A stretch of DNA of 64,000 bases from Aurantiacibacter marinus (GTDB taxonomy: Bacteria > Pseudomonadota > Alphaproteobacteria > Sphingomonadales > Sphingomonadaceae), in assembly GCF_001021555.1 (NCBI RefSeq), contig NZ_LDCP01000003.1, positions 1-64,000 on the forward strand, read 5' to 3'. Below, one piece after another: positions 1 through 64,000 of the stretch (position 1 is its first letter; each line of letters starts with the position of its first letter). The notes below the pieces were generated by a model, which was given only the letters and a program-made list of their open reading frames with translations, ran no database searches and had not been told where the DNA came from. The position numbers and the translations under genes are program-made.

Positions 1-2733
1 ATCGTGGACGATGTTCCGTTTGCGACGGCGAATGAGAACACGGTTGGCGAAGGCGCTGATGTGAGCGGCAATGTCCTGAGCGATGATGACGGGTTCGGGA
101 CGGATGTATCTGGCGCGGACGGTTACGGATCGGTCGGGGCTGTGATCGGCATTGCGAGTGTGAACCAGGGAACGCTGGATACCTCTGCGGATGGTTTGAG
201 CAATTATGTATTGTCGGGTGAGTACGGGACGCTGACGCTGAATGTGGACGGCAGTTACACGTATGCGGCGAATGCTGACATCACTGATGGAGCGGTCCTG
301 GAAGATGTGTTTGAGTACACGATCGAGGATGAGGACGGGGACCGTTCGACTGCGACGCTGACGATTGATGTTACGAATGTGACGGTGACGGCAGCGGACG
401 ATGAGGTTCTGGTTGACGAGGATGGTCTTGCGGGTCCTCCTGCTGGCAGCAATGCCGGTACGGACAGCGAGATTTTCGATGGTTCGATCACGCCATCTGG
501 TGGGACGGGTCCGTATACCTTTGAGCTGATCGGTGCGAATGCGGACGGCGATGGTGATTACGGTACGTTGGTTCTGAATGCGGACGGCAGTTACACGTAC
601 ACGCTGGACACAGCGTTCACGACGAGCCCGGATACCAACAACGGCGAGAATGCGGAGAGCCCTGCAGGCGAGAGCTTTGGGTACCGGGTGACGGATGCCG
701 ACGGGAATACGTTTGAAGGGACGATTGCGGTAACGATCGTGGACGATGTTCCGTTTGCGTTTGCTCCCGACGCGGCATTCATTTTCAACAAATCAGGTGC
801 GGTTGCTGCAGGGCCTCTCCACCTTGATATCGACGACAATATTTTCGACAATTTCGGAGCCGATGGTCCGGGTTCGGTCAGTTTCGCCAATATCACGAGC
901 GGTGTGACCACCCTGTCCAGCAGTGGCGGAACGCCCCTGACATCTAGTGGCGATCCGATTGTTCTTGTTCTGACCAATGGGGGGCAGACCCTTGAGGCCC
1001 GCGCGGGAACAAGCACAGGTGACGTGGTGTTTACCGTAGCCCTGCAACAGGGAGCGAGTACTTACACTGTCCAAATGGGTACTGCTCCGCTCGACAACGG
1101 ATCAGGCTTCTCGTTTAGCAATCTGTCTGGCGGGACTGCGGGTAATCCGCCATTCAAGCTGATCGATTCTGCCACGAGCGGGAGCACTGAATTGGCTGTG
1201 ACACCGCGTGGAACTGCAACAACTGTCAACAGCGACTCAGACGATATTGCTGCAGGCAGCCAGTTCATCGGTTTCCCCGATGGCATTCGGTTCGATTTCG
1301 GTGATTTCACCTACTTCCCCAATGGTGGCGGCAGTTCGGATGATACCTTCTCGACCACAAGCCTTGAGGTCATCAATGGCTTCAAATTTACGATCGACCA
1401 GATCTCGAACGGTACCACTGCCGGTGTCAAGATCGTCGCATTGCTCGATCCTAATCCCACCGTTCCCGAGACAGACAGCGGCAGTGCAGATCCAGCTGGT
1501 GACGATGTCGCGCAGCAAATCACCTCGGTGGAAATCTATGACAGTCTTGGCAATCTGGTCGCCGAAGTGTCTGCAAGCGCCACCAACGTCGGTACTTCCA
1601 ACGTCGATGTAACATTCGGTGCGACAGCGGCGGACGGCGTAACCATCAATGATTTGCCTGCTAGCTGGTCCATCCTGACGAACACAGTAAACGGTTATAC
1701 GGCCATTGAAATCGACAATGTCAGGGGTTCAGCCAGCGGAACTGATGGCAAATTCTCGCTGTCTCAGCTGACGATCGAAATATCCCAACAGGGTACGGAT
1801 CTGTTTGCGGATTTCGATTTGCAAATCGTGGACGGCGATGGCGATGTTGTCATCGTTACCGACGCCATCAATATCGAATTCGACGCTGATGGTATTGTTG
1901 AAGTTCCGCCCATCGTGCTCGATCTCGATGGCGGCGGCAATATGTTCATACCGCTCTCTTCCGGCATCGCCTATGATTACAATGGTGACGGCGTGAAGAC
2001 ACAAACTGCCTGGGTTGCGGCAGGCAGCGCCATCCTGGCCTTCGATTACAACAGCGATGGTTTGGTTTCTGATGCATCCGAATTCGCTTTTGGCGGAAAT
2101 GGTTTGACCGACCTTCAAGCGGTCGCGGCGCGCTTCGATGCGAATAGCGACGGTGTCCTCGATGCGAATGATCCCGCCTATTCGGGATTTGGTGTCTGGC
2201 TGGATAGCAACCTCGACGCGATTGCCGATGAAGGCGAGTTTGTTTCTCTTTCTGACGCGGGCATCACGTCGATCAGTCTGATCTCCGACGCTTTGGGATA
2301 TGTGGATGCTGACGGGGATGTCACCATCTCTGGCAGCGCCAGCTTTACAATGGCAGATGGTAGCACCGGAGCAGTTTCCGACGCGGCCTTCGCCACCGGC
2401 GCTGACATAGCTGATGGAATGGGCATGATGGAGGCCCTGCTCATCCTTGGAGAAGGCGAGGGTTCTTCGCCGGCCGGTAATCCGGCATTCGCAATAAGCG
2501 ATATCGCGCAAGATGCGGTTTCCGATGCGCTTGCAGGAAAGGCTATCGACTCGTTGATCGAGCAGTTTACCGGCGGTCCAGATGACATGCGGGTTGAGTT
2601 TGCCGAAGGGCATGCTGCTCAACTGTTTGATCTGCTATCCATAAACATAAATGGACAGGCGATGTCTATGAGTCTGAATGTAAATGAAATTGCGATGGAC
2701 GACAGCAGTGATCTTGCTGTATTACATGGTTAA
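1..2733 (+). CDS. Large repetitive type I secreted adhesin, C-terminal part (5' end outside window)
   Basis: The reading frame is open from the first base, so the gene begins upstream; the GTG at base 4 is internal. About the first 250 residues are VCBS/cadherin-like repeats with the recurring motif DGSYTY and the linker IVDDVPFA, which appears at residues 1-8 and again about 245 residues later. The C-terminal third is rich in calcium-binding loops of the DxNxDG type (DYNGDG, DYNSDG, DANSDG, about residues 660-730), as in RTX-like exported proteins, and the extreme C-terminus is a likely type I secretion signal. There is no catalytic domain in the visible part. It is followed closely by an OmpA-like gene and a complete type I exporter, which presumably secretes it. 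The role in surface attachment or biofilm is inferred from architecture and from the nearby LapG-like protease. Confidence 0.85.
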   Translation: MVDDVPFATANENTVGEGADVSGNVLSDDDGFGTDVSGADGYGSVGAVIGIASVNQGTLDTSADGLSNYVLSGEYGTLTLNVDGSYTYAANADITDGAVLEDVFEYTIEDEDGDRSTATLTIDVTNVTVTAADDEVLVDEDGLAGPPAGSNAGTDSEIFDGSITPSGGTGPYTFELIGANADGDGDYGTLVLNADGSYTYTLDTAFTTSPDTNNGENAESPAGESFGYRVTDADGNTFEGTIAVTIVDDVPFAFAPDAAFIFNKSGAVAAGPLHLDIDDNIFDNFGADGPGSVSFANITSGVTTLSSSGGTPLTSSGDPIVLVLTNGGQTLEARAGTSTGDVVFTVALQQGASTYTVQMGTAPLDNGSGFSFSNLSGGTAGNPPFKLIDSATSGSTELAVTPRGTATTVNSDSDDIAAGSQFIGFPDGIRFDFGDFTYFPNGGGSSDDTFSTTSLEVINGFKFTIDQISNGTTAGVKIVALLDPNPTVPETDSGSADPAGDDVAQQITSVEIYDSLGNLVAEVSASATNVGTSNVDVTFGATAADGVTINDLPASWSILTNTVNGYTAIEIDNVRGSASGTDGKFSLSQLTIEISQQGTDLFADFDLQIVDGDGDVVIVTDAINIEFDADGIVEVPPIVLDLDGGGNMFIPLSSGIAYDYNGDGVKTQTAWVAAGSAILAFDYNSDGLVSDASEFAFGGNGLTDLQAVAARFDANSDGVLDANDPAYSGFGVWLDSNLDAIADEGEFVSLSDAGITSISLISDALGYVDADGDVTISGSASFTMADGSTGAVSDAAFATGADIADGMGMMEALLILGEGEGSSPAGNPAFAISDIAQDAVSDALAGKAIDSLIEQFTGGPDDMRVEFAEGHAAQLFDLLSININGQAMSMSLNVNEIAMDDSSDLAVLHG

Positions 2734-2757
2734 CGGGGACTCTTGGGGGGAAGTAAC

Positions 2758-3483
2758 ATGAAACTATCATGTTCGATGTTTGTATTAGCTGCTGCAGTCG
2801 CAGGGGGCGTTAGTCTTCCTGCAAATGCGCAATCTCAGGATTATGCAGATCTAATGGCGCTCAATGATTCGGCGCTTACCGGAGAATTGACCACGCGATA
2901 CGATGCAGGTCTCGCCGCTTCGTTGGACGATAGTTATATCGCGGCGAATGATCCGCGCTATCTTTGGGCACTGGAAACCAAGGTTCAATGCGCCATCGCA
3001 CTCGGGTTCATGGAATCATCAACCCGCGATCAAACCAGTATCAGCAATTGCGCGCGCGCTTATGATCGTATGAACGAAACTCCGATGGCTCCGCCTGTCA
3101 CGATGATCCCGCCACCACAACCGCCACAGCGCCGACCGGACCAGTGTGACGATGATATTGTCGGGATGGTCTTCTTTGATTTCGACTCCGCCAATATTCG
3201 GCCTGATGCGGCCTCGACGCTAAACACCGTCGCGCAGAACGTCACGGTTTGTGGTTGGACTTCATTCTCGGTGGTCGGCCATACCGATCAGGCGGGCAGC
3301 GATGCATATAACCTTCCGCTTTCGCGCGCACGTGCTGACGCGGTTGTCGCGGCGTTGCGGGGGCGCAATATCGGGAATGTTCAGATCGAAGTCGGTGCCC
3401 AAGGGGAAAGCAATCCTCGCGTACCGCTACCCGACGGCACGCGCAGCCCGCAGAACCGGCGCGTCGAAATTTCAGCTGAATAA
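2758..3483 (+). CDS. OmpA-family outer membrane / peptidoglycan-associated protein
   Basis: 241 residues. The ATG at 2758 is chosen because it follows a strong GGGGGGAAG ribosome site and opens on a clean signal peptide (cleavage expected after ANA, residue 24); the in-frame TTG 15 bases earlier lies on the ribosome site itself. A proline-rich linker (around residues 115-130) precedes a C-terminal OmpA domain with the FFDFDSANI strand, a GHTDQAGS peptidoglycan-binding motif and the final NRRVEI. The family binds diaminopimelate of peptidoglycan from the outer membrane side. It sits 24 bases after the adhesin and 12 bases before the TolC-like gene, so it is probably part of the same export operon and may anchor the machine to the cell wall. 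The N-terminal 100 residues are not recognised. Confidence 0.85.
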   Translation: MKLSCSMFVLAAAVAGGVSLPANAQSQDYADLMALNDSALTGELTTRYDAGLAASLDDSYIAANDPRYLWALETKVQCAIALGFMESSTRDQTSISNCARAYDRMNETPMAPPVTMIPPPQPPQRRPDQCDDDIVGMVFFDFDSANIRPDAASTLNTVAQNVTVCGWTSFSVVGHTDQAGSDAYNLPLSRARADAVVAALRGRNIGNVQIEVGAQGESNPRVPLPDGTRSPQNRRVEISAE

Positions 3484-3495
3484 GAGGGGGATGAT

Positions 3496-4896
3496 ATGAT
3501 GAACGCTCTGAGCAAGATCACAATCGCAGTCGCCCTGACGACATGTTCACCGATGGCCATGGCGCAGTCCGACGGCGGCGCAATTTCGATGCGTGACGCG
3601 ATTGAAACCGCAATCACCTCGAATCCGGAAATCATTCAGGCGCAAATGAATACCGAGGCCATTCAATTCGAAAGGGAGCAGGCACAATCGCTGTATTTCC
3701 CAACAATTGACGTAGAAGCCTCTGCAGGCGTGCGCAGGCTTGAAAACACCACGCGGCGTACGCTCGGTATCTCCGATGACTGGCTCAACCCGCTTGAAGC
3801 GCAGGTAAGAGCGGATTGGACCGTTGTGGACTTCGGGCGTCGTCGCGGCGAATTGCTGCGCCAGGCAGCCCGTGTGGACGGCGCATCCTTGCGCGTTGTC
3901 GAACGGTCGGAATTCATCGCATTGCAGGTGTCACGCCAATATCTGAACGGGTTGCTGCAGGAACGCATTGTTGCAGCGGCGACGGACAACGTGGTTTTCC
4001 ATCAGCAAATGACAACAAGCTTGTCTGAAGGTGTAGACAGCGGTTCCATCAGCGTGGCCGATCTGCAGCAGGCTGAAGAACGGTTGCAGGCTGCTCTGGT
4101 GCTTCTGGCAGAGGCTCAGGAAGATCTGCAGAACGCACGCACATCACTGCGCCGTCTGACCGGCCTGGATATCACGCGTGTGAATCTGCCGCCTTCCTTC
4201 CCGGCCCTTATGCCGCAGAGCCAGGAAGCTGCCATCGGCGCTGCCCGCATTGCCAATCCACTGGTGCGTGAAGCGCAGGCAGATGTCGATGCGGCGAATG
4301 CCATGGTGATGTCCGCTCGCGGTGAACTCGCACCCGAAATCGGTGTTGATGCGCGCGGGCGTATTGGTGACGATATCGATGGCTTCCAAGGCGAAACCAA
4401 TGATTTGCAGGCCCGTGTTTACATCCGCTGGCAATTGTTCGACGGCGGTCGCCGTGCCGCACAGGTGCAGGAAATGGTCCGCCGGTCCAGCGAAGCGCGT
4501 TACCGCTTGCACGACCGCGTTCGTGAAGCTGAAGAAGACGTCGCGAACGCCTGGACGGCGATGACCACGCAAGAAGCTGTTGGTGCGGCGCTGGAGCGGC
4601 AATCGCAAGTGAGCGATGATCTGCTGCTTTCATATCGCAGCCAGTTTAACATCGGGCGCCGATCGCTGCTTGATGTGCTGGACGCGCAAAACACGCGCTT
4701 CAACACACAAGTGCGCCGGGAAACCTCCCGTTTCTCGGAAATCTTTGCGCAATATCAAGTATTGGCTGCTACCAATCAATTCCTTGACGCGCTTCAGCTT
4801 GCTCCCGGTGCGGGTGCCGGCATGGAAGAGCGTGAGCGGTTCGACTACGGCCCATCGGTGCCTGCCGAATTGCAGAGGCGACGCTATCCGCGTTAG
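3496..4896 (+). CDS. TolC-family outer membrane channel of a type I secretion system (LapE/AggA type)
   Basis: 466 residues with an N-terminal signal peptide (cleavage near residue 24, MAMAQ). It contains two OEP repeats with long, Ala/Gln/Glu-rich helical segments and a conserved central strand around RWQLFDGGRR, typical of TolC proteins that form a trimeric outer membrane beta-barrel with a periplasmic alpha tunnel. The C-terminal half carries the usual SYRSQFNIGRRSLLDVLD helix motif seen in TolC/AggA proteins. Length fits the family. It lies between the OmpA-like gene and the ABC exporter, giving the outer membrane component for export of the upstream adhesin. Two adjacent ATG codons (3496, 3499) follow a GGGGG ribosome site; either may be used. 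Confidence 0.92.
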   Translation: MMNALSKITIAVALTTCSPMAMAQSDGGAISMRDAIETAITSNPEIIQAQMNTEAIQFEREQAQSLYFPTIDVEASAGVRRLENTTRRTLGISDDWLNPLEAQVRADWTVVDFGRRRGELLRQAARVDGASLRVVERSEFIALQVSRQYLNGLLQERIVAAATDNVVFHQQMTTSLSEGVDSGSISVADLQQAEERLQAALVLLAEAQEDLQNARTSLRRLTGLDITRVNLPPSFPALMPQSQEAAIGAARIANPLVREAQADVDAANAMVMSARGELAPEIGVDARGRIGDDIDGFQGETNDLQARVYIRWQLFDGGRRAAQVQEMVRRSSEARYRLHDRVREAEEDVANAWTAMTTQEAVGAALERQSQVSDDLLLSYRSQFNIGRRSLLDVLDAQNTRFNTQVRRETSRFSEIFAQYQVLAATNQFLDALQLAPGAGAGMEERERFDYGPSVPAELQRRRYPR

Positions 4897-4920
4897 GCGG
4901 TAGCGTCCCACCGGGAGCGC

Positions 4921-7059
4921 ATGGTGTATCATTCAGGAGAAATCTCCGGGTCAGCTGAAAAAGACACGCTGATACTGGCAATGACGCGCCTCTCTGCGCA
5001 TTTTGGTCTGTCGGATCCCAGCGCACTTTTTGACACGCTTCCGCGCGATGAAGCGGGGATGCTGCCTTTTCACCAGTCGGGCCCGGCGCTGGATCTGGCG
5101 GGGATGAATTACGAAAGCGCAACCGGCGGGAAACTGCCGCGTGCGCCTGAATCCTATCCTGCCATCGCCCGTATGGAAGGGGGCATCGCACTGCCGGTTC
5201 TGGAGATTTCCGGATCGGATGTGCTGGTGTTCCCGGCAACAGCGAGTGAGCCGGTCTGGCAGCCGATTGCCACTATAAACGGCGAGTATGACGGCGAACT
5301 GATTACCGTCATCGCCAATCCTGATCGCTTGCGGGAAAAGGATGCACCCTGGCATACGAAGGGCAGGCATCATTGGTTCTGGTCGGAACTGCGCAAGGAG
5401 CGCAAGGCATTCCGGCCTGTGCTGGTGGCGTCGCTGCTGATCAATTCACTGGCGCTATCGCTGCCGATCTTTTCGATGAATGTTTATGACCGGGTAATCC
5501 CGAACCGCGCAGAGGCATCGCTCTGGGTGCTCGCGTCGGGTGTGATCCTGGCCTTCACCATGGAATTCATGCTGCGTACGGCGCGCACGAATGTCGTTGA
5601 TCAAATCGGCCGGAAACTGGACCTGCGATTGTCGCAGAAACTGTTCTCGCGCGTGATTTCCACGCCGATGAGCGGGAGGCGCGGCAGCACCGGCGCGTTA
5701 GCGGCGAGAGTTGGCGAGTATGCTCTGGTGCGCGACTTCTTCGCATCCACCACGATTGTGCTGATGGTCGACCTGGCATTCCTCGTGCTGTTCATCGCTG
5801 TTATCGCATATATCGCGAAATGGCTGGCGCTGGTGCCGGTGGTCGCGATGATCCTGATGGCGATCGCGGGCCTTATATTGCAACGAAAAGTGACTGACGC
5901 AGCGCGCGATGCGCAGGCAGATCTGGGACTGCAACAAACTGTTCTGGTCGAATCCATCGCCGGTATGGAAACGCTGAAAAGTGTTTCGGGCGAACGTCGT
6001 TTGCTGGGCAAATGGCACGGACTGTCGCAGGTGGGCAGCAACTCGCAGCTTCGTCTCCGCCGCATTTCCTCGACCGCCGTTGCGCTGGCTGCGTCCTTCC
6101 AGCAGATATCAAGCGTTTCACTGGTAGTCGGCGGATATTATCTGTTCGCGGCAGGCGAAATCACGATGGGCGCGATTATCGCAATTGTTATGCTGGCATC
6201 GCGGTCCCTTGCCCCGGCCGGGCAGATCGCCTTCCTTCTGACGCGGGGGCGTCAGGCCCGCGAGGCACTCGATTCAATTGAGCAACTTTTTGAAGGCGAT
6301 GACGAGCGGCAAAACGGCAGCATGTCGCTGCCTCAAGCGCGAACAGATGGATATCGTATCGCTCTTGAAAACCTGTCGTTCGCTTATCCCGATAGCCCGG
6401 TGAATTCGCTTGAGGGTCTCAACCTCACCATTGAACCGGGTGAGCGGATCGCAATTGTTGGCCGCGTCGCCTCCGGCAAATCTACTTTGGGGCGTGTGTT
6501 GTGCGGTCTTTATCCGCCGACCGATGGCGCGATGACAATCGAGGGCATCGACAGCCGCCAATTCCGCCCGTCGGAAATGCGCAGGGCATTCCGTTTTGTG
6601 GGGCAGGATGCCAACCTCTTTACGGGCAGCGTGCGGGAAAATATTGCCCTTGGCGCGCCCGGCGCTTCGGACGAAAACGTCATCTCGGCCCTGAGCAAAA
6701 CCGGCGCTGACACATTTCTTGCCCGTGACGCCGCCGGCTTCGACCGCGAAGTAGGTGAGCAAGGCCGGATGCTTTCAGGCGGCCAGCGCGCCTTCCTTGC
6801 ATTGTCACGTGCTTTCGTAACGCCGTTTGAATTGCTGTATCTTGATGAACCCACCGGGGCGATGGATTCCAATACGGAAAGTATGCTGGTCGATAACTTG
6901 CGCAAAGCGATCGGGCCGAAACAATCACTGGTCGTAGCGACGCACAGGCCTGCTCTGTTCGATATTTGCGACCGCATCATCGTAATGAACAACGGGCGCA
7001 TCGTCGCTGATGGTCCCAAGGCGCAGATCCTGCAAAGCCTTCCGAAGGGGGCAGGCTGA
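4921..7059 (+). CDS. Type I secretion ABC transporter, permease/ATPase (LapB/RtxB type)
   Basis: 712 residues. The N-terminal 130 residues resemble a C39-peptidase-like domain without protease motifs, as usual for exporters of RTX adhesins that read a C-terminal signal. A six-helix membrane domain spans about residues 155-430 (SLPIFSMNVYDRVIPN is typical of this class). The ATPase domain has Walker A GRVASGKST (about residue 514), signature LSGGQ, Walker B LLYLDEPTGAMD and the switch ATHRP. It should energise one-step export through the neighbouring HlyD and TolC proteins. It follows the TolC-like gene by 24 bases and precedes the SleB-like gene by 4 bases, so it is clearly in the same operon. 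Confidence 0.93.
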   Translation: MVYHSGEISGSAEKDTLILAMTRLSAHFGLSDPSALFDTLPRDEAGMLPFHQSGPALDLAGMNYESATGGKLPRAPESYPAIARMEGGIALPVLEISGSDVLVFPATASEPVWQPIATINGEYDGELITVIANPDRLREKDAPWHTKGRHHWFWSELRKERKAFRPVLVASLLINSLALSLPIFSMNVYDRVIPNRAEASLWVLASGVILAFTMEFMLRTARTNVVDQIGRKLDLRLSQKLFSRVISTPMSGRRGSTGALAARVGEYALVRDFFASTTIVLMVDLAFLVLFIAVIAYIAKWLALVPVVAMILMAIAGLILQRKVTDAARDAQADLGLQQTVLVESIAGMETLKSVSGERRLLGKWHGLSQVGSNSQLRLRRISSTAVALAASFQQISSVSLVVGGYYLFAAGEITMGAIIAIVMLASRSLAPAGQIAFLLTRGRQAREALDSIEQLFEGDDERQNGSMSLPQARTDGYRIALENLSFAYPDSPVNSLEGLNLTIEPGERIAIVGRVASGKSTLGRVLCGLYPPTDGAMTIEGIDSRQFRPSEMRRAFRFVGQDANLFTGSVRENIALGAPGASDENVISALSKTGADTFLARDAAGFDREVGEQGRMLSGGQRAFLALSRAFVTPFELLYLDEPTGAMDSNTESMLVDNLRKAIGPKQSLVVATHRPALFDICDRIIVMNNGRIVADGPKAQILQSLPKGAG

Positions 7060-7063
7060 AGCC

Positions 7064-8092
7064 ATGACCGTCCCCTTCTTCTCCCATTTTGCCAAAACGC
7101 CTTCCCGCGCCTTCCGGTTGATTGCTGCCGGGGCTACTCTGATCATTCTGGCAGTGCCAAGCATCTCTTCGATGTTGCCCGAAGCGGAGCAGGCTGCAGC
7201 GATGGATACACCTGCCTCTCTGGAGCGGGAGCTTGCGCAATTCACGGTTCAGGGCGATGCCCTGCTGGAAGAAGATGCAAAGAGCGCGCAGACACGCAAT
7301 GCGGACATTCCCTTTGCCGCGCGTTTGACAGACAAGATGGCACCATTTCGCAGCATTGCTTCAGGCTCGCCCAGCTACTCTACGGCGCTGAACTGTCTGA
7401 CAGAGGCAATCTATTACGAAGCGGCGAATGAAAGTGTGGCGGGAAAACGCGGGGTGGCACAGGTCATTCTCAACCGCGTGACACATCCGGCCTATCCATC
7501 TTCGGTCTGCGGCGTAATTTACCAGGGATATGCCGATCCGGTCTGCCAATTCAGTTACACCTGCGATGGCTCGCTTGCCCGCAGGCCTCTTGCAAACCTG
7601 TGGCGGCAATCGCGAGATGTCGCGCAGGCGGCGCTGTCAGGATATGTCGATGAAGCGGTAGGTACCGCAACGCATTATCACGCCGATTACGTTCTGCCAT
7701 ATTGGGCCTACCGGCTTGAGAAGGTCCATGTCGAGGGGCGCCACATCTTCTACCGGATGCCGGGCAGGTCTGGCCGGGCAACCAATTTTGCGTCTCGCTG
7801 GATTGGCCGTGAATTTCGCCCATCCTATAATCCTGCGCGCTTTGCCGCAGTGGACGAGGAGATGGTGGAGATCGCAGAGGAGTTTGTTCCGCAGCCTCAT
7901 CTTCGGCGCGACCCAACTGACAGGACCGACCGCCGCGCAGACAATGATGTTGGCGGCCGAATGGACCCGTCCCAAGGCTGGACTCTCACAATACCGGATC
8001 CGGCAACTGCCAGCAGCGGCTATCGCGCTGCGCTGCAAGAGCAAAGCGGCCTTGCTGCAACACCAACACAAGACGGGACGACATTACCATGA
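7064..8092 (+). CDS. SleB-type cell wall hydrolase within the type I secretion operon
   Basis: 342 residues. The ATG at 7064 comes just after the ABC gene stop, preceded by an AGGGGGCAGG ribosome site; the longer in-frame start would overlap the ABC gene by 50 bases. A single N-terminal membrane segment (about residues 15-35) anchors the protein facing the periplasm. The hydrolase_2/SleB domain is recognised from CLTEAIYYEAANES and QVILNRVTHPAYPSSVCGV, with the catalytic glutamate in EAIYYEA, and QFSYTCDG. The family cuts the glycan strand of peptidoglycan. The stop overlaps the HlyD start (ATGA), implying coupled translation. It may open the wall locally for the exporter, but that is inference; the C-terminal 90 residues are not recognised. 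Confidence 0.85.
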   Translation: MTVPFFSHFAKTPSRAFRLIAAGATLIILAVPSISSMLPEAEQAAAMDTPASLERELAQFTVQGDALLEEDAKSAQTRNADIPFAARLTDKMAPFRSIASGSPSYSTALNCLTEAIYYEAANESVAGKRGVAQVILNRVTHPAYPSSVCGVIYQGYADPVCQFSYTCDGSLARRPLANLWRQSRDVAQAALSGYVDEAVGTATHYHADYVLPYWAYRLEKVHVEGRHIFYRMPGRSGRATNFASRWIGREFRPSYNPARFAAVDEEMVEIAEEFVPQPHLRRDPTDRTDRRADNDVGGRMDPSQGWTLTIPDPATASSGYRAALQEQSGLAATPTQDGTTLP

Positions 8093-9354
8093 GTTTGTCT
8101 GACCGCGTCACGGGTTGGGATGCCAACCGGAAGCTGATCGCCGTATGTGCAGCAGCGCTGTTGCTGTTGTTGACATGGGCCAGCTTCGCCCAGGTGGATG
8201 AGGTTACTCGCGGACAGGGCAAGGTAATTCCTTCCAGCCAGGCTCAATTGGTCCAGCCATCCGAACCTGCAGTTATTGCAGATATTCTTGTGCGCAGCGG
8301 TGAACGGGTTGAGCAGGGACAGGTCCTTGTCCGACTTGATGACAGTATGGCGGCATCGGAGCTGGGCCAGTTGGAAGCGGAGAATGCGCGGCTTTCAGTT
8401 CGTGCACAGCGCCTTGAAGGCGAAGCGCAGGGCTCTGCCATGGGATGCGCGCCTGGATCTGTCTGCGCCGAGGAACAGCGGCTGCAGCGCGCGCGCCTGG
8501 CCACAGCGCGCAGCCGTGAGGCCGCGCTTGCCGCGGCCGTCGATCAGCGCCGCCGTGATTTGCGTGAAGCGGAGGCGACCGCAAGTTCGCTGGTAGAAAG
8601 CGTGCAATTGGCTCAGCAGCAGGTCGACATGCTGGCCCCGCTCGCGGCGCAGGGCATTGTCCCGCAGACAGAACTGCTGACCGCCCAAAGAGAACTGGTC
8701 GATGTGCGTGGAAGGCTGTCTGCATCCCGTCAGGCCGCCGCGCGCGCTTCAGCCTCGATCCGCGAAGCGCAGGCGGATTTGCAGGCGTCTCGCCTTGATT
8801 TCCGGCAGCAGGCACTCGACGAGCGAAGCGAAGTCGAAACGCGGATCGCGGTGAATGATGAAAGCATACGCGGCGCAGCAGCTCGGCAGGACCGCAATGA
8901 ACTGCGTTCACCGACGACCGGGATCGTGAACAATCTTCAGGTCACGACAGAAGGCGGCTTCGTCAGCGCCGGTGAAACCATCATGCAAGTTGTGCCAATC
9001 GGTGATCGGCTTCTTGTCGAAGCGCGAATAAGCCCGCGCGATATCGGATTTGTCGCGGTGGGAGATCCAGCCAACGTCAAGGTAACCGCCTATGATTTCG
9101 CGACCTATGGCGGCTTGGCTGGCAGCGTTGTCGAAGTTTCCGCCGACAGCATTTATGATGAAGTGGAGCGGGAAGCGTATTACCGCGTCCTTATCCAAAC
9201 GGACCGCAGCTTTATCGAAAAAGATGGCCAGCAGTTTCCCATTGTTCCCGGCATGATCACCGATGTGGAGATCATCACAGGAGCAAAAAGCATCCTTGCC
9301 TATCTGTTGAGGCCGGTGACCAGGGCGCTGGATACCGCGCTGTCGGAACGGTAG
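8089..9354 (+). CDS. HlyD-family membrane fusion protein of the type I secretion system (LapC type)
   Basis: 421 residues. One membrane helix near residues 15-35 is followed by the first half of a biotinyl-lipoyl domain (ILVRSGERVEQGQVLVRLDD), a long coiled-coil hairpin rich in Arg, Ala, Glu and Gln (about residues 85-270), then ELRSPTTGIVNNL and the beta-barrel region. This is the periplasmic adaptor linking the ABC exporter to the TolC channel. Its ATG overlaps the stop of the SleB-like gene by four bases. The last 55 bases overlap, tail to tail, the end of the LapG-like gene on the other strand. Confidence 0.93.
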   Translation: MSLSDRVTGWDANRKLIAVCAAALLLLLTWASFAQVDEVTRGQGKVIPSSQAQLVQPSEPAVIADILVRSGERVEQGQVLVRLDDSMAASELGQLEAENARLSVRAQRLEGEAQGSAMGCAPGSVCAEEQRLQRARLATARSREAALAAAVDQRRRDLREAEATASSLVESVQLAQQQVDMLAPLAAQGIVPQTELLTAQRELVDVRGRLSASRQAAARASASIREAQADLQASRLDFRQQALDERSEVETRIAVNDESIRGAAARQDRNELRSPTTGIVNNLQVTTEGGFVSAGETIMQVVPIGDRLLVEARISPRDIGFVAVGDPANVKVTAYDFATYGGLAGSVVEVSADSIYDEVEREAYYRVLIQTDRSFIEKDGQQFPIVPGMITDVEIITGAKSILAYLLRPVTRALDTALSER

Positions 9355-10364
9355 GCAATCTGGCGCGGCTGCGCACCGGGACGCTGCGCATACCCGTGTA
9401 GCCAGGCAGACTCGCTGTTGAAGCTCATCGTTGCGCGGTAATCGTAGGAAATATTCGCGGGCAGCAAGACATCCGTCGCGTTATCCAGCAAATAATGTTG
9501 CTGGCCGACACGGACAATCAGCACTGCATGATCGGCGTTGCGCACGAGATCGCGTGCAAGGGTCAGATACATCTGGCTCTCATCGAAGCCGAGCGCTTGC
9601 AGTATCTGGTACTTCAGGATCGCATAATCCTCGCAGTCACCGCGCCCGATAGCCAGGGTCTCTTCAGCTGTCGCCCAATAGTCGCGTGCGCCATATGTTG
9701 TATTGTCATCGGCATATTCGATGCGCTGATTGGCCCAGCGGTTCACTTGCGACAGAGTCTCTGTGCTGACGGTACCACCGGCCCCGAGCAATCTGTTTAC
9801 ACGCCCGCCGGAAAGTTCCTGTGACGAAACGCGCTGCCAGTCATCTGTAAACGGCGTCCGCCTGATCCGTACACGCGCACTGCCGAGAAAGTTATCGGCC
9901 GATGCGCCAGCAGCCACAATCGGCCTTACCACTGCAGTTCCGCTACCGGTTCGAACCGGACTGGAGGGTGTGATTGTAGGCACTTCGATTGACGCAAGAT
10001 TTAGCTGACATGCGCCCGCAATTGCCAAAGACCGGTGCAAAGCAGGGAATGCAGCGGGTGCCTGCTCAGCGGCAGCGTCCAGCCCGGACTGTTGCTGCCG
10101 GATCAGGTCCAGCGCGCTGGGCTGTCCACCAAGAATTGCGGCAGATTTGGCAGTGGCTGCAGTACTGGGCGCGCTTGCCGGTGCAGCGGGCACAAAGGCG
10201 CGCACCGGGCAGGAATAAGGACTGGCATGGGCGGAAGCCATGGGATTGGGTATGTCCAGGGCCTGGGCAGTCGAAGGCAGCAGACAGGCCGATGCGCATG
10301 CACCAAGCAGCAGCTTGGGCAGCGAAATGGCGTGGCGCAGCTTTGCTTTCCTGCTCGAGTTCAT
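9300..10364 (-). CDS. LapG-like periplasmic transglutaminase-type cysteine protease (BTLCP family)
   Basis: 354 residues with a signal peptide (hydrophobic stretch about residues 15-35). After an Ala/Pro-rich stretch of roughly 110 residues comes the bacterial transglutaminase-like cysteine protease domain. The likely triad is C244 (GRGDCEDYAI), H279 (NADHAVLIVR) and D294 (LLDNATD), with spacing close to that of Pseudomonas LapG. LapG cuts the N-terminal retention module of large adhesins and is held inactive by the c-di-GMP receptor LapD. Its position convergent to a type I exporter and adhesin fits release of that adhesin. LapD is not in this window. The unusually long region between signal peptide and protease domain is odd for the family. 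Confidence 0.85.
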   Translation of the reverse strand: MNSSRKAKLRHAISLPKLLLGACASACLLPSTAQALDIPNPMASAHASPYSCPVRAFVPAAPASAPSTAATAKSAAILGGQPSALDLIRQQQSGLDAAAEQAPAAFPALHRSLAIAGACQLNLASIEVPTITPSSPVRTGSGTAVVRPIVAAGASADNFLGSARVRIRRTPFTDDWQRVSSQELSGGRVNRLLGAGGTVSTETLSQVNRWANQRIEYADDNTTYGARDYWATAEETLAIGRGDCEDYAILKYQILQALGFDESQMYLTLARDLVRNADHAVLIVRVGQQHYLLDNATDVLLPANISYDYRATMSFNSESAWLHGYAQRPGAQPRQIAYRSDSAVSSALVTGLNR

Positions 10365-10538
10365 GGCGGCCAGATGGCCTGCGACTCGATAAAGTCCCGT
10401 CGCTGGAATTGGTTAACGGCAAAGTAGCCATTACGAAATTGCCTGTTAACAAGTGCTTAGAGATCCTTTGCCACGCATGTGTCTTGCCAGAAGCGCTTCG
10501 GAGTGCTTATCTTTTCGTCAAGAAGGGGGGTAGGTTCA

Positions 10539-11183
10539 TTGGCATTACTGGCGATAAAATCTCCCTATTTCAAAAAACTGCCACACTGGTGGCCCGTTTG
10601 CGCGTTTTTGGCAGCTTTTGTCCTCTTACCGTTGTTCGGCGGATATTTGGCTGGCCAGCGAAATTCGTCCGAAATGGCCTATGTGCAGCACTATCGCCTG
10701 GTGGACATCCCGCTTGCGCGGGGACCACATTTTGCGATCTCCACTCCTGCGGACGCTGTTTTGCAAGGCAGCCTTGATGACGCGGTTGATGAAACATTGG
10801 CAGACAATGAAGTCGGCGCAGATGCCGGCTCCGGCGGCCAGTCCGGTGCATCAGTCGCGAATGATGACGCTTTCGTTTTCGTTGCCGGCCGCCGTTTGCT
10901 GAACGTCGATTATGATCTGGGGGTGCAAGGCGCGCAATCAGGCGATCTTGAGGTCAACAAACCGGTCAATCTGAACGGCAGGCCGGCAGGCGTCCTGAAC
11001 GTGTCGATCGATCAGAACTCCCAGCTCCACCTGTCTTCTGCAGATCTCAGCCAATTGCTGCCGAATGCACTTTATGAACGGCTGAATGTAGACGGCGACT
11101 ACGTGGCCTTTGACACTTTGCGCACCAGCGGGATCGACATCAGTTATGATCCGGTCAGGGATACGCTCGCCATTAATCTGTAG
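10539..11183 (+). CDS. Hypothetical membrane-anchored protein
   Basis: About 214 residues from a TTG at 10539, chosen because AGAAGGGGGG lies eight bases upstream; a GTG at 10479 in the same frame would add 20 residues that do not look like coding sequence. The N-terminus has one hydrophobic helix (CAFLAAFVLLPLFGGYLAG), then an acidic, Ala/Gly-rich linker and a C-terminal region with NLNGRPAGVLNVSID and SSADLSQLLP, suggesting a small beta-rich periplasmic domain. I do not recognise the family. It is divergent from the LapG-like gene (174 bases between) and convergent with the aldehyde dehydrogenase, so it may be linked to the adhesin system. Confidence 0.7.
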   Translation: MALLAIKSPYFKKLPHWWPVCAFLAAFVLLPLFGGYLAGQRNSSEMAYVQHYRLVDIPLARGPHFAISTPADAVLQGSLDDAVDETLADNEVGADAGSGGQSGASVANDDAFVFVAGRRLLNVDYDLGVQGAQSGDLEVNKPVNLNGRPAGVLNVSIDQNSQLHLSSADLSQLLPNALYERLNVDGDYVAFDTLRTSGIDISYDPVRDTLAINL

Positions 11184-11214
11184 GTCGCACATTTTCAGGC
11201 GTAGGCCGATCCAT

Positions 11215-12771
11215 TCAATATTGCCCGTTGATACGGCGTATGCTCCCCGAACTTGCATCGCGAAGTGCGGAAGGCAGAAGACCCTGTGGCATATCCTGAT
11301 ATGAAACAGGGCGAAGAAAGCGGTCGATGGCCAAGGTGCCAACGGAGGTGCTCCGGCCATCGGATGTGGCAGGGAAGGGTCCGCCATGCACCATAGCATG
11401 CGTCACATCGACTCCGGTCGGCCAGCTGTTGGCGATGATCCTTCCGGCTATCTGTTCAAGCGCGGGCAACAATTTCGCCGCTTCTGCGTGGTCATCGCTA
11501 TTCATGTGCAAGGTTGCAGTAAGCTGTCCTTCCATCCCGGCCAGAATCGCCTTGACCTGTTCCATGGATTTGCACGTGACGATGATGGATACTGGACCGA
11601 AAATCTCGTTCGAATACGCCTCGTTCGCGGCAAAACTTTCGCCGTCGACCGTGTAAACCTGCGCGCGGCCGCAAGCGGTGGAACCTTCCTTGCCAGATCC
11701 AAGCAGCCTGGCGCCGGGCAAGGTGCTGAGCCGATCAACCCCTTCACCGAAGGACGATGCAATGCCGGAGGTCAGCATTGTCTGGGCAGGCACAGTGCCA
11801 AGTGATTTGGCGACTTCATCAAGAAATTGGCCGAGCGCAGGGCTCTCTACGGCCAGCACAATTCCCGGGTTGGTGCAGAACTGGCCTGCGCCCATCGATA
11901 GCGAACCGACGTAGGATCTGGCCAGTTCTTCTGCCCCCTCCGCCAACCGCGCCGGCATCAATACTACCGGGTTGACGCTGCTCATTTCAGCATAGACCGG
12001 GATTGGAACAGGCCGCTCGGCCGCGATTTTCATCAAGGCGAGACCTCCGCTACGCGATCCTGTAAAGCCGACAGCTGCAATGTGCGGATCACTGACCAGA
12101 GCAGCGCCGAGATCGTTCGACGTACCGTTGAGCAGCGAGAATACGCCTGCAGGCAGTCCGCATTCTGCCACGGCTGCACAGATCGCTCCGGCGACGAGCT
12201 CGGATGTGCCGGGATGGGCTGGATGGCCTTTAACAACAACGCAGCAGCCTGCCGCAAATGCCGCTGCCGTGTCGCCGCCAGCCACGGAAAAAGCGAGGGG
12301 GAAGTTGCTGGCCCCGAAGACCGCAACGGGGCCAAGCGGAACCATGCGCAGGCGCAGATCAGGCTTGGGCGGTGTGCGGCTTGCATCGGCATGGTCGATT
12401 CGCAACCGTTGCCATGAACCATGCTCCACCTCATCCGCGAACAAGCGCAGCTGGCCTACCGTACGCCCGCGCTCGCCATTCAGGCGGGCTTCGGGAAGGC
12501 CCGATTCACGCATGGCACGCTGGGTCAGATCATCCCCCAGCGCATCGATCTTGTCGGCGACAAGGCGCATGAAGGTGGCGCGTTGAGAAAGCGGTAGACT
12601 GGCGAAAGCGCGTTGCGCGTCAGCGGCAGCAGCGCAGGCATCAGCGATGTCATTTGCATCTGCTTCATGAAAGTCAGGTGCGATTTCCAATCCTGTCGCA
12701 GCTTCCCTGGCACGAAAGATTGTCTTGCCGCTGCGCCGTTCACCGGCCACAAAATTGGTTCCATCGAGCAT
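11215..12771 (-). CDS. xylA: 2-oxoglutarate semialdehyde (2,5-dioxovalerate) dehydrogenase
   Basis: 518 residues of the NAD(P)-dependent aldehyde dehydrogenase superfamily. The start at 12771 follows an AAGGA ribosome site; an in-frame opening extending upstream is only the antisense of the transporter gene. Seen: N156 in FGASNFPLAFS, the Rossmann motif GFTGSR, the general base E262 (YAEMSSVNP) and the nucleophile C299 (GAGQFCTNPG). These local signatures match the type III 2-oxoglutarate semialdehyde dehydrogenases. It would carry out the last Weimberg step, giving 2-oxoglutarate. It is divergent from the sugar transporter with a palindromic operator between them. The symbol follows Caulobacter usage (xylA there is this dehydrogenase, not xylose isomerase). 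Confidence 0.88.
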   Translation of the reverse strand: MLDGTNFVAGERRSGKTIFRAREAATGLEIAPDFHEADANDIADACAAAADAQRAFASLPLSQRATFMRLVADKIDALGDDLTQRAMRESGLPEARLNGERGRTVGQLRLFADEVEHGSWQRLRIDHADASRTPPKPDLRLRMVPLGPVAVFGASNFPLAFSVAGGDTAAAFAAGCCVVVKGHPAHPGTSELVAGAICAAVAECGLPAGVFSLLNGTSNDLGAALVSDPHIAAVGFTGSRSGGLALMKIAAERPVPIPVYAEMSSVNPVVLMPARLAEGAEELARSYVGSLSMGAGQFCTNPGIVLAVESPALGQFLDEVAKSLGTVPAQTMLTSGIASSFGEGVDRLSTLPGARLLGSGKEGSTACGRAQVYTVDGESFAANEAYSNEIFGPVSIIVTCKSMEQVKAILAGMEGQLTATLHMNSDDHAEAAKLLPALEQIAGRIIANSWPTGVDVTHAMVHGGPFPATSDGRSTSVGTLAIDRFLRPVSYQDMPQGLLPSALRDASSGSIRRINGQY

Positions 12772-12815
12772 AGTGTAGAGTCCTTCTTGATCTGTGTAGC
12801 GCGGAAAAAGCCTGC

Positions 12816-12856
12816 TTGCTTTACCGCAGAATTCCATCATAGGTAGCGCTACCATA
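12816..12856 (+). promoter_or_regulatory. XylR-type operator and candidate promoter between dehydrogenase and transporter genes
   Basis: The palindrome GGTAGCGCTACC (12842-12853) lies in the 123-base divergent region. On the + strand a TTGCTT (12816-12821) and ATAGGT (12839-12844) are 17 bases apart, so the operator overlaps the possible -10 of the transporter promoter. It could also control the divergent dehydrogenase gene. Confidence 0.75.
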
Positions 12857-12894
12857 CAAGAGCCGCGATGCAAGCGGGTTGGCGGGAGAGAGTG

Positions 12895-14310
12895 ATGGAC
12901 AAGATGCAGGCAGTCGAGGACGGCAGCACCAATATGGCGCTGATCACCGCCATCGTGGCAGTAGCCACGATCGGCGGATTTCTGTTCGGGTTTGACAGTG
13001 GTGTTATCAACGGAACAGTCGATGGATTGCGCATCGCCTTTGATTCCGACGATGTGGGCACAGGCTTCAATGTGGCGTCCATGTTGCTGGGCTGCGCTGT
13101 CGGCGCCTTCGTTGCGGGCCGATTGTCCGATGTCTTGGGCCGCAAGAACACGCTGCTGATCGCCGCTGCGTTCTTCATTATCAGTGCGTTCGGTTCCGGT
13201 ATTGCCGGAAGCTCTGCCGAGTTTGTGATCTACCGCATTATCGGCGGCCTTGCGGTTGGCGCGGCAAGCGTGCTGGCGCCAGCTTACATCAGCGAAGTCA
13301 CACCTGCACATATGCGCGGGCGGCTTTCAAGCATCCAGCAGGTGATGATTATCATCGGGCTGACGGCTGCTTTCCTGTCCAACTATCTGCTGGCACAATA
13401 TGCCGGATCATCTGTGGATGCAGCTTGGCTGGGCTACGAAGCCTGGCGCTGGATGTTCTGGATGGAACTGATCCCGGCGACGATCTTCTTGGTGGCGCTG
13501 CTGGCTATTCCGGAAAGCCCTCGTTTTTTGGTCACCAAAGGCCGCATCAATGATGCAAACCGGGTGCTTGAAAGATTGTTCGGCAAAGCTTTTGCAGACC
13601 GCAAGGTCACTGAAATCGAAACTTCGATCGCCAATGACCATGCGCCGCGATTGTCGGACTTGATTGACAACGGCAGTGGCCGTCTGCGCCGTATCGTTTG
13701 GGTTGGAATTGGACTGGCGGTGTTCCAGCAGCTCGTCGGTATCAACGTGGTCTTCTACTACGGCGCTGTGCTGTGGCAGGCGGTCGGCTTCAGCGAAGCG
13801 GACGCCTTGAAGATCAATATACTCAGCGGAACGATCTCTATTGCAGCATGTCTCGCAGCTATCGCGCTGATCGACCGTATCGGCCGCAAGCCGCTGCTGA
13901 TGATCGGTTCCATCGGCATGGCGGTGACGCTGGCCGCGATGGCTTTCGCTTTCATGAGCGGTTCGCTGGTCGATGGCCAGCTTGTGCTGTCTGACGGAGC
14001 GGGCGTGATCGCTCTGGTTGCGGCCAATGCCTATGTCGCGCTGTTCAACTTCAGCTGGGGCCCGGTCATGTGGGTCATGCTGGGGGAAATGTTCCCCAAC
14101 CAGATCCGCGGGTCTGGCCTGGCGGTCAGCGGGTTCGCCCAATGGACTGCCAATTTCGGGATCACGATGACCTTCCCGATCATGCTGGGGACCATCGGGC
14201 TAACGGGCGCTTACGGCTTCTACGCTCTCAGCGCGGCCATTTCCGTGATCTTTGTATGGCTCATGGTTCGTGAAACCAAGGGCCGCGAGCTGGAGGATAT
14301 GGAAGGCTGA
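12895..14310 (+). CDS. MFS sugar porter (xylose/glucose : proton symporter type)
   Basis: 471 residues with about 12 membrane helices. ATG 12895 is preceded by GGGAGAGA; an upstream in-frame ATG (12868) has no ribosome site. Sugar-porter signatures are visible: GRLSDVLGRKN after helix 2, PESPRFLVTKGR before the central loop, QQLVGINVVFYYG in helix 7, DRIGRKPL in the second half, and PVMWVMLGEMFPNQIRGSG. The last residues RETKGRELEDME are the usual family ending. It should bring xylose (or a related monosaccharide) across the inner membrane. It heads a + strand run with two halogenase-like genes. Confidence 0.93.
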   Translation: MDKMQAVEDGSTNMALITAIVAVATIGGFLFGFDSGVINGTVDGLRIAFDSDDVGTGFNVASMLLGCAVGAFVAGRLSDVLGRKNTLLIAAAFFIISAFGSGIAGSSAEFVIYRIIGGLAVGAASVLAPAYISEVTPAHMRGRLSSIQQVMIIIGLTAAFLSNYLLAQYAGSSVDAAWLGYEAWRWMFWMELIPATIFLVALLAIPESPRFLVTKGRINDANRVLERLFGKAFADRKVTEIETSIANDHAPRLSDLIDNGSGRLRRIVWVGIGLAVFQQLVGINVVFYYGAVLWQAVGFSEADALKINILSGTISIAACLAAIALIDRIGRKPLLMIGSIGMAVTLAAMAFAFMSGSLVDGQLVLSDGAGVIALVAANAYVALFNFSWGPVMWVMLGEMFPNQIRGSGLAVSGFAQWTANFGITMTFPIMLGTIGLTGAYGFYALSAAISVIFVWLMVRETKGRELEDMEG

Positions 14311-14360
14311 TGCAGCCGCTGTTTGTCGCTTCTGTTCCACTGGTTTAACCGGGTCTGAGG

Positions 14361-15884
14361 ATGCCGCAACCCGACCAGAAACGCTGCCGTGTGGTCGTCC
14401 TTGGAGGCGGTACGGCTGGTTGGATGACTGCCGCAGGTCTGGCAAAACTGCTGCCCGATCTGGCGAGCGTTGATCTGGTCGAAAGCGAAGATATCGGCAT
14501 CGTTGGCGTGGGGGAGGCGACCTTGCCGCACATTCGCGGCTTTGTGGAACGGCTGGGCATAGACGAAGCCGCGTTCATGAAGGCCACCCATGCTACCTAC
14601 AAGCTGGGTATCGACTTCCGCGATTTCGGCGCGATCGGGACAAGCTATATCCACCCGTTTGGCAGCTTTGGTGAAGAAGTGGCTGGCGTGGGGTTTCATC
14701 ATTGGTGGCTGGAATTGCAGCGGCAAGGTCTTGCCGCAGAATTAGGGCAATTCTCTCTTGCGGTTGCAGCCGCAAAGGCCAATCGCTTTGCTCCGCCAGC
14801 ACAGGATACCTCACTCGCATCCACTTATGGCTACGCTTACCAGTTCGATGCGACGCTGTTTGGCCCGTTCATGCGCGATTTTGGAACCGGTTTGGGCGTT
14901 ACCCGCCATGAAGGGCGTGTTACCCGGGTTGAACGTGATGCTGAAACGGGCAATGTCACAGCTCTGTTGCTGGAAGACGGGCGGCGGATCGAAGGGGATC
15001 TGTTTGTCGACTGCTCCGGTTTCCGCTCTATCCTTCTGGGACAGGAGCTGGAGGAGGACTGGGAAGACTGGACGCATTGGCTGCCGTGCGATCGTGCAGC
15101 GGCCATGCCCTGTACCCATTTCACGCCTGACATCAGGCCCTACACCACAGCAACTGCGATGCCCGCCGGCTGGCGCTGGCAAATCCCGCTGCAACATCGC
15201 ATGGGCAATGGTTATGTATTCTCCAGCGCCTTCCTCAGCGAAGCTGATGCCTGCGATGCCATTCGGAATGCTGCCGAAGGAGAACCACTGGCAGAGCCCC
15301 GCATCCTGCGCTTCCGGCCCGGTCGCAGATCACGTTCGTGGAGCCACAACGTGATAGGCGTCGGCCTTGCCAGCGGCTTTCTCGAACCGCTGGAATCGAC
15401 ATCCATATACCTGGCGCAGATGGCGATCACATATCTGATCGAACTGTTCCCGGAAGGCGGCGAGATTGACCCGCGCGACCGCGATGAATTCAACCGGCTG
15501 GTTGATATGGAATATGACCGGGTGCGTGATTTCCTGATCCTGCATTATCACGCGACCACCCGCGATGATTCCGACTTCTGGAACCATGTGCGCACAATGA
15601 CCGTGCCTGACAGTCTGTCCGAAAAGATGGAGCTTTGGCGGAAAGCTGGCCGGATTGAGAAATATTCCGACGGGTTGTTCTACGACGCGAGTTGGATTGC
15701 GGTATATCTGGGGCAGGGCGTTTTTCCGGAAACGCATGACGCGCGCGCAGCCATGGCTGACCCGGCGCGGGTCAAAGCCGCACTGGACCGGTTACAGCAG
15801 GCCATCTCAGCACATGTGGACAGCATGCCCGGTCACGTCGATTACCTTCGCGCAGAAAGCGCGCGGCTGGCAGAACAGATGTGA
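14361..15884 (+). CDS. Flavin-dependent tryptophan halogenase family protein
   Basis: 507 residues. N-terminal FAD-binding GGGTAGWM (residues 15-22), the halogenase lysine K81 (ATYKLGIDF), the signature WRWQIP (271-276) and EPLESTSIY are all present, so the catalytic set of tryptophan halogenases is intact. Known members use reduced FAD to make hypochlorous or hypobromous acid that reaches substrate through the lysine. The real substrate here is unknown; tryptophan specificity should not be assumed. It lies 50 bases after the sugar porter and its stop overlaps the next gene. Relatives of this family recur next to TonB receptors in carbohydrate loci of Caulobacter and Xanthomonas, so a link with uptake or sensing is likely. 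Confidence 0.9.
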   Translation: MPQPDQKRCRVVVLGGGTAGWMTAAGLAKLLPDLASVDLVESEDIGIVGVGEATLPHIRGFVERLGIDEAAFMKATHATYKLGIDFRDFGAIGTSYIHPFGSFGEEVAGVGFHHWWLELQRQGLAAELGQFSLAVAAAKANRFAPPAQDTSLASTYGYAYQFDATLFGPFMRDFGTGLGVTRHEGRVTRVERDAETGNVTALLLEDGRRIEGDLFVDCSGFRSILLGQELEEDWEDWTHWLPCDRAAAMPCTHFTPDIRPYTTATAMPAGWRWQIPLQHRMGNGYVFSSAFLSEADACDAIRNAAEGEPLAEPRILRFRPGRRSRSWSHNVIGVGLASGFLEPLESTSIYLAQMAITYLIELFPEGGEIDPRDRDEFNRLVDMEYDRVRDFLILHYHATTRDDSDFWNHVRTMTVPDSLSEKMELWRKAGRIEKYSDGLFYDASWIAVYLGQGVFPETHDARAAMADPARVKAALDRLQQAISAHVDSMPGHVDYLRAESARLAEQM

Positions 15885-17371
15885 GCGCGGCCCGCGAACC
15901 CTTGCGGCGCGTTGTTGTGGTTGGCGCCGGTCAAACTGGCGTGTTGGCTGCGATAGGCGTGAAACGCGCCTTGCCAGCGTGTCAGGTGATTGTGGTGGCA
16001 GTGGCTCCGGACCCCGCAGCTTTTGCCGACCACGCCGCTACTGCGTTGCCGTTCACCAATCGCCTGCATGACCGGCTTGGCATCACAGAAGAATCCCTCC
16101 TGCTGAAAGCTGGCGCAAGCCACCGCCTTATCGCGCATATGATCGGCTGGGGTGCGCCGCAATCGGATGGGCAGGCGCAGCACGGTGCTGTGCCATACGG
16201 CGCAACTTTGGAGCATGCGCTGATGACGCGCTTTGCCAATGATTGGGGTGGCGGGTCGAAGAATTCAGGCGGCGAGAATACGTCGGCGGGTTCGCTGGCG
16301 CAATTGCTGGCGGAGGCCGGGCGGTTCTGCGTTCCGCCGGGCAATCAGCCCAGCCCGGTGGACGATGTGGATTACGCCTTGCGCTGGAATCCGCCTGCTT
16401 ACCGAGACTTGCTGATTGGCTTGGCCCGGCAGCTTGGCGTGGATCATGTGCAAGGCGACATCGCCACAATAGCGCCCGACGATGCAGGTGGCATCGCCGC
16501 CATCCAGATTGCCGGAGCAGGCAGGCTGGAGGCTGATCTGTTCATAGATTGCAGCGGCACTGGCGCACGCCTTCTGGCGGCCTTGCGGCAGACGGAGCAG
16601 CAGGATTGGGGCAATTATCTGCCCCTTCGCCGTATAATTGTCGCCCAGCCGGGACTGGCGATGCTGGCGCTGGAAGACCGTTTCACGATGCTTCCCGAAG
16701 GCTGGCTGTGCGAGTTTGCCGGACGCGACGGGCTGCAGGTGACGCTTGGCTCGTCCGGACAGGTCAGTGACAATGCAGCAGTGCAGGCTTTGGGAGGAGC
16801 CGCAATCGCATCAATCCCGCTTATGCCGGGGCGCGTGGTCGAACCGTGGGCCGGCAATGTCGTAGCCTTGGGGGACGCAGCGGCGCGCTTCGAACCGCTC
16901 GGCTTCCTCAATCTTGACCTTGCTCACCGCCAGCTAGGCCTGCTGCTGGAAATGTTGCCGGGACGCCAGATCGAACCGCTTGAAAGGCGCGAATACAACC
17001 GCCGCTCCGGGCTGATGATGGATGCCGTTCGCGATACACTCGGCATGCATTACGCGGCCCCGCAGGCGACCAATGTATTTGGCAAAATGCGCCGGTCAGA
17101 CCGGCTTTCCTTGGCCATAGATCAGTTTACACGGAGAGGGCGCTTGCCGTTCTGGGAAGAGGCCCCGTTGTTGGGTCAGGAGTATATGGCTTTGCTGGGT
17201 GCACTGGGCTTTGTGCGCGGTATCACCCCGCAGTCTCGTTCAACGGGGCAGCGCGAGGCGGACGAAGCCGGGCGCGCTTTTTCAGCCAAAGCTCAGGCGG
17301 CCTTGCAGTTCGCTCCGCCATATGCCGATTTCATGGGCGCTGTATTGCAGCAGGCAGGGCCGCCCCGCTAA
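15881..17371 (+). CDS. Halogenase-like flavoprotein lacking the halogenase catalytic motifs
   Basis: 496 residues starting at a GTG that overlaps the previous stop (GTGA). It has the same fold marks as its neighbour: FAD motif VVVGAGQTG (residues 12-20), DLFIDCSGTGARLL, and an FAD-binding C-terminal half (GDAAARFEPLGFLNLDLAHRQ). However the lysine region reads ASHRL, with arginine in place of the lysine, and the WxWxIP signature is replaced by GWLCEFAG. It is therefore unlikely to halogenate. It could be a partner subunit of the upstream enzyme or a different flavin oxidoreductase. It is intact, with no frameshift, which argues for a retained function. It converges on the cupin-like gene with a four-base overlap. 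Confidence 0.8.
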   Translation: MSAAREPLRRVVVVGAGQTGVLAAIGVKRALPACQVIVVAVAPDPAAFADHAATALPFTNRLHDRLGITEESLLLKAGASHRLIAHMIGWGAPQSDGQAQHGAVPYGATLEHALMTRFANDWGGGSKNSGGENTSAGSLAQLLAEAGRFCVPPGNQPSPVDDVDYALRWNPPAYRDLLIGLARQLGVDHVQGDIATIAPDDAGGIAAIQIAGAGRLEADLFIDCSGTGARLLAALRQTEQQDWGNYLPLRRIIVAQPGLAMLALEDRFTMLPEGWLCEFAGRDGLQVTLGSSGQVSDNAAVQALGGAAIASIPLMPGRVVEPWAGNVVALGDAAARFEPLGFLNLDLAHRQLGLLLEMLPGRQIEPLERREYNRRSGLMMDAVRDTLGMHYAAPQATNVFGKMRRSDRLSLAIDQFTRRGRLPFWEEAPLLGQEYMALLGALGFVRGITPQSRSTGQREADEAGRAFSAKAQAALQFAPPYADFMGAVLQQAGPPR

Positions 17372-18384
17372 CCCAGCGCACCACGGATCATCCCGAGCAT
17401 CTTCGCAAACAGCCCGGGTTCGGGCGGGCCGAGGATGCCTTTTGCGTGGGGCGGCAGATGCGCGGCTGGATCGCCATTGTCTTCAAACACATAATAATCC
17501 AGCATGCCCCGCCAGACGTCGCGTTTGACTGGCGGCAAATGGCGATAGGCAGCAATCGCGTGCAGCAACGCATCGTAGGGGCCCGCGATGCCTTCCGGCT
17601 CTTCGTCGTTCCACCAGTAATTCACCAGAATGCTGACCGGCTCCAGTGATTCCACGCCGTGCCACCAGCAATAAGGAATGTAGATCGCATCGCCCGGTTC
17701 GAGCACAGCCTGCTGCGCGCTTTGCCATGCATCCGCAAATCTTGGATATTTGGCGAGGTCCGGTGCCAATGGATCAACCATGCTGACAGGCGTTCCCGCT
17801 GGCGTAAGTTCAAACGGACCAGGATAGAGATTGGCGATCTGGTTAGGCGGGAAAAGCGTGAAGCGCCTGCGCCCGGCAACGCAGCACGCGATATTTTCTT
17901 TCACATCATAATGTGGGGCGACACGGATACGATTACCGATCCAGATACGCGGCGGCACCGACGGGAGCAGGTCAAGCCGGTTCTCCCGCGCGAATGCGGG
18001 CATGATTTCGGCGATATTTTCGGACTGCACTGCCAGACCGGGCGCATCAGGCATATCGCGCGCCTTCAGCAGATCGGCGAGGAACATTTCCAGATGGCCC
18101 GTACCCTTGACGAAGTTCAGACCGCTGACGTCATCGTTGTAGAAGAAGCGTCCGTGCGCTCCAGGCTTGGTTGCAATGGCAGCAACGGGCCGGGGAACGC
18201 GTTCTCGCGTCATGTATCCGATAATTTCTGCGTCGCCCTGGTTGGCCATCCCGACTGCTGGCCAATCCGCCACAAGTCCGCGCAAGATCGCAGGCCGCCC
18301 TTGTTCCCGGAGCGCTGCAAAGGCTTTGGGCGTGACTGGGCCTTCGAAATCCTCGATCGCAACGGGCGGTGGAAGGGTGGTCAT
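17368..18384 (-). CDS. JmjC-like cupin (Cupin_8) protein, possible Fe(II)/2-oxoglutarate dioxygenase
   Basis: 338 residues. The metal-binding motif is complete: H158 and D160 (APHYDVKEN) and H242 (CWWHGVESL), inside the typical sequence GRRRFTLFPP and GDAIYIPYCWWH. Such cupin_8/JmjC-like proteins hydroxylate proteins or small molecules in known cases. A signal peptide is absent, so it should act in the cytoplasm. It is the last gene of a - strand run; its start overlaps the stop of the preceding halogenase gene (ATGA), so the two are translationally coupled. A paralogue sits at 36000-37010, also in this locus. The actual substrate cannot be told. Confidence 0.85.
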   Translation of the reverse strand: MTTLPPPVAIEDFEGPVTPKAFAALREQGRPAILRGLVADWPAVGMANQGDAEIIGYMTRERVPRPVAAIATKPGAHGRFFYNDDVSGLNFVKGTGHLEMFLADLLKARDMPDAPGLAVQSENIAEIMPAFARENRLDLLPSVPPRIWIGNRIRVAPHYDVKENIACCVAGRRRFTLFPPNQIANLYPGPFELTPAGTPVSMVDPLAPDLAKYPRFADAWQSAQQAVLEPGDAIYIPYCWWHGVESLEPVSILVNYWWNDEEPEGIAGPYDALLHAIAAYRHLPPVKRDVWRGMLDYYVFEDNGDPAAHLPPHAKGILGPPEPGLFAKMLGMIRGALG

Positions 18385-19916
18385 GCGTTCAGGCGCTCGG
18401 ATGCAGGAATGGCTGCGCCGTTTTGTGCAAGGAACTCCTCCTGAGTAGGCATTTGCCCGACAGTGGTTTGAATGACGTCCCGGATATGCGACACGCGGCG
18501 GCGCGTTTCCTCCTCGTCCAGCATTCCGGCGACCGGGTGATATCCTTGTGGATCAATGCCCTGGCCGACCATAACCGATAGCCAGCTTGTTTCGGTAAAC
18601 AGTTCGTTATGCTCACGGATTACGCGGCCAGAGCTGCGGAACATCTCCAGCTTTTCTTTCAACGCGTCGGGTGGATCGAGTGCGCGGCAATATCGCCAGA
18701 ATTCAGAATCGTTCCGCTCGCTCGCCATATAATGCAGCAGCAGGAAATCCCTGATGTCAGCGTAATCGGATGCGGTTTCACGGTTGTATCTGTCGATCTC
18801 TTTTTGCGCGAAGGCTGTTGTGGGGAACAGGCTCATTAAGCGGGCTATGCCGGACTGCACGAGGTGGATTGCGGTCGATTCCAGGGGTTCCAGAAAACCT
18901 CCGGCCAATCCAAGCGCGACCACATTACGGTCCCACGCCTTATCGCGGTGGCCTGCGGTGAAGCGCAGGTGATTGGGTTCTGCCAGCGGCGTGCCATCCA
19001 GATTGGCGAGCAGCATCTCGGTTGCCTCATCTGGTTCCATATGCGCCGATGAATAGACGTGCCCGTTGCCGATCCTGTGCTGCAGCGGAATGCGCCATTG
19101 CCAGCCTGCCGGGCGCGCGGTCGACCGCGTTAATGGCTCTCGCTTGCCGCCAAGTTCGCACGGGATGGCAACCGCGCGGTCGCAAGGCAGCCATTTCGTC
19201 CAGTCGGTGAAACCGATGCCCAGAGTTTGGCCCAGCAAGAGCGAGCGAAAGCCGGAGCAATCGATAAACAGCTCGCCTTCTACGCTTTGTCCGTCTTCCA
19301 GTTTGACGGCAGTGACATGGCCATTTTCGCTATTCTGCAGAACCTGCGTGACCTTGCCTTCGACCCGCAGGACGCCGCACGTCTCGGCGATTTTGCGCAA
19401 ATACCGGGCGTAGCGTCCGGCATCGAACTGGAAAGCATAGGACAGGCGTGAAAGCGGCGAATTTGGCTGATCGGGGCGCGGCCAGAAGAACTTGCCCGCC
19501 TTTCCGGCGGCGACCGCAATCGAGAAATCGTCCAGCGGAATGTCTTGCCCAAGCGTGCGTGCGCGGAGCCAGAAATGGTGGAATTCAATGCCCAGCATAT
19601 CGAGCCCATAGGAACCGAAAGGGTGCACATAGGAATGGTTCGGGCGCAACCAATCGACGAATTCAATGCCCAGCTTGTACGTTGCACAAGTCTCCCGCAC
19701 GAATTCGCGCTCATCCAGTTCCAGCAGCTTGTTGAAAGCGGCAATCTGCGGGATTGTCGCTTCACCAACGCCGACGGTGCCGATGGCTTCGCTTTCGACC
19801 AGCGTGATCGTCAGCCTTGGAAAGTTGCCCATGATCTTTGAAATCGCAGCGGCGGCCATCCAACCCGCAGTGCCACCGCCAACGATCACGATTTTGCGAA
19901 TGGGATCACCGTTCAT
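18381..19916 (-). CDS. Flavin-dependent tryptophan halogenase family protein
   Basis: 511 residues. Intact catalytic set: GGGTAGWM (residues 13-20), K81 (ATYKLGIEF), WQWRIP in the middle of the protein and EPLESTAIH near the end. It is closely similar to the genes at 14361 and 19913, so these are paralogues from local duplication. It overlaps the upstream halogenase stop and the downstream cupin start by four bases each, making a tight three-gene operon that is divergent from the TonB receptor. Chemistry (halide oxidation with FADH2) is known for the family; a substrate cannot be assigned here. Confidence 0.9.
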   Translation of the reverse strand: MNGDPIRKIVIVGGGTAGWMAAAAISKIMGNFPRLTITLVESEAIGTVGVGEATIPQIAAFNKLLELDEREFVRETCATYKLGIEFVDWLRPNHSYVHPFGSYGLDMLGIEFHHFWLRARTLGQDIPLDDFSIAVAAGKAGKFFWPRPDQPNSPLSRLSYAFQFDAGRYARYLRKIAETCGVLRVEGKVTQVLQNSENGHVTAVKLEDGQSVEGELFIDCSGFRSLLLGQTLGIGFTDWTKWLPCDRAVAIPCELGGKREPLTRSTARPAGWQWRIPLQHRIGNGHVYSSAHMEPDEATEMLLANLDGTPLAEPNHLRFTAGHRDKAWDRNVVALGLAGGFLEPLESTAIHLVQSGIARLMSLFPTTAFAQKEIDRYNRETASDYADIRDFLLLHYMASERNDSEFWRYCRALDPPDALKEKLEMFRSSGRVIREHNELFTETSWLSVMVGQGIDPQGYHPVAGMLDEEETRRRVSHIRDVIQTTVGQMPTQEEFLAQNGAAIPASERLNA

Positions 19917-21481
19917 CGGAAGCCTCCGGGCATGGCGGCGACTGTGCTTTTCTCATCATACCACGCGCCGGATTGCCGGAGAAATTCCTCCTGGCTGGGC
20001 AAGGCCTGCGCTGTTGCGCGATATCCTTCGCGCATTTGCGCCATGGCCGAGGCAACGCGCTGTTCGTCCAGAGTATCGGCGATGGGGTCATATCGCTCGG
20101 GCCAGATGTTCTGACCCAGCATAACGGCGGTCCAGCTTGGCATCGTAAACAGCTCTGCGTTCTCGCGAAAAATACGGCCATGCAGCCGCCACAGTTCGAT
20201 TTTGCGGGCCAGGCTTTCGGGCACGTCCATATCACGGACATAGCGCCAGAATTCAGAGTCCCCGCGCTGTGTCGCCTTGTAATGCAGAATGATAAAATCG
20301 CGCACATCCTCGTACAGCTCGCGCATGCCCCGATTGTATTCGTCCCGCTCTACCGGACTGATCGCCTTTTCCGGGAAAAGCGCAAACAGCCGGGCGATTC
20401 CGTTCTGGATCAGATGAATGCTGGTCGATTCAAGCGGCTCGATAAAGCCGGCTGACAAGCCAAGCGAGATGACATTGTGATTCCACGCTTTCTTGCGCAT
20501 TCCGGTAGTGAACCGCAGCAGGCGAGGGTCGGCTAGAGGTTCGCCCTCCACATGATCGCGCAAGATCCGCTCCGCTTCCTCTGCCTGCATGTATGCACTG
20601 GAGAACACGTGTCCGTTACCGGTGCGGTGTTGCAGCGGGATGCGCCATTGCCAGCCTGCCGTATGGGCCGTGGCGCGGGTGAAGGGCGGGGGGGAACCCA
20701 CATTTGCTGTCGGCATGGCCAACGCTGAATCCATTGGCAACCAGTGGCTCCAGTCCTCATAACCGGTTTCCAGCGCCTCCTCAATCAGCAGCCCGCGAAA
20801 GCCGGAGCAATCGACAAACAGATCGCCTTCGACAATCACACCGCTTTCAAGTTCCACTGATGTAACATCGCCGCTTTCGCCATTTCGGTGGACCTGCACT
20901 ATGCGGCCTTCCACGCGTCCCGCGCCCTGCTGTTCTGCCATCTTGCGAAGATAGGCAGCGTAAAGGCCCGCATCGAAATGAAACGCGTAGGCCATTTGCG
21001 ACACAAGCGATTTCGCTCCGGGGGCAGGACGACCGAATCGGCCCAGAGCCGCAGCAACCGTGCTCATTGAATAGTCGGAGATGCTGCCGGCAGTCCCCCG
21101 CGCTGCCTCGCGCAAGAACAATTGGTGGAACTGGATGCCATGAAGATCCTGCCCATAGGTGCCGAAGGGATGGAAATACCGGTCGCCCTGCTGACCCCAA
21201 TTGACGAATTCTATCCCCAGCTTGAACGTGCCGCGCGTTGCCTTCAGAAATTCATTTTCCGGAATATCCAGCATCGCGTTGAAGTTTTTGATCGGCGGGA
21301 TCGTGGCTTCTCCCACACCCACGGTGCCAATGGCATCCGATTCGACCACCGTGACCTTGCGTCGCCCGTTGTTGAAATAACGGGACATGGCCGCCGCTGT
21401 CATCCAGCCTGCTGTCCCCCCACCAACAACGACCACGCGATCAACCGCGTTTATGTTAACGATACCTTTGTCCATCGTCAT
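19913..21481 (-). CDS. Flavin-dependent tryptophan halogenase family protein
   Basis: 522 residues. FAD motif GGGTAGWM at residues 20-27, catalytic lysine K87 (GTFKLGIEF), WQWRIP and EPLESTSIH are present. First gene of the halogenase-halogenase-cupin operon and divergently transcribed from the TonB-dependent receptor 157 bases away, so the two may share control from the intergenic operator at 21609-21622. It needs a flavin reductase; none is seen in the window. The function in carbohydrate uptake loci is not established. Confidence 0.9.
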   Translation of the reverse strand: MTMDKGIVNINAVDRVVVVGGGTAGWMTAAAMSRYFNNGRRKVTVVESDAIGTVGVGEATIPPIKNFNAMLDIPENEFLKATRGTFKLGIEFVNWGQQGDRYFHPFGTYGQDLHGIQFHQLFLREAARGTAGSISDYSMSTVAAALGRFGRPAPGAKSLVSQMAYAFHFDAGLYAAYLRKMAEQQGAGRVEGRIVQVHRNGESGDVTSVELESGVIVEGDLFVDCSGFRGLLIEEALETGYEDWSHWLPMDSALAMPTANVGSPPPFTRATAHTAGWQWRIPLQHRTGNGHVFSSAYMQAEEAERILRDHVEGEPLADPRLLRFTTGMRKKAWNHNVISLGLSAGFIEPLESTSIHLIQNGIARLFALFPEKAISPVERDEYNRGMRELYEDVRDFIILHYKATQRGDSEFWRYVRDMDVPESLARKIELWRLHGRIFRENAELFTMPSWTAVMLGQNIWPERYDPIADTLDEQRVASAMAQMREGYRATAQALPSQEEFLRQSGAWYDEKSTVAAMPGGFR

Positions 21482-21608
21482 GTTGCCGAAAAACTCCTCT
21501 CGCGGCAGAAATGCCGCACCTTCACCAATCTTTCAACAGCGGACTTGCCAAGGGAGAATCGCGGGAATAAGCTTATGTGGATTAGTTCAAAAGCGTCATG
21601 CCCAATAA

Positions 21609-21622
21609 TGGTAGCGCTAACA
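21609..21622 (+). promoter_or_regulatory. XylR-type operator upstream of the TonB receptor
   Basis: TGGTAGCGCTAACA, a near-palindrome matching the other boxes of the locus, 17 bases before the receptor start codon. The sequence equals the xylose-regulon motif known from Caulobacter. A good -35 in the 17-base register used by the other boxes is not evident here. Confidence 0.78.
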
Positions 21623-21638
21623 TGGGAGGGAAGGTCTG

Positions 21639-24600
21639 GTGACCAAGACTACAATTCACAGACTCGGCGGTCATGCCGGCAGCGAATTCACAATCAAGAA
21701 TATGCTCAAGGTTGGGGCATCCATGGCTGTGCTGGGCGGTGTTCTTGCCAGTCAGACGGCAATGGCACAGGATGCTTCGTCGGCAGACGAAACCGAGGCA
21801 GCCGGCCAGCAGGACCCTGATTCTGACAATACGATTTACGTCAGCGGGATCCGCCGGTCGCTCGAAAGCGCCCAAAACCTGAAGCGCGACGCCGATACGG
21901 TGGTGGATGCAATCACCGCCGAAGATATTGGTGCACTTCCCGATCGGTCCGTGACCGAAGCTTTGCAGCGCGTACCGGGTGTCGCAATCAACCGTTTTGC
22001 CGGTTCCAACGATCCTGACCACTTCTCTGTCGAGGGTTCCGGTGTTGTTGTGCGCGGCCTCAACTACGTACGGTCGGAATTCAACGGCCGCACAGCCTTC
22101 GTGGCAGGTGTTGGCGGGCAGGCACTCAACTTCGCAGATGTGCCAGCCGAATTGCTCGGCTCCGTCATCATCAGCAAGAACGCGACAGCAGACCTTATCG
22201 AAGGCGGCCTGGCGGGCACAGTCAACCTTGTAACCCGCAAGCCGTTTGATCGTTACGGCCTGCAAATGGGCTTTAGTGCCGAGCTCAATTACGGCGATTT
22301 CAGCGAAGAATATACGCCTACTCTCTCAGGCCTCATCAGCAATACCTGGGAAACGGAAATCGGAACGTTCGGCCTTTTGGCAAGCGCTTCATACTCGCAG
22401 GTTCGCGCCCGCGCCGATGGCCTGCAGATCACCAATTTCCAAACGCGTGACGGGACACTGGTGGACGCGGCCAATGCTGGCGGGACACAGGTTTGCCGCA
22501 ACCCGCTCCCCAGCGGAGCCGATAGCTTGACCTTGCCGCCCAACAACAGCGCGTGCGGCAATTCCGGCACGGCAGGTGCAGACGGCTTCGCCGATTATGC
22601 AGACCTTCGCTATGCACCGCTTGGTGCGCAATTCCGCACGCAGGACTTCGATCGGCGACGGACAGGGCTTGCCCTGGCTGCGCAGTATGAAACTCCGGGC
22701 GGCGGCACTGTTGTTACTGCGGAATTCATTCGTTCGCACGCAACGCAGGAATGGGGTGAGTACACCTACGAAACGGCACCGGATCTGGCCGAATACGGCA
22801 CCTATCCAATTGGTTGCCAGCAGAATGCGAATGGTCCGAACCTGGTCAATCCAGATGGCTCGCTCGGTGACGGCACCACGCGTGCGCAATGCCCTGTGGG
22901 CGGATTTACAGATTACCAATATGACGCAAATGGCTTGTTCCAGTCCGGTTATATCACCAATCCCAATGATGGTTGGCGCGGCAATCCCGGTTCATCACCT
23001 TTCGTACCGATAGGTGGGATCCAGCAGCAGCTTTCCCGCCGTCAGGTGGACGAGGAGACAACCAATCAGGATTGGGGGCTGAATGTTCGCAGCCAGCTGA
23101 CCGAACGCCTGAATCTGGAGCTGGACTTCCAGTACGCAGAATCTCGCAAGCAGAATCTGGACTTCACGATTTTCGGCGCCAACTTTGCCGATCAGGAGCT
23201 TGATCTCACTGGCGATCTGCCAATAGCAGCGCCGCGGAAGCCGAACATTCTTGCTTATTCATGGGCCGGTCCAACCGTGGAGCAGGCCAATGCGAGCCGG
23301 CCTGAGCTGAACAACGTGAGCGAGGCGGAATATTTCTCCGACCCGCGCTTCCAGTTCTGGCGTGCGGCGATGGATCACATCGAAGACTCAGAAGGCGAGC
23401 AATATGCCTTGCGGGCCGACCTCGGCTATGAGTTCGGAGACGATTCCTTCCTGCGTGAACTGAAAGTCGGTGCGCGTTATCAGGATCGTGACCAGACAGT
23501 ACGTTACACAACATACAACTGGGGTGTGCTCAGCGAGGTCTGGGCTGGTAACAGCCCGGTCAGCTTTGCCGATACCAACCCGTACCAGTCACAGTATTAT
23601 GACTTCCCCAACTTCTTCCGCGGTGATGCACCCGGGCCGCAGGGGGCGTTCTATTATGGCGGCGATCTGACGGGCAATTATCAGGGCTCGGTCGATTTCG
23701 CACGCTCGGTTAATGATCAGTGGGTTGCGAATGGCGGAAACGCTGGCTGGGTGCCGCTTGCTGCACGTGGCGGCGCACTTGATGGCGGACCTTATCTGCC
23801 ATCGGACATTCAGCCGGTCGCTCAGGAAGATATTGCTGCGTATGCAATGGTCCGCTTCGGGTCAGACGACTTTGGCGGCATGCGTTTCGCCGGTAATGCG
23901 GGCCTGCGTTATGTAACCACAGATGTGACTTCCTCCGGCCAGATCGGTGTGGGTTCGCGGCAGCAGTTCAACATCGTTGACCCGTTCAGCACCCGCTGCG
24001 CGCTGACCGTGCCTCCCGGTGCGCCTACCGGCACTCCGCCTTCATCTCCTGGCGGTGTCTGCGATTTGGGGCAGGCCAACTACGAGGCGCTGCAACAATT
24101 CGCCGACGGCTCTACGTTCGAGAATCTTGCCGAGACGAGTTATGATTATTGGCTCCCAAGTCTCAATCTGCGGCTGGAACCTGCCAATGATCTGATCCTG
24201 CGGTTTGCCGCCTCGCGGGTGCTTACGCGGCCGGACAACGGTTTCATTCGTAACTTCCTGAATCTCAATCTCGACGGGTCCGGAAATCTGACGGCGCAGG
24301 CTGGCAACCCCTTCATCAGACCTGCCACTGCATGGCAGTTCGATTTGACGGCAGAATGGTATTTTGCGCCAGTCGGATCGCTGACAGTGAACGGTTTCTA
24401 TAAGGACATATCCGACTTCTTCTTCCAGGATCTGTCATCGCGGCAAATCACCAATAACGGCGTCACTAGAGACGTGCTTGTACGAGGCCCCGCCAACTTC
24501 GACGGGAACGGCAAGATCCAGGGTGTCGAAATCGCCTACCAGCAGACCTATGATTTCCTTCCGGGTCCTTTGGGCGGCTTGGGCGTTGCCGCCAACTATA

Positions 24601-25031
24601 CCTTCATCGACAGTTCGGGGCTTCCCAACTCGTTCCTGAATGGCGGCAATTTGCCGAGCGAGTCCACGGTGCCCACGGGCAATCTGCCGCTGGAGCAGCT
24701 GTCGCGGCACAATGTGAATGCGACTGTCTTCTACGAACGCGGTCCGATTTCGGCCCGTGCCGCGTATAATTGGCGATCGCGCTTCCTGTTGACGGCGACA
24801 GATGTAATCTTCCCGTATTACTCGATCTTCAACGAGCCAACGGGCCAACTGGATGCATCGCTATTCGTCAATTTGAGCGAAAGTGTCCGCGTCGGCGTGC
24901 AGGGGGTTAACCTGCTGAACGAGGTCACAAGGACAACCCAGGCTTACACTGGCAATCCGGATGACCTGGCACCGCGGTCCTATTTCATCAACGATCGCCG
25001 GTATGCCTTGGTGTTGCGCGCCAATTTCTAG
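21639..25031 (+). CDS. TonB-dependent receptor, likely for xylan oligosaccharides
   Basis: 1130 residues. GTG at 21639 follows GGGAGGGAAGG; a second in-frame ATG (21702) would give a shorter signal peptide. The signal sequence ends near AMAQ. The plug domain is of the Caulobacter/Xanthomonas type: VSGIRRSLESAQNLKRDAD, VVDAITAEDIGALPDRSVTEALQRVPGV, and NLVTRKPFD at the plug end. A large beta-barrel follows, ending in an aromatic residue (LRANF). It imports a ligand using TonB and proton motive force. The xylan ligand is inferred from the operator immediately upstream and the neighbouring xylanase. It is followed by a strong terminator, so it is monocistronic. Confidence 0.92.
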   Translation: MTKTTIHRLGGHAGSEFTIKNMLKVGASMAVLGGVLASQTAMAQDASSADETEAAGQQDPDSDNTIYVSGIRRSLESAQNLKRDADTVVDAITAEDIGALPDRSVTEALQRVPGVAINRFAGSNDPDHFSVEGSGVVVRGLNYVRSEFNGRTAFVAGVGGQALNFADVPAELLGSVIISKNATADLIEGGLAGTVNLVTRKPFDRYGLQMGFSAELNYGDFSEEYTPTLSGLISNTWETEIGTFGLLASASYSQVRARADGLQITNFQTRDGTLVDAANAGGTQVCRNPLPSGADSLTLPPNNSACGNSGTAGADGFADYADLRYAPLGAQFRTQDFDRRRTGLALAAQYETPGGGTVVTAEFIRSHATQEWGEYTYETAPDLAEYGTYPIGCQQNANGPNLVNPDGSLGDGTTRAQCPVGGFTDYQYDANGLFQSGYITNPNDGWRGNPGSSPFVPIGGIQQQLSRRQVDEETTNQDWGLNVRSQLTERLNLELDFQYAESRKQNLDFTIFGANFADQELDLTGDLPIAAPRKPNILAYSWAGPTVEQANASRPELNNVSEAEYFSDPRFQFWRAAMDHIEDSEGEQYALRADLGYEFGDDSFLRELKVGARYQDRDQTVRYTTYNWGVLSEVWAGNSPVSFADTNPYQSQYYDFPNFFRGDAPGPQGAFYYGGDLTGNYQGSVDFARSVNDQWVANGGNAGWVPLAARGGALDGGPYLPSDIQPVAQEDIAAYAMVRFGSDDFGGMRFAGNAGLRYVTTDVTSSGQIGVGSRQQFNIVDPFSTRCALTVPPGAPTGTPPSSPGGVCDLGQANYEALQQFADGSTFENLAETSYDYWLPSLNLRLEPANDLILRFAASRVLTRPDNGFIRNFLNLNLDGSGNLTAQAGNPFIRPATAWQFDLTAEWYFAPVGSLTVNGFYKDISDFFFQDLSSRQITNNGVTRDVLVRGPANFDGNGKIQGVEIAYQQTYDFLPGPLGGLGVAANYTFIDSSGLPNSFLNGGNLPSESTVPTGNLPLEQLSRHNVNATVFYERGPISARAAYNWRSRFLLTATDVIFPYYSIFNEPTGQLDASLFVNLSESVRVGVQGVNLLNEVTRTTQAYTGNPDDLAPRSYFINDRRYALVLRANF

Positions 25032-25056
25032 CCGTACGTCAAGAAATCTCCCTTAA

Positions 25057-25094
25057 AGGGCCGCCCGGCAAACTTGCCGGGCGGCCCTCTTTTT
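25057..25094 (+). terminator. Rho-independent terminator of the TonB receptor gene
   Basis: A perfect 14-base stem (AGGGCCGCCCGGCA / TGCCGGGCGGCCCT) with a four-base AACT loop, followed by CTTTTTG, starts 26 bases after the stop codon. Confidence 0.93.
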
Positions 25095-25147
25095 GTGCAG
25101 TGATGGAGAGATTGATTAAGACGGCTACACCTGCCCGCAGGCGCGCG

Positions 25148-26320
25148 TCAGGCGCTGGCGAGTGATTGCGCTATGGCATCGCGGATTGGTTTTGCCTGAT
25201 AGTCGCTGGAATAAGGTGCACCGCGAATTTCCAGCCCGTCAGGCCGGGCCGCATTCCCGAAATATTGCAGCCAATTGTACTGATCGACCATTCCCCAAGC
25301 GAGAATGTCGTCCAGATGTGCGTCATATTCCAGCATCAGATCAAAATAGCGGCGAGTGTAGTCAGCCACCTTCCTATCGCGAGTGGCGATATCGCCGGGC
25401 AGAGCTGCGTCTTTCACGTCGAATTCGGTAATCAGGAGCCGCAGTCCCATGCCGGTAACTTCATCCAGGAATGCGCGCCACTGGCGTTCCGCATAGGGGC
25501 CAACGCCGGTCGCCGGATCAATCTCGAACATCTCGATATGCGACTGTATGCCGAGAGCATCGACCGGAACGCCGCGCGACACCATACCTTCCAGCAGCCG
25601 CAATACATCGGCGCAGTGCTTCAGATGTGCAGGCTCCCAGCTCATATAATCATTATAAACAAGCTGGCCTTCGGGAAGCTGCTCGCGCGCCGTATGGAAG
25701 GCCAGATCAATCACCGCCTCGGGGGAACCCATTGCCCGGCTCAGGCTGGTTTCGATAGGCGCATTGCGGTCATGATCTATCGCTTCATTCACCACGTCAT
25801 AGCTGCTGATCGTGCCGCGATAGCGGTTTGTGACGGTGCGAATATGATCGGTCAGCAAACGCGCTGCTTCAGACGCCGGACTGGCCCCGAAATCATAATT
25901 GTTCAGCCAGTCAGGAAACCACTGCGGGCGATGCCAGAGCAGCGTATGCCCGCGCACCTCCTGCCCACTCGCCTGTGCCCATGCGACGATGGAATCCATC
26001 CGCGAAAAATCATAAGACTGCGCATCGGGCCGGATGGCCTGCCACTTCATTTCATTTTCAGGCACGACCAGGCCGCATTCGGCCTCAATCACGGCGGTAT
26101 AACGCGGGTTTTGCACTGATCCCGCATCGGCATTGCCCGGAGTAGATGCGATAGCGGAGCCAAAACGGCGTCCGCCACGCATGGCAATCGCATCAAGGCT
26201 TTCTGCCGGGGTGGCTTCGCTGGCGCCAGGCCCAGGCATTCGCGCAGCACAGGCCGACAGCGGCACGGCTGCAAGTCCTGCCAAGGCAGCGCGGCGGTCT
26301 ATCTCGAAGTGATTTTGCAT
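25148..26320 (-). CDS. GH10 endo-1,4-beta-xylanase
   Basis: 390 residues from ATG 26320. An ATG at 26353 overlaps the GH3 stop (ATGA) and would add 11 residues; the shorter start is preferred because it has an AGGGGA site and opens on a twin-arginine-like signal (DRRAALAGLAAVPLSACAA), which may also be a lipoprotein signal. The GH10 barrel shows the acid/base E179 (YDVVNEAID) and the nucleophile E299 (LLITEFDVKD), plus GHTLLWHRPQW and VYNDY. The enzyme cuts internal beta-1,4 xylan bonds. It is last in a two-gene operon after the GH3 gene. Confidence 0.93.
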   Translation of the reverse strand: MQNHFEIDRRAALAGLAAVPLSACAARMPGPGASEATPAESLDAIAMRGGRRFGSAIASTPGNADAGSVQNPRYTAVIEAECGLVVPENEMKWQAIRPDAQSYDFSRMDSIVAWAQASGQEVRGHTLLWHRPQWFPDWLNNYDFGASPASEAARLLTDHIRTVTNRYRGTISSYDVVNEAIDHDRNAPIETSLSRAMGSPEAVIDLAFHTAREQLPEGQLVYNDYMSWEPAHLKHCADVLRLLEGMVSRGVPVDALGIQSHIEMFEIDPATGVGPYAERQWRAFLDEVTGMGLRLLITEFDVKDAALPGDIATRDRKVADYTRRYFDLMLEYDAHLDDILAWGMVDQYNWLQYFGNAARPDGLEIRGAPYSSDYQAKPIRDAIAQSLASA

Positions 26321-26349
26321 GGTCTGAATATCCCCTGCTGCCTGCGATT

Positions 26350-28755
26350 TCATTCGGTTACTGTCAGCGTAACTTCAGTCAGATCCACCGAATTGGGGCC
26401 CACCATCAACGTGAATTCTCCTGGCTCGGTCACGAATTCCATATCGCGGTTCCAGAATGAAAAGGCATCGGCATCGATTGTGATATCGACCTGCGCAGTT
26501 TGCCCCGGCTGAATGGTCACGCGCTGAAAGCCGGCCAGTTGCTTGACAGGCCGCGTAACGGAACTGACCTCGTCCCGCAGATAGACCTGTATGACTTCAT
26601 CGCCTTCGATCTGCGAAATATTGGTCACGGGCACGCGGACTGTAACCCCTTCGCCGATTCCGATCATACCGGAGGAAAGCGACGGTGTGCCGAAAGTGAA
26701 TTCCGAATAGGAAAGCCCTAACCCGAACGGATAAAGCGGGGACGCATCATCGAATAGGTAACCGCGCCGTGCGCTTGGCTTGTGATTGTAGAATGACGGC
26801 ACCTGACCGACATTACGGACCACCGTGACCGGCAACTTCCCACCCGGGTTCACCCGCCCGAACAGGGCATCGGCAATCGCGCTGCCCTGTTGTTCGCCAG
26901 CATACCACGTTTCCAGAATAGCATCGGAACGTTCGGCGATGGCCGGATAGCTTGGCGGGCGGCCATTCACGAGAACCGAGACGATCGGCGCATCGAGCGC
27001 TTCTAGAGCCATGAAAAGTTCGTTCTGCTCGCCTACAAGATCAAGGCTGGTGCGATCACCTAGATGCGATTCTGCCCAACCTTCGCGGCTGGTTTGCTCG
27101 GTATCGCCGATAAAAAGCAGGATGACATCAGCCCCGCGGGCGGCCTCGACGGCTTCTGCAATCATGCGGCGGTTCTCGGCCGGGTCGGCAAGTTCCACCT
27201 CGTCTTCCCACCAGTCGTCGTCCAACGTGATCACAACGCCGGGCGCGTGCACGATATCTGCACTGTCGCCCAGCAACGCGCGGATGCCTTCCAGCGGAGT
27301 GACGGTATCGCGCGGGATGCCGTAATATCCGCCAAGGCGGGCAACGTCGCTGTTCGGCCCGATCACGGCGATGGTCGGGCGGCTTCCAGGCTCGGGCATG
27401 GCCAGTGGCAGCACACCGTCATTTTTCAGGAGCACGAGCGAACGTTCCGCCGCAGTCCGGGCGAGGGCGATCCCTTCTTCCGTGTTGGACCGCAGTGCTG
27501 TTGCGGTGTCTGTTACGAACGGCTGTTCGAACAGGCCAGCGTTGAACTTCATCGTAAGTACGCGAGTAACAGCCAGATCGATCTGGCCCATTGATATTTG
27601 CCCGTCGGCCACCAGTGCAGAAAGGTTGGAATAGGCGATTCCGCTTGGCAGATCGACGTCCACACCGGCATTCATGGCAAGCACGGCTGCGGCAGGAATA
27701 TCCCCGGCTATGCGATGGCGATTGACCATTTCTTCGATGGCGTAATAATCGGATACGACAGCCCCTTGGTATCCCCATTCACCCCGCAGAATATCGTCCA
27801 GCAGCCACTGGTTGGAATGGCTCGGGATGCCGTCAATTTCATTATAGCTTGCCATGACGGCATCGATTGCGGTGCGCTCCACGACTTGCTGGAAAGGCGG
27901 GAAGAACATTTCACGTAAAGTCCGCTCCGAAATCTGTGCCGGGCCGATATTGGTGCCGCTTTCCGGCTGTCCGTGGCCGGTCATATGTTTCAGCGTCGCC
28001 ATCACCTGACCTTCACCAAGCTGACGATCTGTGCCTACGCCCTGCAGGCCCTCGACTGCCGCAACGCCCATCTCGCCTACCAGATAGGGATCTTCACCGA
28101 AGGTTTCCTCGATCCGGCCCCAGCGTGGGTCACGGGCTACGTCCACTACGGGGGAAAGCACCTGATGCACACCGCGTGCGCGCACTTCGCTGGCGATGTA
28201 ATCGTTTACATCGCGCACCAGGCCGGTGTCCCAGGTGGAAGCAAGGCCGATGGACTGCGGGAAGCTGGTGGCATCGCGCGCGGCCAGGCCATGCAGCGAT
28301 TCCTCATGCAGCAAAACAGGGATGCCAAGCCGTGTATCTTCGCGCGCCCAGCGCTGGATGGCGTTGACATAGGCAATGCTTTCTTCAATCGATCGGGGCG
28401 CATTCACGCGCGGGCTGCCCGGGCCGATCAGATCGCTGGGCCGCGCAAAAAAGCCGAGCCCGTCAGGGTAGCGCGCGCTGGCAAGTGCCGGATCGAAAAA
28501 GTTGGCTTCGTTCTGGATTTCGGGCTTGTCGTTCCAGATGGTAATCATCTGCGCGACTTTTTCTTCCAGTGTCATGCGGGCGAGCAAATCTGCCACGCGC
28601 TGTTCCACAGGCAATTCTGCGTTCCAGTATGCCGCATCAGCTATCGGCCGCTCTGACGAAATCGATCCCTGTGCGCTGGCCGGCAAGGCCGACGGGCCTG
28701 TGGTCATTATAGTGGCAGCACCGGCAAACAACGCAGCGCGCAGCAAATTCTTCAT
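26350..28755 (-). CDS. GH3 glycoside hydrolase (beta-xylosidase / beta-glucosidase)
   Basis: 801 residues with a signal peptide (cleavage near PASAQG, residue 30). The N-terminal GH3 barrel has KHMTGHG and the nucleophile D336 in VVSDYYAIEE, where many family members have SDW. The second alpha/beta sandwich and a C-terminal fibronectin III-like domain follow (LDDASPLYPFGLGLSYSEF). Context with the xylanase suggests release of xylose from xylo-oligosaccharides in the periplasm, but beta-glucosidase activity is also possible. It begins 49 bases after a perfect XylR-type operator and a good promoter. Confidence 0.9.
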   Translation of the reverse strand: MKNLLRAALFAGAATIMTTGPSALPASAQGSISSERPIADAAYWNAELPVEQRVADLLARMTLEEKVAQMITIWNDKPEIQNEANFFDPALASARYPDGLGFFARPSDLIGPGSPRVNAPRSIEESIAYVNAIQRWAREDTRLGIPVLLHEESLHGLAARDATSFPQSIGLASTWDTGLVRDVNDYIASEVRARGVHQVLSPVVDVARDPRWGRIEETFGEDPYLVGEMGVAAVEGLQGVGTDRQLGEGQVMATLKHMTGHGQPESGTNIGPAQISERTLREMFFPPFQQVVERTAIDAVMASYNEIDGIPSHSNQWLLDDILRGEWGYQGAVVSDYYAIEEMVNRHRIAGDIPAAAVLAMNAGVDVDLPSGIAYSNLSALVADGQISMGQIDLAVTRVLTMKFNAGLFEQPFVTDTATALRSNTEEGIALARTAAERSLVLLKNDGVLPLAMPEPGSRPTIAVIGPNSDVARLGGYYGIPRDTVTPLEGIRALLGDSADIVHAPGVVITLDDDWWEDEVELADPAENRRMIAEAVEAARGADVILLFIGDTEQTSREGWAESHLGDRTSLDLVGEQNELFMALEALDAPIVSVLVNGRPPSYPAIAERSDAILETWYAGEQQGSAIADALFGRVNPGGKLPVTVVRNVGQVPSFYNHKPSARRGYLFDDASPLYPFGLGLSYSEFTFGTPSLSSGMIGIGEGVTVRVPVTNISQIEGDEVIQVYLRDEVSSVTRPVKQLAGFQRVTIQPGQTAQVDITIDADAFSFWNRDMEFVTEPGEFTLMVGPNSVDLTEVTLTVTE

Positions 28756-28803
28756 GCAAAAATCCTCTTCCCGGCAATGCGACTCTTGACGCCACGCCTC
28801 TAA

Positions 28804-28843
28804 ATGGTAGCGCTACCATGATGATCGCAGCGATTCTTGTCAA
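28804..28843 (-). promoter_or_regulatory. XylR-type operator overlapping the GH3 promoter
   Basis: Perfect 16-base palindrome ATGGTAGCGCTACCAT at 28804-28819. On the - strand TTGACA (28838-28843) is 17 bases from CATGGT (28815-28820), so the operator covers the predicted -10. It serves the GH3-xylanase operon; the divergent lacI gene starts 134 bases away. Confidence 0.88.
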
Positions 28844-28953
28844 CCGGAAGAAAACGGCATTTTCGAGATTACGAGATTTTCGCCATTCGTTGGTATCTGC
28901 TAAAATCTGCACGCACGAAAGAGCGCAAGCCTACTTGCTGCGCGGGATAACAC

Positions 28954-30096
28954 ATGGCTATGGCAGACGTGATGACGGACAAGGATAGCGATACCAAGCA
29001 CGCGCGGAAGCGTGGCTCCCGCAGAAAAAGTTCTGCACCGACCATTGGCGACGTAGCGGGCGAGGCCCGGTGTTCGCCGATGACGGTCAGCCGTGTCGTC
29101 AACGGGGAAGGCAATGTTCGCGACGAGACGCGCCAGAATGTGCTCAATGCAATCGCGAAACTGAATTACTCTCCCAACCGCGCCGCACGCAGCCTTGCAG
29201 GGGGAAAGCAGCTTCGCATCGCTCTGGTCTTCGACAACCCTTCTGCGTCATATCTCAGCGAATTCCTTATGGGCGCGCTTGAAGAAGCCAGTCGCAAGGA
29301 CATCCACATTGTTGTCGAAAGCTGTGAAAAAACAGCTGACGCCATCCCGCTCATCAAACGCCTGAGCGAAACCGGCATAAGCGGATTTGTATTGCCGCCC
29401 CCGCTCTGTGACGATCAACGCGTTCTGGACGCTGTGACAGAAGTTGATGGCATTGCGATTGCTGTCGGGCAGGGGAAAGCCAGCGGATCACATGGCGCTG
29501 TGATGATTGATGATTTTCAGGCTGGTTACGATATGACCAAGCATATCATTGATCTGGGTCACAAGCGGATTGGCTTTATTATCGGCAATCCCGAACAGGT
29601 CGCCAGCGGACGCAGGCTGGAAGGATATCGCGCGGCATTGGAAGATGCGGGTCTGGAATTAATCGACGATCTTGTCGTTCAGGGCCGCTTTACGTACCGG
29701 TCCGGCATGGCCGGGGCAGAAAAGCTGCTCGGTGTTTCGCCAAGGCCAACCGCAATTTTTGCCAGCAATGATGACATGGCAGCGGCAACTGTCGCGGTAG
29801 CGCACCGGCTACACCTTGATGTGCCGAACGATATTACGGTGTGTGGATTCGATGATACCGCGATGGCCAGCACCATCTGGCCGGAATTGACAACCATTCG
29901 CCAGCCAATCCGCGAAATGACCGCATGGGCTGTGGCAGCCATCGCGCGCATCACCAGAGAACGCAATTCGGGTGAACGGCGGGAGCCGGAACAGACCATC
30001 ATGCCCTACAAACTCATCCGCCGTGAGTCTGATGCTGCCCCAAGCCTTGCAGGAAATCGCCGCGAAGATATTGTCGAAGGCCGATCAGTAAAATGA
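28954..30096 (+). CDS. xylR: LacI-family transcriptional regulator (XylR-like repressor)
   Basis: 380 residues. After a basic N-terminal extension of about 28 residues the LacI helix-turn-helix reads TIGDVAGEARCSPMTVSRVVNGE (T30 onward), followed by the hinge helix NRAARSLAGG and a periplasmic-binding-protein-like effector domain. The family represses at palindromic sites with a central CG; the TGGTAGCGCTACCA boxes of this locus have exactly that form. It is cotranscribed with the dehydratase (ATGA overlap). The sugar effector is most likely xylose or a derivative, by analogy with Caulobacter XylR; that is inference. No copy of the box lies directly before its own start. Confidence 0.85.
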   Translation: MAMADVMTDKDSDTKHARKRGSRRKSSAPTIGDVAGEARCSPMTVSRVVNGEGNVRDETRQNVLNAIAKLNYSPNRAARSLAGGKQLRIALVFDNPSASYLSEFLMGALEEASRKDIHIVVESCEKTADAIPLIKRLSETGISGFVLPPPLCDDQRVLDAVTEVDGIAIAVGQGKASGSHGAVMIDDFQAGYDMTKHIIDLGHKRIGFIIGNPEQVASGRRLEGYRAALEDAGLELIDDLVVQGRFTYRSGMAGAEKLLGVSPRPTAIFASNDDMAAATVAVAHRLHLDVPNDITVCGFDDTAMASTIWPELTTIRQPIREMTAWAVAAIARITRERNSGERREPEQTIMPYKLIRRESDAAPSLAGNRREDIVEGRSVK

Positions 30097-31874
30097 CCAA
30101 GTCGCCCGAACGCCGCCTGAGATCGCGCGATTGGTTCGACAATCCGGAACGGATGGACATGACCGCGCTCTATCTGGAGCGGTTCATGAATTACGGGGTG
30201 ACCCCGGAAGAACTGCGCAGCGGCAAACCGATCATCGGCATCGCCCAAAGCGGTAGCGATCTCTCACCGTGCAACCGCATACATATCGAACTGGCGAAGC
30301 GCACCCGCGATGGCATTCGCGACGCGGGCGGAATTCCCATCGAATTCCCGGTTCACCCCATATTCGAAAACTGCCGCCGACCTACAGCAGCGCTTGATCG
30401 CAATCTGTTATACCTCGGGTTGGTAGAACTGCTGAACGGGTATCCGATTGACGGGGTCGTCCTGACAACAGGGTGCGACAAGACCACGCCAAGCCAGATC
30501 ATGGCCGCCAGCACCGTTGATATTCCCGCCATCGTACTTTCTGGCGGGCCGATGCTGGATGGCTGGCATGACGGGGAACTGGTCGGTTCCGGCACCGTCA
30601 TCTGGCGCAGCAGGCGCAAACTTGCAGCTGGTGAAATCGACGAGGAAGAATTTCTGGACCGGGCGACCAGCAGCGCTCCGTCTGCCGGACATTGCAACTC
30701 CATGGGCACAGCCAGCACCATGAATGCAGTGGCAGAAGCACTTGGCATGAGCCTGACCGGCTGCGCTGCGGTGCCGGCGCCATACCGGGAGCGGGGGCAA
30801 TACGCCTATCGCACGGGCAGGCGTATTGTTGAAATGGTGCAGGAAGACCTGAAGCCTTCTGACATCCTCACCCCTGATGCTTTCGTCAATGCGATTGCTA
30901 CTGTCTCGGTCATAGGCGGTTCCAGCAACGCCCAGCCGCATATCCAGGCGATGGCGGCACATGCCGGTGTCGATCTCGATCCTCACGCGTGGCAGCAACA
31001 CGGATATGACTTGCCGTTGTTGGTGAATATGCAGCCCGCTGGCGAGTATCTGGGCGAGCGCTTCCACCGCGCAGGCGGTGTGCCTGCCGCCATGTGGGAA
31101 TTGCTTAATGCAGGCAAACTTCGCGGTGACTGCATAACCTGTACCGGCACGGCGATGGCTGCAAACCTGTCTGGCCGTGAAAGCCATGACCGTGAGATGA
31201 TCCGGCCTTTTGCCGATCCCTTGATGGAACGGGCAGGCTTCCTTGTCCTGAAAGGAAACCTGTTCGACTTTGGTATCCTGAAAGCCTCCGTCATCTCCGA
31301 CGATTTCCGCGCGCGTTATCTGTCGCGCCCAGGGAATGAAAACGTTTTCGAAGCCCGCGCGATCGTTTTTGACGGATCGGACGATTATCACCACCGGATC
31401 AACGATCCTTCGCTGGAAATCGACGAGGATTGCATATTGGTAATCCGCGGATCGGGGGTGATCGGGTGGCCGGGCAGCGCGGAAGTCGTCAACATGCAGC
31501 CGCCAGACAGTCTATTGAAACGCGGGATCCAATCGCTCCCGACACTGGGTGATGGACGCCAGTCAGGTACAAGCGACAGCCCTTCCATCCTCAACATTTC
31601 GCCGGAGAGCGCTGTTGGCGGCGGGTTGGCCTGGCTGCGCACGGGTGACACCATCCGCGTCGATCTCAATGCTGGATCATGCAATGCGTTGGTGGAAGAC
31701 GCCGAAATCGCACGAAGGCAAGCAGAAGAGCCAGCACCGCGAGTGCCAGAATCGCAAACCCCTTGGGAAGAACTGTTCCGCGAGAAGACGGGCCAGCTCG
31801 ATCGCGGCGGGACCATGGATTTTGCACTGAAATATCGTGGCACATCCAGAAAATTGCCGCGTCACAATCACTGA
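30093..31874 (+). CDS. xylD: D-xylonate dehydratase (IlvD/Edd family)
   Basis: 593 residues, the length of sugar-acid dehydratases of the IlvD/Edd family. Cysteines C60 (DLSPC), C128 (TTGCDKTTPS) and C201 (AGHCNSMGTA) are placed as in Caulobacter xylonate dehydratase, where they bind the iron-sulfur cluster; CITCTGTAM is also present. The reaction is D-xylonate to 2-keto-3-deoxy-D-xylonate. L-arabonate is a possible alternative substrate because the family does not separate them by motif. Start overlaps the lacI stop by four bases. It converges on the lactonase gene. Confidence 0.88.
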   Translation: MTKSPERRLRSRDWFDNPERMDMTALYLERFMNYGVTPEELRSGKPIIGIAQSGSDLSPCNRIHIELAKRTRDGIRDAGGIPIEFPVHPIFENCRRPTAALDRNLLYLGLVELLNGYPIDGVVLTTGCDKTTPSQIMAASTVDIPAIVLSGGPMLDGWHDGELVGSGTVIWRSRRKLAAGEIDEEEFLDRATSSAPSAGHCNSMGTASTMNAVAEALGMSLTGCAAVPAPYRERGQYAYRTGRRIVEMVQEDLKPSDILTPDAFVNAIATVSVIGGSSNAQPHIQAMAAHAGVDLDPHAWQQHGYDLPLLVNMQPAGEYLGERFHRAGGVPAAMWELLNAGKLRGDCITCTGTAMAANLSGRESHDREMIRPFADPLMERAGFLVLKGNLFDFGILKASVISDDFRARYLSRPGNENVFEARAIVFDGSDDYHHRINDPSLEIDEDCILVIRGSGVIGWPGSAEVVNMQPPDSLLKRGIQSLPTLGDGRQSGTSDSPSILNISPESAVGGGLAWLRTGDTIRVDLNAGSCNALVEDAEIARRQAEEPAPRVPESQTPWEELFREKTGQLDRGGTMDFALKYRGTSRKLPRHNH

Positions 31875-31908
31875 CAGTCGAGATCAATCCTCAACGCACA
31901 ATGGGTTT

Positions 31909-32793
31909 TCAGCCGATCCGTACCCGTGTTTGGGCAAAGCCTGCGACCGGCGCATCGAAGGCGAACAGGCTGCCAGCCTGCGGATATAGCGCCATATCAT
32001 CTTCGGTCATGTTCTTCGTCGCGCTTGTTACATAACCTGTGCGGAAATCCGCGCCGCCAAAGGCCAACTTGGTGATATCACGGGCAGGCATATCTATGGT
32101 TGCGGTCAATTCTCCATCAGGCGAAAACCGCGCAACTCGTCCGCCAAGATACAGCCCGGTCCAGACGTGGTCTTCTGCATCTACCACCGGTCCATCGGGG
32201 TAGGCATCAGGAAATAGCGCACCGGTATCGGCAAAGGGTCGCGCTTCGCCAACGCCGTCTGGTGTCAAATTGGCGACCATGATCTTCTGTGCGGTTGTAT
32301 CTGTAAAATAGATGCGGTCGCCTTGCGCGTTGACCGCCGGACCATTGGTGATCGTGATGCCGGAAGGGCCTGCGGGCGTGATTTCGCCTCTGTCGAAACA
32401 ATAAAACCTGCCGGATGCCGCGCTTTCTGTATCATCCATAGATCCGAACCAAACGCGCCCCCACGGGTCGGTGCAGGCATCGTTGAGCCGGTTGGCCGCA
32501 GGCTCACCCGGAACCGCCGCCAGCTTTTCGAAGGTGCTCAATTCAGGATGGAAGACATACAGCCCGTCCTGCAGTCCGCACAGCAACATGCCGTTATCAG
32601 CAGGCAACGCCCAGCCGATCTGGCCCGGCGCTTCTGTAAAGGAATTGCTGCCGGTATCAGGATCATAATGCCACAGTCGGTGCTGCTTGATATCGACAAA
32701 CCACACTACTCCGCGCGCCGCGTCCCACAGGACCCCTTCGCCCAACTTGCTGTCTGCGTTTAACAATTGGCGAACTGGCAAATCTATCTCCAT
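31909..32793 (-). CDS. xylC: SMP-30/gluconolactonase-family sugar lactonase (xylonolactonase)
   Basis: 294 residues forming the six-bladed propeller of the SMP-30/Gnl family. Seen: LGEGVLWDAARGVVWFVDI with the metal-binding Glu near the N-terminus, NDACTDPWGRVWFGSMDD with conserved Asn, and FPDAYPDGPVVDAEDHVWTGL with conserved Asp. The family opens aldonolactones using a divalent metal. In this operon it should hydrolyse D-xylonolactone made by the dehydrogenase encoded just upstream. Its start overlaps the end of that gene by ten bases. No signal peptide, so cytoplasmic. Confidence 0.88.
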   Translation of the reverse strand: MEIDLPVRQLLNADSKLGEGVLWDAARGVVWFVDIKQHRLWHYDPDTGSNSFTEAPGQIGWALPADNGMLLCGLQDGLYVFHPELSTFEKLAAVPGEPAANRLNDACTDPWGRVWFGSMDDTESAASGRFYCFDRGEITPAGPSGITITNGPAVNAQGDRIYFTDTTAQKIMVANLTPDGVGEARPFADTGALFPDAYPDGPVVDAEDHVWTGLYLGGRVARFSPDGELTATIDMPARDITKLAFGGADFRTGYVTSATKNMTEDDMALYPQAGSLFAFDAPVAGFAQTRVRIG

Positions 32794-33569
32794 CCGGCAT
32801 CAACCCAATAATTGTGGCCGCTGCAAAACCGCGCATCATCTGATGCAAGGAACATGGCCATGGCCGCGATATCGGCAGGCTGGATGCGGCCAGGCAGGCA
32901 CTGCGCCTCGACAATTTCGTCTTCCTGTTCCGGGGTGTACCATTCCTGCTGCCGGGGCGTCTGGACATTGCCCGGCAAAATAGCATTCACACGGATATTG
33001 TCGGGGCCAAGTTCGCGGGCCAGACTTCGCGTAAGACCTTCAATGGCGGCCTTGGCGGTCTGATAAACTGTCAGATTTTCCAGCCCGAGGTGCCAACTGA
33101 TCGAACCCAGATTGATGATAGCACCGCCTCCGGCGTTCCGCATGGCCGGGGCAACGGTTTTGGCTGCGAAAAAGTGATGCTTGAGGTTCACGGCCATGCG
33201 CTGGTCCCAATACTCGCTGGTCACGTCCGCAATTGCATGGCGATCATCATTACCGGCGTTGTTGATTATTACGTCGCAGCCGCCAAGCCGATCAACGAGG
33301 CTGGAAATGCAACGGGAGTAACCATCCGTGTCGGTGATGTCGCAATGGCGGTAAACCGGTTGATGCGCAGCATCTGCAAGGCGCGCACAAAGCGCTTCGC
33401 TTGCCGCGTCCTGCACATCCACAAAGGCAACCCTTGCGCCTTGGCGAACGAAGCCTTCAACGATGCCCGCGCCAATTCCCGATCCGCCGCCGCTGATAAT
33501 CACGCGCTTGTCCAGCAGGCTGGGATAGACTGCTGCTGCTGTCACAGAAGATGAAGTCTCTTCAGTCAT
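32784..33569 (-). CDS. xylB: SDR-family dehydrogenase, probable NAD-dependent D-xylose dehydrogenase
   Basis: 261 residues. Classical short-chain dehydrogenase: glycine motif SGGGSGIG (residues 26-33), acidic D51 after the second strand (VAFVDVQD), which favours NAD over NADP, NNAG (103-106), and catalytic S156/S158, Y169 and K173 (VYQTAK). The operon partners (lactonase, KDX dehydratase) point to oxidation of D-xylose to xylonolactone, as with Caulobacter XylB. It is the middle gene of the - strand operon, 132 bases after the preceding gene and overlapping the next by ten. Confidence 0.87.
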   Translation of the reverse strand: MTEETSSSVTAAAVYPSLLDKRVIISGGGSGIGAGIVEGFVRQGARVAFVDVQDAASEALCARLADAAHQPVYRHCDITDTDGYSRCISSLVDRLGGCDVIINNAGNDDRHAIADVTSEYWDQRMAVNLKHHFFAAKTVAPAMRNAGGGAIINLGSISWHLGLENLTVYQTAKAAIEGLTRSLARELGPDNIRVNAILPGNVQTPRQQEWYTPEQEDEIVEAQCLPGRIQPADIAAMAMFLASDDARFCSGHNYWVDAGWR

Positions 33570-33701
33570 TCAGGTGATCCCGAAGCTTGGTCATTGTGCC
33601 CCCCATATCCTGGCGCCAGAAGTGTCGCTCGCGCTGGTGTCATCCGTAGTTCCCAATCCTCGCAGCTCCAACAAACCAAAATCCGATAGCACATCAGCCT
33701 G

Positions 33702-34826
33702 TCAGATCCGGTCAATCACGGCACGATTGGACAAGTTGCGCACAAATTCACCAATGCCCATGCTCCAGGCCGGGGCGTCATTCGACGTGGTGACAGTGTT
33801 GGTCAGCTGGCCGAGCCGTTCCGACTTGATCGTCACTACGTCGCCCAGTTTGTGGGTGAAGCCCGCACCGGGCGTATCGCGGTCTTGCGTCGGCGCAAAC
33901 AGCGTGCCGCAGAACAGCACGAAACCATCGGGATAGTGATGCTGCGCGATGCATTGCCGCACCAGCTCCAGCGGGTCACGACTGATTTCGCTCATCAGAT
34001 TTACCCCTGACAGCCGGTAACCATCGGTTCCCTGCACAACCAATTCGACATCGGCCTGGCGCACATCGTCAATGGTGAAGCCGTCATCGAATAACCGGAT
34101 GAACGGCCCGATGGCGCAACTGGCAGTGTTGTCCTTTGCAGTAGAAAGCAGCAGGGCAGAGCGGCCTTCGAAATCGCGCAGGTTCACATCATTGCCAAGC
34201 GTCGCGCCGACGATTTTTCCGTCGGGATCACAGATCAGGACGATTTCGGGTTCGGGATTGTTCCACACCGAGTCAGAGCGGATCCCGATCTGGGCGCCGC
34301 AGCCAACTGAAGACAACACCGGCGATTTGGAGAAGATCTCTGCATCCGGCCCGATCGCCACTTCAAGATATTGCGACCACATCCCCTCGGAAATGAGGAC
34401 CTGCTTGAGCTGCTCGGCATCTGCGCTGCCCGGAACAACGGAGCGGATGCCGGCGCCTACCTTGCTTTCCAGCTGGCCGCGAATTTCGGATGCTTTCGAT
34501 GCGTCGCCTCGGGCGCGTTCTTCGATCACGCGTTCTATGGCGGATAGGGCAAACGTCACGCCGCTGGCCTTGATGCATTGCAAGTCTATCGGAGACAGCA
34601 GGTGCCATCCTTCGGGCAGGCCATCTGCAACCGCCCCGATATCTGTGCCACCTTCGAATTGGGAGCGCGCCACTGCGCCGGAGACGCTGGCCACCGTTGC
34701 GGTAAGATCAAGAATGCGCCCGTGCTTCAGCAGCAGAACGCATGGTCCCGCAGGTGATTGCGCGCGTCCGATAAATGTTCCGGATGCATGATCGCCCGGC
34801 AAGAATTCTGCAATGTCGCGGCCCAT
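33702..34826 (-). CDS. xylX: FAH-family 2-keto-3-deoxy-D-xylonate dehydratase
   Basis: 374 residues. ATG 34826 is used because the longer in-frame start would run through the operator at 34848-34861. The C-terminal fumarylacetoacetate-hydrolase-like domain is recognised from the metal-binding Glu residues of EPEIVLICDPDGKIVGATLGNDVNLRDFEG (about residues 205-235) and from LFAPTQDRDTPGAGFTHKLGD near the end. In the Weimberg pathway this family dehydrates 2-keto-3-deoxyxylonate to 2-oxoglutarate semialdehyde. Gene order with SDR and lactonase matches the Caulobacter xyl operon. A general FAH-family hydrolase role cannot be excluded by motif alone. Confidence 0.85.
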   Translation of the reverse strand: MGRDIAEFLPGDHASGTFIGRAQSPAGPCVLLLKHGRILDLTATVASVSGAVARSQFEGGTDIGAVADGLPEGWHLLSPIDLQCIKASGVTFALSAIERVIEERARGDASKASEIRGQLESKVGAGIRSVVPGSADAEQLKQVLISEGMWSQYLEVAIGPDAEIFSKSPVLSSVGCGAQIGIRSDSVWNNPEPEIVLICDPDGKIVGATLGNDVNLRDFEGRSALLLSTAKDNTASCAIGPFIRLFDDGFTIDDVRQADVELVVQGTDGYRLSGVNLMSEISRDPLELVRQCIAQHHYPDGFVLFCGTLFAPTQDRDTPGAGFTHKLGDVVTIKSERLGQLTNTVTTSNDAPAWSMGIGEFVRNLSNRAVIDRI

Positions 34827-34847
34827 TAGCCTGCCCGTCCTATCCCG

Positions 34848-34886
34848 TGATAGCGCTACCATAGGTTTCAGGCGCTATCGGCGCAA
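34848..34886 (-). promoter_or_regulatory. XylR-type operator overlapping the xylX-xylB-xylC promoter
   Basis: TGATAGCGCTACCA (34848-34861; TGGTAGCGCTATCA on the coding strand). On the - strand TTGCGC (34881-34886) and TATGGT (34858-34863) are 17 bases apart, so the operator begins within the -10. Confidence 0.85.
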
Positions 34887-34920
34887 GGCCAAAAGGGTGT
34901 GTTCTCCGGGAAGAAAAGCG

Positions 34921-35973
34921 TTAGTCTTCCGGCAGGCCCATTGCGGCGCGCATTCCCGGCAACCAGTCGCCGCTCTGCCGGTCCCAGAAGGGGAAGGTAT
35001 TGGCATAAGCCCATGTGCAGATGCCGATTCCAGAAGGGGTAAAGGCCTCTCTTACCGCCTGGTGGTATGCGGCGCGTTCAGGCGTTGATACGTGGCGGTC
35101 ATAGGCGCCGGTCTCTCCCATGAAGGGCACTCTACCGGTCCGTTCGATATAGGTTTCAACCTTGGCGACATCGCGCTGCAATTGCGCCAGATCCGCCGGA
35201 CTTCCGAATTGCCTGCCAGGCTCCGGAATATTCGGGGCAGTCCAGCTTGCTCCCTGATGGGTGAACGGGAATGGATCGTAATAGTGGAAAGTCGAATGGA
35301 TATTCGCATCATCGGGCAAGGGCAGGGTGGCTAGTGAATCCACCCCGCTCCAGTTTTCACCACCGATAATCACGGCGCGCGTGGGATTGCTGGCGCGAAC
35401 TGCGACAAGGGCTGGCTCCAGCGTATCAAGCAGGTTGGCGTGGGTCAGCTGATCGTGCGGTTCGTTTTCCAGCTCGAACCACAGGTGCTCTTCGGGATAG
35501 TCGGCGAATTGGCGGGCGATCTGGTCCCACACGCCGCCGTGCCATTGCGCTGTGCCCTGTGGATCGGAATAGATCGGATCGAAATGGTGACTGTTGAGGA
35601 TGACGTTCAGGTCTTCTGCCAAGGCCATATCGACCACTTCGACAACGCGGGCCATCCATTCGGGATCGACCGTGTAGGGCGCGGTTTCCATGCTCTTGTT
35701 GTGCCAGCGAACAGGGATGCGCACCGTGTCAAAGCCGGCGGCGCTGATCCGTGCGAAGTCGGCAGCATCTACCGGCGCGCCGCCCCATGAACCTTCCTGT
35801 TCGGGTTCAAGTGAATTGCCCATATTGATGCATGTACCCACAGGCAGCGGAGGCGGGGTCGCCCGCGTGGAGGTTGCTGCAGATTGCGCATGGATTGCCA
35901 CCGGGACGGCGGCGCAGGCGGCCAGCGCCAACGATGCTGCGGCAGCCGATAAAATGAGCTTGGACGTCATCAT
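34921..35973 (-). CDS. GH5-family glycoside hydrolase (endoglucanase-like)
   Basis: 350 residues from ATG 35973, which follows ATGGAGA; an in-frame TTG at 36003 overlaps the preceding stop. The signal peptide has a hydrophobic core LILSAAAASLALAACAA, either lipoprotein-type or cleaved near IHAQ. GH5 marks: RIPVRW, LNSHHFD, acid/base E171 (FELENEPHD), HYYDPFPFTH and nucleophile E287 (PFMGETGAYD). GH5 members cut beta-1,4 glucans, mannans or mixed-linkage chains; subfamily cannot be settled by eye. Third gene of the GH3-cupin-GH5 operon, and it probably attacks glucan or glucomannan that accompanies xylan. Confidence 0.88.
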   Translation of the reverse strand: MMTSKLILSAAAASLALAACAAVPVAIHAQSAATSTRATPPPLPVGTCINMGNSLEPEQEGSWGGAPVDAADFARISAAGFDTVRIPVRWHNKSMETAPYTVDPEWMARVVEVVDMALAEDLNVILNSHHFDPIYSDPQGTAQWHGGVWDQIARQFADYPEEHLWFELENEPHDQLTHANLLDTLEPALVAVRASNPTRAVIIGGENWSGVDSLATLPLPDDANIHSTFHYYDPFPFTHQGASWTAPNIPEPGRQFGSPADLAQLQRDVAKVETYIERTGRVPFMGETGAYDRHVSTPERAAYHQAVREAFTPSGIGICTWAYANTFPFWDRQSGDWLPGMRAAMGLPED

Positions 35974-35999
35974 ATGCGCATTCTCCATTTCAAATGTGA

Positions 36000-37010
36000 T
36001 CAACTTGCGGCGGACAGGACCTGCACAAGGAACCTGCGGATTTGTTCATCGCGTTGCTGCGATGGCGGACCGTTCACACCCTTTGCATAATCAGGCAGAT
36101 GCGCCGCTGCGTCTGGCGCATTTTCGCCAAACACCATGTGGTCGAACCATGCCCGCCACGCCTCCCGTTGCGCCGGTTCCTGATCACGGATCGCAAGCAT
36201 GGCATGAACCAGTGCCAGAAAGCCGCCTCCGTGAGCGGTATCGTTGTGCCAGTAGTTGATCAACACTCCGACAGGATCAAGCGAGCACACATGGTGCCAC
36301 CATAGCGCGGGGATATAGATCACATCGCCCGGACCCAATTCAGCCCGCAGTGCCTTATCCTGCGCTTTAGGATAGTCAGGATAGCGGTCCAGATCGGGAG
36401 CCAGCGGATCCACCATGCTGACCGGTTGCCCGGCAAGCGTGACATTCAGCGGACCAACGTAGAGGTCTTTCGTGGCATCAGGCGGAAACAGGGTAAAAAC
36501 CCTGCGGCCGGCCACTACTGCCGCGAAATTATCTGACAGATCGAAATGGGTGGCGACTTGCGTTGCATTGCCCAGCCATATGCGTGGAATTGCCGTGTCA
36601 TCAGGGCCAAGCATGGGGAAGGGGTGAGCTGCCTCGAAACGGGGCAAATGCGATGATACAGATGCTGCACCAGCGTAAATACCGACAGGATCGGTCTGGC
36701 TTTCGATTTGGCGCAAGTGTTGCGCCAATTGCGACAGCGTGGCCTGATCTTTCGTGAAATTGAACCCGCGCATATCGGGGGCGTAAAAGAAGCGCCCTTT
36801 CTCTGAAGGCTGCGCCACCATCACTTCTGCCGGAGCACCGCTGTCCATCCGCTCTATCAAAGCGAGCGCGCGGTGCGGATCGGCGCGTCCTTCTTGAACA
36901 ATCGGCCAATCTTCCAGCAGGTTGCGGAACACAACCGGACGATACGCAGGCCGGATGTCCCGCCGGAAGGTGGCGAAATCGGCGACGGATATTTCCTCGA
37001 TTGCCTTCAT
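36000..37010 (-). CDS. JmjC-like cupin (Cupin_8) protein, paralogue of the gene at 17368
   Basis: 336 residues. Metal ligands H155 and D157 (ATHFDLSDN) and H239 (LWWHHVCSL) are intact, with GRRVFTLFPPDAT and GDVIYIPALWWH. It shares SMVDPLAPDL and other stretches with the first copy, so the two are paralogues. It lies 31 bases after the GH3 stop and touches the GH5 gene, so it is encoded between two secreted hydrolases though it has no signal peptide itself. The role is unknown; an Fe(II)/2-oxoglutarate hydroxylase is the best guess from the fold. Confidence 0.85.
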   Translation of the reverse strand: MKAIEEISVADFATFRRDIRPAYRPVVFRNLLEDWPIVQEGRADPHRALALIERMDSGAPAEVMVAQPSEKGRFFYAPDMRGFNFTKDQATLSQLAQHLRQIESQTDPVGIYAGAASVSSHLPRFEAAHPFPMLGPDDTAIPRIWLGNATQVATHFDLSDNFAAVVAGRRVFTLFPPDATKDLYVGPLNVTLAGQPVSMVDPLAPDLDRYPDYPKAQDKALRAELGPGDVIYIPALWWHHVCSLDPVGVLINYWHNDTAHGGGFLALVHAMLAIRDQEPAQREAWRAWFDHMVFGENAPDAAAHLPDYAKGVNGPPSQQRDEQIRRFLVQVLSAAS

Positions 37011-37041
37011 TGCGCCAACCCTTTCTCCAAAATCGCCGCTT

Positions 37042-39585
37042 TTATTCGCAGGCCAGGATCACCTCCGCATCCATACCAAGCCGCACTTCGCCAATCGCGA
37101 AATCTGTTTCGCCTTCGGTTGTCAGAACGAAAGGCAGATTGACCTGTGTCATGTCCGCGCCGCGTGTGCGCAGACATTTGAGCGGAATGCCGTAGCGGAC
37201 AAAACCATTGGTTTGCGGCATGGGGAAGTTGATCATGCCGGAACTTGTATCACCTGCAGACCCCAGCATGGCGCTGTCCGGCGCATCGAAGACGCGCAAG
37301 GTTGTCAGCAGCATGATGTCCGCATTGGTTTCCCGGTCGAGATTGAGCGGGTTGAAATTGCGCAGGTGGATCGAAGATGTGCCTTCTGCGACAGCGAACC
37401 GGCGCGCCCCTTCCTGCACTACAAAATTCTCCGCCGTCACTCTAACGCGGCCCGAAAGCGCCTGAGCTGGTACGCCGGTAATACGGGTTTGCGCTTCATC
37501 TCCGGTGCCGTTGACCAGCAAAGACCAGCTTGAAGGGACAGTTCCATTGGCGAACCACACCCGGGTATCGCCAGCGCTTTCAACTTCGATCTCAGGCAAA
37601 TCGGCCCATGCGTTCGCAGTTGAGCCGTAATTGAGGCCAAAGCCGAAATCGTACAGCGCGCCGTCGTCCATGTCGGGAGTCAGCGGCCATGCCGTTGGCA
37701 GCGTTCCGGTGAAATCGTGGCGAGCAGCGCCGGAGCTGTCTCCCACCAGCACATCGGCAATACCGCCGCCCTCGCTGCCAGGCAGCCATGCGACGACAAA
37801 GGCATCGGCCAGATTAAGTGCAGGGTTCACATAAAGCGGGCGCCCTGTAATCATCAAGGCCACCACAGGAATGCCCTGTTCGCGCAAGCGTTGCATGGTG
37901 GCGTATGGCCCGGTGAGAGCATTATCCAGCGCCAGCGTTTCACGGTCGCCCTGAAATTCTGCGTAGGGCTCCTCGCCGAAGACCACGACGGCAACATCCG
38001 GACGTGCGGTGAAGCTGCCATCAGGAGAAAGCTGCGCGCTACCGCCGCCCGCTTCAACAGCGCTGCTGATGCCATCCCAGATTGATGTCGCGCCGGGAAA
38101 TTGACTGTTCTCGAGGCCGGTGCCCTGCCACGTAATCGTCCACCCGCCGGATTGGCGGGCGATGTCGTCTGTGCCTTCACCTGCAACCAGAACTCTTGAG
38201 CCTGAGGCCAGGGGAAGAATATCCTGATTTTTCAGCAAGACGAGCGAGCTGCGCACAGCTTCCCGGGCAATCTCGCGGTGCTCGGCAGAGCCGAGAAGAT
38301 CATATTGTCCAGACAGCGGACGGGTCGATGGCGCACCTGCTTCAAACAGGCCCAACCGCATCTTTACGCGCAGGATGCGGGCTACGGCATCATCGATGCG
38401 GCTCATGGGAATTTCACCGGTTTCGGCGCGGGCGAGTAGGTCTGCGTAAACATCGCGCCACGTGTCGGGTGCCATGTACATGTCGATCCCAGCCATAAGC
38501 GCCTGCGGGCAGCTTTCATTGGTGCAGCCGGCAACCTGTCCGTGCGCATTCCAATCGGACACCACGAAGCCACCGAAATCCATCCGCTCTTTCAGCACGC
38601 CGGTAATCAGCGATTGGTTGCCGGTCATCTTGCGGCCTTGCCAGCCGGAGAAGCTGACCATGACAGTTGAAACTCCCTCTGCAATCGCAGGCCGATATGG
38701 CAGGCCGTGAATATCGCGCAGTTCTTCCTCACTGATCGAGGAATCGCCCTGATCCACGCCGTTGTCGGTCCCGCCATCGGCAAGGAAATGCTTGGTGGAA
38801 GCGAGAACATAAGGTCCGGCGAGCAGATTGTCGCCGTCAGCCGGGCCCTGCAATCCGCGCACCATTGCGCCGACATAGGATGCAACCAGTTCAGGATCGG
38901 AGGAATATCCCTCGTAGGATCTGCCCCAGCGGAAATCCTGCGGCACAGCGACTGTCGGCGCGAAAGTCCATTCCTGCCCGGTCACGCGGATTTCTGCAGC
39001 CGTTGCTGCGCCGATGCGCTCGATCAGTTCCGGATCGCGCATGGCGCCAAGGCCGATGTTATGCGGGAAAATTGTCGCACCGATGATGTTGGAATGACCA
39101 TGGACAGCATCAGTGCCCCAGATGATCGGCACACCCGCGCCGCCATCCGATGTATCGACAGACGCATGGTAGAAATCGTCCGCCGCGCTCAACCATGCAG
39201 GGGCGGGGGCGAAGTCATCACCATAAGGCCCGCTGTTGCCGCCAACCAGAATGGAACCGAGATTGAATTCGCGCACATCCTCTGGCGAGACGCAGCACAG
39301 GTCCGCCTGAATAAGTTGGCCGATTTTTTCGGGCAGGGTCATGCTGGAAAGCAACCTGGCAATATGTGCCTCATCTTCCGGCTGGTTGGGCACCGGATAT
39401 TCGTAGGCCGGCCAGATTTCAGGATTGGCAATGCCTGCGCCGCTTTCTACCTGTGACGGAGCCTCGGTTCTTTCAGCCAGGGGAGGCGGAACAGTCGCGC
39501 ATCCTGAAAGCAACAGCGCCGACATCATGCCCAGGCCCGATGTACGAGCGTTCAATCCAAGCCGCCCACCCGACAGATTCTTCAT
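37042..39585 (-). CDS. GH3 glycoside hydrolase lipoprotein (exo-beta-glucosidase type)
   Basis: 847 residues from ATG 39585, which follows AAGGA; the longer in-frame start would run through the operator. Lipoprotein signal with lipobox LLSGC. The GH3 barrel shows LIQADLCCVSPEDV, WGTDAVHGHSNI, STKHFLADGGTDNGVDQGD and the nucleophile in VVSDWNAHGQ. The second domain and a C-terminal extension of about 170 residues (VWFANGTVPSSWSLL onward) follow, as in ExoP-type marine beta-glucosidases/glucanases. It likely sits in the outer membrane or periplasm and trims beta-linked oligosaccharides. It heads the GH3-cupin-GH5 operon. Confidence 0.9.
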   Translation of the reverse strand: MKNLSGGRLGLNARTSGLGMMSALLLSGCATVPPPLAERTEAPSQVESGAGIANPEIWPAYEYPVPNQPEDEAHIARLLSSMTLPEKIGQLIQADLCCVSPEDVREFNLGSILVGGNSGPYGDDFAPAPAWLSAADDFYHASVDTSDGGAGVPIIWGTDAVHGHSNIIGATIFPHNIGLGAMRDPELIERIGAATAAEIRVTGQEWTFAPTVAVPQDFRWGRSYEGYSSDPELVASYVGAMVRGLQGPADGDNLLAGPYVLASTKHFLADGGTDNGVDQGDSSISEEELRDIHGLPYRPAIAEGVSTVMVSFSGWQGRKMTGNQSLITGVLKERMDFGGFVVSDWNAHGQVAGCTNESCPQALMAGIDMYMAPDTWRDVYADLLARAETGEIPMSRIDDAVARILRVKMRLGLFEAGAPSTRPLSGQYDLLGSAEHREIAREAVRSSLVLLKNQDILPLASGSRVLVAGEGTDDIARQSGGWTITWQGTGLENSQFPGATSIWDGISSAVEAGGGSAQLSPDGSFTARPDVAVVVFGEEPYAEFQGDRETLALDNALTGPYATMQRLREQGIPVVALMITGRPLYVNPALNLADAFVVAWLPGSEGGGIADVLVGDSSGAARHDFTGTLPTAWPLTPDMDDGALYDFGFGLNYGSTANAWADLPEIEVESAGDTRVWFANGTVPSSWSLLVNGTGDEAQTRITGVPAQALSGRVRVTAENFVVQEGARRFAVAEGTSSIHLRNFNPLNLDRETNADIMLLTTLRVFDAPDSAMLGSAGDTSSGMINFPMPQTNGFVRYGIPLKCLRTRGADMTQVNLPFVLTTEGETDFAIGEVRLGMDAEVILACE

Positions 39586-39621
39586 TCCAGAGCATTCCTT
39601 CAACGGTTCAAGACGGCAAAA

Positions 39622-39660
39622 TGTGAGCGCTATCATTACGCAGGATTGCTATTATGTCCA
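39622..39660 (-). promoter_or_regulatory. XylR-type operator overlapping the promoter of the GH3-cupin-GH5 operon
   Basis: TGTGAGCGCTATCA (39622-39635), a weaker palindrome than the others. On the - strand TGGACA (39655-39660) and AATGAT (39632-39637) are 17 bases apart, giving the same operator-on--10 arrangement as at 28804 and 34848. Confidence 0.75.
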
Positions 39661-39979
39661 GAGCCAGTTTCGGACAAAGGTCCTGCAAATATAGAGGCTG
39701 GATGAGCAACGCAATCGAGCTTAATCATTCACATTCACAGCACCGCTTTACGATAAAGGTATCGCTAACACCTACGTGAAAGTGGCTGGGCAAAGCGGGC
39801 CCCCTCGCAACCAAAAATGCTGCACTGCAAAATATTCAAAGCCAAGCGCGTAATTTTAGTGTAGGACGCACCGCGATAGATACTGCGGGCCAGTCCCGGC
39901 AGTTCCGTACCGACATACCCAACCTTTACCGCGCCGCTTTTCCGGTGCTGTTTTCCCGCTGCCCGAAAGCCCGTGTTTC
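39661..39979. other. Intergenic region between the xylan locus and the helicase gene
   Basis: No convincing gene. It is richer in A and T than its surroundings. AGGTATCGCTAACA at 39757-39770 matches 12 of 14 positions of the box TGGTAGCGCTAACA but has lost the central AGCGCT symmetry, so it is at best a weak or decayed operator. Confidence 0.5.
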
Positions 39980-41776
39980 ATGACTTTTCCCGAATTGCCC
40001 GCCAGCCTTGCCCAAGCGCTTGCCGAACGTGACTATGATAGCCCGACCCCTGTGCAGATGGCGGTCTTGGAGCAGGAGGCCGCTGGCCGCGACCTGGTGG
40101 TTTCGGCGCAGACTGGTTCCGGCAAGACTGTAGCGTTCGGGCTCGCCTTTGCGGAGCAGTTGCTGGATGACAGCGGCAGAGTTCCGCATGGCAATGCCCC
40201 CAGCGCATTGGTCATCGCGCCCACCCGGGAACTGGCCTTGCAGGTTAGCCGCGAACTTGCGTGGCTTTATCAGAAGGCTGGCGCACGAATAGCCACATGC
40301 GTTGGCGGCATGAACCCTTCGCAGGAACGACGAACTCTCAAATCCGGTGCCACCATTGTCGTGGGCACGCCGGGCCGCCTGCGCGATCATCTGGAACGCG
40401 GCGCGCTGGACCTGTCGCAATTGAAGGTCGCCGTGCTGGATGAAGCGGACGAAATGCTCGACATGGGTTTCCGTGAAGAGCTGGAAGAAATCCTCGACGC
40501 GACACCCGATGGCCGGCGCACCCTGCTGTTTTCCGCGACCATGCCGCGTCCTATCGAGGCGCTTGCAAAACGTTACCAGAAAAATTCCCTGCGCATCGCC
40601 ACCACCGGTACAGAGCGCGGGCACGGCGATATCACCTATCAGGCGGTGACGGTTTCTCCATCGGAGATCGAAAATGCCGTCGTCAACCTTCTGCGCTTTC
40701 ACGACGCAGCAACTGCGATCCTGTTCTGCGCGACGCGCGACAAAGTGCGCCATATGCATGCGATGTTGCAGGAACGCGGCTTTGCTTCGGTTGCCCTGTC
40801 TGGCGAACATTCGCAGTCCGAACGTAATCAGGCCTTGCAGGCGCTGCGTGACAGGCGCGCAAAGGTGTGTGTTGCAACCGACGTGGCCTCACGCGGGCTC
40901 GATTTGCCGAACCTCAGCCTTGTGATCCATGTCGAAATCCCTCGCGACGCGGAAATCCTGCAGCACAGGTCCGGCCGCACAGGCCGCGCAGGCAAGAAGG
41001 GCACCGCCGTAATCGTCGTGCCATTCCCGCGCCGCCGACGGGTCGAATCCATGCTGCGCAGTGCGAAGATCAATGCCGATTGGATCAACGCGCCAGACCG
41101 TGATGCCATCCTTGAAAAGGACCGGGAACGCTTGCTTGAGGCCCTGCTTCAACCTGTTGAAGTAACAGAAGCCGACCGCGAACTGGCGGACAAGTTGCTC
41201 GCCCAGCGCACACCGCAGGAAATCGCTGCGCTTTTGGTCCAGGCCCACCGTTCCAAGATGCCCGAGCCGGAAGAATTGCTGGTCAATTCGCCCGAAGCAC
41301 ACCGTGACGCACAAAAAGAACGCCACCGCCCCGGGTTTGAAGACACGGTATGGTTCCGCATGGACATCGGCCGCCGTCAGAACGCCGATCCGCGCTGGGT
41401 TCTGCCGCTGCTGTGCCGCCGTGGTCACATCACCCGCAACGAAGTTGGCGCGATCCGCATCGGGCAGGTGGAAACGCATTTCCAGATCCCCCGCGCTATC
41501 GCGGACAAGTTCGCGGATGCCTTGGTCCGCACTGCCGGAGACGATGAGAGCGGCGGTGATGTGACGATCGAACTGTCCCCTGAAGCTCCGCGTGATGCGG
41601 CGCGCCCGCCCCGCGGGAACGGCCCACGTTCAGGTGGCAAGCGCTTCCCGCCGCAGGCAAAGCCGCACCGCAAGGGCAATGCAGCTAATGCGGCAAACGC
41701 AGCGCCGCGCGGTGATCGACCGGCCTTCAAGGGCAAGCCGCGCAAGTTCAAGCCCAAACCAAACAAGGGCGCTTGA
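39980..41776 (+). CDS. DEAD-box ATP-dependent RNA helicase with DbpA-like RNA-binding domain
   Basis: 598 residues. Q-motif region (YDSPTPVQ), Walker A AQTGSGKT, PTREL, DEADEMLDMGF, SAT and the C-terminal HRSGRTGRAG are all present, so the helicase core (about residues 1-370) is complete. Residues 450-530 (WFRMDIGRRQNADPRW, ITRNEVGAIRIG) form a DbpA/CsdA-type RNA-binding domain, and the tail is basic, Arg/Lys/Pro-rich. Such proteins act in ribosome assembly or cold-shock RNA remodelling. No operon partner is evident. The 459-base region after it contains no gene I can support. Confidence 0.93.
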   Translation: MTFPELPASLAQALAERDYDSPTPVQMAVLEQEAAGRDLVVSAQTGSGKTVAFGLAFAEQLLDDSGRVPHGNAPSALVIAPTRELALQVSRELAWLYQKAGARIATCVGGMNPSQERRTLKSGATIVVGTPGRLRDHLERGALDLSQLKVAVLDEADEMLDMGFREELEEILDATPDGRRTLLFSATMPRPIEALAKRYQKNSLRIATTGTERGHGDITYQAVTVSPSEIENAVVNLLRFHDAATAILFCATRDKVRHMHAMLQERGFASVALSGEHSQSERNQALQALRDRRAKVCVATDVASRGLDLPNLSLVIHVEIPRDAEILQHRSGRTGRAGKKGTAVIVVPFPRRRRVESMLRSAKINADWINAPDRDAILEKDRERLLEALLQPVEVTEADRELADKLLAQRTPQEIAALLVQAHRSKMPEPEELLVNSPEAHRDAQKERHRPGFEDTVWFRMDIGRRQNADPRWVLPLLCRRGHITRNEVGAIRIGQVETHFQIPRAIADKFADALVRTAGDDESGGDVTIELSPEAPRDAARPPRGNGPRSGGKRFPPQAKPHRKGNAANAANAAPRGDRPAFKGKPRKFKPKPNKGA

Positions 41777-42233
41777 ATGTAAAGCCCCAAGCCAGGGCAT
41801 CAAGCTGAAGCACAGCGCATACCGGTGTATACTTGCCGGTTGCAAGCTGCTGCCGCTTCAAGAGTTGGCGCAGGCAATTGCCCAATATGTCTCGGGGTCG
41901 GCAGACGAATCGGGGTTGGCGGAATTGCGCCATCACGCCGTGCTGGCGACCTCCCGTGTGCAACCTGAGGCTGAGGTGCTTTGGCCCGGCTGGTCAAAAC
42001 GCCAAATATGATACCCGCATTCCACCGTGTCAGCGACAGGCCGCCCCTCCGGACAGGTGCCAATCCGAGCGATAGGTGGAGCACGCGATCAACTCTCCGC
42101 GAGCCCCAGCGGCATTGAAGCACGCCTCTTCCCCGATGATACGCCGCTGGGCAAACTTGCGCTGGTTCGCACTGCGCAAGGCATGCGGTCCGGATTATGG
42201 GCCTGCCCGCCATCCAGCCGAAGCCCACGCGCT
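41777..42233. other. 457-base stretch without a supportable gene
   Basis: Open frames exist on both strands but they either shadow the epimerase gene or have no recognisable motif or ribosome site. Base composition is like the neighbouring coding DNA, so a decayed gene is possible. No terminator hairpin with a T-run, tRNA or repeat was seen. Confidence 0.5.
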
Positions 42234-43223
42234 TCACCGCGGTGCCTTTCCAATCGATTTGCGCACCTCGTCCAGGATGGTCTGAGTTGCATCGTATTGC
42301 GGCGTGTAGCCAAGCAAACGGTATGCGGGCCCGAGATCGAAGGTCTGCGAATAACCCATCGTCGAGAGGGTATAGAGAGTGAGCGGCGGCTCCTTTGTGC
42401 CAAGCAGGCGCGCGCCCTTTTCCAGCACCGTCGCAAGCAGATGGGCAGGCGCGGCGGGCAGATCCACCAGCTTGGGCGACGTACCCAGGATGTCGGCGAC
42501 GGATTGCGTCAGATCGCGAACAGCAATCGGCCGTCCGCCGGAGATATTGATCGCTTTGCCATTGATCACCACGCACCGCTCCGCCGCTTCGCAAATCGCC
42601 CATGCTGCATCCCGCAGATCGGTCAATTCGATAAGCGCACGGCCACCTCGAGGCAGCGGGACGCGGCGGCGCCGGGCGATTTCTATGAGACGGGGCAGGA
42701 TTACCCGGTCGCCTTCGCCAACAAGCGCACGCGGCCTGATCGCGCAGGTTGCCATCTGCGCATCGCCAGCAGCCAGCACCAACCGCTCTGCCGCCAGTTT
42801 GGTCCGGGCATAATGATTTAATGGAGGAAACGCGGGCTGAGATGCCTCATCAATGCCCACCTGATCTTCCAGACGGGCAAAAATTGATGGCGAAGAAATG
42901 AACACAAACCGCCTGACTCCTTCTTCCCGAGCAGCGCAAAGCAGGCGGCGTGTCGCCTCGACATTGATGGATTCAAAAGCGGCGGAATCGCCCCAACTGT
43001 CCGACAGGGCCGCGGAATGAATTACGGTTTCGCGGCCTTCCATCAGTGCACCGAGATCGGACTGCTCGCTTGCGAGGTCGATCGAAACAAATTGCGCGTC
43101 CGGTGCCGAATGCACAGAGCGGCTGGTTGCGCGGATATGGGCACCGCGCGCACTGGCCTCCGCACGCAGGGCTGTGCCAAGGCCTCCGGTCGCGCCAGTG
43201 ATCAGAATCGGGCCAAGGGTCAT
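42234..43223 (-). CDS. NAD-dependent epimerase/dehydratase family protein (extended SDR)
   Basis: 329 residues from ATG 43223, preceded by GGAGGATACAGGA; further in-frame ATGs at 43238 and 43301 are possible. The Rossmann motif ITGATGGLG is at the N-terminus, VIHSAALSDSWGD and the active site YARTK follow, and the C-terminal part resembles 3-beta-hydroxysteroid dehydrogenase/isomerase and sugar epimerases (ALVGEGDRVILPRLIEIA). The substrate cannot be inferred. It lies downstream of the RiPP cluster on the same strand, separated by 300 bases, so it may or may not belong to it. Confidence 0.85.
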   Translation of the reverse strand: MTLGPILITGATGGLGTALRAEASARGAHIRATSRSVHSAPDAQFVSIDLASEQSDLGALMEGRETVIHSAALSDSWGDSAAFESINVEATRRLLCAAREEGVRRFVFISSPSIFARLEDQVGIDEASQPAFPPLNHYARTKLAAERLVLAAGDAQMATCAIRPRALVGEGDRVILPRLIEIARRRRVPLPRGGRALIELTDLRDAAWAICEAAERCVVINGKAINISGGRPIAVRDLTQSVADILGTSPKLVDLPAAPAHLLATVLEKGARLLGTKEPPLTLYTLSTMGYSQTFDLGPAYRLLGYTPQYDATQTILDEVRKSIGKAPR

Positions 43224-43523
43224 TCCTGTATCCTCCATCGGACTGTCAATAACACCGGGCAAGGCCTTGGCAGCCGGCTTGAAGATCCCGAACACGTCCA
43301 TCTTAGCTTCGATCGCACCATAGAGATATCCCGCGACGATGAAGTCGCGCGTGAAGTGCTGACCGGTGTTAGAAAACGGGGCAAACTGACGGATCTGGTG
43401 ATCCTATGCGGCAGCCCGCTGGAGAGTATTGGCAGCACCGAAACGGTCAAAACCGTTGTGCTTGGTGGGACCACTCAAACGCGACTGAAACGTGACTGAA
43501 ACGGGCCGGGCTGGCCCCAGTGG
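43224..43523. other. 300-base region between the RiPP cluster and the epimerase gene; repeats and inverted repeat
   Basis: No gene with a good start was found. The region contains an inverted repeat AACGGTCAAAACCGTT (43442-43457; six-base arms) and 11-base tandem repeats (43477-43505). A + strand frame ends at 43499 with coding-like composition but without a ribosome site. It is a natural place to look for a missed lasso precursor gene; none with the usual leader and core rules is seen. Confidence 0.5.
43477..43505 (+). repeat. 11-base tandem direct repeat, about 2.6 copies
   Basis: AAACGCGACTG, AAACGTGACTG and a partial AAACGGG follow one another directly. Eleven-base spacing is one helical turn, as in direct-repeat binding sites of response regulators. 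It ends 18 bases from the stop of the PqqD-like gene. Confidence 0.7.
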
Positions 43524-43811
43524 TCAGCCCACCTGAACCAGGCTCCGTTCCTCGAGGTCGCCAATCAGCTTGGCGAGTTCTGTCCGGCAAGTTTGTTCGG
43601 CGACGTCATATTCGCTGCACATCGCATCAACCAGCGCGCCGAATGTTTGCTCGCCTTCTAACAGCTCCCATGCGCGCCGGCCGGTATCTTTCAGACTGTA
43701 AAATACGCCGCTGACTATATTCATCAGCACAAGCTCTTCATCGACAACAGTTTCCACGCAATCGTCTGTCTTGGTGATCTTGCTTTTGGTTTCGATATTC
43801 ACGCTAGTCAT
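43524..43811 (-). CDS. PqqD-family RiPP recognition protein (lasso peptide B1-like)
   Basis: 95 residues. The small PqqD/RRE fold is recognised from VDEELVLMNIVSGVFYSLKDTGRRAWELLEG and the helical end ALVDAMCSEYDV. Such proteins bind the leader peptide of a RiPP precursor and hand it to the modifying enzymes. In lasso systems with split B proteins the stand-alone B1 works with the B2 protease, which is encoded at 48755. It is the last gene of the - strand operon, 12 bases after the sulfotransferase. Confidence 0.9.
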   Translation of the reverse strand: MTSVNIETKSKITKTDDCVETVVDEELVLMNIVSGVFYSLKDTGRRAWELLEGEQTFGALVDAMCSEYDVAEQTCRTELAKLIGDLEERSLVQVG

Positions 43812-43823
43812 CCCCTCGGCCGT

Positions 43824-44729
43824 TTACGGCGTATAGCCCAATTCTTCCATTACATCGCGATTGGCATTGCAGAGTGCTTCTCGCTGTTCGTTGTTCAGCA
43901 TTTCCCAACCGTCACCAGCGCGGCCTGCGCGAAAGAAACGTTCCGTTTTTTCGGGTCGTTCGCGGAAGCCCGACCGGTCTTCCTTCGCACGCAGTTTCTC
44001 AAACTGGCTTTCCGCCACCGCGTGGGCAATGGCCGCATCATCGTCTTTCTCGGGCAAGCGCAGGAAGGTGGCCATGCGCTTCAGGCAGGCCGCTGTATCG
44101 GCCAGCATATCTTCGTACCGGACCGTCAGCATGGGTATGGCATCCTGCCGGTGCCAGCTGAGATAGTGTCCGCTCCATCCCAGGGTCCGCTGGCGCAGCT
44201 GATTTTTGCTGCCGCCTGCCATGATGTGATCCAGGTTGTTCATCTGTTTGACGATCTTGTCGAAATTATCATGACCCTGGTGGTTCGCGTATGAAACCGC
44301 GACGTCGAAAGGGTGACGGACAAGGTAGATTGCACCGAAGGAGCAATCGCCGGGAAAGATGGCATCGCCATTGCCATTATCATGATAACCATCATGCACT
44401 TTTACGAACAAGCGCTGCTGGGCAAGCTTGGCATTCTCACGATAGCAGGCGGGCCGCAACAGATCGATCTCGTCATCGGTCAGGTCGGAAGAGGGTAACC
44501 CCGTAATCGTATCAAAGCCGGCCCGGTTGGAAGAGATAGATCCTGACAGGGATGCGAAATGTTCATCGTCGACGCCGTCCGGGGCAATCAGGTTGGACAG
44601 CAGGATACGGGTCCATGTGTTGCCCGATTTTGGGAAGGAGGCGAGCCAGGTAATTCCATCGGGCGCAGCGTCCGCAGGCGGTGATGCCAGGTCAGCCATC
44701 AGTCTTGCCGTAGCCCTTGATCCAGTCAC
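43824..44729 (-). CDS. Sulfotransferase domain protein in the RiPP cluster
   Basis: 301 residues. The PAPS 5'-phosphosulfate-binding loop SFPKSGNTWT (residues 31-40) and the YLVRHPFDVAVSYANH strand-helix with 3'-phosphate-binding Arg and Ser are present. It should transfer sulfate from PAPS to a hydroxyl group. It overlaps the kinase gene by 38 bases and is followed by the PqqD gene, so it is cotranscribed with lasso peptide functions and is likely a tailoring enzyme; sulfation of the peptide is inference. Confidence 0.88.
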   Translation of the reverse strand: MTGSRATARLMADLASPPADAAPDGITWLASFPKSGNTWTRILLSNLIAPDGVDDEHFASLSGSISSNRAGFDTITGLPSSDLTDDEIDLLRPACYRENAKLAQQRLFVKVHDGYHDNGNGDAIFPGDCSFGAIYLVRHPFDVAVSYANHQGHDNFDKIVKQMNNLDHIMAGGSKNQLRQRTLGWSGHYLSWHRQDAIPMLTVRYEDMLADTAACLKRMATFLRLPEKDDDAAIAHAVAESQFEKLRAKEDRSGFRERPEKTERFFRAGRAGDGWEMLNNEQREALCNANRDVMEELGYTP

Positions 44730-45618
44730 GCATGGCCGCTGAAGAATTTTCGAACTGCGGTTTCAGCATGGACCGATCAAAGGTCTGCACGTGGACTGCC
44801 GCAATCAACTGGCCAAGGGCGGTGAACAACTTCTGTCGGCCCATGATGGCGCTGCCAAAACGCATGCGGTAAATGCTTTCGCGCAAATGTTTCAGGGCCT
44901 GCGCTCCGCGAACCTTTTCAATCTCGATCGGATCGCGGTCCCGCCGGACGTTTTCGTTCTTCAGGATCGTCAGGCTGACCAGATCACCGCTGCCCTTTTC
45001 TTCCGTCGTCGCGGGCAGGGCGAAGTGTTTGTTGAAATCAGGCTGATCACGGACCCGGCCGCTGCTTTCAACTCCTGTCAGTTGCAGCGCATCTTCCCAT
45101 AATTTCATATCTTTCTGCCCGGCGAAGCAACGCGCCGTTGAACCCCTGATATCAGCAGGGTCGATGATCAGGACATCGTCAGTAAAGAAGTCCAGCCCGG
45201 CAACGGAAAGACCGGCCGCCAGAGTGGATTTGCCCGCGCCCGATTGACCGGTGAAGGCATGCACCTTGCCTTCATGCATCACGGCACTGGCATGGAGCGG
45301 CAGCAGGCCCCGTTGATAGCATAATGCGCCCCAGGCAGAGCCAAGCAGGAACAGCGCGACATCGCGGTCGGACGCGCCGTTGCGTGCGTAACTTATATGT
45401 TTGCCACCTGACACATGAAAGCTTGCCCCGGCGGGCAAATGGAGGAGAAAATCTGTCGCGTTGACTTCAAATGATACGCCGCGATCCGTCACATCTTCCA
45501 ACGTCTGCGGCACCTCACCTTCGCTTATCGTCACATCCGCGTTGTCACTGCGCAGGTATGATCCAACGCGTGTTCCGAGATCGAGGTCGGCGGAGACAGT
45601 AAAAGGGGTATCCATCAT
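44692..45618 (-). CDS. HPr-kinase-like protein (lasso peptide tailoring kinase type)
   Basis: 308 residues. The P-loop is GQSGAGKST (residues 124-132), preceded by LLPLHASAVMHEGKVHAF, and followed by FFTDDVLIIDP, typical of HprK-like kinases in RiPP clusters. The paeninodin kinase of this group phosphorylates the C-terminal Ser of its lasso precursor. It overlaps the cyclase stop by four bases and the sulfotransferase by 38 bases. An HPr/PTS role is unlikely, as no PTS gene is nearby and the architecture differs from true HprK. Confidence 0.87.
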   Translation of the reverse strand: MMDTPFTVSADLDLGTRVGSYLRSDNADVTISEGEVPQTLEDVTDRGVSFEVNATDFLLHLPAGASFHVSGGKHISYARNGASDRDVALFLLGSAWGALCYQRGLLPLHASAVMHEGKVHAFTGQSGAGKSTLAAGLSVAGLDFFTDDVLIIDPADIRGSTARCFAGQKDMKLWEDALQLTGVESSGRVRDQPDFNKHFALPATTEEKGSGDLVSLTILKNENVRRDRDPIEIEKVRGAQALKHLRESIYRMRFGSAIMGRQKLFTALGQLIAAVHVQTFDRSMLKPQFENSSAAMRDWIKGYGKTDG

Positions 45619-47585
45619 TTGTTCTTGCCATCAACCCAGTCAATAAAGCGGGACATACCGAACATTCTACCGATACCAACCATAGCCACCGCGTAATCAG
45701 GATGGTCATCAGCGTCGAGAGGCGTTTTGTCGGGCCATGTTTCGAATATCTTGCGGATACGCGGTATGTCGAAACGGCGCGCCATATCGGGATCGCTGGC
45801 CGCTGCTTCGAATTCTTCGCGGTAACGGTCAATGTCCTTGGTGAAACGCGCGTGCCAGTCCGCCGATTGCCGTCCGCGTTGCCGCATATCCACGATTTCG
45901 GAAGGTAGACGGTCTTTCATCAGGCGGCGAACGAGCCAGCGATCAGTGCCGGGTGTCATGAATTGGTCTGCAGGAATGGCAAAGCAGTATTCGGTCAGGC
46001 GGCGATCGCCTAATGGATCGCGCCCCTGCACCCCGGTGAGGCCTTGCATGCCTTGCGCAGCGAGCGCCCCTTTTTCGATGTTGCCATTTGAAGTCATCCG
46101 CAACTGCACATCTCTTGTGCTCTTCAAACCGGTATAGCTATCATCCCAACCCATTTCCTCGGCTCTTTCGGATACGCGCATTTCTGCAGCATATTCGCCG
46201 TTAATGGGCGAAAAACCCTGCCAACCCGATTGATCCTGCACGTTGCGGAACCGGGCAATCGCCTTGTTGGCGAAGGCCGGAAGCAGGGGCTGTGCAACAT
46301 AGCGGTAATACCGCTTCAATATACCTTGCTGGATGTGCAGTCCGCGCAGCAGCCGGTGCATTTCGAGCCAACGGCCTTGCCGCAGAAGCTCCGGATAGAT
46401 GTAGCGGTTGCTGAGCGATATGGTGCGATTGCCGCTTGAACCGCTTAACAGAACGCTGCGCCCGGCTTCACGGACCAGCCGGGCGATTTCCATGCCCCAA
46501 TGAATGTTGTTCCATCCGTAAGGCGGCGATTCGCACATGCGGATAAATTCATCCAGCTTGTGATCAAGCGGCAATCCTTCGGACGGCACGAAAGTCACAT
46601 CAAATTGCGGATACATGGCGGCCAGCGCCTTTACTGGTCCGGATTCGTCTCCCAACCGCGTTTTGCCATAACTGCGACCATCCCAGTCCTTGCCTGGCAC
46701 ATGGGTGAAGCCCAGCAACGGATCGGTAAAGCCATGTACACCGCGCTCCAGCGCTTCCAGTGCATAAACCGATACTGTCGAGCTATCGAGACCGGCGCTG
46801 ACGGTTGTCGCTGGCGTTTTATCTGCCCGCATGGAAGTTTCGATTGCGTCGCGCATCAAGGCATCAAGAGCGTCCACATAATCGTCGTCATTTATGAAAC
46901 GCACTGGCTCCACATCGGTCGGATCATAATAACGCTGGCACTGGATAGAGCCGCGCCGGATTTCCATCCAATGGCCGATACGCAGTGCATTTACGCCGCG
47001 AAAATAAGTCTTCTCGGCCTCTTCGAAGTTCAGGATCAACGCATCGGCTATGTGCTGTTCGTCCATTTCACGCGGGATTGCGGGAAGGGCAAACAATCCC
47101 TTTGGCATCGATGCGATGGCGAACATGCCGGGGGCATCATGATAAACCAGCGGCGGCGCAGCAAGAGGCGCACGGGCGGCGAACAGGCTTTGGTTGCCAG
47201 GATCCAGGGCGATGAAGGCCCACGCACCTTCAATCCGCAGCAATGCATCTCGGCCCCATTCCCGCCATGCGGCATGGGCAAGTGCACTGTCGGCCATGGT
47301 TTTCGCCTGCGCAGGTTCAATATTGAGCGCGCGGGCGAGATCGCCGCGGTAATCGAGCCGGCCGGAAAACAGAAACCCGCCTGTCCCGGAAATGATCGGC
47401 TGGCGCTCCAATCGATCCTCGGGTGTGAAATATTCGCCCTGAGTCCAGCATGCAGCCATCGTATCGTAGCGGCGCTTTTCCTGCTTGAGCGGACCGTGAA
47501 TGCGAAGGGAAGAGGTCATACGGTCGATGTCGTCGGCGGGCACCATGGACCCGTCCCGACGGAAAATTGCACCGATTGCAGACAT
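45615..47585 (-). CDS. Asparagine-synthase-like lasso peptide macrocyclase (C protein)
   Basis: 656 residues. The N-terminal Ntn-like domain begins MSAIGAIF, without the Cys2 needed for glutaminase activity, as expected for lasso cyclases that use the precursor itself as amine donor. The synthetase domain has the ATP-binding SAGLDSS (about residue 260) and SGSSGNRTISLSNRYI. It should adenylate an Asp/Glu side chain and close the ring on the N-terminal amine. It heads the - strand operon and is divergent from the nucleotidyltransferase with 91 bases between. AGGGACCC precedes its start. Confidence 0.9.
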   Translation of the reverse strand: MSAIGAIFRRDGSMVPADDIDRMTSSLRIHGPLKQEKRRYDTMAACWTQGEYFTPEDRLERQPIISGTGGFLFSGRLDYRGDLARALNIEPAQAKTMADSALAHAAWREWGRDALLRIEGAWAFIALDPGNQSLFAARAPLAAPPLVYHDAPGMFAIASMPKGLFALPAIPREMDEQHIADALILNFEEAEKTYFRGVNALRIGHWMEIRRGSIQCQRYYDPTDVEPVRFINDDDYVDALDALMRDAIETSMRADKTPATTVSAGLDSSTVSVYALEALERGVHGFTDPLLGFTHVPGKDWDGRSYGKTRLGDESGPVKALAAMYPQFDVTFVPSEGLPLDHKLDEFIRMCESPPYGWNNIHWGMEIARLVREAGRSVLLSGSSGNRTISLSNRYIYPELLRQGRWLEMHRLLRGLHIQQGILKRYYRYVAQPLLPAFANKAIARFRNVQDQSGWQGFSPINGEYAAEMRVSERAEEMGWDDSYTGLKSTRDVQLRMTSNGNIEKGALAAQGMQGLTGVQGRDPLGDRRLTEYCFAIPADQFMTPGTDRWLVRRLMKDRLPSEIVDMRQRGRQSADWHARFTKDIDRYREEFEAAASDPDMARRFDIPRIRKIFETWPDKTPLDADDHPDYAVAMVGIGRMFGMSRFIDWVDGKNK

Positions 47586-47676
47586 GAGGGTCCCTAAAGC
47601 AGTCTGACATGCATGTTACAAGCGATTGCTGAAGGCAAATCTTGCAGGCAGGTGCCAAGCCGGATTAGGTGCACCG

Positions 47677-48738
47677 ATGCTCGTTATACCTCCTCAATTG
47701 CGCCAGCTTGCAGACGCCATTCGTCCTGCGTTGGGCTTGCCGCAGTCCGGGAATGCCGTGACGCCGGAAATAAGTCTGGCGCGCTTCGCCTCCGAACGTC
47801 ACCGGATCGGACCATTGCTTCACCGGGCGTGGAGCGGAAGGGCTGATGCGGACGGTGAAACCATTGCCTATCTGGCACAGGCGGCTGCACATAATGCGCG
47901 CTGCGAATTGCGCCAAAAGGCCGGTGCGCGGAAATTCGGGAATTTGCTGGATGCAAACGGGATTGGCTGGACCGAGTTCAAGGGCTGGCGGCTAGGGGAG
48001 CAATTGTACGGCGAATCTGCGCTGCGCCAGTCCAAGGATGTCGATCTGCTGTTGCCATCAGATCGCGTTCTTGATGCGCTGAACCTTGCTGCGAAAAGCG
48101 GGTATCGGATTGGTGGCAGAAGTGGGAATTTCGCCCTGCGCAAGGCGCGCTGGGTGCTGCGCCATCACCGCGAAATCGGCATCGTCGACCCGAAATTGCG
48201 AATAGAGATCGAAGTGCACTCGCGCCTGCTCGGTTATCCTCCGGAAGGTTGGAGCGATCCTGTCGTCACTCACGCGGCTGGTGGCGGCACGGTTTCAATC
48301 GATGATCCAGACTATGTGCTGTATCTTGTGGTTCACGGGATGCTGACCGGCTGGAAACGCCTCAAATGGCTGTGCGACATGGTGATGCTGATGCAGAAGG
48401 TTTCCCCTGCTGTGCGCGGTGCGACCATCGCCCGGTCTCGTGAACTTCATTGTGAGCCCGCGCTGGTTGCCAGCCTGCTGGCGGTTTCCGAACTGTGGGG
48501 TGATGAGATTATCTCGCCGTGGCTTGCCGAGACCCGGACTTCTCCGGGCGATGTACGGGTGCAAGGCCATCTCGCAGCCATATCGCGCCGCCTCGGCCTC
48601 GATAAACAGGCAAGCTTTGCCGAACGGGCCATGCGTCATGCGGGAATATTGCATGATACAGCCGTCTTTGGTCGCCATCCCGCACCCTTGCGGGGATTGC
48701 GCGACCGTGCGGTATTATGGTTTCTGGCAAGGCTCTGA
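47677..48738 (+). CDS. Nucleotidyltransferase-family protein of lasso clusters (PF14907 type)
   Basis: 353 residues from ATG 47677; an in-frame upstream ATG at 47626 would add 17 residues. The family is recognised from EFKGWRLGEQLYGESALRQSKDVDLLL split into KG, R and DVD elements (about residues 100-125), matching the uncharacterised nucleotidyltransferase family often found with HprK-like kinases and B2 proteases in RiPP clusters. The DVD pair should bind metal and nucleotide. Function in the pathway is not established. It starts the + strand half of the cluster. Confidence 0.8.
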   Translation: MLVIPPQLRQLADAIRPALGLPQSGNAVTPEISLARFASERHRIGPLLHRAWSGRADADGETIAYLAQAAAHNARCELRQKAGARKFGNLLDANGIGWTEFKGWRLGEQLYGESALRQSKDVDLLLPSDRVLDALNLAAKSGYRIGGRSGNFALRKARWVLRHHREIGIVDPKLRIEIEVHSRLLGYPPEGWSDPVVTHAAGGGTVSIDDPDYVLYLVVHGMLTGWKRLKWLCDMVMLMQKVSPAVRGATIARSRELHCEPALVASLLAVSELWGDEIISPWLAETRTSPGDVRVQGHLAAISRRLGLDKQASFAERAMRHAGILHDTAVFGRHPAPLRGLRDRAVLWFLARL

Positions 48739-48754
48739 TAGGCGGCTTGTGACC

Positions 48755-49222
48755 ATGACACTCACGCGATCTTGTAAAAAAGCCCTGTTGCGGCTGGAAA
48801 TATGGCTTTCGTTGGCATGGGCGCGTTTCCTGATCAGATTTGTGGCGTTTCGTCGCTGGCGCGGTTTGCTTGGGCCTATTGGCGGCGAATTGCCGCCGGA
48901 GCAGCGCCCCCGGGTATCCTCAGCACAGGCGAAGCAGGCGGCCGATATCGCGCGCATAATCAATCGGATCGCTGATCGCCCCGTATTGTTCAAGGCTGTC
49001 TGTTTGCCGCGCGCTATGGCTGGCCGCTGGGTAATGGGCCGGCGCGGGTTGCCGTCGCGCATCGTGATCGGATCGCGCCGGGGGGAACCTGAAGAAGGGT
49101 TGCTTTTCCATGCATGGTTGATGGTCGGAGACCACATCGTGACCGGCGCGGAAGAACGCGAAGGTTTCATGGCGTTTGGCCAGGATCGATCCAATCAGGA
49201 AAGCACCGGCAATGCGGCCTGA
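48755..49222 (+). CDS. Lasso peptide B2 leader protease (transglutaminase-like)
   Basis: 155 residues. ATG 48755 is preceded by AGGCGG; a GTG two codons upstream is an alternative, and the much longer open frame overlaps the previous gene. The transglutaminase-like core has C83 (KAVCLPRAMAG), H119 (LLFHAWLMVGD) and probably D126, the triad that removes the leader peptide in lasso biosynthesis. The length is that of a stand-alone B2 protein. It is 16 bases after the nucleotidyltransferase and overlaps the ABC gene start by 11 bases. Confidence 0.9.
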   Translation: MTLTRSCKKALLRLEIWLSLAWARFLIRFVAFRRWRGLLGPIGGELPPEQRPRVSSAQAKQAADIARIINRIADRPVLFKAVCLPRAMAGRWVMGRRGLPSRIVIGSRRGEPEEGLLFHAWLMVGDHIVTGAEEREGFMAFGQDRSNQESTGNAA

Positions 49223-50987
49223 TCCCGTACCGGCAACACAATCGGCCATGCGCGAATTGCTGCGTGCGATTATGACCTATGCCGGTCCACGCATGGGCCG
49301 CACACTGTTCGTGATAGCACTCGCCGCGGCTCTGGAGGGAGTGGGGCTAGTTCTGCTGTTGCCAGTTGCTGAAACCCTTTTCGCTGAAGGCAGCGAGGCG
49401 CGTTCAGGAGTGACGGGACGATTGCTGGGTTGGTTCGATTCTGTCGGCATCACGACTGTCCTGGGCCAGTTGTCTGTGATGGGAATGGGCTTTGTCCTGT
49501 TGGTTGCCCTACGCGCCTATGTGCTGATGAAACGCGATGTGATGATGGCAGCTCTGTCACAAGGCTTCGTGGACGATACCCGCCAGCAATTTTTCACGCT
49601 GCTTGCCCATACCGATTGGCCGGTGATCAAACGGTTCCGGAAGTCTCAACTGCTCAACACGATGACCACGAACATCGGCCGACTTGCGATGACGATGCAG
49701 GCGTTGTCCAAGGGTGCGATTACGATAGCGATGGGGCTTGCCTATCTGGTTGCAGCGTTTGCAGTAAGTTTTGTTCTGGGCTTTGCGCTGCTGGTTCTGG
49801 TTGGCATCGGCACGGTATTCGCAGTCGCGTGGACGCGGCGCAGCCATCGGCTCGGCACGAAACTCAACTTCGCCAATCGCGGTATCATGCATGAAACGAC
49901 CCTGTTTCTTGACGGGATGAAAGCCGCCAAGGCCGCACGCGCCGAAGGCGAACTGAGCAGACGCTTTGCCGAACGCATCGCGGAAACCCGCGCTCTCAAT
50001 GTGCAATTCGTGGCCCAGCAGGCGACCCTTCGCAACGCGGTGCAATTGATCGGCGCGGTGGCCGCGCTGGTGGTCCTTCTTGTCGGATACGGATTTGTCG
50101 GTTTGACCGGTGGCGAATTGCTGGTGATGGCGGCAATCGTGCTGCGGCTGTCACCCAGTCTCATCTCTACGTTTGGAGGCCTGCAGTCGGTTGCGCATGC
50201 GCTGCCCGCATTTGAATCAATCAGGGAAACCGAGGCGCAGCTCAAGGCAGCGCAGGAAGGGCGGAACGATAAGCCATTGTTGCCCGGCGATCCCCTGCCA
50301 CCAGAAGATGGCGAACTGGTGCTGGAAAATGCGCAGGTGGACGTCGTGAACGAGGCGGGGGAGGGCCTGACGCTGGTCGCTATGGACCATGTACGTGTCG
50401 CTCCTGGCATGCTGGTTCATGTTGGCGGGCCATCTGGCGCGGGGAAATCATCGCTGGTGGAACTGATTGCCGGTCTGCACTTGCCAGCCAGAGGGTCGGT
50501 GCAGCGCGGCGATTTCATGCTGGAGCCGGGGCAGCGCCGGGCATGGCAGACGCAGGTATCCTTCGCGCCGCAAGAACCTTTCATCTTTGATGGCACTGTG
50601 CGCGAAAACCTTCTCTGGCCCAATCTGGCAGTGGAAGATGCCTCCCTTTGGCACGCGCTGGACCAGGCGGAGGCTGCAGAGATCGTCCGCAGACTTCCTG
50701 GCGGCCTCGACGAAGAATTGCTCGATGGCGGCGCGCGTCTGTCCGGTGGGGAGCGCCAGCGGCTGTGCCTTGCACGCGCACTTGTGCGGCCCGCCAGCCT
50801 GCTGGTGCTGGACGAAGCAACTTCCGCCATGGATCCGGAACTGGAGCGGCGCATCATTGGCCGCCTGCGGCAGGACATAGGTGCGCGCATCATTCTAATG
50901 GTTTCCCATTCACTCAATGCTGTTGGTTTTGCCGATCTGCGCATTGAGGTAGCGCAGGGGCAGGCACGGATTTTGAACGGGAATTGA
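49212..50987 (+). CDS. ABC transporter, fused permease/ATPase (lasso peptide exporter D)
   Basis: 591 residues from ATG 49212, which follows AGGAAAG inside the B2 gene. A membrane domain with about six helices occupies residues 1-330. The ATPase has Walker A GGPSGAGKSS (about residue 404), signature LSGGERQR, Walker B LLVLDEATSAMD and the H-switch VSHSLNA. Exporters of this kind pump the finished lasso peptide out and give immunity. No C39 protease domain is present, consistent with a separate B2 protease. Last gene of the cluster on the + strand. Confidence 0.9.
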   Translation: MRPDPVPATQSAMRELLRAIMTYAGPRMGRTLFVIALAAALEGVGLVLLLPVAETLFAEGSEARSGVTGRLLGWFDSVGITTVLGQLSVMGMGFVLLVALRAYVLMKRDVMMAALSQGFVDDTRQQFFTLLAHTDWPVIKRFRKSQLLNTMTTNIGRLAMTMQALSKGAITIAMGLAYLVAAFAVSFVLGFALLVLVGIGTVFAVAWTRRSHRLGTKLNFANRGIMHETTLFLDGMKAAKAARAEGELSRRFAERIAETRALNVQFVAQQATLRNAVQLIGAVAALVVLLVGYGFVGLTGGELLVMAAIVLRLSPSLISTFGGLQSVAHALPAFESIRETEAQLKAAQEGRNDKPLLPGDPLPPEDGELVLENAQVDVVNEAGEGLTLVAMDHVRVAPGMLVHVGGPSGAGKSSLVELIAGLHLPARGSVQRGDFMLEPGQRRAWQTQVSFAPQEPFIFDGTVRENLLWPNLAVEDASLWHALDQAEAAEIVRRLPGGLDEELLDGGARLSGGERQRLCLARALVRPASLLVLDEATSAMDPELERRIIGRLRQDIGARIILMVSHSLNAVGFADLRIEVAQGQARILNGN

Positions 50988-51085
50988 CCTGCCAGATGAT
51001 TTTTTCGGGCGATATCCGGAATAATCGCCGATAAAACGGCGGATTACCTCAACTTCTCACGAACACAGCTTTACCTTCGCCTTCG

Positions 51086-51724
51086 TTGGCGGCTAAACAG
51101 CAGATTGTGGAAGATGGTATTTATACATCGGACCCGGAAGCCCGGGATCTGATTGCGACAAGCCCAGTCGCATCTGTGGTAAGCAATCCCCGCTTACCCG
51201 ATAATCCGCTTATTGCTTGCAATCAGGCCTTCATCGATCTGACCGGTTATTCCGAGCAGGAAATACTGGGGCGCAATTGCCGTTTTCTTTCCGGTCCCGG
51301 CACAGAGCCTTGGCTGACCGACGCAATTCGGGACGGCGTGCGAGAGCGTAAAGCCGTGCTCGTCGAAATCCTGAACTACAAGAAGAATGGCACACCATTC
51401 CGCAACGCAGTGGTGGTCGCACCTGTCTTTGACGAAGATGGAGAGCTGGAATATTTTCATGGCTCACAGGTCGAACTGGAAGATGGTGCCGAAAGCCCGA
51501 TGCTCACCCGCCGTGCGCGTGCGGCTGAAAAGATCAAGGCACTGTCCAAACGCCAGCTTGAAGTCATGACGATGGTTGCCGCTGGTCTGCGCAACAAGCA
51601 GATTGCCTATGAGCTTGGCCTGTCGGAAAAAACCATCAAGATGCATCGTGGACTGGCGATGGAAAAACTTGGCGCGAAAAGCAGTGCGGATATGATCCGC
51701 CTGGCAGTCGAGGCGGGCATCTGA
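51086..51724 (+). CDS. LOV-HTH blue-light-responsive transcription factor (EL222-like)
   Basis: 212 residues. The LOV domain has GRNCRFLSG with the flavin-adduct cysteine C65, followed by [22 protein letters not shown]. The C-terminal LuxR-type helix-turn-helix reads [37 protein letters not shown] in segments. The protein aligns along nearly its whole length with EL222 of Erythrobacter litoralis, which dimerises and binds DNA when lit. The start is uncertain: TTG 51086 is the furthest plausible codon and has no clear ribosome site; a GTG eight codons later is also possible. It lies 98 bases after the lasso exporter on the same strand. Confidence 0.93.
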
Positions 51725-51917
51725 CCGGCATAAGTTTTGGGCAAACGGACGGTACATCCTTAGGTCCAGCTTTCGTCTTGCGATGTGTCAGCGCATAAAG
51801 ATATTGCATCGTAGCCGGCTAAGCGGGGCTGTTTTCCTTATTCCCTCCCGCCTTGCTTGATCCAACCCACCCTATCCGGTTGCGGTGCCCCACACCCTGA
51901 AAAAACTGCCTTTGCGA

Positions 51918-52466
51918 TCAGCCCAGCAGCTGCGGGCCCAGCACCAGCAGCATCCGCGTGTCGATTGCCACGTCACCGCTGCGGAAATCGGCAATAGTGG
52001 CGGCGATATCTGCCAGCCTGACGCGGTGAACGGTGATATCTTCGCCAGCAACGCCGCCACCTGGACCGGTCTTGGTCAGGCCGGTAGCCTTCAGCAGAGT
52101 GAAGCATTCGTCTGTCATACCGGGGGATGAGAAAAAGTCGCCGACCACTTCCCAATGTTCCGCTTGATATCCGGTCTCTTCCTCCAGCTCCCGCTTGGCG
52201 GCGCTTAACGGATCGTCATTTTCTCCGCCGTCATCGTCTCCGATCAGGCCGGCGGGCAATTCCAGGCAGCGGCAGCCGAGCGGGACGCGGTATTGTTCGA
52301 CAAGCAGGATGTGACCATTTTCTATCGCAAGAATAACGGCGGCGCCGATACCGCCCTTGCGGCTGACATATTCCCAGCGGCCACGCTTCTTGCCGGTCAG
52401 CCATTTGCCTTGCCAGGTGATTTCCTCGGGCGAGGCGAGATCGAAGGGATCGTCAGAATTGCTCAT
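51918..52466 (-). CDS. Nudix hydrolase (ADP-sugar pyrophosphatase-like)
   Basis: 182 residues from ATG 52466; the longer frame opens on TTG inside the neighbouring gene. The Nudix box is present with an insertion before it: ELPAGLIGDD ... AAKRELEEETGY. Upstream residues VSRKGGIGAAVILAI and VEQYRVPLG resemble ADP-ribose/ADP-sugar pyrophosphatases. It hydrolyses a nucleoside diphosphate linked to another group. It follows the TPM-domain gene on the same strand, 34 bases apart. Confidence 0.88.
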   Translation of the reverse strand: MSNSDDPFDLASPEEITWQGKWLTGKKRGRWEYVSRKGGIGAAVILAIENGHILLVEQYRVPLGCRCLELPAGLIGDDDGGENDDPLSAAKRELEEETGYQAEHWEVVGDFFSSPGMTDECFTLLKATGLTKTGPGGGVAGEDITVHRVRLADIAATIADFRSGDVAIDTRMLLVLGPQLLG

Positions 52467-52500
52467 GCCGTTTTGCTCATCCGGGCGCGCTATCGAAGCG

Positions 52501-53175
52501 TCAGACTTCAATCAAGCGATCAGGCAATTCGTTATCGTCTTCGCTGCCGCGCGGGAAATGTTCAGACAGGACTATGCCCACATCGCGAACACCTGCAGCG
52601 ATGCCGGCGGCCACGTCCCCCTTGCGGATTTCAGCAAGCATATCGGCCATCGCTTCGCCCCAGACTTCTGCTGGGACGAGGTCTGTTATTGAATCATCGG
52701 CTACGATTTCTGCCCGGTGCTCGCGCATTGAGAGGTATAGCATCACGCCGGTCTTGCCATGTGTCCGGCCTTCCGCACCCACTTTGAAATGGCGAACAGC
52801 GCGTTCGTGTACGCGTTGGCGTTTGAGGGGGGAGGGGACGAAGAAAAAGCGTAAAGGGTCCCAGCTGAGGATCGCCCATACGATGATAAACTTCATCAGG
52901 CCGAGACCGACCGCCCAGGCGATGACTTCGCCAAAGGTCCATTCATCGCGCCATCCACCCAGGATCCAGTCCAGCTTGCCCAGGAAGAATTCGGGAAATG
53001 CGGCAAACACACTCATCGCGGTGAAAGCTGCGGCTGCTGCCCAGACGAGGATAACATCGGTATAGCCATCCGATCTGTCTGCAATGACAGGCACGATTTC
53101 GCCGCTGGTGGTCAGCTCTGCCTGGCCCACAGCATCGGAGACAAGCTTGTGCTGTTCTTCATTTAGATATGCCAT
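52501..53175 (-). CDS. TPM-domain membrane protein
   Basis: 224 residues. The N-terminal TPM fold part (VGQAELTTSGEIVPVIADRS) is interrupted by two membrane helices (about residues 43-65 and 85-108), then continues as RAVRHFKVGAEGRTHGKTGVMLYLSMREHRAEIVADDSI in two halves and LAEIRKGD. TPM domains occur in thylakoid lumen phosphatases and in bacterial YgcG-like proteins; activity here is unknown. It forms an operon with a second TPM protein and LemA, a common trio. Confidence 0.87.
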   Translation of the reverse strand: MAYLNEEQHKLVSDAVGQAELTTSGEIVPVIADRSDGYTDVILVWAAAAAFTAMSVFAAFPEFFLGKLDWILGGWRDEWTFGEVIAWAVGLGLMKFIIVWAILSWDPLRFFFVPSPLKRQRVHERAVRHFKVGAEGRTHGKTGVMLYLSMREHRAEIVADDSITDLVPAEVWGEAMADMLAEIRKGDVAAGIAAGVRDVGIVLSEHFPRGSEDDNELPDRLIEV

Positions 53176-53187
53176 TGTTCGCCTGTC

Positions 53188-54045
53188 CTACCAGCCACCG
53201 GAGGCGCCGCCGCCGCCGGACATGCCGCCGCCGAAACCGCCGAAGCCTCCACCACCACCGCCGCCGCCGAAGCCGCCACCTCCGCCCCAGCCGCTGCCGC
53301 CGGATGCGCCGCGCGCAATTGCCTTGCCAGCTTCCCAAAGGATGATGTCACCCACTGCGCTGCCAACGCCGCTGCGATAGCGCCGCCGGCTTCCGCGGCC
53401 GTTCAGCATGGGAAGCACGAAGAAGAAGAACAGGAAGCCCAGCCAGATCAGCGTGCCAATCGGGAATCCGCCTTCACTGCGTTCGTTTTCTGCGGCCGCC
53501 TGCGCGGCCTCCTCGATGGCAATCGCGTCTTCCGGGCTGTTGGCCAGATGGTTCAGGATTGCGTCCACGCCCTGCGTCACACCGCCATCGAAATCGCCGG
53601 ACTTGAACCGCGGAGTAATAACGTCGTTGATGACTCGCCCGGCCATGATGCCGCCGAAATAGGGGTGAAGCCCGTAACCGATTTCAATCCGCATTTCGCG
53701 GTCGTCCCGTGCAATCAGCAACAGGAGGCCGGTATCGCGCTTTGCCCCGCCTATGCCCCATTCTGTAAACAGCGCGGTTGCATATTGCTCGATAATCGCA
53801 CCGCCCAGATCGGGCACCGTTGCAACGATAATCGCCTGCCCGGTGCGGGCATTATGCTCTCGCAAGCGCGCATCGAGATCAGCCTCGGTGGCTGGGGACA
53901 GCATGTCTGCATTGTCAAGAACCGGCCCATCCGGGCGCTGCGGGAAATCGTAAGTTTGGGCGGTAGCGGGAAGTGCCAGCGCAGCGCCTATTGCCATCAG
54001 GAATAGCAGAAAGGCCCGCAGAGGACTGATTATACCGAGTCTCAC
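53188..54045 (-). CDS. YgcG-family TPM-domain protein with glycine-rich tail
   Basis: 285 residues. Signal peptide (ending near PATAQ), TPM domain from about residue 36 (VLDNADMLSPATEADLDARL) through DVITPRFKSGDFDGGV, one membrane helix (LIWLGFLFFFFVLPML) and a C-terminal tail of almost only Gly with Phe, Ser and Trp. The tail is usual for this family and is thought to lie exposed. Functions are poorly known; the family is regularly next to lemA. It lies 12 bases before the second TPM gene. Confidence 0.9.
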   Translation of the reverse strand: MRLGIISPLRAFLLFLMAIGAALALPATAQTYDFPQRPDGPVLDNADMLSPATEADLDARLREHNARTGQAIIVATVPDLGGAIIEQYATALFTEWGIGGAKRDTGLLLLIARDDREMRIEIGYGLHPYFGGIMAGRVINDVITPRFKSGDFDGGVTQGVDAILNHLANSPEDAIAIEEAAQAAAENERSEGGFPIGTLIWLGFLFFFFVLPMLNGRGSRRRYRSGVGSAVGDIILWEAGKAIARGASGGSGWGGGGGFGGGGGGGGFGGFGGGMSGGGGASGGW

Positions 54046-54059
54046 AGCGGAGCTATCGT

Positions 54060-54677
54060 TCAGCTATCTTCTCCGGTGATCTGGTTGAATTCAACATCCG
54101 GTGCGTCTGCCGCGCCTTCCTCGGCGTCGAAATATTCCAGCGGCTCCGCGCCGTGGATGATGTTCGCGCCAATCGTGTCCGGGAAGGTGCGGATGATCGT
54201 GTTGTAATTCTGCGCGGCCTCATTGTAGCGAACACGCTCTGTGTTGATGAGGTTTTCAGACTCGTCGAGCGACACCATCAGGTCACGAAAATTCTGATTG
54301 CTCTGCAAAGCCGGATATTGCTCAACCACGGTGCGAAACTGGCCAATTGCCTGCGTCAGCTGGTTCTCGGCAGCGCGAATTCGTTCAAATTCCTCAGGGT
54401 TCGAAAGGTCATCGGTGGTGATGTTGACGCCCATTGCCTGCGAACGCGCCTCGATCACGCCGGTCAGGATGTCACGTTCCGAAACTGCGGCAGCTTCTGC
54501 AACGGCCACAAGGTTCGGGATAAGGTCATGGCGGCGTTGCATGGCAGATTCGACATTGCCCCATTGCGCTTTCGCAGCTTCTTCTGCCGTTGGCACCGAG
54601 TTGATACCGCAAGCGGCAAGCGCAAGGCTGCCCACAACAAGGGTGGCCAGCTTGGCCATACGACTGAACATGCGCAA
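54060..54677 (-). CDS. lemA: LemA family protein
   Basis: 205 residues. The N-terminal segment is a membrane or lipoprotein signal (LVVGSLALAACG). The LemA core is seen in QRRHDLIPNLVAVAEA, RAAENQLTQAIGQFRTVVEQYP and VRYNEAAQNYNTIIRTFP, a long helical bundle. LemA proteins are anchored in the membrane; their molecular role is unknown. First gene of the LemA-TPM-TPM group. Confidence 0.93.
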   Translation of the reverse strand: MRMFSRMAKLATLVVGSLALAACGINSVPTAEEAAKAQWGNVESAMQRRHDLIPNLVAVAEAAAVSERDILTGVIEARSQAMGVNITTDDLSNPEEFERIRAAENQLTQAIGQFRTVVEQYPALQSNQNFRDLMVSLDESENLINTERVRYNEAAQNYNTIIRTFPDTIGANIIHGAEPLEYFDAEEGAADAPDVEFNQITGEDS

Positions 54678-54812
54678 AATCCTCCAAATTCCAGAAAGGT
54701 GTGTTGTTCATATAGCACGGCTAGGACAGGATACAAGCAACACAGTTTTACTTGCGGGTCCAATTTGCCTCTGTAACACCGTCTCCAAATTATTAACGGG
54801 AGCTACGTAGCA

Positions 54813-55244
54813 ATGCTTGCAGAATTCAAAGAGTTTATTGCCAAAGGCAATGTGATGGAACTGGCCGTCGCGGTCATCATCGCTGGCGCGTTTGCCACCA
54901 TAGTGGGTTCGATGACGGATGATTTGATCATGCCGATTGTCGGCGCTATCTTTGGCGGCGCAGATTTCTCCAGCTATTTCATTCTCTTGAGCGCTCCGGA
55001 AGGCTATACAGGGTCGATGACTGATTATGCTGCGCTGAAGGAAGCTGGCGCTGCGATGATCGGTTACGGGGCCTTCATCACGGCGATCATCAACTTCCTG
55101 ATCCTGGCTTTCATCATTTTCATGCTGGTTCGTTACGCCAACAAGGTGAAAGCCCGCATGGAAGATCCAAAGGAAGAAGATGCGCCTGCCGGCCCGACCG
55201 AAATCGAGCTGCTGACGGAAATCCGTGACGCGCTGAAAAAGTAA
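54813..55244 (+). CDS. mscL: Large-conductance mechanosensitive channel MscL
   Basis: 143 residues. Signature FIAKGNVMELAVAVIIAGAFATIVGSMTDDLIMP in successive parts, with the pore-lining first helix, and a second helix ALITAIINFLILAFIIFMLV region, then a charged C-terminal bundle. MscL opens under strong membrane tension to release solutes after osmotic downshock. It is monocistronic and followed 42 bases later by a hairpin with a T-run. Confidence 0.97.
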   Translation: MLAEFKEFIAKGNVMELAVAVIIAGAFATIVGSMTDDLIMPIVGAIFGGADFSSYFILLSAPEGYTGSMTDYAALKEAGAAMIGYGAFITAIINFLILAFIIFMLVRYANKVKARMEDPKEEDAPAGPTEIELLTEIRDALKK

Positions 55245-55286
55245 TCGCGCTGCGCTTCTGCGCACCAACATACACTTCACATTAAG

Positions 55287-55320
55287 CGGGCAGGCCCTAT
55301 ATAGGTCCTGCCCGTTTTTT
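55287..55320 (+). terminator. Terminator hairpin of mscL, overlapping a possible tmRNA promoter
   Basis: CGGGCAGG and CCTGCCCG pair around an inner stem, followed by six T residues. The same bases contain TATATA (55298-55303), 16 bases after TTCACA (55276-55281), which may be the promoter of the downstream tmRNA gene. Confidence 0.8.
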
Positions 55321-55628
55321 CGGGCTATGGCGATAAAATGCGGTGTGCACTAGGCACAGCGGACCCGGGGGCAGTACCCGGCGGCTCCACCACAAACACT
55401 GGGAAACCAGTGGTTTCTGACGGGGCCGAACTAGGATCGACGTGTGTTGAAAGGCACTGTTTTCGCCCGGGCTGAGATCCCCCGTTAAACGCTCACAACA
55501 CACAAGTGCCAATGATAATGAAGCACTCGCGATTGCTGCGTAATTTGACGTCCTAACGGACTGAATTTACAAAGCTTAAGCGCGGTTGGACCGACCGGGC
55601 AACAGAACGGATTCCGGGGCTCCGGGGG
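55321..55628 (+). ncRNA. ssrA: Two-piece (circularly permuted) transfer-messenger RNA
   Basis: The order is that of alphaproteobacteria: acceptor piece first, coding piece second. The acceptor piece ends GGCTCCACCA (55383-55392). A hairpin with a GAAA tetraloop (55395-55420) is the intervening segment removed on maturation. The coding piece starts GGGGCCGAAC (55422), whose first bases pair with GGCTCC of the acceptor piece. The tag frame at 55508-55543 encodes ANDNEALAIAA and TAA. tmRNA rescues stalled ribosomes and adds the degradation tag. Outer ends are approximate because they were judged by eye. Confidence 0.93.
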
Positions 55629-55657
55629 TAGCTAGCAACAGAAACCCCCACTTCGAT

Positions 55658-55882
55658 TCAGCTATGGTTTTTTGCGAAACGCATGAATGCGATAGCAACG
55701 GTTGCTGCCACGCCCAGCGATAGGATGAGTGGCACTTTGGAGCCATGACTGTCGGCAATCCATTGTCCCGATATTATCTGGGCGATTATGGCTATGATCG
55801 CGGCAAACATGCAGCCTAAACCCGCCAAGCTTGCCGGCATGTAGCCACCAAATACTTTTTCGAAAAGTTTGCTCCGAGGCAT
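55658..55882 (-). CDS. Small hypothetical membrane protein
   Basis: 74 residues from ATG 55882 (an in-frame start at 55930 would overlap the next gene). Two hydrophobic helices (LAGLGCMFAAIIAIIAQIIS and VPLILSLGVAATVAIAFM) surround a short polar loop. No recognised family. It follows another small membrane protein gene by 13 bases, so the two are likely cotranscribed. Confidence 0.6.
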   Translation of the reverse strand: MPRSKLFEKVFGGYMPASLAGLGCMFAAIIAIIAQIISGQWIADSHGSKVPLILSLGVAATVAIAFMRFAKNHS

Positions 55883-55895
55883 ACTCACGTTCGTG

Positions 55896-56132
55896 CTATT
55901 TTGCCTTTGCCTCTCGCTCCGCCTTCTCATACTTCAGACAGTCGAGGATCTTTGCGCCAGCCAGAAACACCGCGCCAGTGCAGGCGAGGAACAGGGCGTA
56001 GCCGCCCCAGCCGGGATATTCCTGGATATAGGCAGCGCCGCGCGCAGTCGCACCAAGGGCGAGCGCGTAGATGATCAGATACGCTTCCCAGCTTGTCTTG
56101 ATGACGAACAATCTGCCTAACTTGCGAAACAT
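55896..56132 (-). CDS. Small hypothetical membrane protein
   Basis: 78 residues from ATG 56132, preceded by AGAGGGCCCGG. Two hydrophobic segments (YLIIYALALGATARGAAYI and ALFLACTGAVFLAGAKIL) and a charged tail KYEKAEREAKAK. I do not recognise a named family; proteins of this size and shape are common next to housekeeping genes in sphingomonads. Confidence 0.65.
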   Translation of the reverse strand: MFRKLGRLFVIKTSWEAYLIIYALALGATARGAAYIQEYPGWGGYALFLACTGAVFLAGAKILDCLKYEKAEREAKAK

Positions 56133-56251
56133 CCGGGCCCTCTTTGTTAACGTTTTACACAGCAAGCACCGTGCCAGACACGGGTTTCTGCGCATTACGA
56201 TGGTTAAAGGAGAGCAGAATGTAAAGCAATCCGACACGGATCGCACTGCAC

Positions 56252-57505
56252 TCAGATCAGTTCGGAAAGTTCCAATGCTTCCAGCAGTTTCGCGCGTGCA
56301 GTTGTCACTTCTTCTGCCAGCGCCGCGCTGCCAATCTGCGCAGGATCGATGCTCTCGGGCCAGTGCGCCGCGATTACCTGTTCCAGAAGGGCGGCCTTGC
56401 CATCGTCCAGCATGAAACGTGGATCGACAGTGGCGGGATCAGCCACCACGCGCAAGCGCAGGCAGGCCGGGCCGCCACCATTGGCCATGCTTTGGCGCAC
56501 ATCGACGACCATGACATTGCGGATCGGACCATTGCCCGCGAGCATGTCCTGCAGCCACGCCCACACTGGCGCGCTGTCACGGCATTCCTCTGGCACGACC
56601 AACGTCATTCCAGATCCGTCAGGCGGAGTAATGAGCTGGGCGTTGAACAGGTAGGAGGCAACAGCTTCCTTCAGGCTTACGGCTGCGGAAGGCACTTCCA
56701 CCACCTGAGCGTCTGCGCATTTTGCGGCAATCGCAGCATATGTGCCTGCCGGATCGGCAAATGCCTGTTCGTGCGTGAACAATATGCCTTCATTGGCGAC
56801 TGCCACCACATCATTGTGAAACGCGCCGGTCGCAATCGCTTCTGGTGCCTGCTCCACGAACAAGACACGGTGCGGGTCCAGGCCATGTTTGCGCGCGACG
56901 ATGCGACTGGCCTGTTCGTGCTGACGTGCGGGGAAAGGCCCGCCGCTGCGCCCGTAAACAAACACCTCCAGCCCGGCTTCTGCATGGGATCCCGTAAAGC
57001 GCATGTGATTGGCTGCGCCTTCATCACCGAAGCAGGGCGGTACCGGCTCATGCACTGTGAAATGCGCCGTGTCCGAGAAGGCGAGGCGCAATTGCGCCAG
57101 CGTATCGGGCCATTCCTGACTGCGATGCGCCATGGTTACAAGGTTCGCGACTGTCAGGTGGCATTTGCCGTCCGCTGTATCGGTCGCGGGTGAGACCGTG
57201 GCTGCATTTGCAGTCCACATGGAACTTGCAGACCACGCCCCGGCGGTCAACGCCGGGTCGGTGGTTTCGTCAGCCGCCAATGCATTCAGCCAGCCATGGT
57301 TTGGACGGGGCAAAGGCACAAAAAACCCTTGCGCCAGCCCCATCGCCATATTGCCGCGCATCTTGGCCACGCCCTGCAGGGCCGCAGCACGAGGGTAGGC
57401 GGTGGCACCGGCATTCCTGGTGGCGGCAAGGTTGCCTAGGCTGAGGCCGGCATAATTGTGGCTGGGGCCGACAATGCCATCGAAATTGATTTCCTGAAGG
57501 CTCAT
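56252..57505 (-). CDS. astB: N-succinylarginine dihydrolase
   Basis: 417 residues from ATG 57505, which overlaps the astA stop (ATGA). AstB marks: FDGIVGPSHNYAGLSLGNLA at the N-terminus, GFFVPLPRPNHGWL, HFTVHEPVPPCFGDEGAANHMRF in parts, FHNDVVAVANE with a conserved His, and NGGGPACLRLRV near the end. It converts N2-succinylarginine to N2-succinylornithine, CO2 and ammonia, the second step of arginine succinyltransferase catabolism. It is the last gene of the operon M20-astA-astB. Confidence 0.95.
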   Translation of the reverse strand: MSLQEINFDGIVGPSHNYAGLSLGNLAATRNAGATAYPRAAALQGVAKMRGNMAMGLAQGFFVPLPRPNHGWLNALAADETTDPALTAGAWSASSMWTANAATVSPATDTADGKCHLTVANLVTMAHRSQEWPDTLAQLRLAFSDTAHFTVHEPVPPCFGDEGAANHMRFTGSHAEAGLEVFVYGRSGGPFPARQHEQASRIVARKHGLDPHRVLFVEQAPEAIATGAFHNDVVAVANEGILFTHEQAFADPAGTYAAIAAKCADAQVVEVPSAAVSLKEAVASYLFNAQLITPPDGSGMTLVVPEECRDSAPVWAWLQDMLAGNGPIRNVMVVDVRQSMANGGGPACLRLRVVADPATVDPRFMLDDGKAALLEQVIAAHWPESIDPAQIGSAALAEEVTTARAKLLEALELSELI

Positions 57506-58515
57506 CGCAGCACGCTCCAAACCTGATCACCTTCGCTGACCTGCAACAAGTCTGCAGCTTGCGCGTCAATTGCGACCCCATCGCGCAGCAATTTGCGCGC
57601 GCCGTAACAGCAACGGAAATTCTGCATTCGACCCGCTCCGATCAGGGCCTTTTCACCCTTATCAAGGGTTATCGATTCCACAGTGCCCTCATGGGCATCT
57701 GCGATGGATCGCACACGGTCAGTCGGGGCAATCATGGTCGGGCCGCCATCAAAGATATCGACATAGCCCTGGTAGGAAAAGTTCTCGTTTTCCAGCATGC
57801 GCATCGCTGCGCGCCCGCTTGGGTGAGGCAGGCCGATAACCCTGCGGGCCGCCTCATCCAGCATGGCGATATAGACAGGGTGCTTGGGCATCAAATCGGC
57901 GATGAACTGGTTGCCGTGGATGGCATTGAATTCGTCCGCTTCCTGAAAGCTCATGCCGAAGAATTTGCCGCCGATGGCATCCCAGAAGGGTGATCCGCCA
58001 CGCTCGTCGATAATGCCCCGCAGTTCTGCCAGAATGCGGTCGCCAAATTTTTCCCGGTGGCTGGCGATAAACAGATAGCGGCTTCGCGCCAGCAGCATTC
58101 CGAGCCCGCCTGCGCGTTCACCCGGGTGGAGGAACAACCCGCCGACTTCGCTGCAACCGCCCAGATCGTTGACCAGGCTCAGCAATTCGGCAGAGACGGT
58201 GCGGTCCAGTTCCTGCGAATGCTGGGTCAGTTTCGTGATGCGATAGGAATAGAACGGCCAGTTTTGCCCGACTGCCGTAAACAACTGGCAAGTGCCGCGC
58301 ACATCGCCCGTTTCCAAATTTTCGAGCACCAGGACGAAAGTTTCGCCTTCGATCTCCTCACCTTCGCGCGCAAAAGCGGCGTCGGATCCGGCCAGTTTTT
58401 CCGTCAGGGAATTGCGATCTGGCGGCAAATTGGTGAAGCCTCCGCCGGTCAGCTTCGCCATTTCATACAAGGCCTGAAGATCATCCGCCCGGGCGGCGCG
58501 CATCACGAAGCTCAC
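57502..58515 (-). CDS. astA: Arginine N-succinyltransferase
   Basis: 337 residues. GNAT-like AstA family: VMRAARADDLQALYEMA at the N-terminus, GGFTNLPPDRNSL, ELCGLFLHP-like EVGGLFLHPGERAGG, RYLFIASHREKFG, FWDAIGGKFFGMSFQEAD and IFDGGPTM. It transfers succinate from succinyl-CoA to arginine, the first step of the pathway. Overlaps by four bases with both flanking genes, so translation is coupled. Confidence 0.95.
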   Translation of the reverse strand: MSFVMRAARADDLQALYEMAKLTGGGFTNLPPDRNSLTEKLAGSDAAFAREGEEIEGETFVLVLENLETGDVRGTCQLFTAVGQNWPFYSYRITKLTQHSQELDRTVSAELLSLVNDLGGCSEVGGLFLHPGERAGGLGMLLARSRYLFIASHREKFGDRILAELRGIIDERGGSPFWDAIGGKFFGMSFQEADEFNAIHGNQFIADLMPKHPVYIAMLDEAARRVIGLPHPSGRAAMRMLENENFSYQGYVDIFDGGPTMIAPTDRVRSIADAHEGTVESITLDKGEKALIGAGRMQNFRCCYGARKLLRDGVAIDAQAADLLQVSEGDQVWSVLR

Positions 58516-59723
58516 AAGGCTTCTCCTGTGGCAAGGCGGTGAAGGACAATGGCCGAAAGCTGTGCGCGTTCAGAGAGTGAAGGCACGATCATGAATTCGT
58601 CGGGTGAATGGATCTTGCCGCCGCGCACGCCCATTGTATCGACCACCGGCACGTGATTGGCTGCAATGTTGTTGCCATCACAAACGCCGCCGGTGCTTTG
58701 CCAGCCTATCGTCTGGCCCAGCGCCGCGCCGGTGTCGCGAACAAGATCGAACAGTTTCTGCGCGCGCGCATCAACCGGTTTCGGAGGCCGAGAAATGCCG
58801 CCATGGCAATGCGCCGAAACATCATGTGCTGTTTCAATATTGCGCAGCAAATTATTGAGATCAAGCGCAAATTTTTCGGCAGCCTCGGTTGTCTTCGGGC
58901 GGATGTTGAAGCGTAAGACGGCGTGATCGGGCACAACGTTGTTCGCGGCGCCGCCATCGATCTTCGCCGGATTGATCGGCAGATCACCATGCTGCATCGC
59001 CTTCAGACGGACAGCGCAATCCGCCGCTGCCACGATGGCATTGCGCCCATCCTGCGGATTGCGTCCGGCATGGGCGGATTTGCCGGTGAAGGTGACCGAA
59101 AAATTGCCGCTGCCGCCGCGGGCATGGGCCAGCGTACCGTCGGGCAGGGCGGACGGTTCATAAGTAAGTGCGGCGTGTTTGCCGCGCGCCAACTGGTCGA
59201 TCAGAGCGGCCGAGGACAGTGAGCCGGTCTCTTCGTCCGAATTGATCATGATATCGTAACCGACAGATGTTGCAGCATCGCTGGCTTCGAATGCTGTCAG
59301 CGCCTCCAGCATAATCGCAAGGCCTGCTTTCATGTCCGCTGTACCGGGGCCGTTCAATGTTTCGTCATCAAGCCATACCTGATCCTGAAACGGGTGATCT
59401 GCGGGAAAGACGGTATCCATGTGGCCGGTCAGCAGAAAGCGCCGTTCCGCCTCGGGTCGGACCGAGCAGACCAGGTGCTTGCCATGCTGCTTGTCGGCTT
59501 CGCGTCCGTTGGGATCTACGACCGTTACAGCAGCGGGTTCGCGCAGAGTGACCTCTCCGGGCAAACATGAAAACGCTTCGGCCAGCATTTGTGCAACCTG
59601 TGCCAGACCTGCCAGATTTGACGTGCCTGAATTGGTCGCGGCCCAGCTCTGCGTCCGGTCCAGCATTCGCTGCTGGTCGATGGTCTGGATCAGGGCGGTT
59701 TCAATTTTGGAAAGCTGTTTCAT
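58512..59723 (-). CDS. M20-family metallohydrolase linked to arginine catabolism
   Basis: 403 residues. M20 (carboxypeptidase G2/ArgE-like) marks: LLTGHMDTVFPAD with the metal His and Asp, GPGTADMKAG with the bridging Asp, INSDEETGS with the catalytic Glu pair, and GKSAHAGRNPQDGRNA in the dimerisation domain. H near the C-terminus (GKIHSPDEFM) completes the metal site. It is first in the operon with astA and astB, so it may remove the succinyl group later in the pathway or act on another acyl amino acid; that is inference. Confidence 0.88.
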   Translation of the reverse strand: MKQLSKIETALIQTIDQQRMLDRTQSWAATNSGTSNLAGLAQVAQMLAEAFSCLPGEVTLREPAAVTVVDPNGREADKQHGKHLVCSVRPEAERRFLLTGHMDTVFPADHPFQDQVWLDDETLNGPGTADMKAGLAIMLEALTAFEASDAATSVGYDIMINSDEETGSLSSAALIDQLARGKHAALTYEPSALPDGTLAHARGGSGNFSVTFTGKSAHAGRNPQDGRNAIVAAADCAVRLKAMQHGDLPINPAKIDGGAANNVVPDHAVLRFNIRPKTTEAAEKFALDLNNLLRNIETAHDVSAHCHGGISRPPKPVDARAQKLFDLVRDTGAALGQTIGWQSTGGVCDGNNIAANHVPVVDTMGVRGGKIHSPDEFMIVPSLSERAQLSAIVLHRLATGEAL

Positions 59724-59898
59724 TCGTAACTGCCCTGAATGGACGGGCGGCTCCTGTCAAATGTGCGCTCGGGCGCGGCACTGTCCCATTTTCCGATATT
59801 TAATAGAAAGTGCGAGCAGATTTTCTGCAGGTATGTTTAACCGGCTACTAAGGTTTTTTGCGGTAGTCGCACCGCTATGTCTAATCTGGAACGATCCC

Positions 59899-60324
59899 AT
59901 GCTTGCCGGCGGTGAGAAATCGCGTGTCGATACGCGTACGACAGCCATGTTGCCCGGCACAATGCGCGATGACCGCATGACGCAGGACGTGCGCGTGGGC
60001 AACATCTCATCGAAGGGCATGATGATCGTAAGTTCGCGGCCTCCGTCACGCGGTCACATTATCGATATTTCGGTATCGGGACATCATTTGGCAGGCCGCG
60101 TTATGTGGGTCAGCGGGCGGCGATTTGGCGTCCGCACAAACGAACGTATCGATGTCGCAGCAATCATGGGCGGAAAAGCGCCCAGGAAGCGCCGCGCGAA
60201 CAAAATCACGGTAGATCCGGAAAACGCGGAATGGTCACCCACGGCCATGTTGGCGGGATACGGCATTCTTGGCGTGACTGCGTTTTCGACAGCCTATCTA
60301 ATCGTGACCTATTTAATAATTTGA
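59899..60324 (+). CDS. PilZ-domain protein with C-terminal membrane helix
   Basis: 141 residues from ATG 59899; an in-frame ATG at 59833 would add 22 residues with a poorly placed ribosome site. PilZ marks: an Arg-rich start (SRVDTR) and NISSKGMM with the conserved N/DxSxxG, then GRVMWVSGRRFGVR. Such domains bind c-di-GMP; the RxxxR motif is incomplete in spacing (R-x-x-x-R around KSRVDTR), so binding is uncertain. The C-terminus has a hydrophobic helix (LAGYGILGVTAFSTAYLIVT). It overlaps the end of rsmA by 16 bases, tail to tail. Confidence 0.8.
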   Translation: MLAGGEKSRVDTRTTAMLPGTMRDDRMTQDVRVGNISSKGMMIVSSRPPSRGHIIDISVSGHHLAGRVMWVSGRRFGVRTNERIDVAAIMGGKAPRKRRANKITVDPENAEWSPTAMLAGYGILGVTAFSTAYLIVTYLII

Positions 60325-61139
60325 TCGAGCGCACGGGCGAGTGCAACGAAATCGGCTACGGCCAATGTCTCCGCCCTGCGCGTGGAATCGATCCCAAGGC
60401 TTTCAAGCGCGCTCAAAGCCCCTTCAACCCCTTTGAGGCTTTGCCGCAACATCTTGCGTCTTTGGCCAAAGGCGGCCTCCGTCAAGCGTTCCAACGTACG
60501 GATATCCGCGCCTTCCGGTGCGGCGACAGGTTCCACATGCACGATGGCGCTCATCACCTTGGGCGGCGGGGTAAAAGCGCTGCGATGCACTTTCATCGCC
60601 AGTTTGGCAGAGCTGCGCCATTGGGCAAGGATGGCAAGCCTGCCAAATTCGCCAGATCCGGGGGCTGCGATAATGCGGCGTGCGACTTCCTGCTGGAACA
60701 TCAGCGTCAGGCTGGTCCAACGCGGCGGCCAGGCGCTGTCAGCCAGCCACCGCGTGAACAGTGCTGTACCAATGTTGTAAGGCAAATTGGCGACCACGGC
60801 GAAAGGCTCTCCCATGAGATCGCCGTGATCAATTGCAAGCGCATCCTGTTCCACGACGCGTAACTGACCTGGGAATGCCTCCTGCAATTCAGCGAGGGCG
60901 GGAATGCAGCGGCTATCGCGTTCAATGGCGGTCACGCGCGCCCCGGCACGAAGCAATGCGCGGGTGAGGCCTCCGGGACCCGGTCCGATTTCCAGAACGG
61001 CCTTGCCGTCCAGATTACCTGGTATCGCCGCGATCCGGCCAAGCAATTGTTCATCGAACAGGAAATTTTGCCCAAGCGCTTTGGACGCGGACAGTCCGTG
61101 CGTCTTGATGACTTCTCGCAAAGGTGGAAGATCAACCAT
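60309..61139 (-). CDS. rsmA: 16S rRNA adenine dimethyltransferase RsmA (KsgA)
   Basis: 276 residues. KALGQNFLFDEQLL, the SAM-binding VLEIGPGPGGLTRALL, AIERDSRC and the catalytic NLPYNIGTALF are all present. The enzyme dimethylates A1518 and A1519 of 16S rRNA (E. coli numbering) during small subunit assembly. Its start overlaps pdxA by eight bases, the usual lptD-surA-pdxA-rsmA order. Confidence 0.97.
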   Translation of the reverse strand: MVDLPPLREVIKTHGLSASKALGQNFLFDEQLLGRIAAIPGNLDGKAVLEIGPGPGGLTRALLRAGARVTAIERDSRCIPALAELQEAFPGQLRVVEQDALAIDHGDLMGEPFAVVANLPYNIGTALFTRWLADSAWPPRWTSLTLMFQQEVARRIIAAPGSGEFGRLAILAQWRSSAKLAMKVHRSAFTPPPKVMSAIVHVEPVAAPEGADIRTLERLTEAAFGQRRKMLRQSLKGVEGALSALESLGIDSTRRAETLAVADFVALARALDQIIK

Positions 61140-62064
61140 TGGCGCGCCGCGCCGCGACTGCGCCAGCCATGCGGATTGCTGCGATCATCGCATCTGCCCG
61201 TGCGATACCGTTGCCGGCGATATCGAAGGCGGTGCCATGATCGGGCGAGGTGCGGACAATTGGCAGGCCGAGCGTTATGTTCACGCCCTCATCGAAATCA
61301 AGCGCCTTGAGCGGTACCAGCGCCTGATCGTGATACATCGCAATCGCGGCATCGTAAGTGCTGCGTTTATGCGGCGCGAATAGCGTGTCTGCGGGATGCG
61401 GGCCGGTGGCATCGATCCCTTCGGTGCGGAGCCGGGCAATAGCGGGCGCGATAACTTCCATTTCTTCGCGCCCCATGCGCCCGTCCTCGCCCGCATGCGG
61501 GTTCAATCCGGCGATGGCAATGCGCGGCGCAGTGATGCCAAAATCTGTAAGCAGTGCACGGGCAACAATACGGGTGCGGTGGACGATAAGGTCCTGCGTG
61601 ATCAGCCCCGGCACATCGGAGAGCGCACAATGAACTGTCAGCGGCACAGCCTTCAGGCTGGGACCGGCAAGCATCATGACCGAGCTTTGCCGGTCCAGAT
61701 TGCACATGTCTGCCAGCAATTCGGTCTGGCCGATGAAGCCCGGGCAAACTTCTGCAATCGCGGACTTCGCCACAGGAGCTGTGACAACGCCGCTGAATTC
61801 TCCTGCGATTGCACCTGCTATTGCCAGTTCAAGCGACTGCAGCGCGATTCTGGCGGACGCTGCATCTGGTTGGCCTGGCTGGCAGGTGCCGTCAGGCCCT
61901 TCCGTGCACTGGATGCCTTCTGCACTGGCGCGGCCCATAATCATTGCGCCGCCGATCACCACGAACGGGGGCAGGCCAAGCTCTGCCCTTCGCGACCATG
62001 CGGCAGCGATGATCTCCGGTCCGACTCCCGCCGGATCGCCGAGCGATACAGCGAGAGGTTTCAC
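61132..62064 (-). CDS. pdxA: 4-hydroxythreonine-4-phosphate dehydrogenase PdxA
   Basis: 310 residues. SLGDPAGVGPEI at the N-terminus, TAPVAKSAIAEVCPGFIGQTE, GLNPHAGEDGRMGREE, PADTLF and YHDQALVPLKALDFD with the metal His are typical. The enzyme makes the amino ketone precursor of pyridoxal phosphate. It overlaps rsmA and is four bases after surA. Confidence 0.97.
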   Translation of the reverse strand: MKPLAVSLGDPAGVGPEIIAAAWSRRAELGLPPFVVIGGAMIMGRASAEGIQCTEGPDGTCQPGQPDAASARIALQSLELAIAGAIAGEFSGVVTAPVAKSAIAEVCPGFIGQTELLADMCNLDRQSSVMMLAGPSLKAVPLTVHCALSDVPGLITQDLIVHRTRIVARALLTDFGITAPRIAIAGLNPHAGEDGRMGREEMEVIAPAIARLRTEGIDATGPHPADTLFAPHKRSTYDAAIAMYHDQALVPLKALDFDEGVNITLGLPIVRTSPDHGTAFDIAGNGIARADAMIAAIRMAGAVAARRANG

Positions 62065-62068
62065 CGGA

Positions 62069-63439
62069 TCAGTTATACTCGATCACAGCATCGCGGCGCA
62101 GATCGCGCAGGTAACGCTGGGCTCGGCGGTTGATGCGTTCATCCTCGATCTGGCCCATGATCTGATCCACGCTAGGCCCGGCGGTTTCTTGTGGGTCATC
62201 ACGGCCACACAGCATCAATACGCGAATGCCATCAGTCAGGTCGCCGAAGGGCGGGGTTGTCTGGCCGATGCTCAATTGCAGCAAAGTGCCCTGCAAGGCT
62301 TCCGGCAACTGGCGTACAGTTATTTCGTCATTGTCCACGGTGGTCGCGCCGACTGCTGCCGCATCGGCATCAGCAGTGCCGCAGCCACTCATGGCTTCGA
62401 CGGCTGCGATGAACGCAGCGCCTTGGCGCTCGGCTTCGGTCTGCGATGTGCCAGGCGCGAAATTATACGAAATCTGCTTGAGACTGAGGACGGCATCGCG
62501 CGGATCGGCCATGCCGATCTGGCGCTGATCGATCATCAGCAAGATTGAATAGCCACCCGGAATTTCCAGAGGACCGACCAGCTGGCCTGCCGTCATTTGC
62601 GCGGCTGCGGCTTCGAGCTGCGGCTGCTGCAATTGTTCAAGCTGGATCCAGCCCAGATCACCGCCGACGATGGCGCTGGAGGCTTCCGAATACTGGCGCG
62701 CGTAGGCAACAAAGCTGCCGCCCTGCCGCAATTGTGCGATGATCTGCTCGGCATTCGAGCGGACTTGCTGACTGTTGACGGAGTTGGCCGACAAGAAGAT
62801 TTCACCAAGACGATATTCTGTAGTGCCGCGCGATTCCTGCAAACGGGTCCACAGATCGGTCACTTCTCCTTCAGACACATTCACAAACGGCACGACATTC
62901 CGGCGGAGCAGACGTTCCCACGCCAGTTCGCCCTGGATCTGGCGTTTGATGGAGCGCGGTGACGAGCCGACAGAGACAAGGTAAGTGTCCATTTCCGCAA
63001 CGCTCATCCCGCGCGTTTCCACGGCAAAGCGTTCGTAGGACGAATTCACATCCTCCTGCGTCACTTCCATGTCTTGCGCAGAAGCTTCCTGCACCTGCAA
63101 AGTTTCGTCGATCAAATTGCGCAGTACCTGCAGGCGAACGCGGGCGACTTCCTCTTCCGGAAGCGCAATTTCCTGCGCGGCAAGAATCAGCGCCAGCCGT
63201 TCGTCAATATCCGTGCCGGTAATGATATTGCCATTCACCCGCGCGGTGGCACGCCGATCATTGCGGTTTTCGGCCTGTTCCATGATGAAGGAAACATCTT
63301 CGGGCAGGTTGAAGGCATCGCTTCCCGCGACCTGCGCCAGCGCGCCAGTACTGGCCAGCGGAGCGGTAATGATGGCTGCGCCAAATCCGGCGACAGCAAC
63401 CCGAAGAGCGTTTTTAAAAAGCGAATTCACGTTTTCCAT
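62069..63439 (-). CDS. surA: Periplasmic chaperone/peptidyl-prolyl isomerase SurA
   Basis: 456 residues from ATG 63439; the ATG at 63457 would add six residues, and neither has an ideally spaced ribosome site. Signal peptide to about residue 35 (GALAQ). The SurA N-terminal helical domain (NGNIITGTDIDERLALILAAQE) is followed by parvulin-like rotamase regions (GEIFLSANSVNSQQ, GGSFVAYARQYSEASSAIVGGDLGW). It escorts outer membrane proteins including LptD, encoded just upstream. Length is near the alphaproteobacterial norm. Confidence 0.93.
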   Translation of the reverse strand: MENVNSLFKNALRVAVAGFGAAIITAPLASTGALAQVAGSDAFNLPEDVSFIMEQAENRNDRRATARVNGNIITGTDIDERLALILAAQEIALPEEEVARVRLQVLRNLIDETLQVQEASAQDMEVTQEDVNSSYERFAVETRGMSVAEMDTYLVSVGSSPRSIKRQIQGELAWERLLRRNVVPFVNVSEGEVTDLWTRLQESRGTTEYRLGEIFLSANSVNSQQVRSNAEQIIAQLRQGGSFVAYARQYSEASSAIVGGDLGWIQLEQLQQPQLEAAAAQMTAGQLVGPLEIPGGYSILLMIDQRQIGMADPRDAVLSLKQISYNFAPGTSQTEAERQGAAFIAAVEAMSGCGTADADAAAVGATTVDNDEITVRQLPEALQGTLLQLSIGQTTPPFGDLTDGIRVLMLCGRDDPQETAGPSVDQIMGQIEDERINRRAQRYLRDLRRDAVIEYN

Positions 63440-63580
63440 AATCCTTAAGACGGCCATTTGGTCGGCCCGGCAATTGGCGCGGTAAACCGGCGCCTGTATC
63501 AGAAATGCCCTATGCCGAGATTTGGCTGAACCCTAGCTGAGCCACTTCCCCCCGCCAAGGGGAAGCCGGACGCAATACGT

Positions 63581-64000
63581 TCAGAACCCCAGATTTCGAA
63601 GGGAGAAATATAGGCGGAAGCTGTTGCCGTTCTCCGCATCGGCCAGCTGAATATAGTCGCGCCGCCAGGTCAACCCGAACTCCAGGCAATCGTCGGCATA
63701 GGCAATGCCCAGCCGGGTACGAAGTGGTTCGAACCCGTCAGATGTAAACGACGGGTCTTCGTCCCTGTCCGTCAGATTCACTACGGCAGAGCCAAATACG
63801 GACCAGTACCGGTCAAAAGCAAACCGGCCCGCGGCGCGCACTTCCTCGCGATCCTGCAAATCTTCGAATGTAAAGTCGATGTCACGATTCAGACGCAAAT
63901 ACCCGAGCTCAAGATAGGTTCTGTCCGATCCGACCGTTGCGTCCACTTCGTTGCGGCGAACAGCGAAATTGTCCTTGTCGAGGCGGAAACGGTGGGTGAA
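63581..64000 (-). CDS. lptD: LPS-assembly protein LptD, C-terminal fragment (5' end outside window)
   Basis: The frame is open to the window edge, so about 139 C-terminal residues are seen. RFRLDKDNFAVRRNEVD, RTYLELGYLRLNRDID and the closing strand SFRLYFSLRNLGF match the LptD barrel end of sphingomonads. LptD with LptE inserts lipopolysaccharide in the outer leaflet. The neighbour surA (141 bases after its stop, same strand) supports the call. Confidence 0.92.
   Translation of the reverse strand, partial: FTHRFRLDKDNFAVRRNEVDATVGSDRTYLELGYLRLNRDIDFTFEDLQDREEVRAAGRFAFDRYWSVFGSAVVNLTDRDEDPSFTSDGFEPLRTRLGIAYADDCLEFGLTWRRDYIQLADAENGNSFRLYFSLRNLGF

Follow-up and report, generated by a model that had tools for sequence, protein, structure and literature searches.

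The window analysed here, the whole 64-kb stretch of DNA from Aurantiacibacter marinus, probably carries the genes for maturing and exporting lasso peptides, in a system that would act on precursors encoded in trans. The enzyme genes lie in the window. Short precursor genes with one leader motif lie outside it and co-occur with this type of cluster among related genomes. The cluster genes and their neighbour are as follows.

43524..43811, minus strand: B1, PqqD-like RiPP recognition element (Pfam PqqD, E 3.8e-16)
43824..44729, minus strand: PAPS-dependent sulfotransferase (PF00685, E 6.9e-17)
44692..45618, minus strand: HPr-kinase-like peptide kinase (NCBIfam HprK_rel_A, E 8.7e-9, under the model cut-off)
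45615..47585, minus strand: lasso cyclase C, asparagine-synthetase-like (Asn_synthase, E 1.9e-23, plus GATase; SAGLDSS ATP motif)
47626..48738, plus strand: PF14907 nucleotidyltransferase, PsmN-like (E 1.1e-29; start codon uncertain)
48755..49222, plus strand: B2 leader peptidase (NF033537, 63.9 bits, cut-off 33; PF13471, E 2.2e-18; ATG at 48755)
49212..50987, plus strand: ABC exporter D (PF00005, E 6.3e-25; PF00664, E 1e-8)
51086..51724, plus strand: LOV-HTH blue-light regulator, EL222-like (E 2e-88 to EL222, PDB 8a5r)

Pfam and NCBIfam domain matches confirmed the first-pass annotation of a lasso system with a sulfotransferase, a kinase and a PF14907 nucleotidyltransferase. Its single overlapping operon held in part: genes overlap or nearly abut inside each arm, but the minus-strand arm (B1, sulfotransferase, kinase and cyclase) and the plus-strand arm (nucleotidyltransferase, B2 and exporter) are divergent and do not form one operon. 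B1, B2 and cyclase C together place the cluster in the lasso type, with B2 alone passing the NCBIfam lasso cut-off. B2 exceeded both its Pfam and NCBIfam cut-offs, and the kinase, cyclase and B1 scored below the NCBIfam family cut-offs (203 bits, E 8e-60, for the cyclase against lasso cyclase model NF033535, cut-off 525). Orthologues of the cyclase were present in six other genomes, with 40-64% identity. The nearest solved structure to B1 was TbiB1 (E 4.5e-10), and B1 adjoins the sulfotransferase at the orthologous loci L034-L039. The sulfotransferase showed PKSGNTW and YLVRxPxDVAxSY-type motifs that are kept in relatives; the 5'-phosphosulfate motif PKSG.TW and the 3'-phosphate motif R.P.D...S were invariant in a 14-sequence alignment, as befits a PAPS-dependent enzyme. 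By eye, the kinase translation reads H..GQSGAGKS...DD, in which LPLHAS, GAGKS and TDD provide the His-Lys-Asp-Asp residues. An HPr-type kinase is thus paired with candidate substrates ending in Ser (see below), and a kinase activity of the paeninodin type is predicted. The nucleotidyltransferase adjoins the cluster in L035, L036, L037 and L039 and was undetected at L034 and L038. The LOV-HTH gene keeps the same place beside D in L034 and L035, and its product is a possible regulator of the cluster. The EL222 operator consensus had 0 matches in the window against 2.1 expected.

We searched for a precursor with the strict lasso rule (Thr at -2, G/A/S/C at core position 1 and D/E at 7-9), and no fitting ORF was found in positions 38001-56000 of the window. 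A relaxed leader motif applied to all 64 kb gave out-of-place ORFs only. Both searches bore out the claim that no precursor gene lies near the cluster. The strict rule was also run on 14 loci besides that section of the window; the ORFs it gave looked like chance hits and were rejected, except for a true canonical precursor in L033, a second lasso cluster of the same genome. The first-pass annotation had offered a non-canonical precursor or one encoded elsewhere, and had proposed relaxed-rule and genome-wide searches. These were run, and both possibilities hold: the precursors found have Trp(-17), Val/Ile(-2) and, in 21 of 35, Asn/Ser/Ala at core position 1, and are located outside the window on other contigs.

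The best match in the genome of the window lies on a different contig from the cluster, at C4:31390-31533. Its leader reads W(-17)xxP(-14)xI(-12) with Val(-2), and its core, NGLQAGTDGNAGLSMLSAS, has Asp8 and a C-terminal Ser. Since this core lacks Tyr, sulfation on Tyr cannot be general. Profile A2, made of nine precursors of which the C4 gene is the sole own-genome member, found three further genes there (C3:117440, C1:112844 and C1:1230282; E 1.1e-9, 2.1e-9 and 6.9e-8 over the three). Three weaker candidates, C1:863742, C2:611324 and C1:1230590, gave E-values of 0.0057, 0.083 and 0.35 over the three, the last value in a local scan. That scan kept matches with E<0.01 and one at 0.35 (L263:6087-6203); a match at 0.016 in L272 was dropped, with no W..P motif in the part examined. 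All seven candidates end in Ser, a feature that A2 somewhat favours, as its last column contains Ser. The extended profile A3 includes all seven, and its E-values for this genome are therefore circular. Genome-wide matches were counted as genes only where the reading frame was read out. Start codons were picked by script, favouring ATG and strings resembling ribosome-binding sites, and two are GTG/TTG. Several unlinked precursors with one leader are thus tied to one cluster, and their processing in trans is predicted.

Across 35 precursors, Trp occupied -17 in every case (W..P served as the search anchor), replacing the Tyr of the canonical Y(-17)xxP(-14)xL(-12) leader. L/V/I was present at -12 in 33 of 35; with W for Y, this is a lasso leader. 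Position -2 was Ile in 19, Val in nine, other residues in seven and Thr in none. Since Ile has been tested by experiment in place of Thr at -2 (PMC10368454), the absence of Thr does not exclude lasso membership. Core position 1 was Gly in one precursor. An acidic residue fell within core 7-9 in 34 of 35 (26 at 8, six at 9 and two at 7), with the last one having it only at 6, and Asp8 was found in the C4 precursor and all nine A2 members. All 35 end in Ser. The first-pass annotation had considered that the precursor might lack Ser, Thr and Tyr acceptors; Ser/Thr acceptors are present.

The short genes might be decayed copies or fixed leftovers, with only the copy in the type IV secretion operon (C4), or none, being processed. 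The weak scores of three own-genome copies, the very variable cores and the mostly unrelated flanking genes are in line with such decay, as are G087 and G151, which have a single local precursor each. No gene family was common to the flanks of the scattered precursors as a group; a few pairs were syntenic. However, the genes read out in genomes had intact frames and a C-terminal Ser in 26 of 26. Positional orthologues were found across genomes (L068/L131, L274/L276, L265/L280 and L263/L273), and these genes occupy the same intergenic position in different species and even in different genera. With codons aligned via the protein, the largest share of differences fell at third codon positions, although the excess was weak for L265/L280 (27/62). 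The L274 and L276 precursors share the C-terminus ADSITRPTS, and genomes without the cluster gave no strong match. We consider decay unlikely and retain the scattered genes as candidate substrates.

Among 298 genomes of the family, A3 matches at E<=1e-8 were confined to the seven that have an orthologous cyclase, plus G228, which carries the next most similar cyclase. The same-genus genomes G014, G103, G165 and G285 had none at this threshold, and G103, which has no sulfotransferase match, had no A2 match either. G014 and G285 carry the other, canonical lasso cluster, with cyclases 38% and 45% identical to that of L033 and with Thr-2/Gly1 precursors that do not end in Ser. The scattered genes therefore track the window-type cluster rather than the canonical one. 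In G014, one of the negatives, a distantly related sulfotransferase (E 4e-24 to our sulfotransferase profile) lies ~1 kb from its B2, under the search threshold. G303 and G306 also gave no A2 match but were not counted as negatives, that set being limited to genomes searched for the cluster; in G306, a related nucleotidyltransferase and B2 lie near the collar genes. G299, of the same genus and outside the 298, had a single strong match, located next to PqqD and cyclase-like genes of its own. Samples from the same genus are not independent of each other. The window cluster and L033 share one genome and the B1, B2, C and kinase types, so that the former could in principle be an orphan processing the L033 precursor. 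This is most improbable, as L033 owns B1, B2, C, a kinase, a nucleotidyltransferase and a precursor (Tyr-17, Thr-2, Gly1, C-terminal Phe), and G014 and G285 carry an L033-type cluster without a window-type one.

By eye, the fetched stretches held a precursor-like gene with a W-type leader near 26 of 30 sulfotransferase places, the places without one being the window, L034, L159 and L162. In L035, a 63%-identical cluster, the precursor directly follows B1. Scattering is not universal among the seven window-type genomes: the single precursors of G087 and G151 are cluster-adjacent, and G251 has two precursors. A second clade (genera g15, g37 and g44) has unlinked precursors too. In G222, four lie ~1.2 Mb from the cluster locus L159, which itself has no profile match.

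The first-pass annotation held the pairing of kinase and sulfotransferase to be unusual. This was not borne out: the two genes lie side by side in 76 of 80 relatives (the best 80 of 502 confirmed ones) spread over many phyla, which makes the pair an established subtype. They are also syntenic with the B and C genes in relatives, a point on which that annotation had made its reading depend. The cluster products may accordingly carry both phosphate and sulfate. An alternative is that the sulfotransferase acts on a sugar put on phospho-Ser by the nucleotidyltransferase, comparable to the pseudomycoidin hexose, or on an unrelated small molecule. Its closest solved relatives are Teg12, Teg14 and StaL, and sulfotransferases such as Teg12 and StaL have glycopeptide antibiotics as substrates. 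Furthermore, hexose addition on phospho-Ser has been linked to PF14907-type proteins (PMC9266682, PMC8498205). However, the nucleotidyltransferase was not found in the stretches of the kinase-sulfotransferase clusters L034, L038, L114, L117, L118, L125, L153 and L154, and it was present in 40 of the same best 80 of 502 relatives, many of whose stretches were ended by contig edges. We regard this alternative as possible though rather unlikely.

Under the preferred reading, B1 would bind the W(-17)xxP(-14)x[LVI](-12) leader of the small scattered precursors. The kinase and sulfotransferase would act on Ser/Thr hydroxyls while the precursor is still linear and keeps its leader; the likeliest kinase target is the invariant C-terminal Ser, and the sulfotransferase target may be a nearby Ser/Thr or a sugar added by the nucleotidyltransferase. 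B2 would next cleave behind Val/Ile(-2)-x(-1), C would close the putative lasso by linking core residue 1 to Asp8, or in some precursors to Glu8 or an acidic residue at position 9 or 7, and D would export the finished product. For the C4 core, the calculated [M+H]+ of the lasso is 1745.812, rising to 1825.779 with HPO3 and to 1825.769 with SO3, a gap of 9.5 mDa; the two groups combined would add about 159.92. The C4 gene is the probable main substrate, and the other six own-genome candidates may be further ones, three with weaker support.

The Bradymonas bsf cluster resembles the window system in Ile/Val(-2) (Ile-2 in the bsf precursor), the kinase BsfK, B1/B2/C and core Asp8, and Ile/Val(-2) precursors are stated to occur in Sphingomonadales as well (PMC10368454). 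It differs in leader Tyr-17 instead of Trp, core Gly1, BsfK action on Ser3 and a precursor gene reported inside the cluster, in contrast to the outside location here (PMC10368454). The words 'sulfo' and 'collar' are absent from the main text of that paper. The paeninodin/SyanA type (PadeK, ThcoK, SyanK) likewise has an HPr-type kinase and a conserved C-terminal Ser (PMC9266682, PMC8498205), to which the window system adds the sulfotransferase, scattered precursors and Val/Ile(-2). The pseudomycoidin cluster also combines a kinase (PsmK) with an annotated nucleotidyltransferase (PsmN), but the accounts consulted mention no sulfotransferase for it. Firmicute lasso clusters share a putative sulfotransferase gene (Zhu et al. 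2016, cited in PMC8498205), with no product known in the citing account. Ile/Val(-2) leaders, lasso kinases and the Firmicute sulfotransferase gene are thus already published. Our literature search turned up no account of lasso precursors scattered over a genome, no paper joining 'lasso peptide' with 'tail collar' or 'orphan precursor', and no characterised lasso peptide with both phosphate and sulfate. In prochlorosins, one LanM serves many scattered precursors. Those likewise share a leader and one modification system, but are lanthipeptides, as opposed to the lasso type here. Lasso mining usually seeks precursors beside the enzymes. A cluster-neighbourhood search would miss precursors scattered over the chromosome, and with substrates on other contigs it may have been wrong to set aside some of the lasso clusters called 'precursor-less'. 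The leader profile makes such missing substrates findable. Lasso peptides with both modifications are predicted by the conservation of the kinase-sulfotransferase pair in many phyla.

In the genome of the window and in a same-genus relative, the main precursor and genes with a phage-tail-collar domain (PF07484) lie inside a type IV secretion operon, with virB2 on one side and virB3 on the other. Of 25 genomes that encode the sulfotransferase, 22 also had collar genes, against 33 of the 273 that do not (Fisher p 1.9e-15; 298 genomes); at the genus level the figures were 10 of 12 and 23 of 84, respectively (p 3e-4). Collar genes lay <=15 kb from the sulfotransferase in 11 of 30 places, and in the stretches (up to 10 kb per side) of 14 of the best 80 of 502 relatives across phyla, 10 as triplets. 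Some loci had been chosen because they contain collar genes, and the frequencies of collars were therefore taken from the 298 genomes and the 80 relatives. Secreted collar proteins, modified whole, were our first idea of the substrate, with the short genes incidental, and were demoted to a rival once the short precursors were found. The enrichment, the proximity to sulfotransferase places and the conserved collar C-terminus (...PSRN/S) fit that idea. However, there are short genes that carry the B1 leader motif and follow the cluster in their distribution, and the collar proteins, on reading, bear ordinary Sec-like signal sequences with no W/YxxPxL leader noticed by eye. Furthermore, G251 has the cluster and precursor without collar genes, and 33 genomes have collars without the sulfotransferase. 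Whole collar proteins are accordingly an improbable substrate, and the short peptides remain preferred. Their recurring collar company and the secretion operon site are a lead on their purpose. A tentative extension, which we think has a small chance of being right, is that the light-regulated (EL222-like) cluster makes phospho/sulfo lasso peptides from unlinked precursors, the main one being made with the collars and displayed on or delivered by the VirB system. A large ArsP/FG-GAP/UnbV protein adjoins other sulfotransferase clusters and, apart from a 35-residue match, is absent from the genome of the window.

Translation and Pfam and NCBIfam matches bore out the gene calls of the first-pass annotation for the window. 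In the minus arm, transcription runs from the cyclase gene (C) through the kinase and sulfotransferase genes to that of the recognition element B1, and these genes overlap by a few to ~40 bases or are separated by short gaps. The plus arm carries the nucleotidyltransferase, the leader peptidase (B2), the exporter (D) and a regulator, in that order:

window 51086-51724, plus arm, directly after exporter D: EL222-like LOV-HTH blue-light regulator (E 2e-88 to EL222)

The position of the regulator next to D was matched in L034 and L035, two loci of the window's genus, and the EL222 site consensus had no match in the window. The precursor gene that the annotation had reported missing was likewise not found in the window under strict or relaxed rules.

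A search of 298 family genomes, including the source genome G000, gave six cyclase orthologues with 40-64% identity (loci L034 to L039), and the kinase, sulfotransferase and B1 adjoin C in all six. Relatives of the sulfotransferase itself occurred in 25 of the 298 genomes, from 12 genera. A wider search, over 84,980 species, confirmed 502 relatives, and the best 80 among them span Zetaproteobacteria, Geobacteraceae, Bacteroidales, Chloroflexi, Acidobacteria, cyanobacteria and others. Because 76 of these best 80 have a kinase adjacent to the sulfotransferase, and 65 have B1 or C within the stored stretch (a number of stretches end at contig ends), the kinase-sulfotransferase pair is a widespread subtype. 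Published papers report lasso kinases acting on a C-terminal Ser and hexoses linked to the nucleotidyltransferase (PMC9266682, PMC8498205), Firmicute lasso clusters with a sulfotransferase gene (PMC8498205), and Ile/Val(-2) leaders, Sphingomonadales included (PMC10368454). The literature searched yielded no report of unlinked lasso precursors or of a link between lasso clusters and phage-tail-collar genes. The cluster is ordinary in kind and new in arrangement.

Precursor candidates, judged by eye from the profile and leader motif, were found in 26 of 30 sulfotransferase places, the four without one being the window, L034, L159 and L162. In L035, whose cluster is 63% identical, the precursor directly follows B1. 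In clade g15/g37/g44, a gene of 43-49 residues, roughly W.KP.V..ITPV.RT with the C-terminus FY..S, lies between B1 and C in seven of nine loci; it lies upstream of the kinase in L153, and none was found at L159. Nine precursors aligned gap-free from Trp(-17) to Asp8. Those of G000 and a second species, G213, lie together with collar genes, and the enzymes are encoded elsewhere:

L068:9390-9533, minus: G000 precursor, collar locus on contig C4
L131:10980-11120: G213 precursor, collar locus
L068 3892-11998 and L131 7852-15057: collars, YbjN-like gene and precursor, an insert in a VirB type IV secretion operon with virB2 on one side and virB3 on the other

In both, virB2 is followed by a YbjN-like gene without a Pfam match and then by two or three collars; the precursor comes next, ahead of virB3 and virB4. 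Precursors also adjoin collars in L038 and L039, and do not in L036 or L037. Collar-domain genes occurred in 55 of the 298 genomes, namely 22 of 25 with the sulfotransferase (the exceptions being G251, G089 and G289) versus 33 of 273 without it. In 11 of 30 places a collar gene is no more than 15 kb away from the sulfotransferase, and one is present in the stretch at 14 of the best 80 of 502 cross-phylum loci, one of them (L183) a weak match. Surface display or contact would be an appealing but speculative role.

The nine-precursor profile, which contains one G000 sequence, found three further genes in G000, plus two weak ones:

C3:117458, the window's own contig, ~66 kb beyond the exporter gene: further precursor (E 1.1e-9)
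C1: two further precursors (E 2.1e-9 and 6.9e-8)

At E<=0.5 it gave 9 matches in G213, 12 in G169 and 9 in G023, the weakest not being counted as genes. All 26 additional genes read out end in Ser; their starts (24 ATG) were chosen by a script favouring ATG and RBS-like strings. All 35 precursors were combined into one profile and searched against the 298 genomes. Matches at E<=1e-8 were confined to the seven genomes that encode the orthologous cyclase, plus G228, which has the next most similar cyclase. At E<=0.01 there were seven in G000, nine each in G213 and G023, ten in G169, two in G251, one each in G087 and G151, five in G249 (all local), and single matches in 15 other genomes; in 10 of these 15, G228 included, the match lies within ~3 kb of a lasso-type cyclase (positions compared by eye). 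Four genomes of the same genus in which the window-type cluster was not found (G014, G103, G165, G285) had no match to this profile. Two of these, G285 and G014, do have the other, canonical type of cluster, along with canonical precursors, which ties the scattered genes to the window-type cluster. Judged from these sequences, the kinase-sulfotransferase cluster most likely acts on scattered, unlinked precursors. Clade g15/g37/g44 shows the same pattern, with four precursors far from the cluster in G222 and, beyond the local precursor, two in G044 and one each in G015 and G291. In the positional orthologue pairs, third codon positions held the largest share of differences (L265/L280, 27/62, weak; L263/L273, 24/52; L274/L276, 37/67; L068/L131, 29/59).

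All 35 precursors end in Ser, as do 54 of 129 short leader-motif ORFs, which are unvetted candidates, at the best 80 of 502 loci, versus 8.7% of all ORFs. Residue -2 is Ile in 19, Val in nine and another residue in seven, and the core acid is at position 8 (26 precursors), 9 (six) or 7 (two), with one precursor having it only at 6. Because 26 of the 35, the main G000 precursor among them, have no Tyr after Trp, Tyr sulfation would not be general.

Several other clusters were seen alongside. G000 has a second lasso cluster, L033 (G000:C1:576001-595000), which is of the canonical type, carries a separate set of B1, B2, C, kinase and nucleotidyltransferase genes, and has relatives in G285, G014 and G251:

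L033:6010-6141, minus: canonical precursor

In a canonical cluster with a Thr-2, Gly1 precursor, B2 has a distant sulfotransferase gene (L313 5006-5890, G014:C4) ~1 kb away, so sulfotransferases may also join canonical-type clusters. In L122 (G204:C1:3493001-3512900), two precursor-like ORFs (10121-10321 and 14350-14550), identical in their printed part, adjoin a kinase/B1/C/B2 cluster; three collar genes were found there, and a sulfotransferase was not detected. L168 (G249:C8:1-17000) has a sulfotransferase ~70% identical to that of the window with a different cyclase, which suggests module swapping; its approximately five local precursors read like WSTPQVIDLDDRR, and ~62 kb further along the contig there is another kinase-sulfotransferase cluster, which includes a collar gene. 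A protein of ~1100 residues, combining an ArsP-like permease, FG-GAP repeats and an UnbV/ASPIC domain, is absent from G000 apart from a 35-residue match and recurs beside kinase-sulfotransferase clusters:

L036 10579-13884; L153 3704-7024; also L037, L038 and L154-L161: ArsP-like/FG-GAP/UnbV protein

Near typA in two genera, a TPR and 2OG-Fe(II) oxygenase gene (L263 4570-5742, assigned by Pfam; L273 4638-5834, by similarity) lies directly beside a scattered precursor, and possibly encodes an extra tailoring enzyme.
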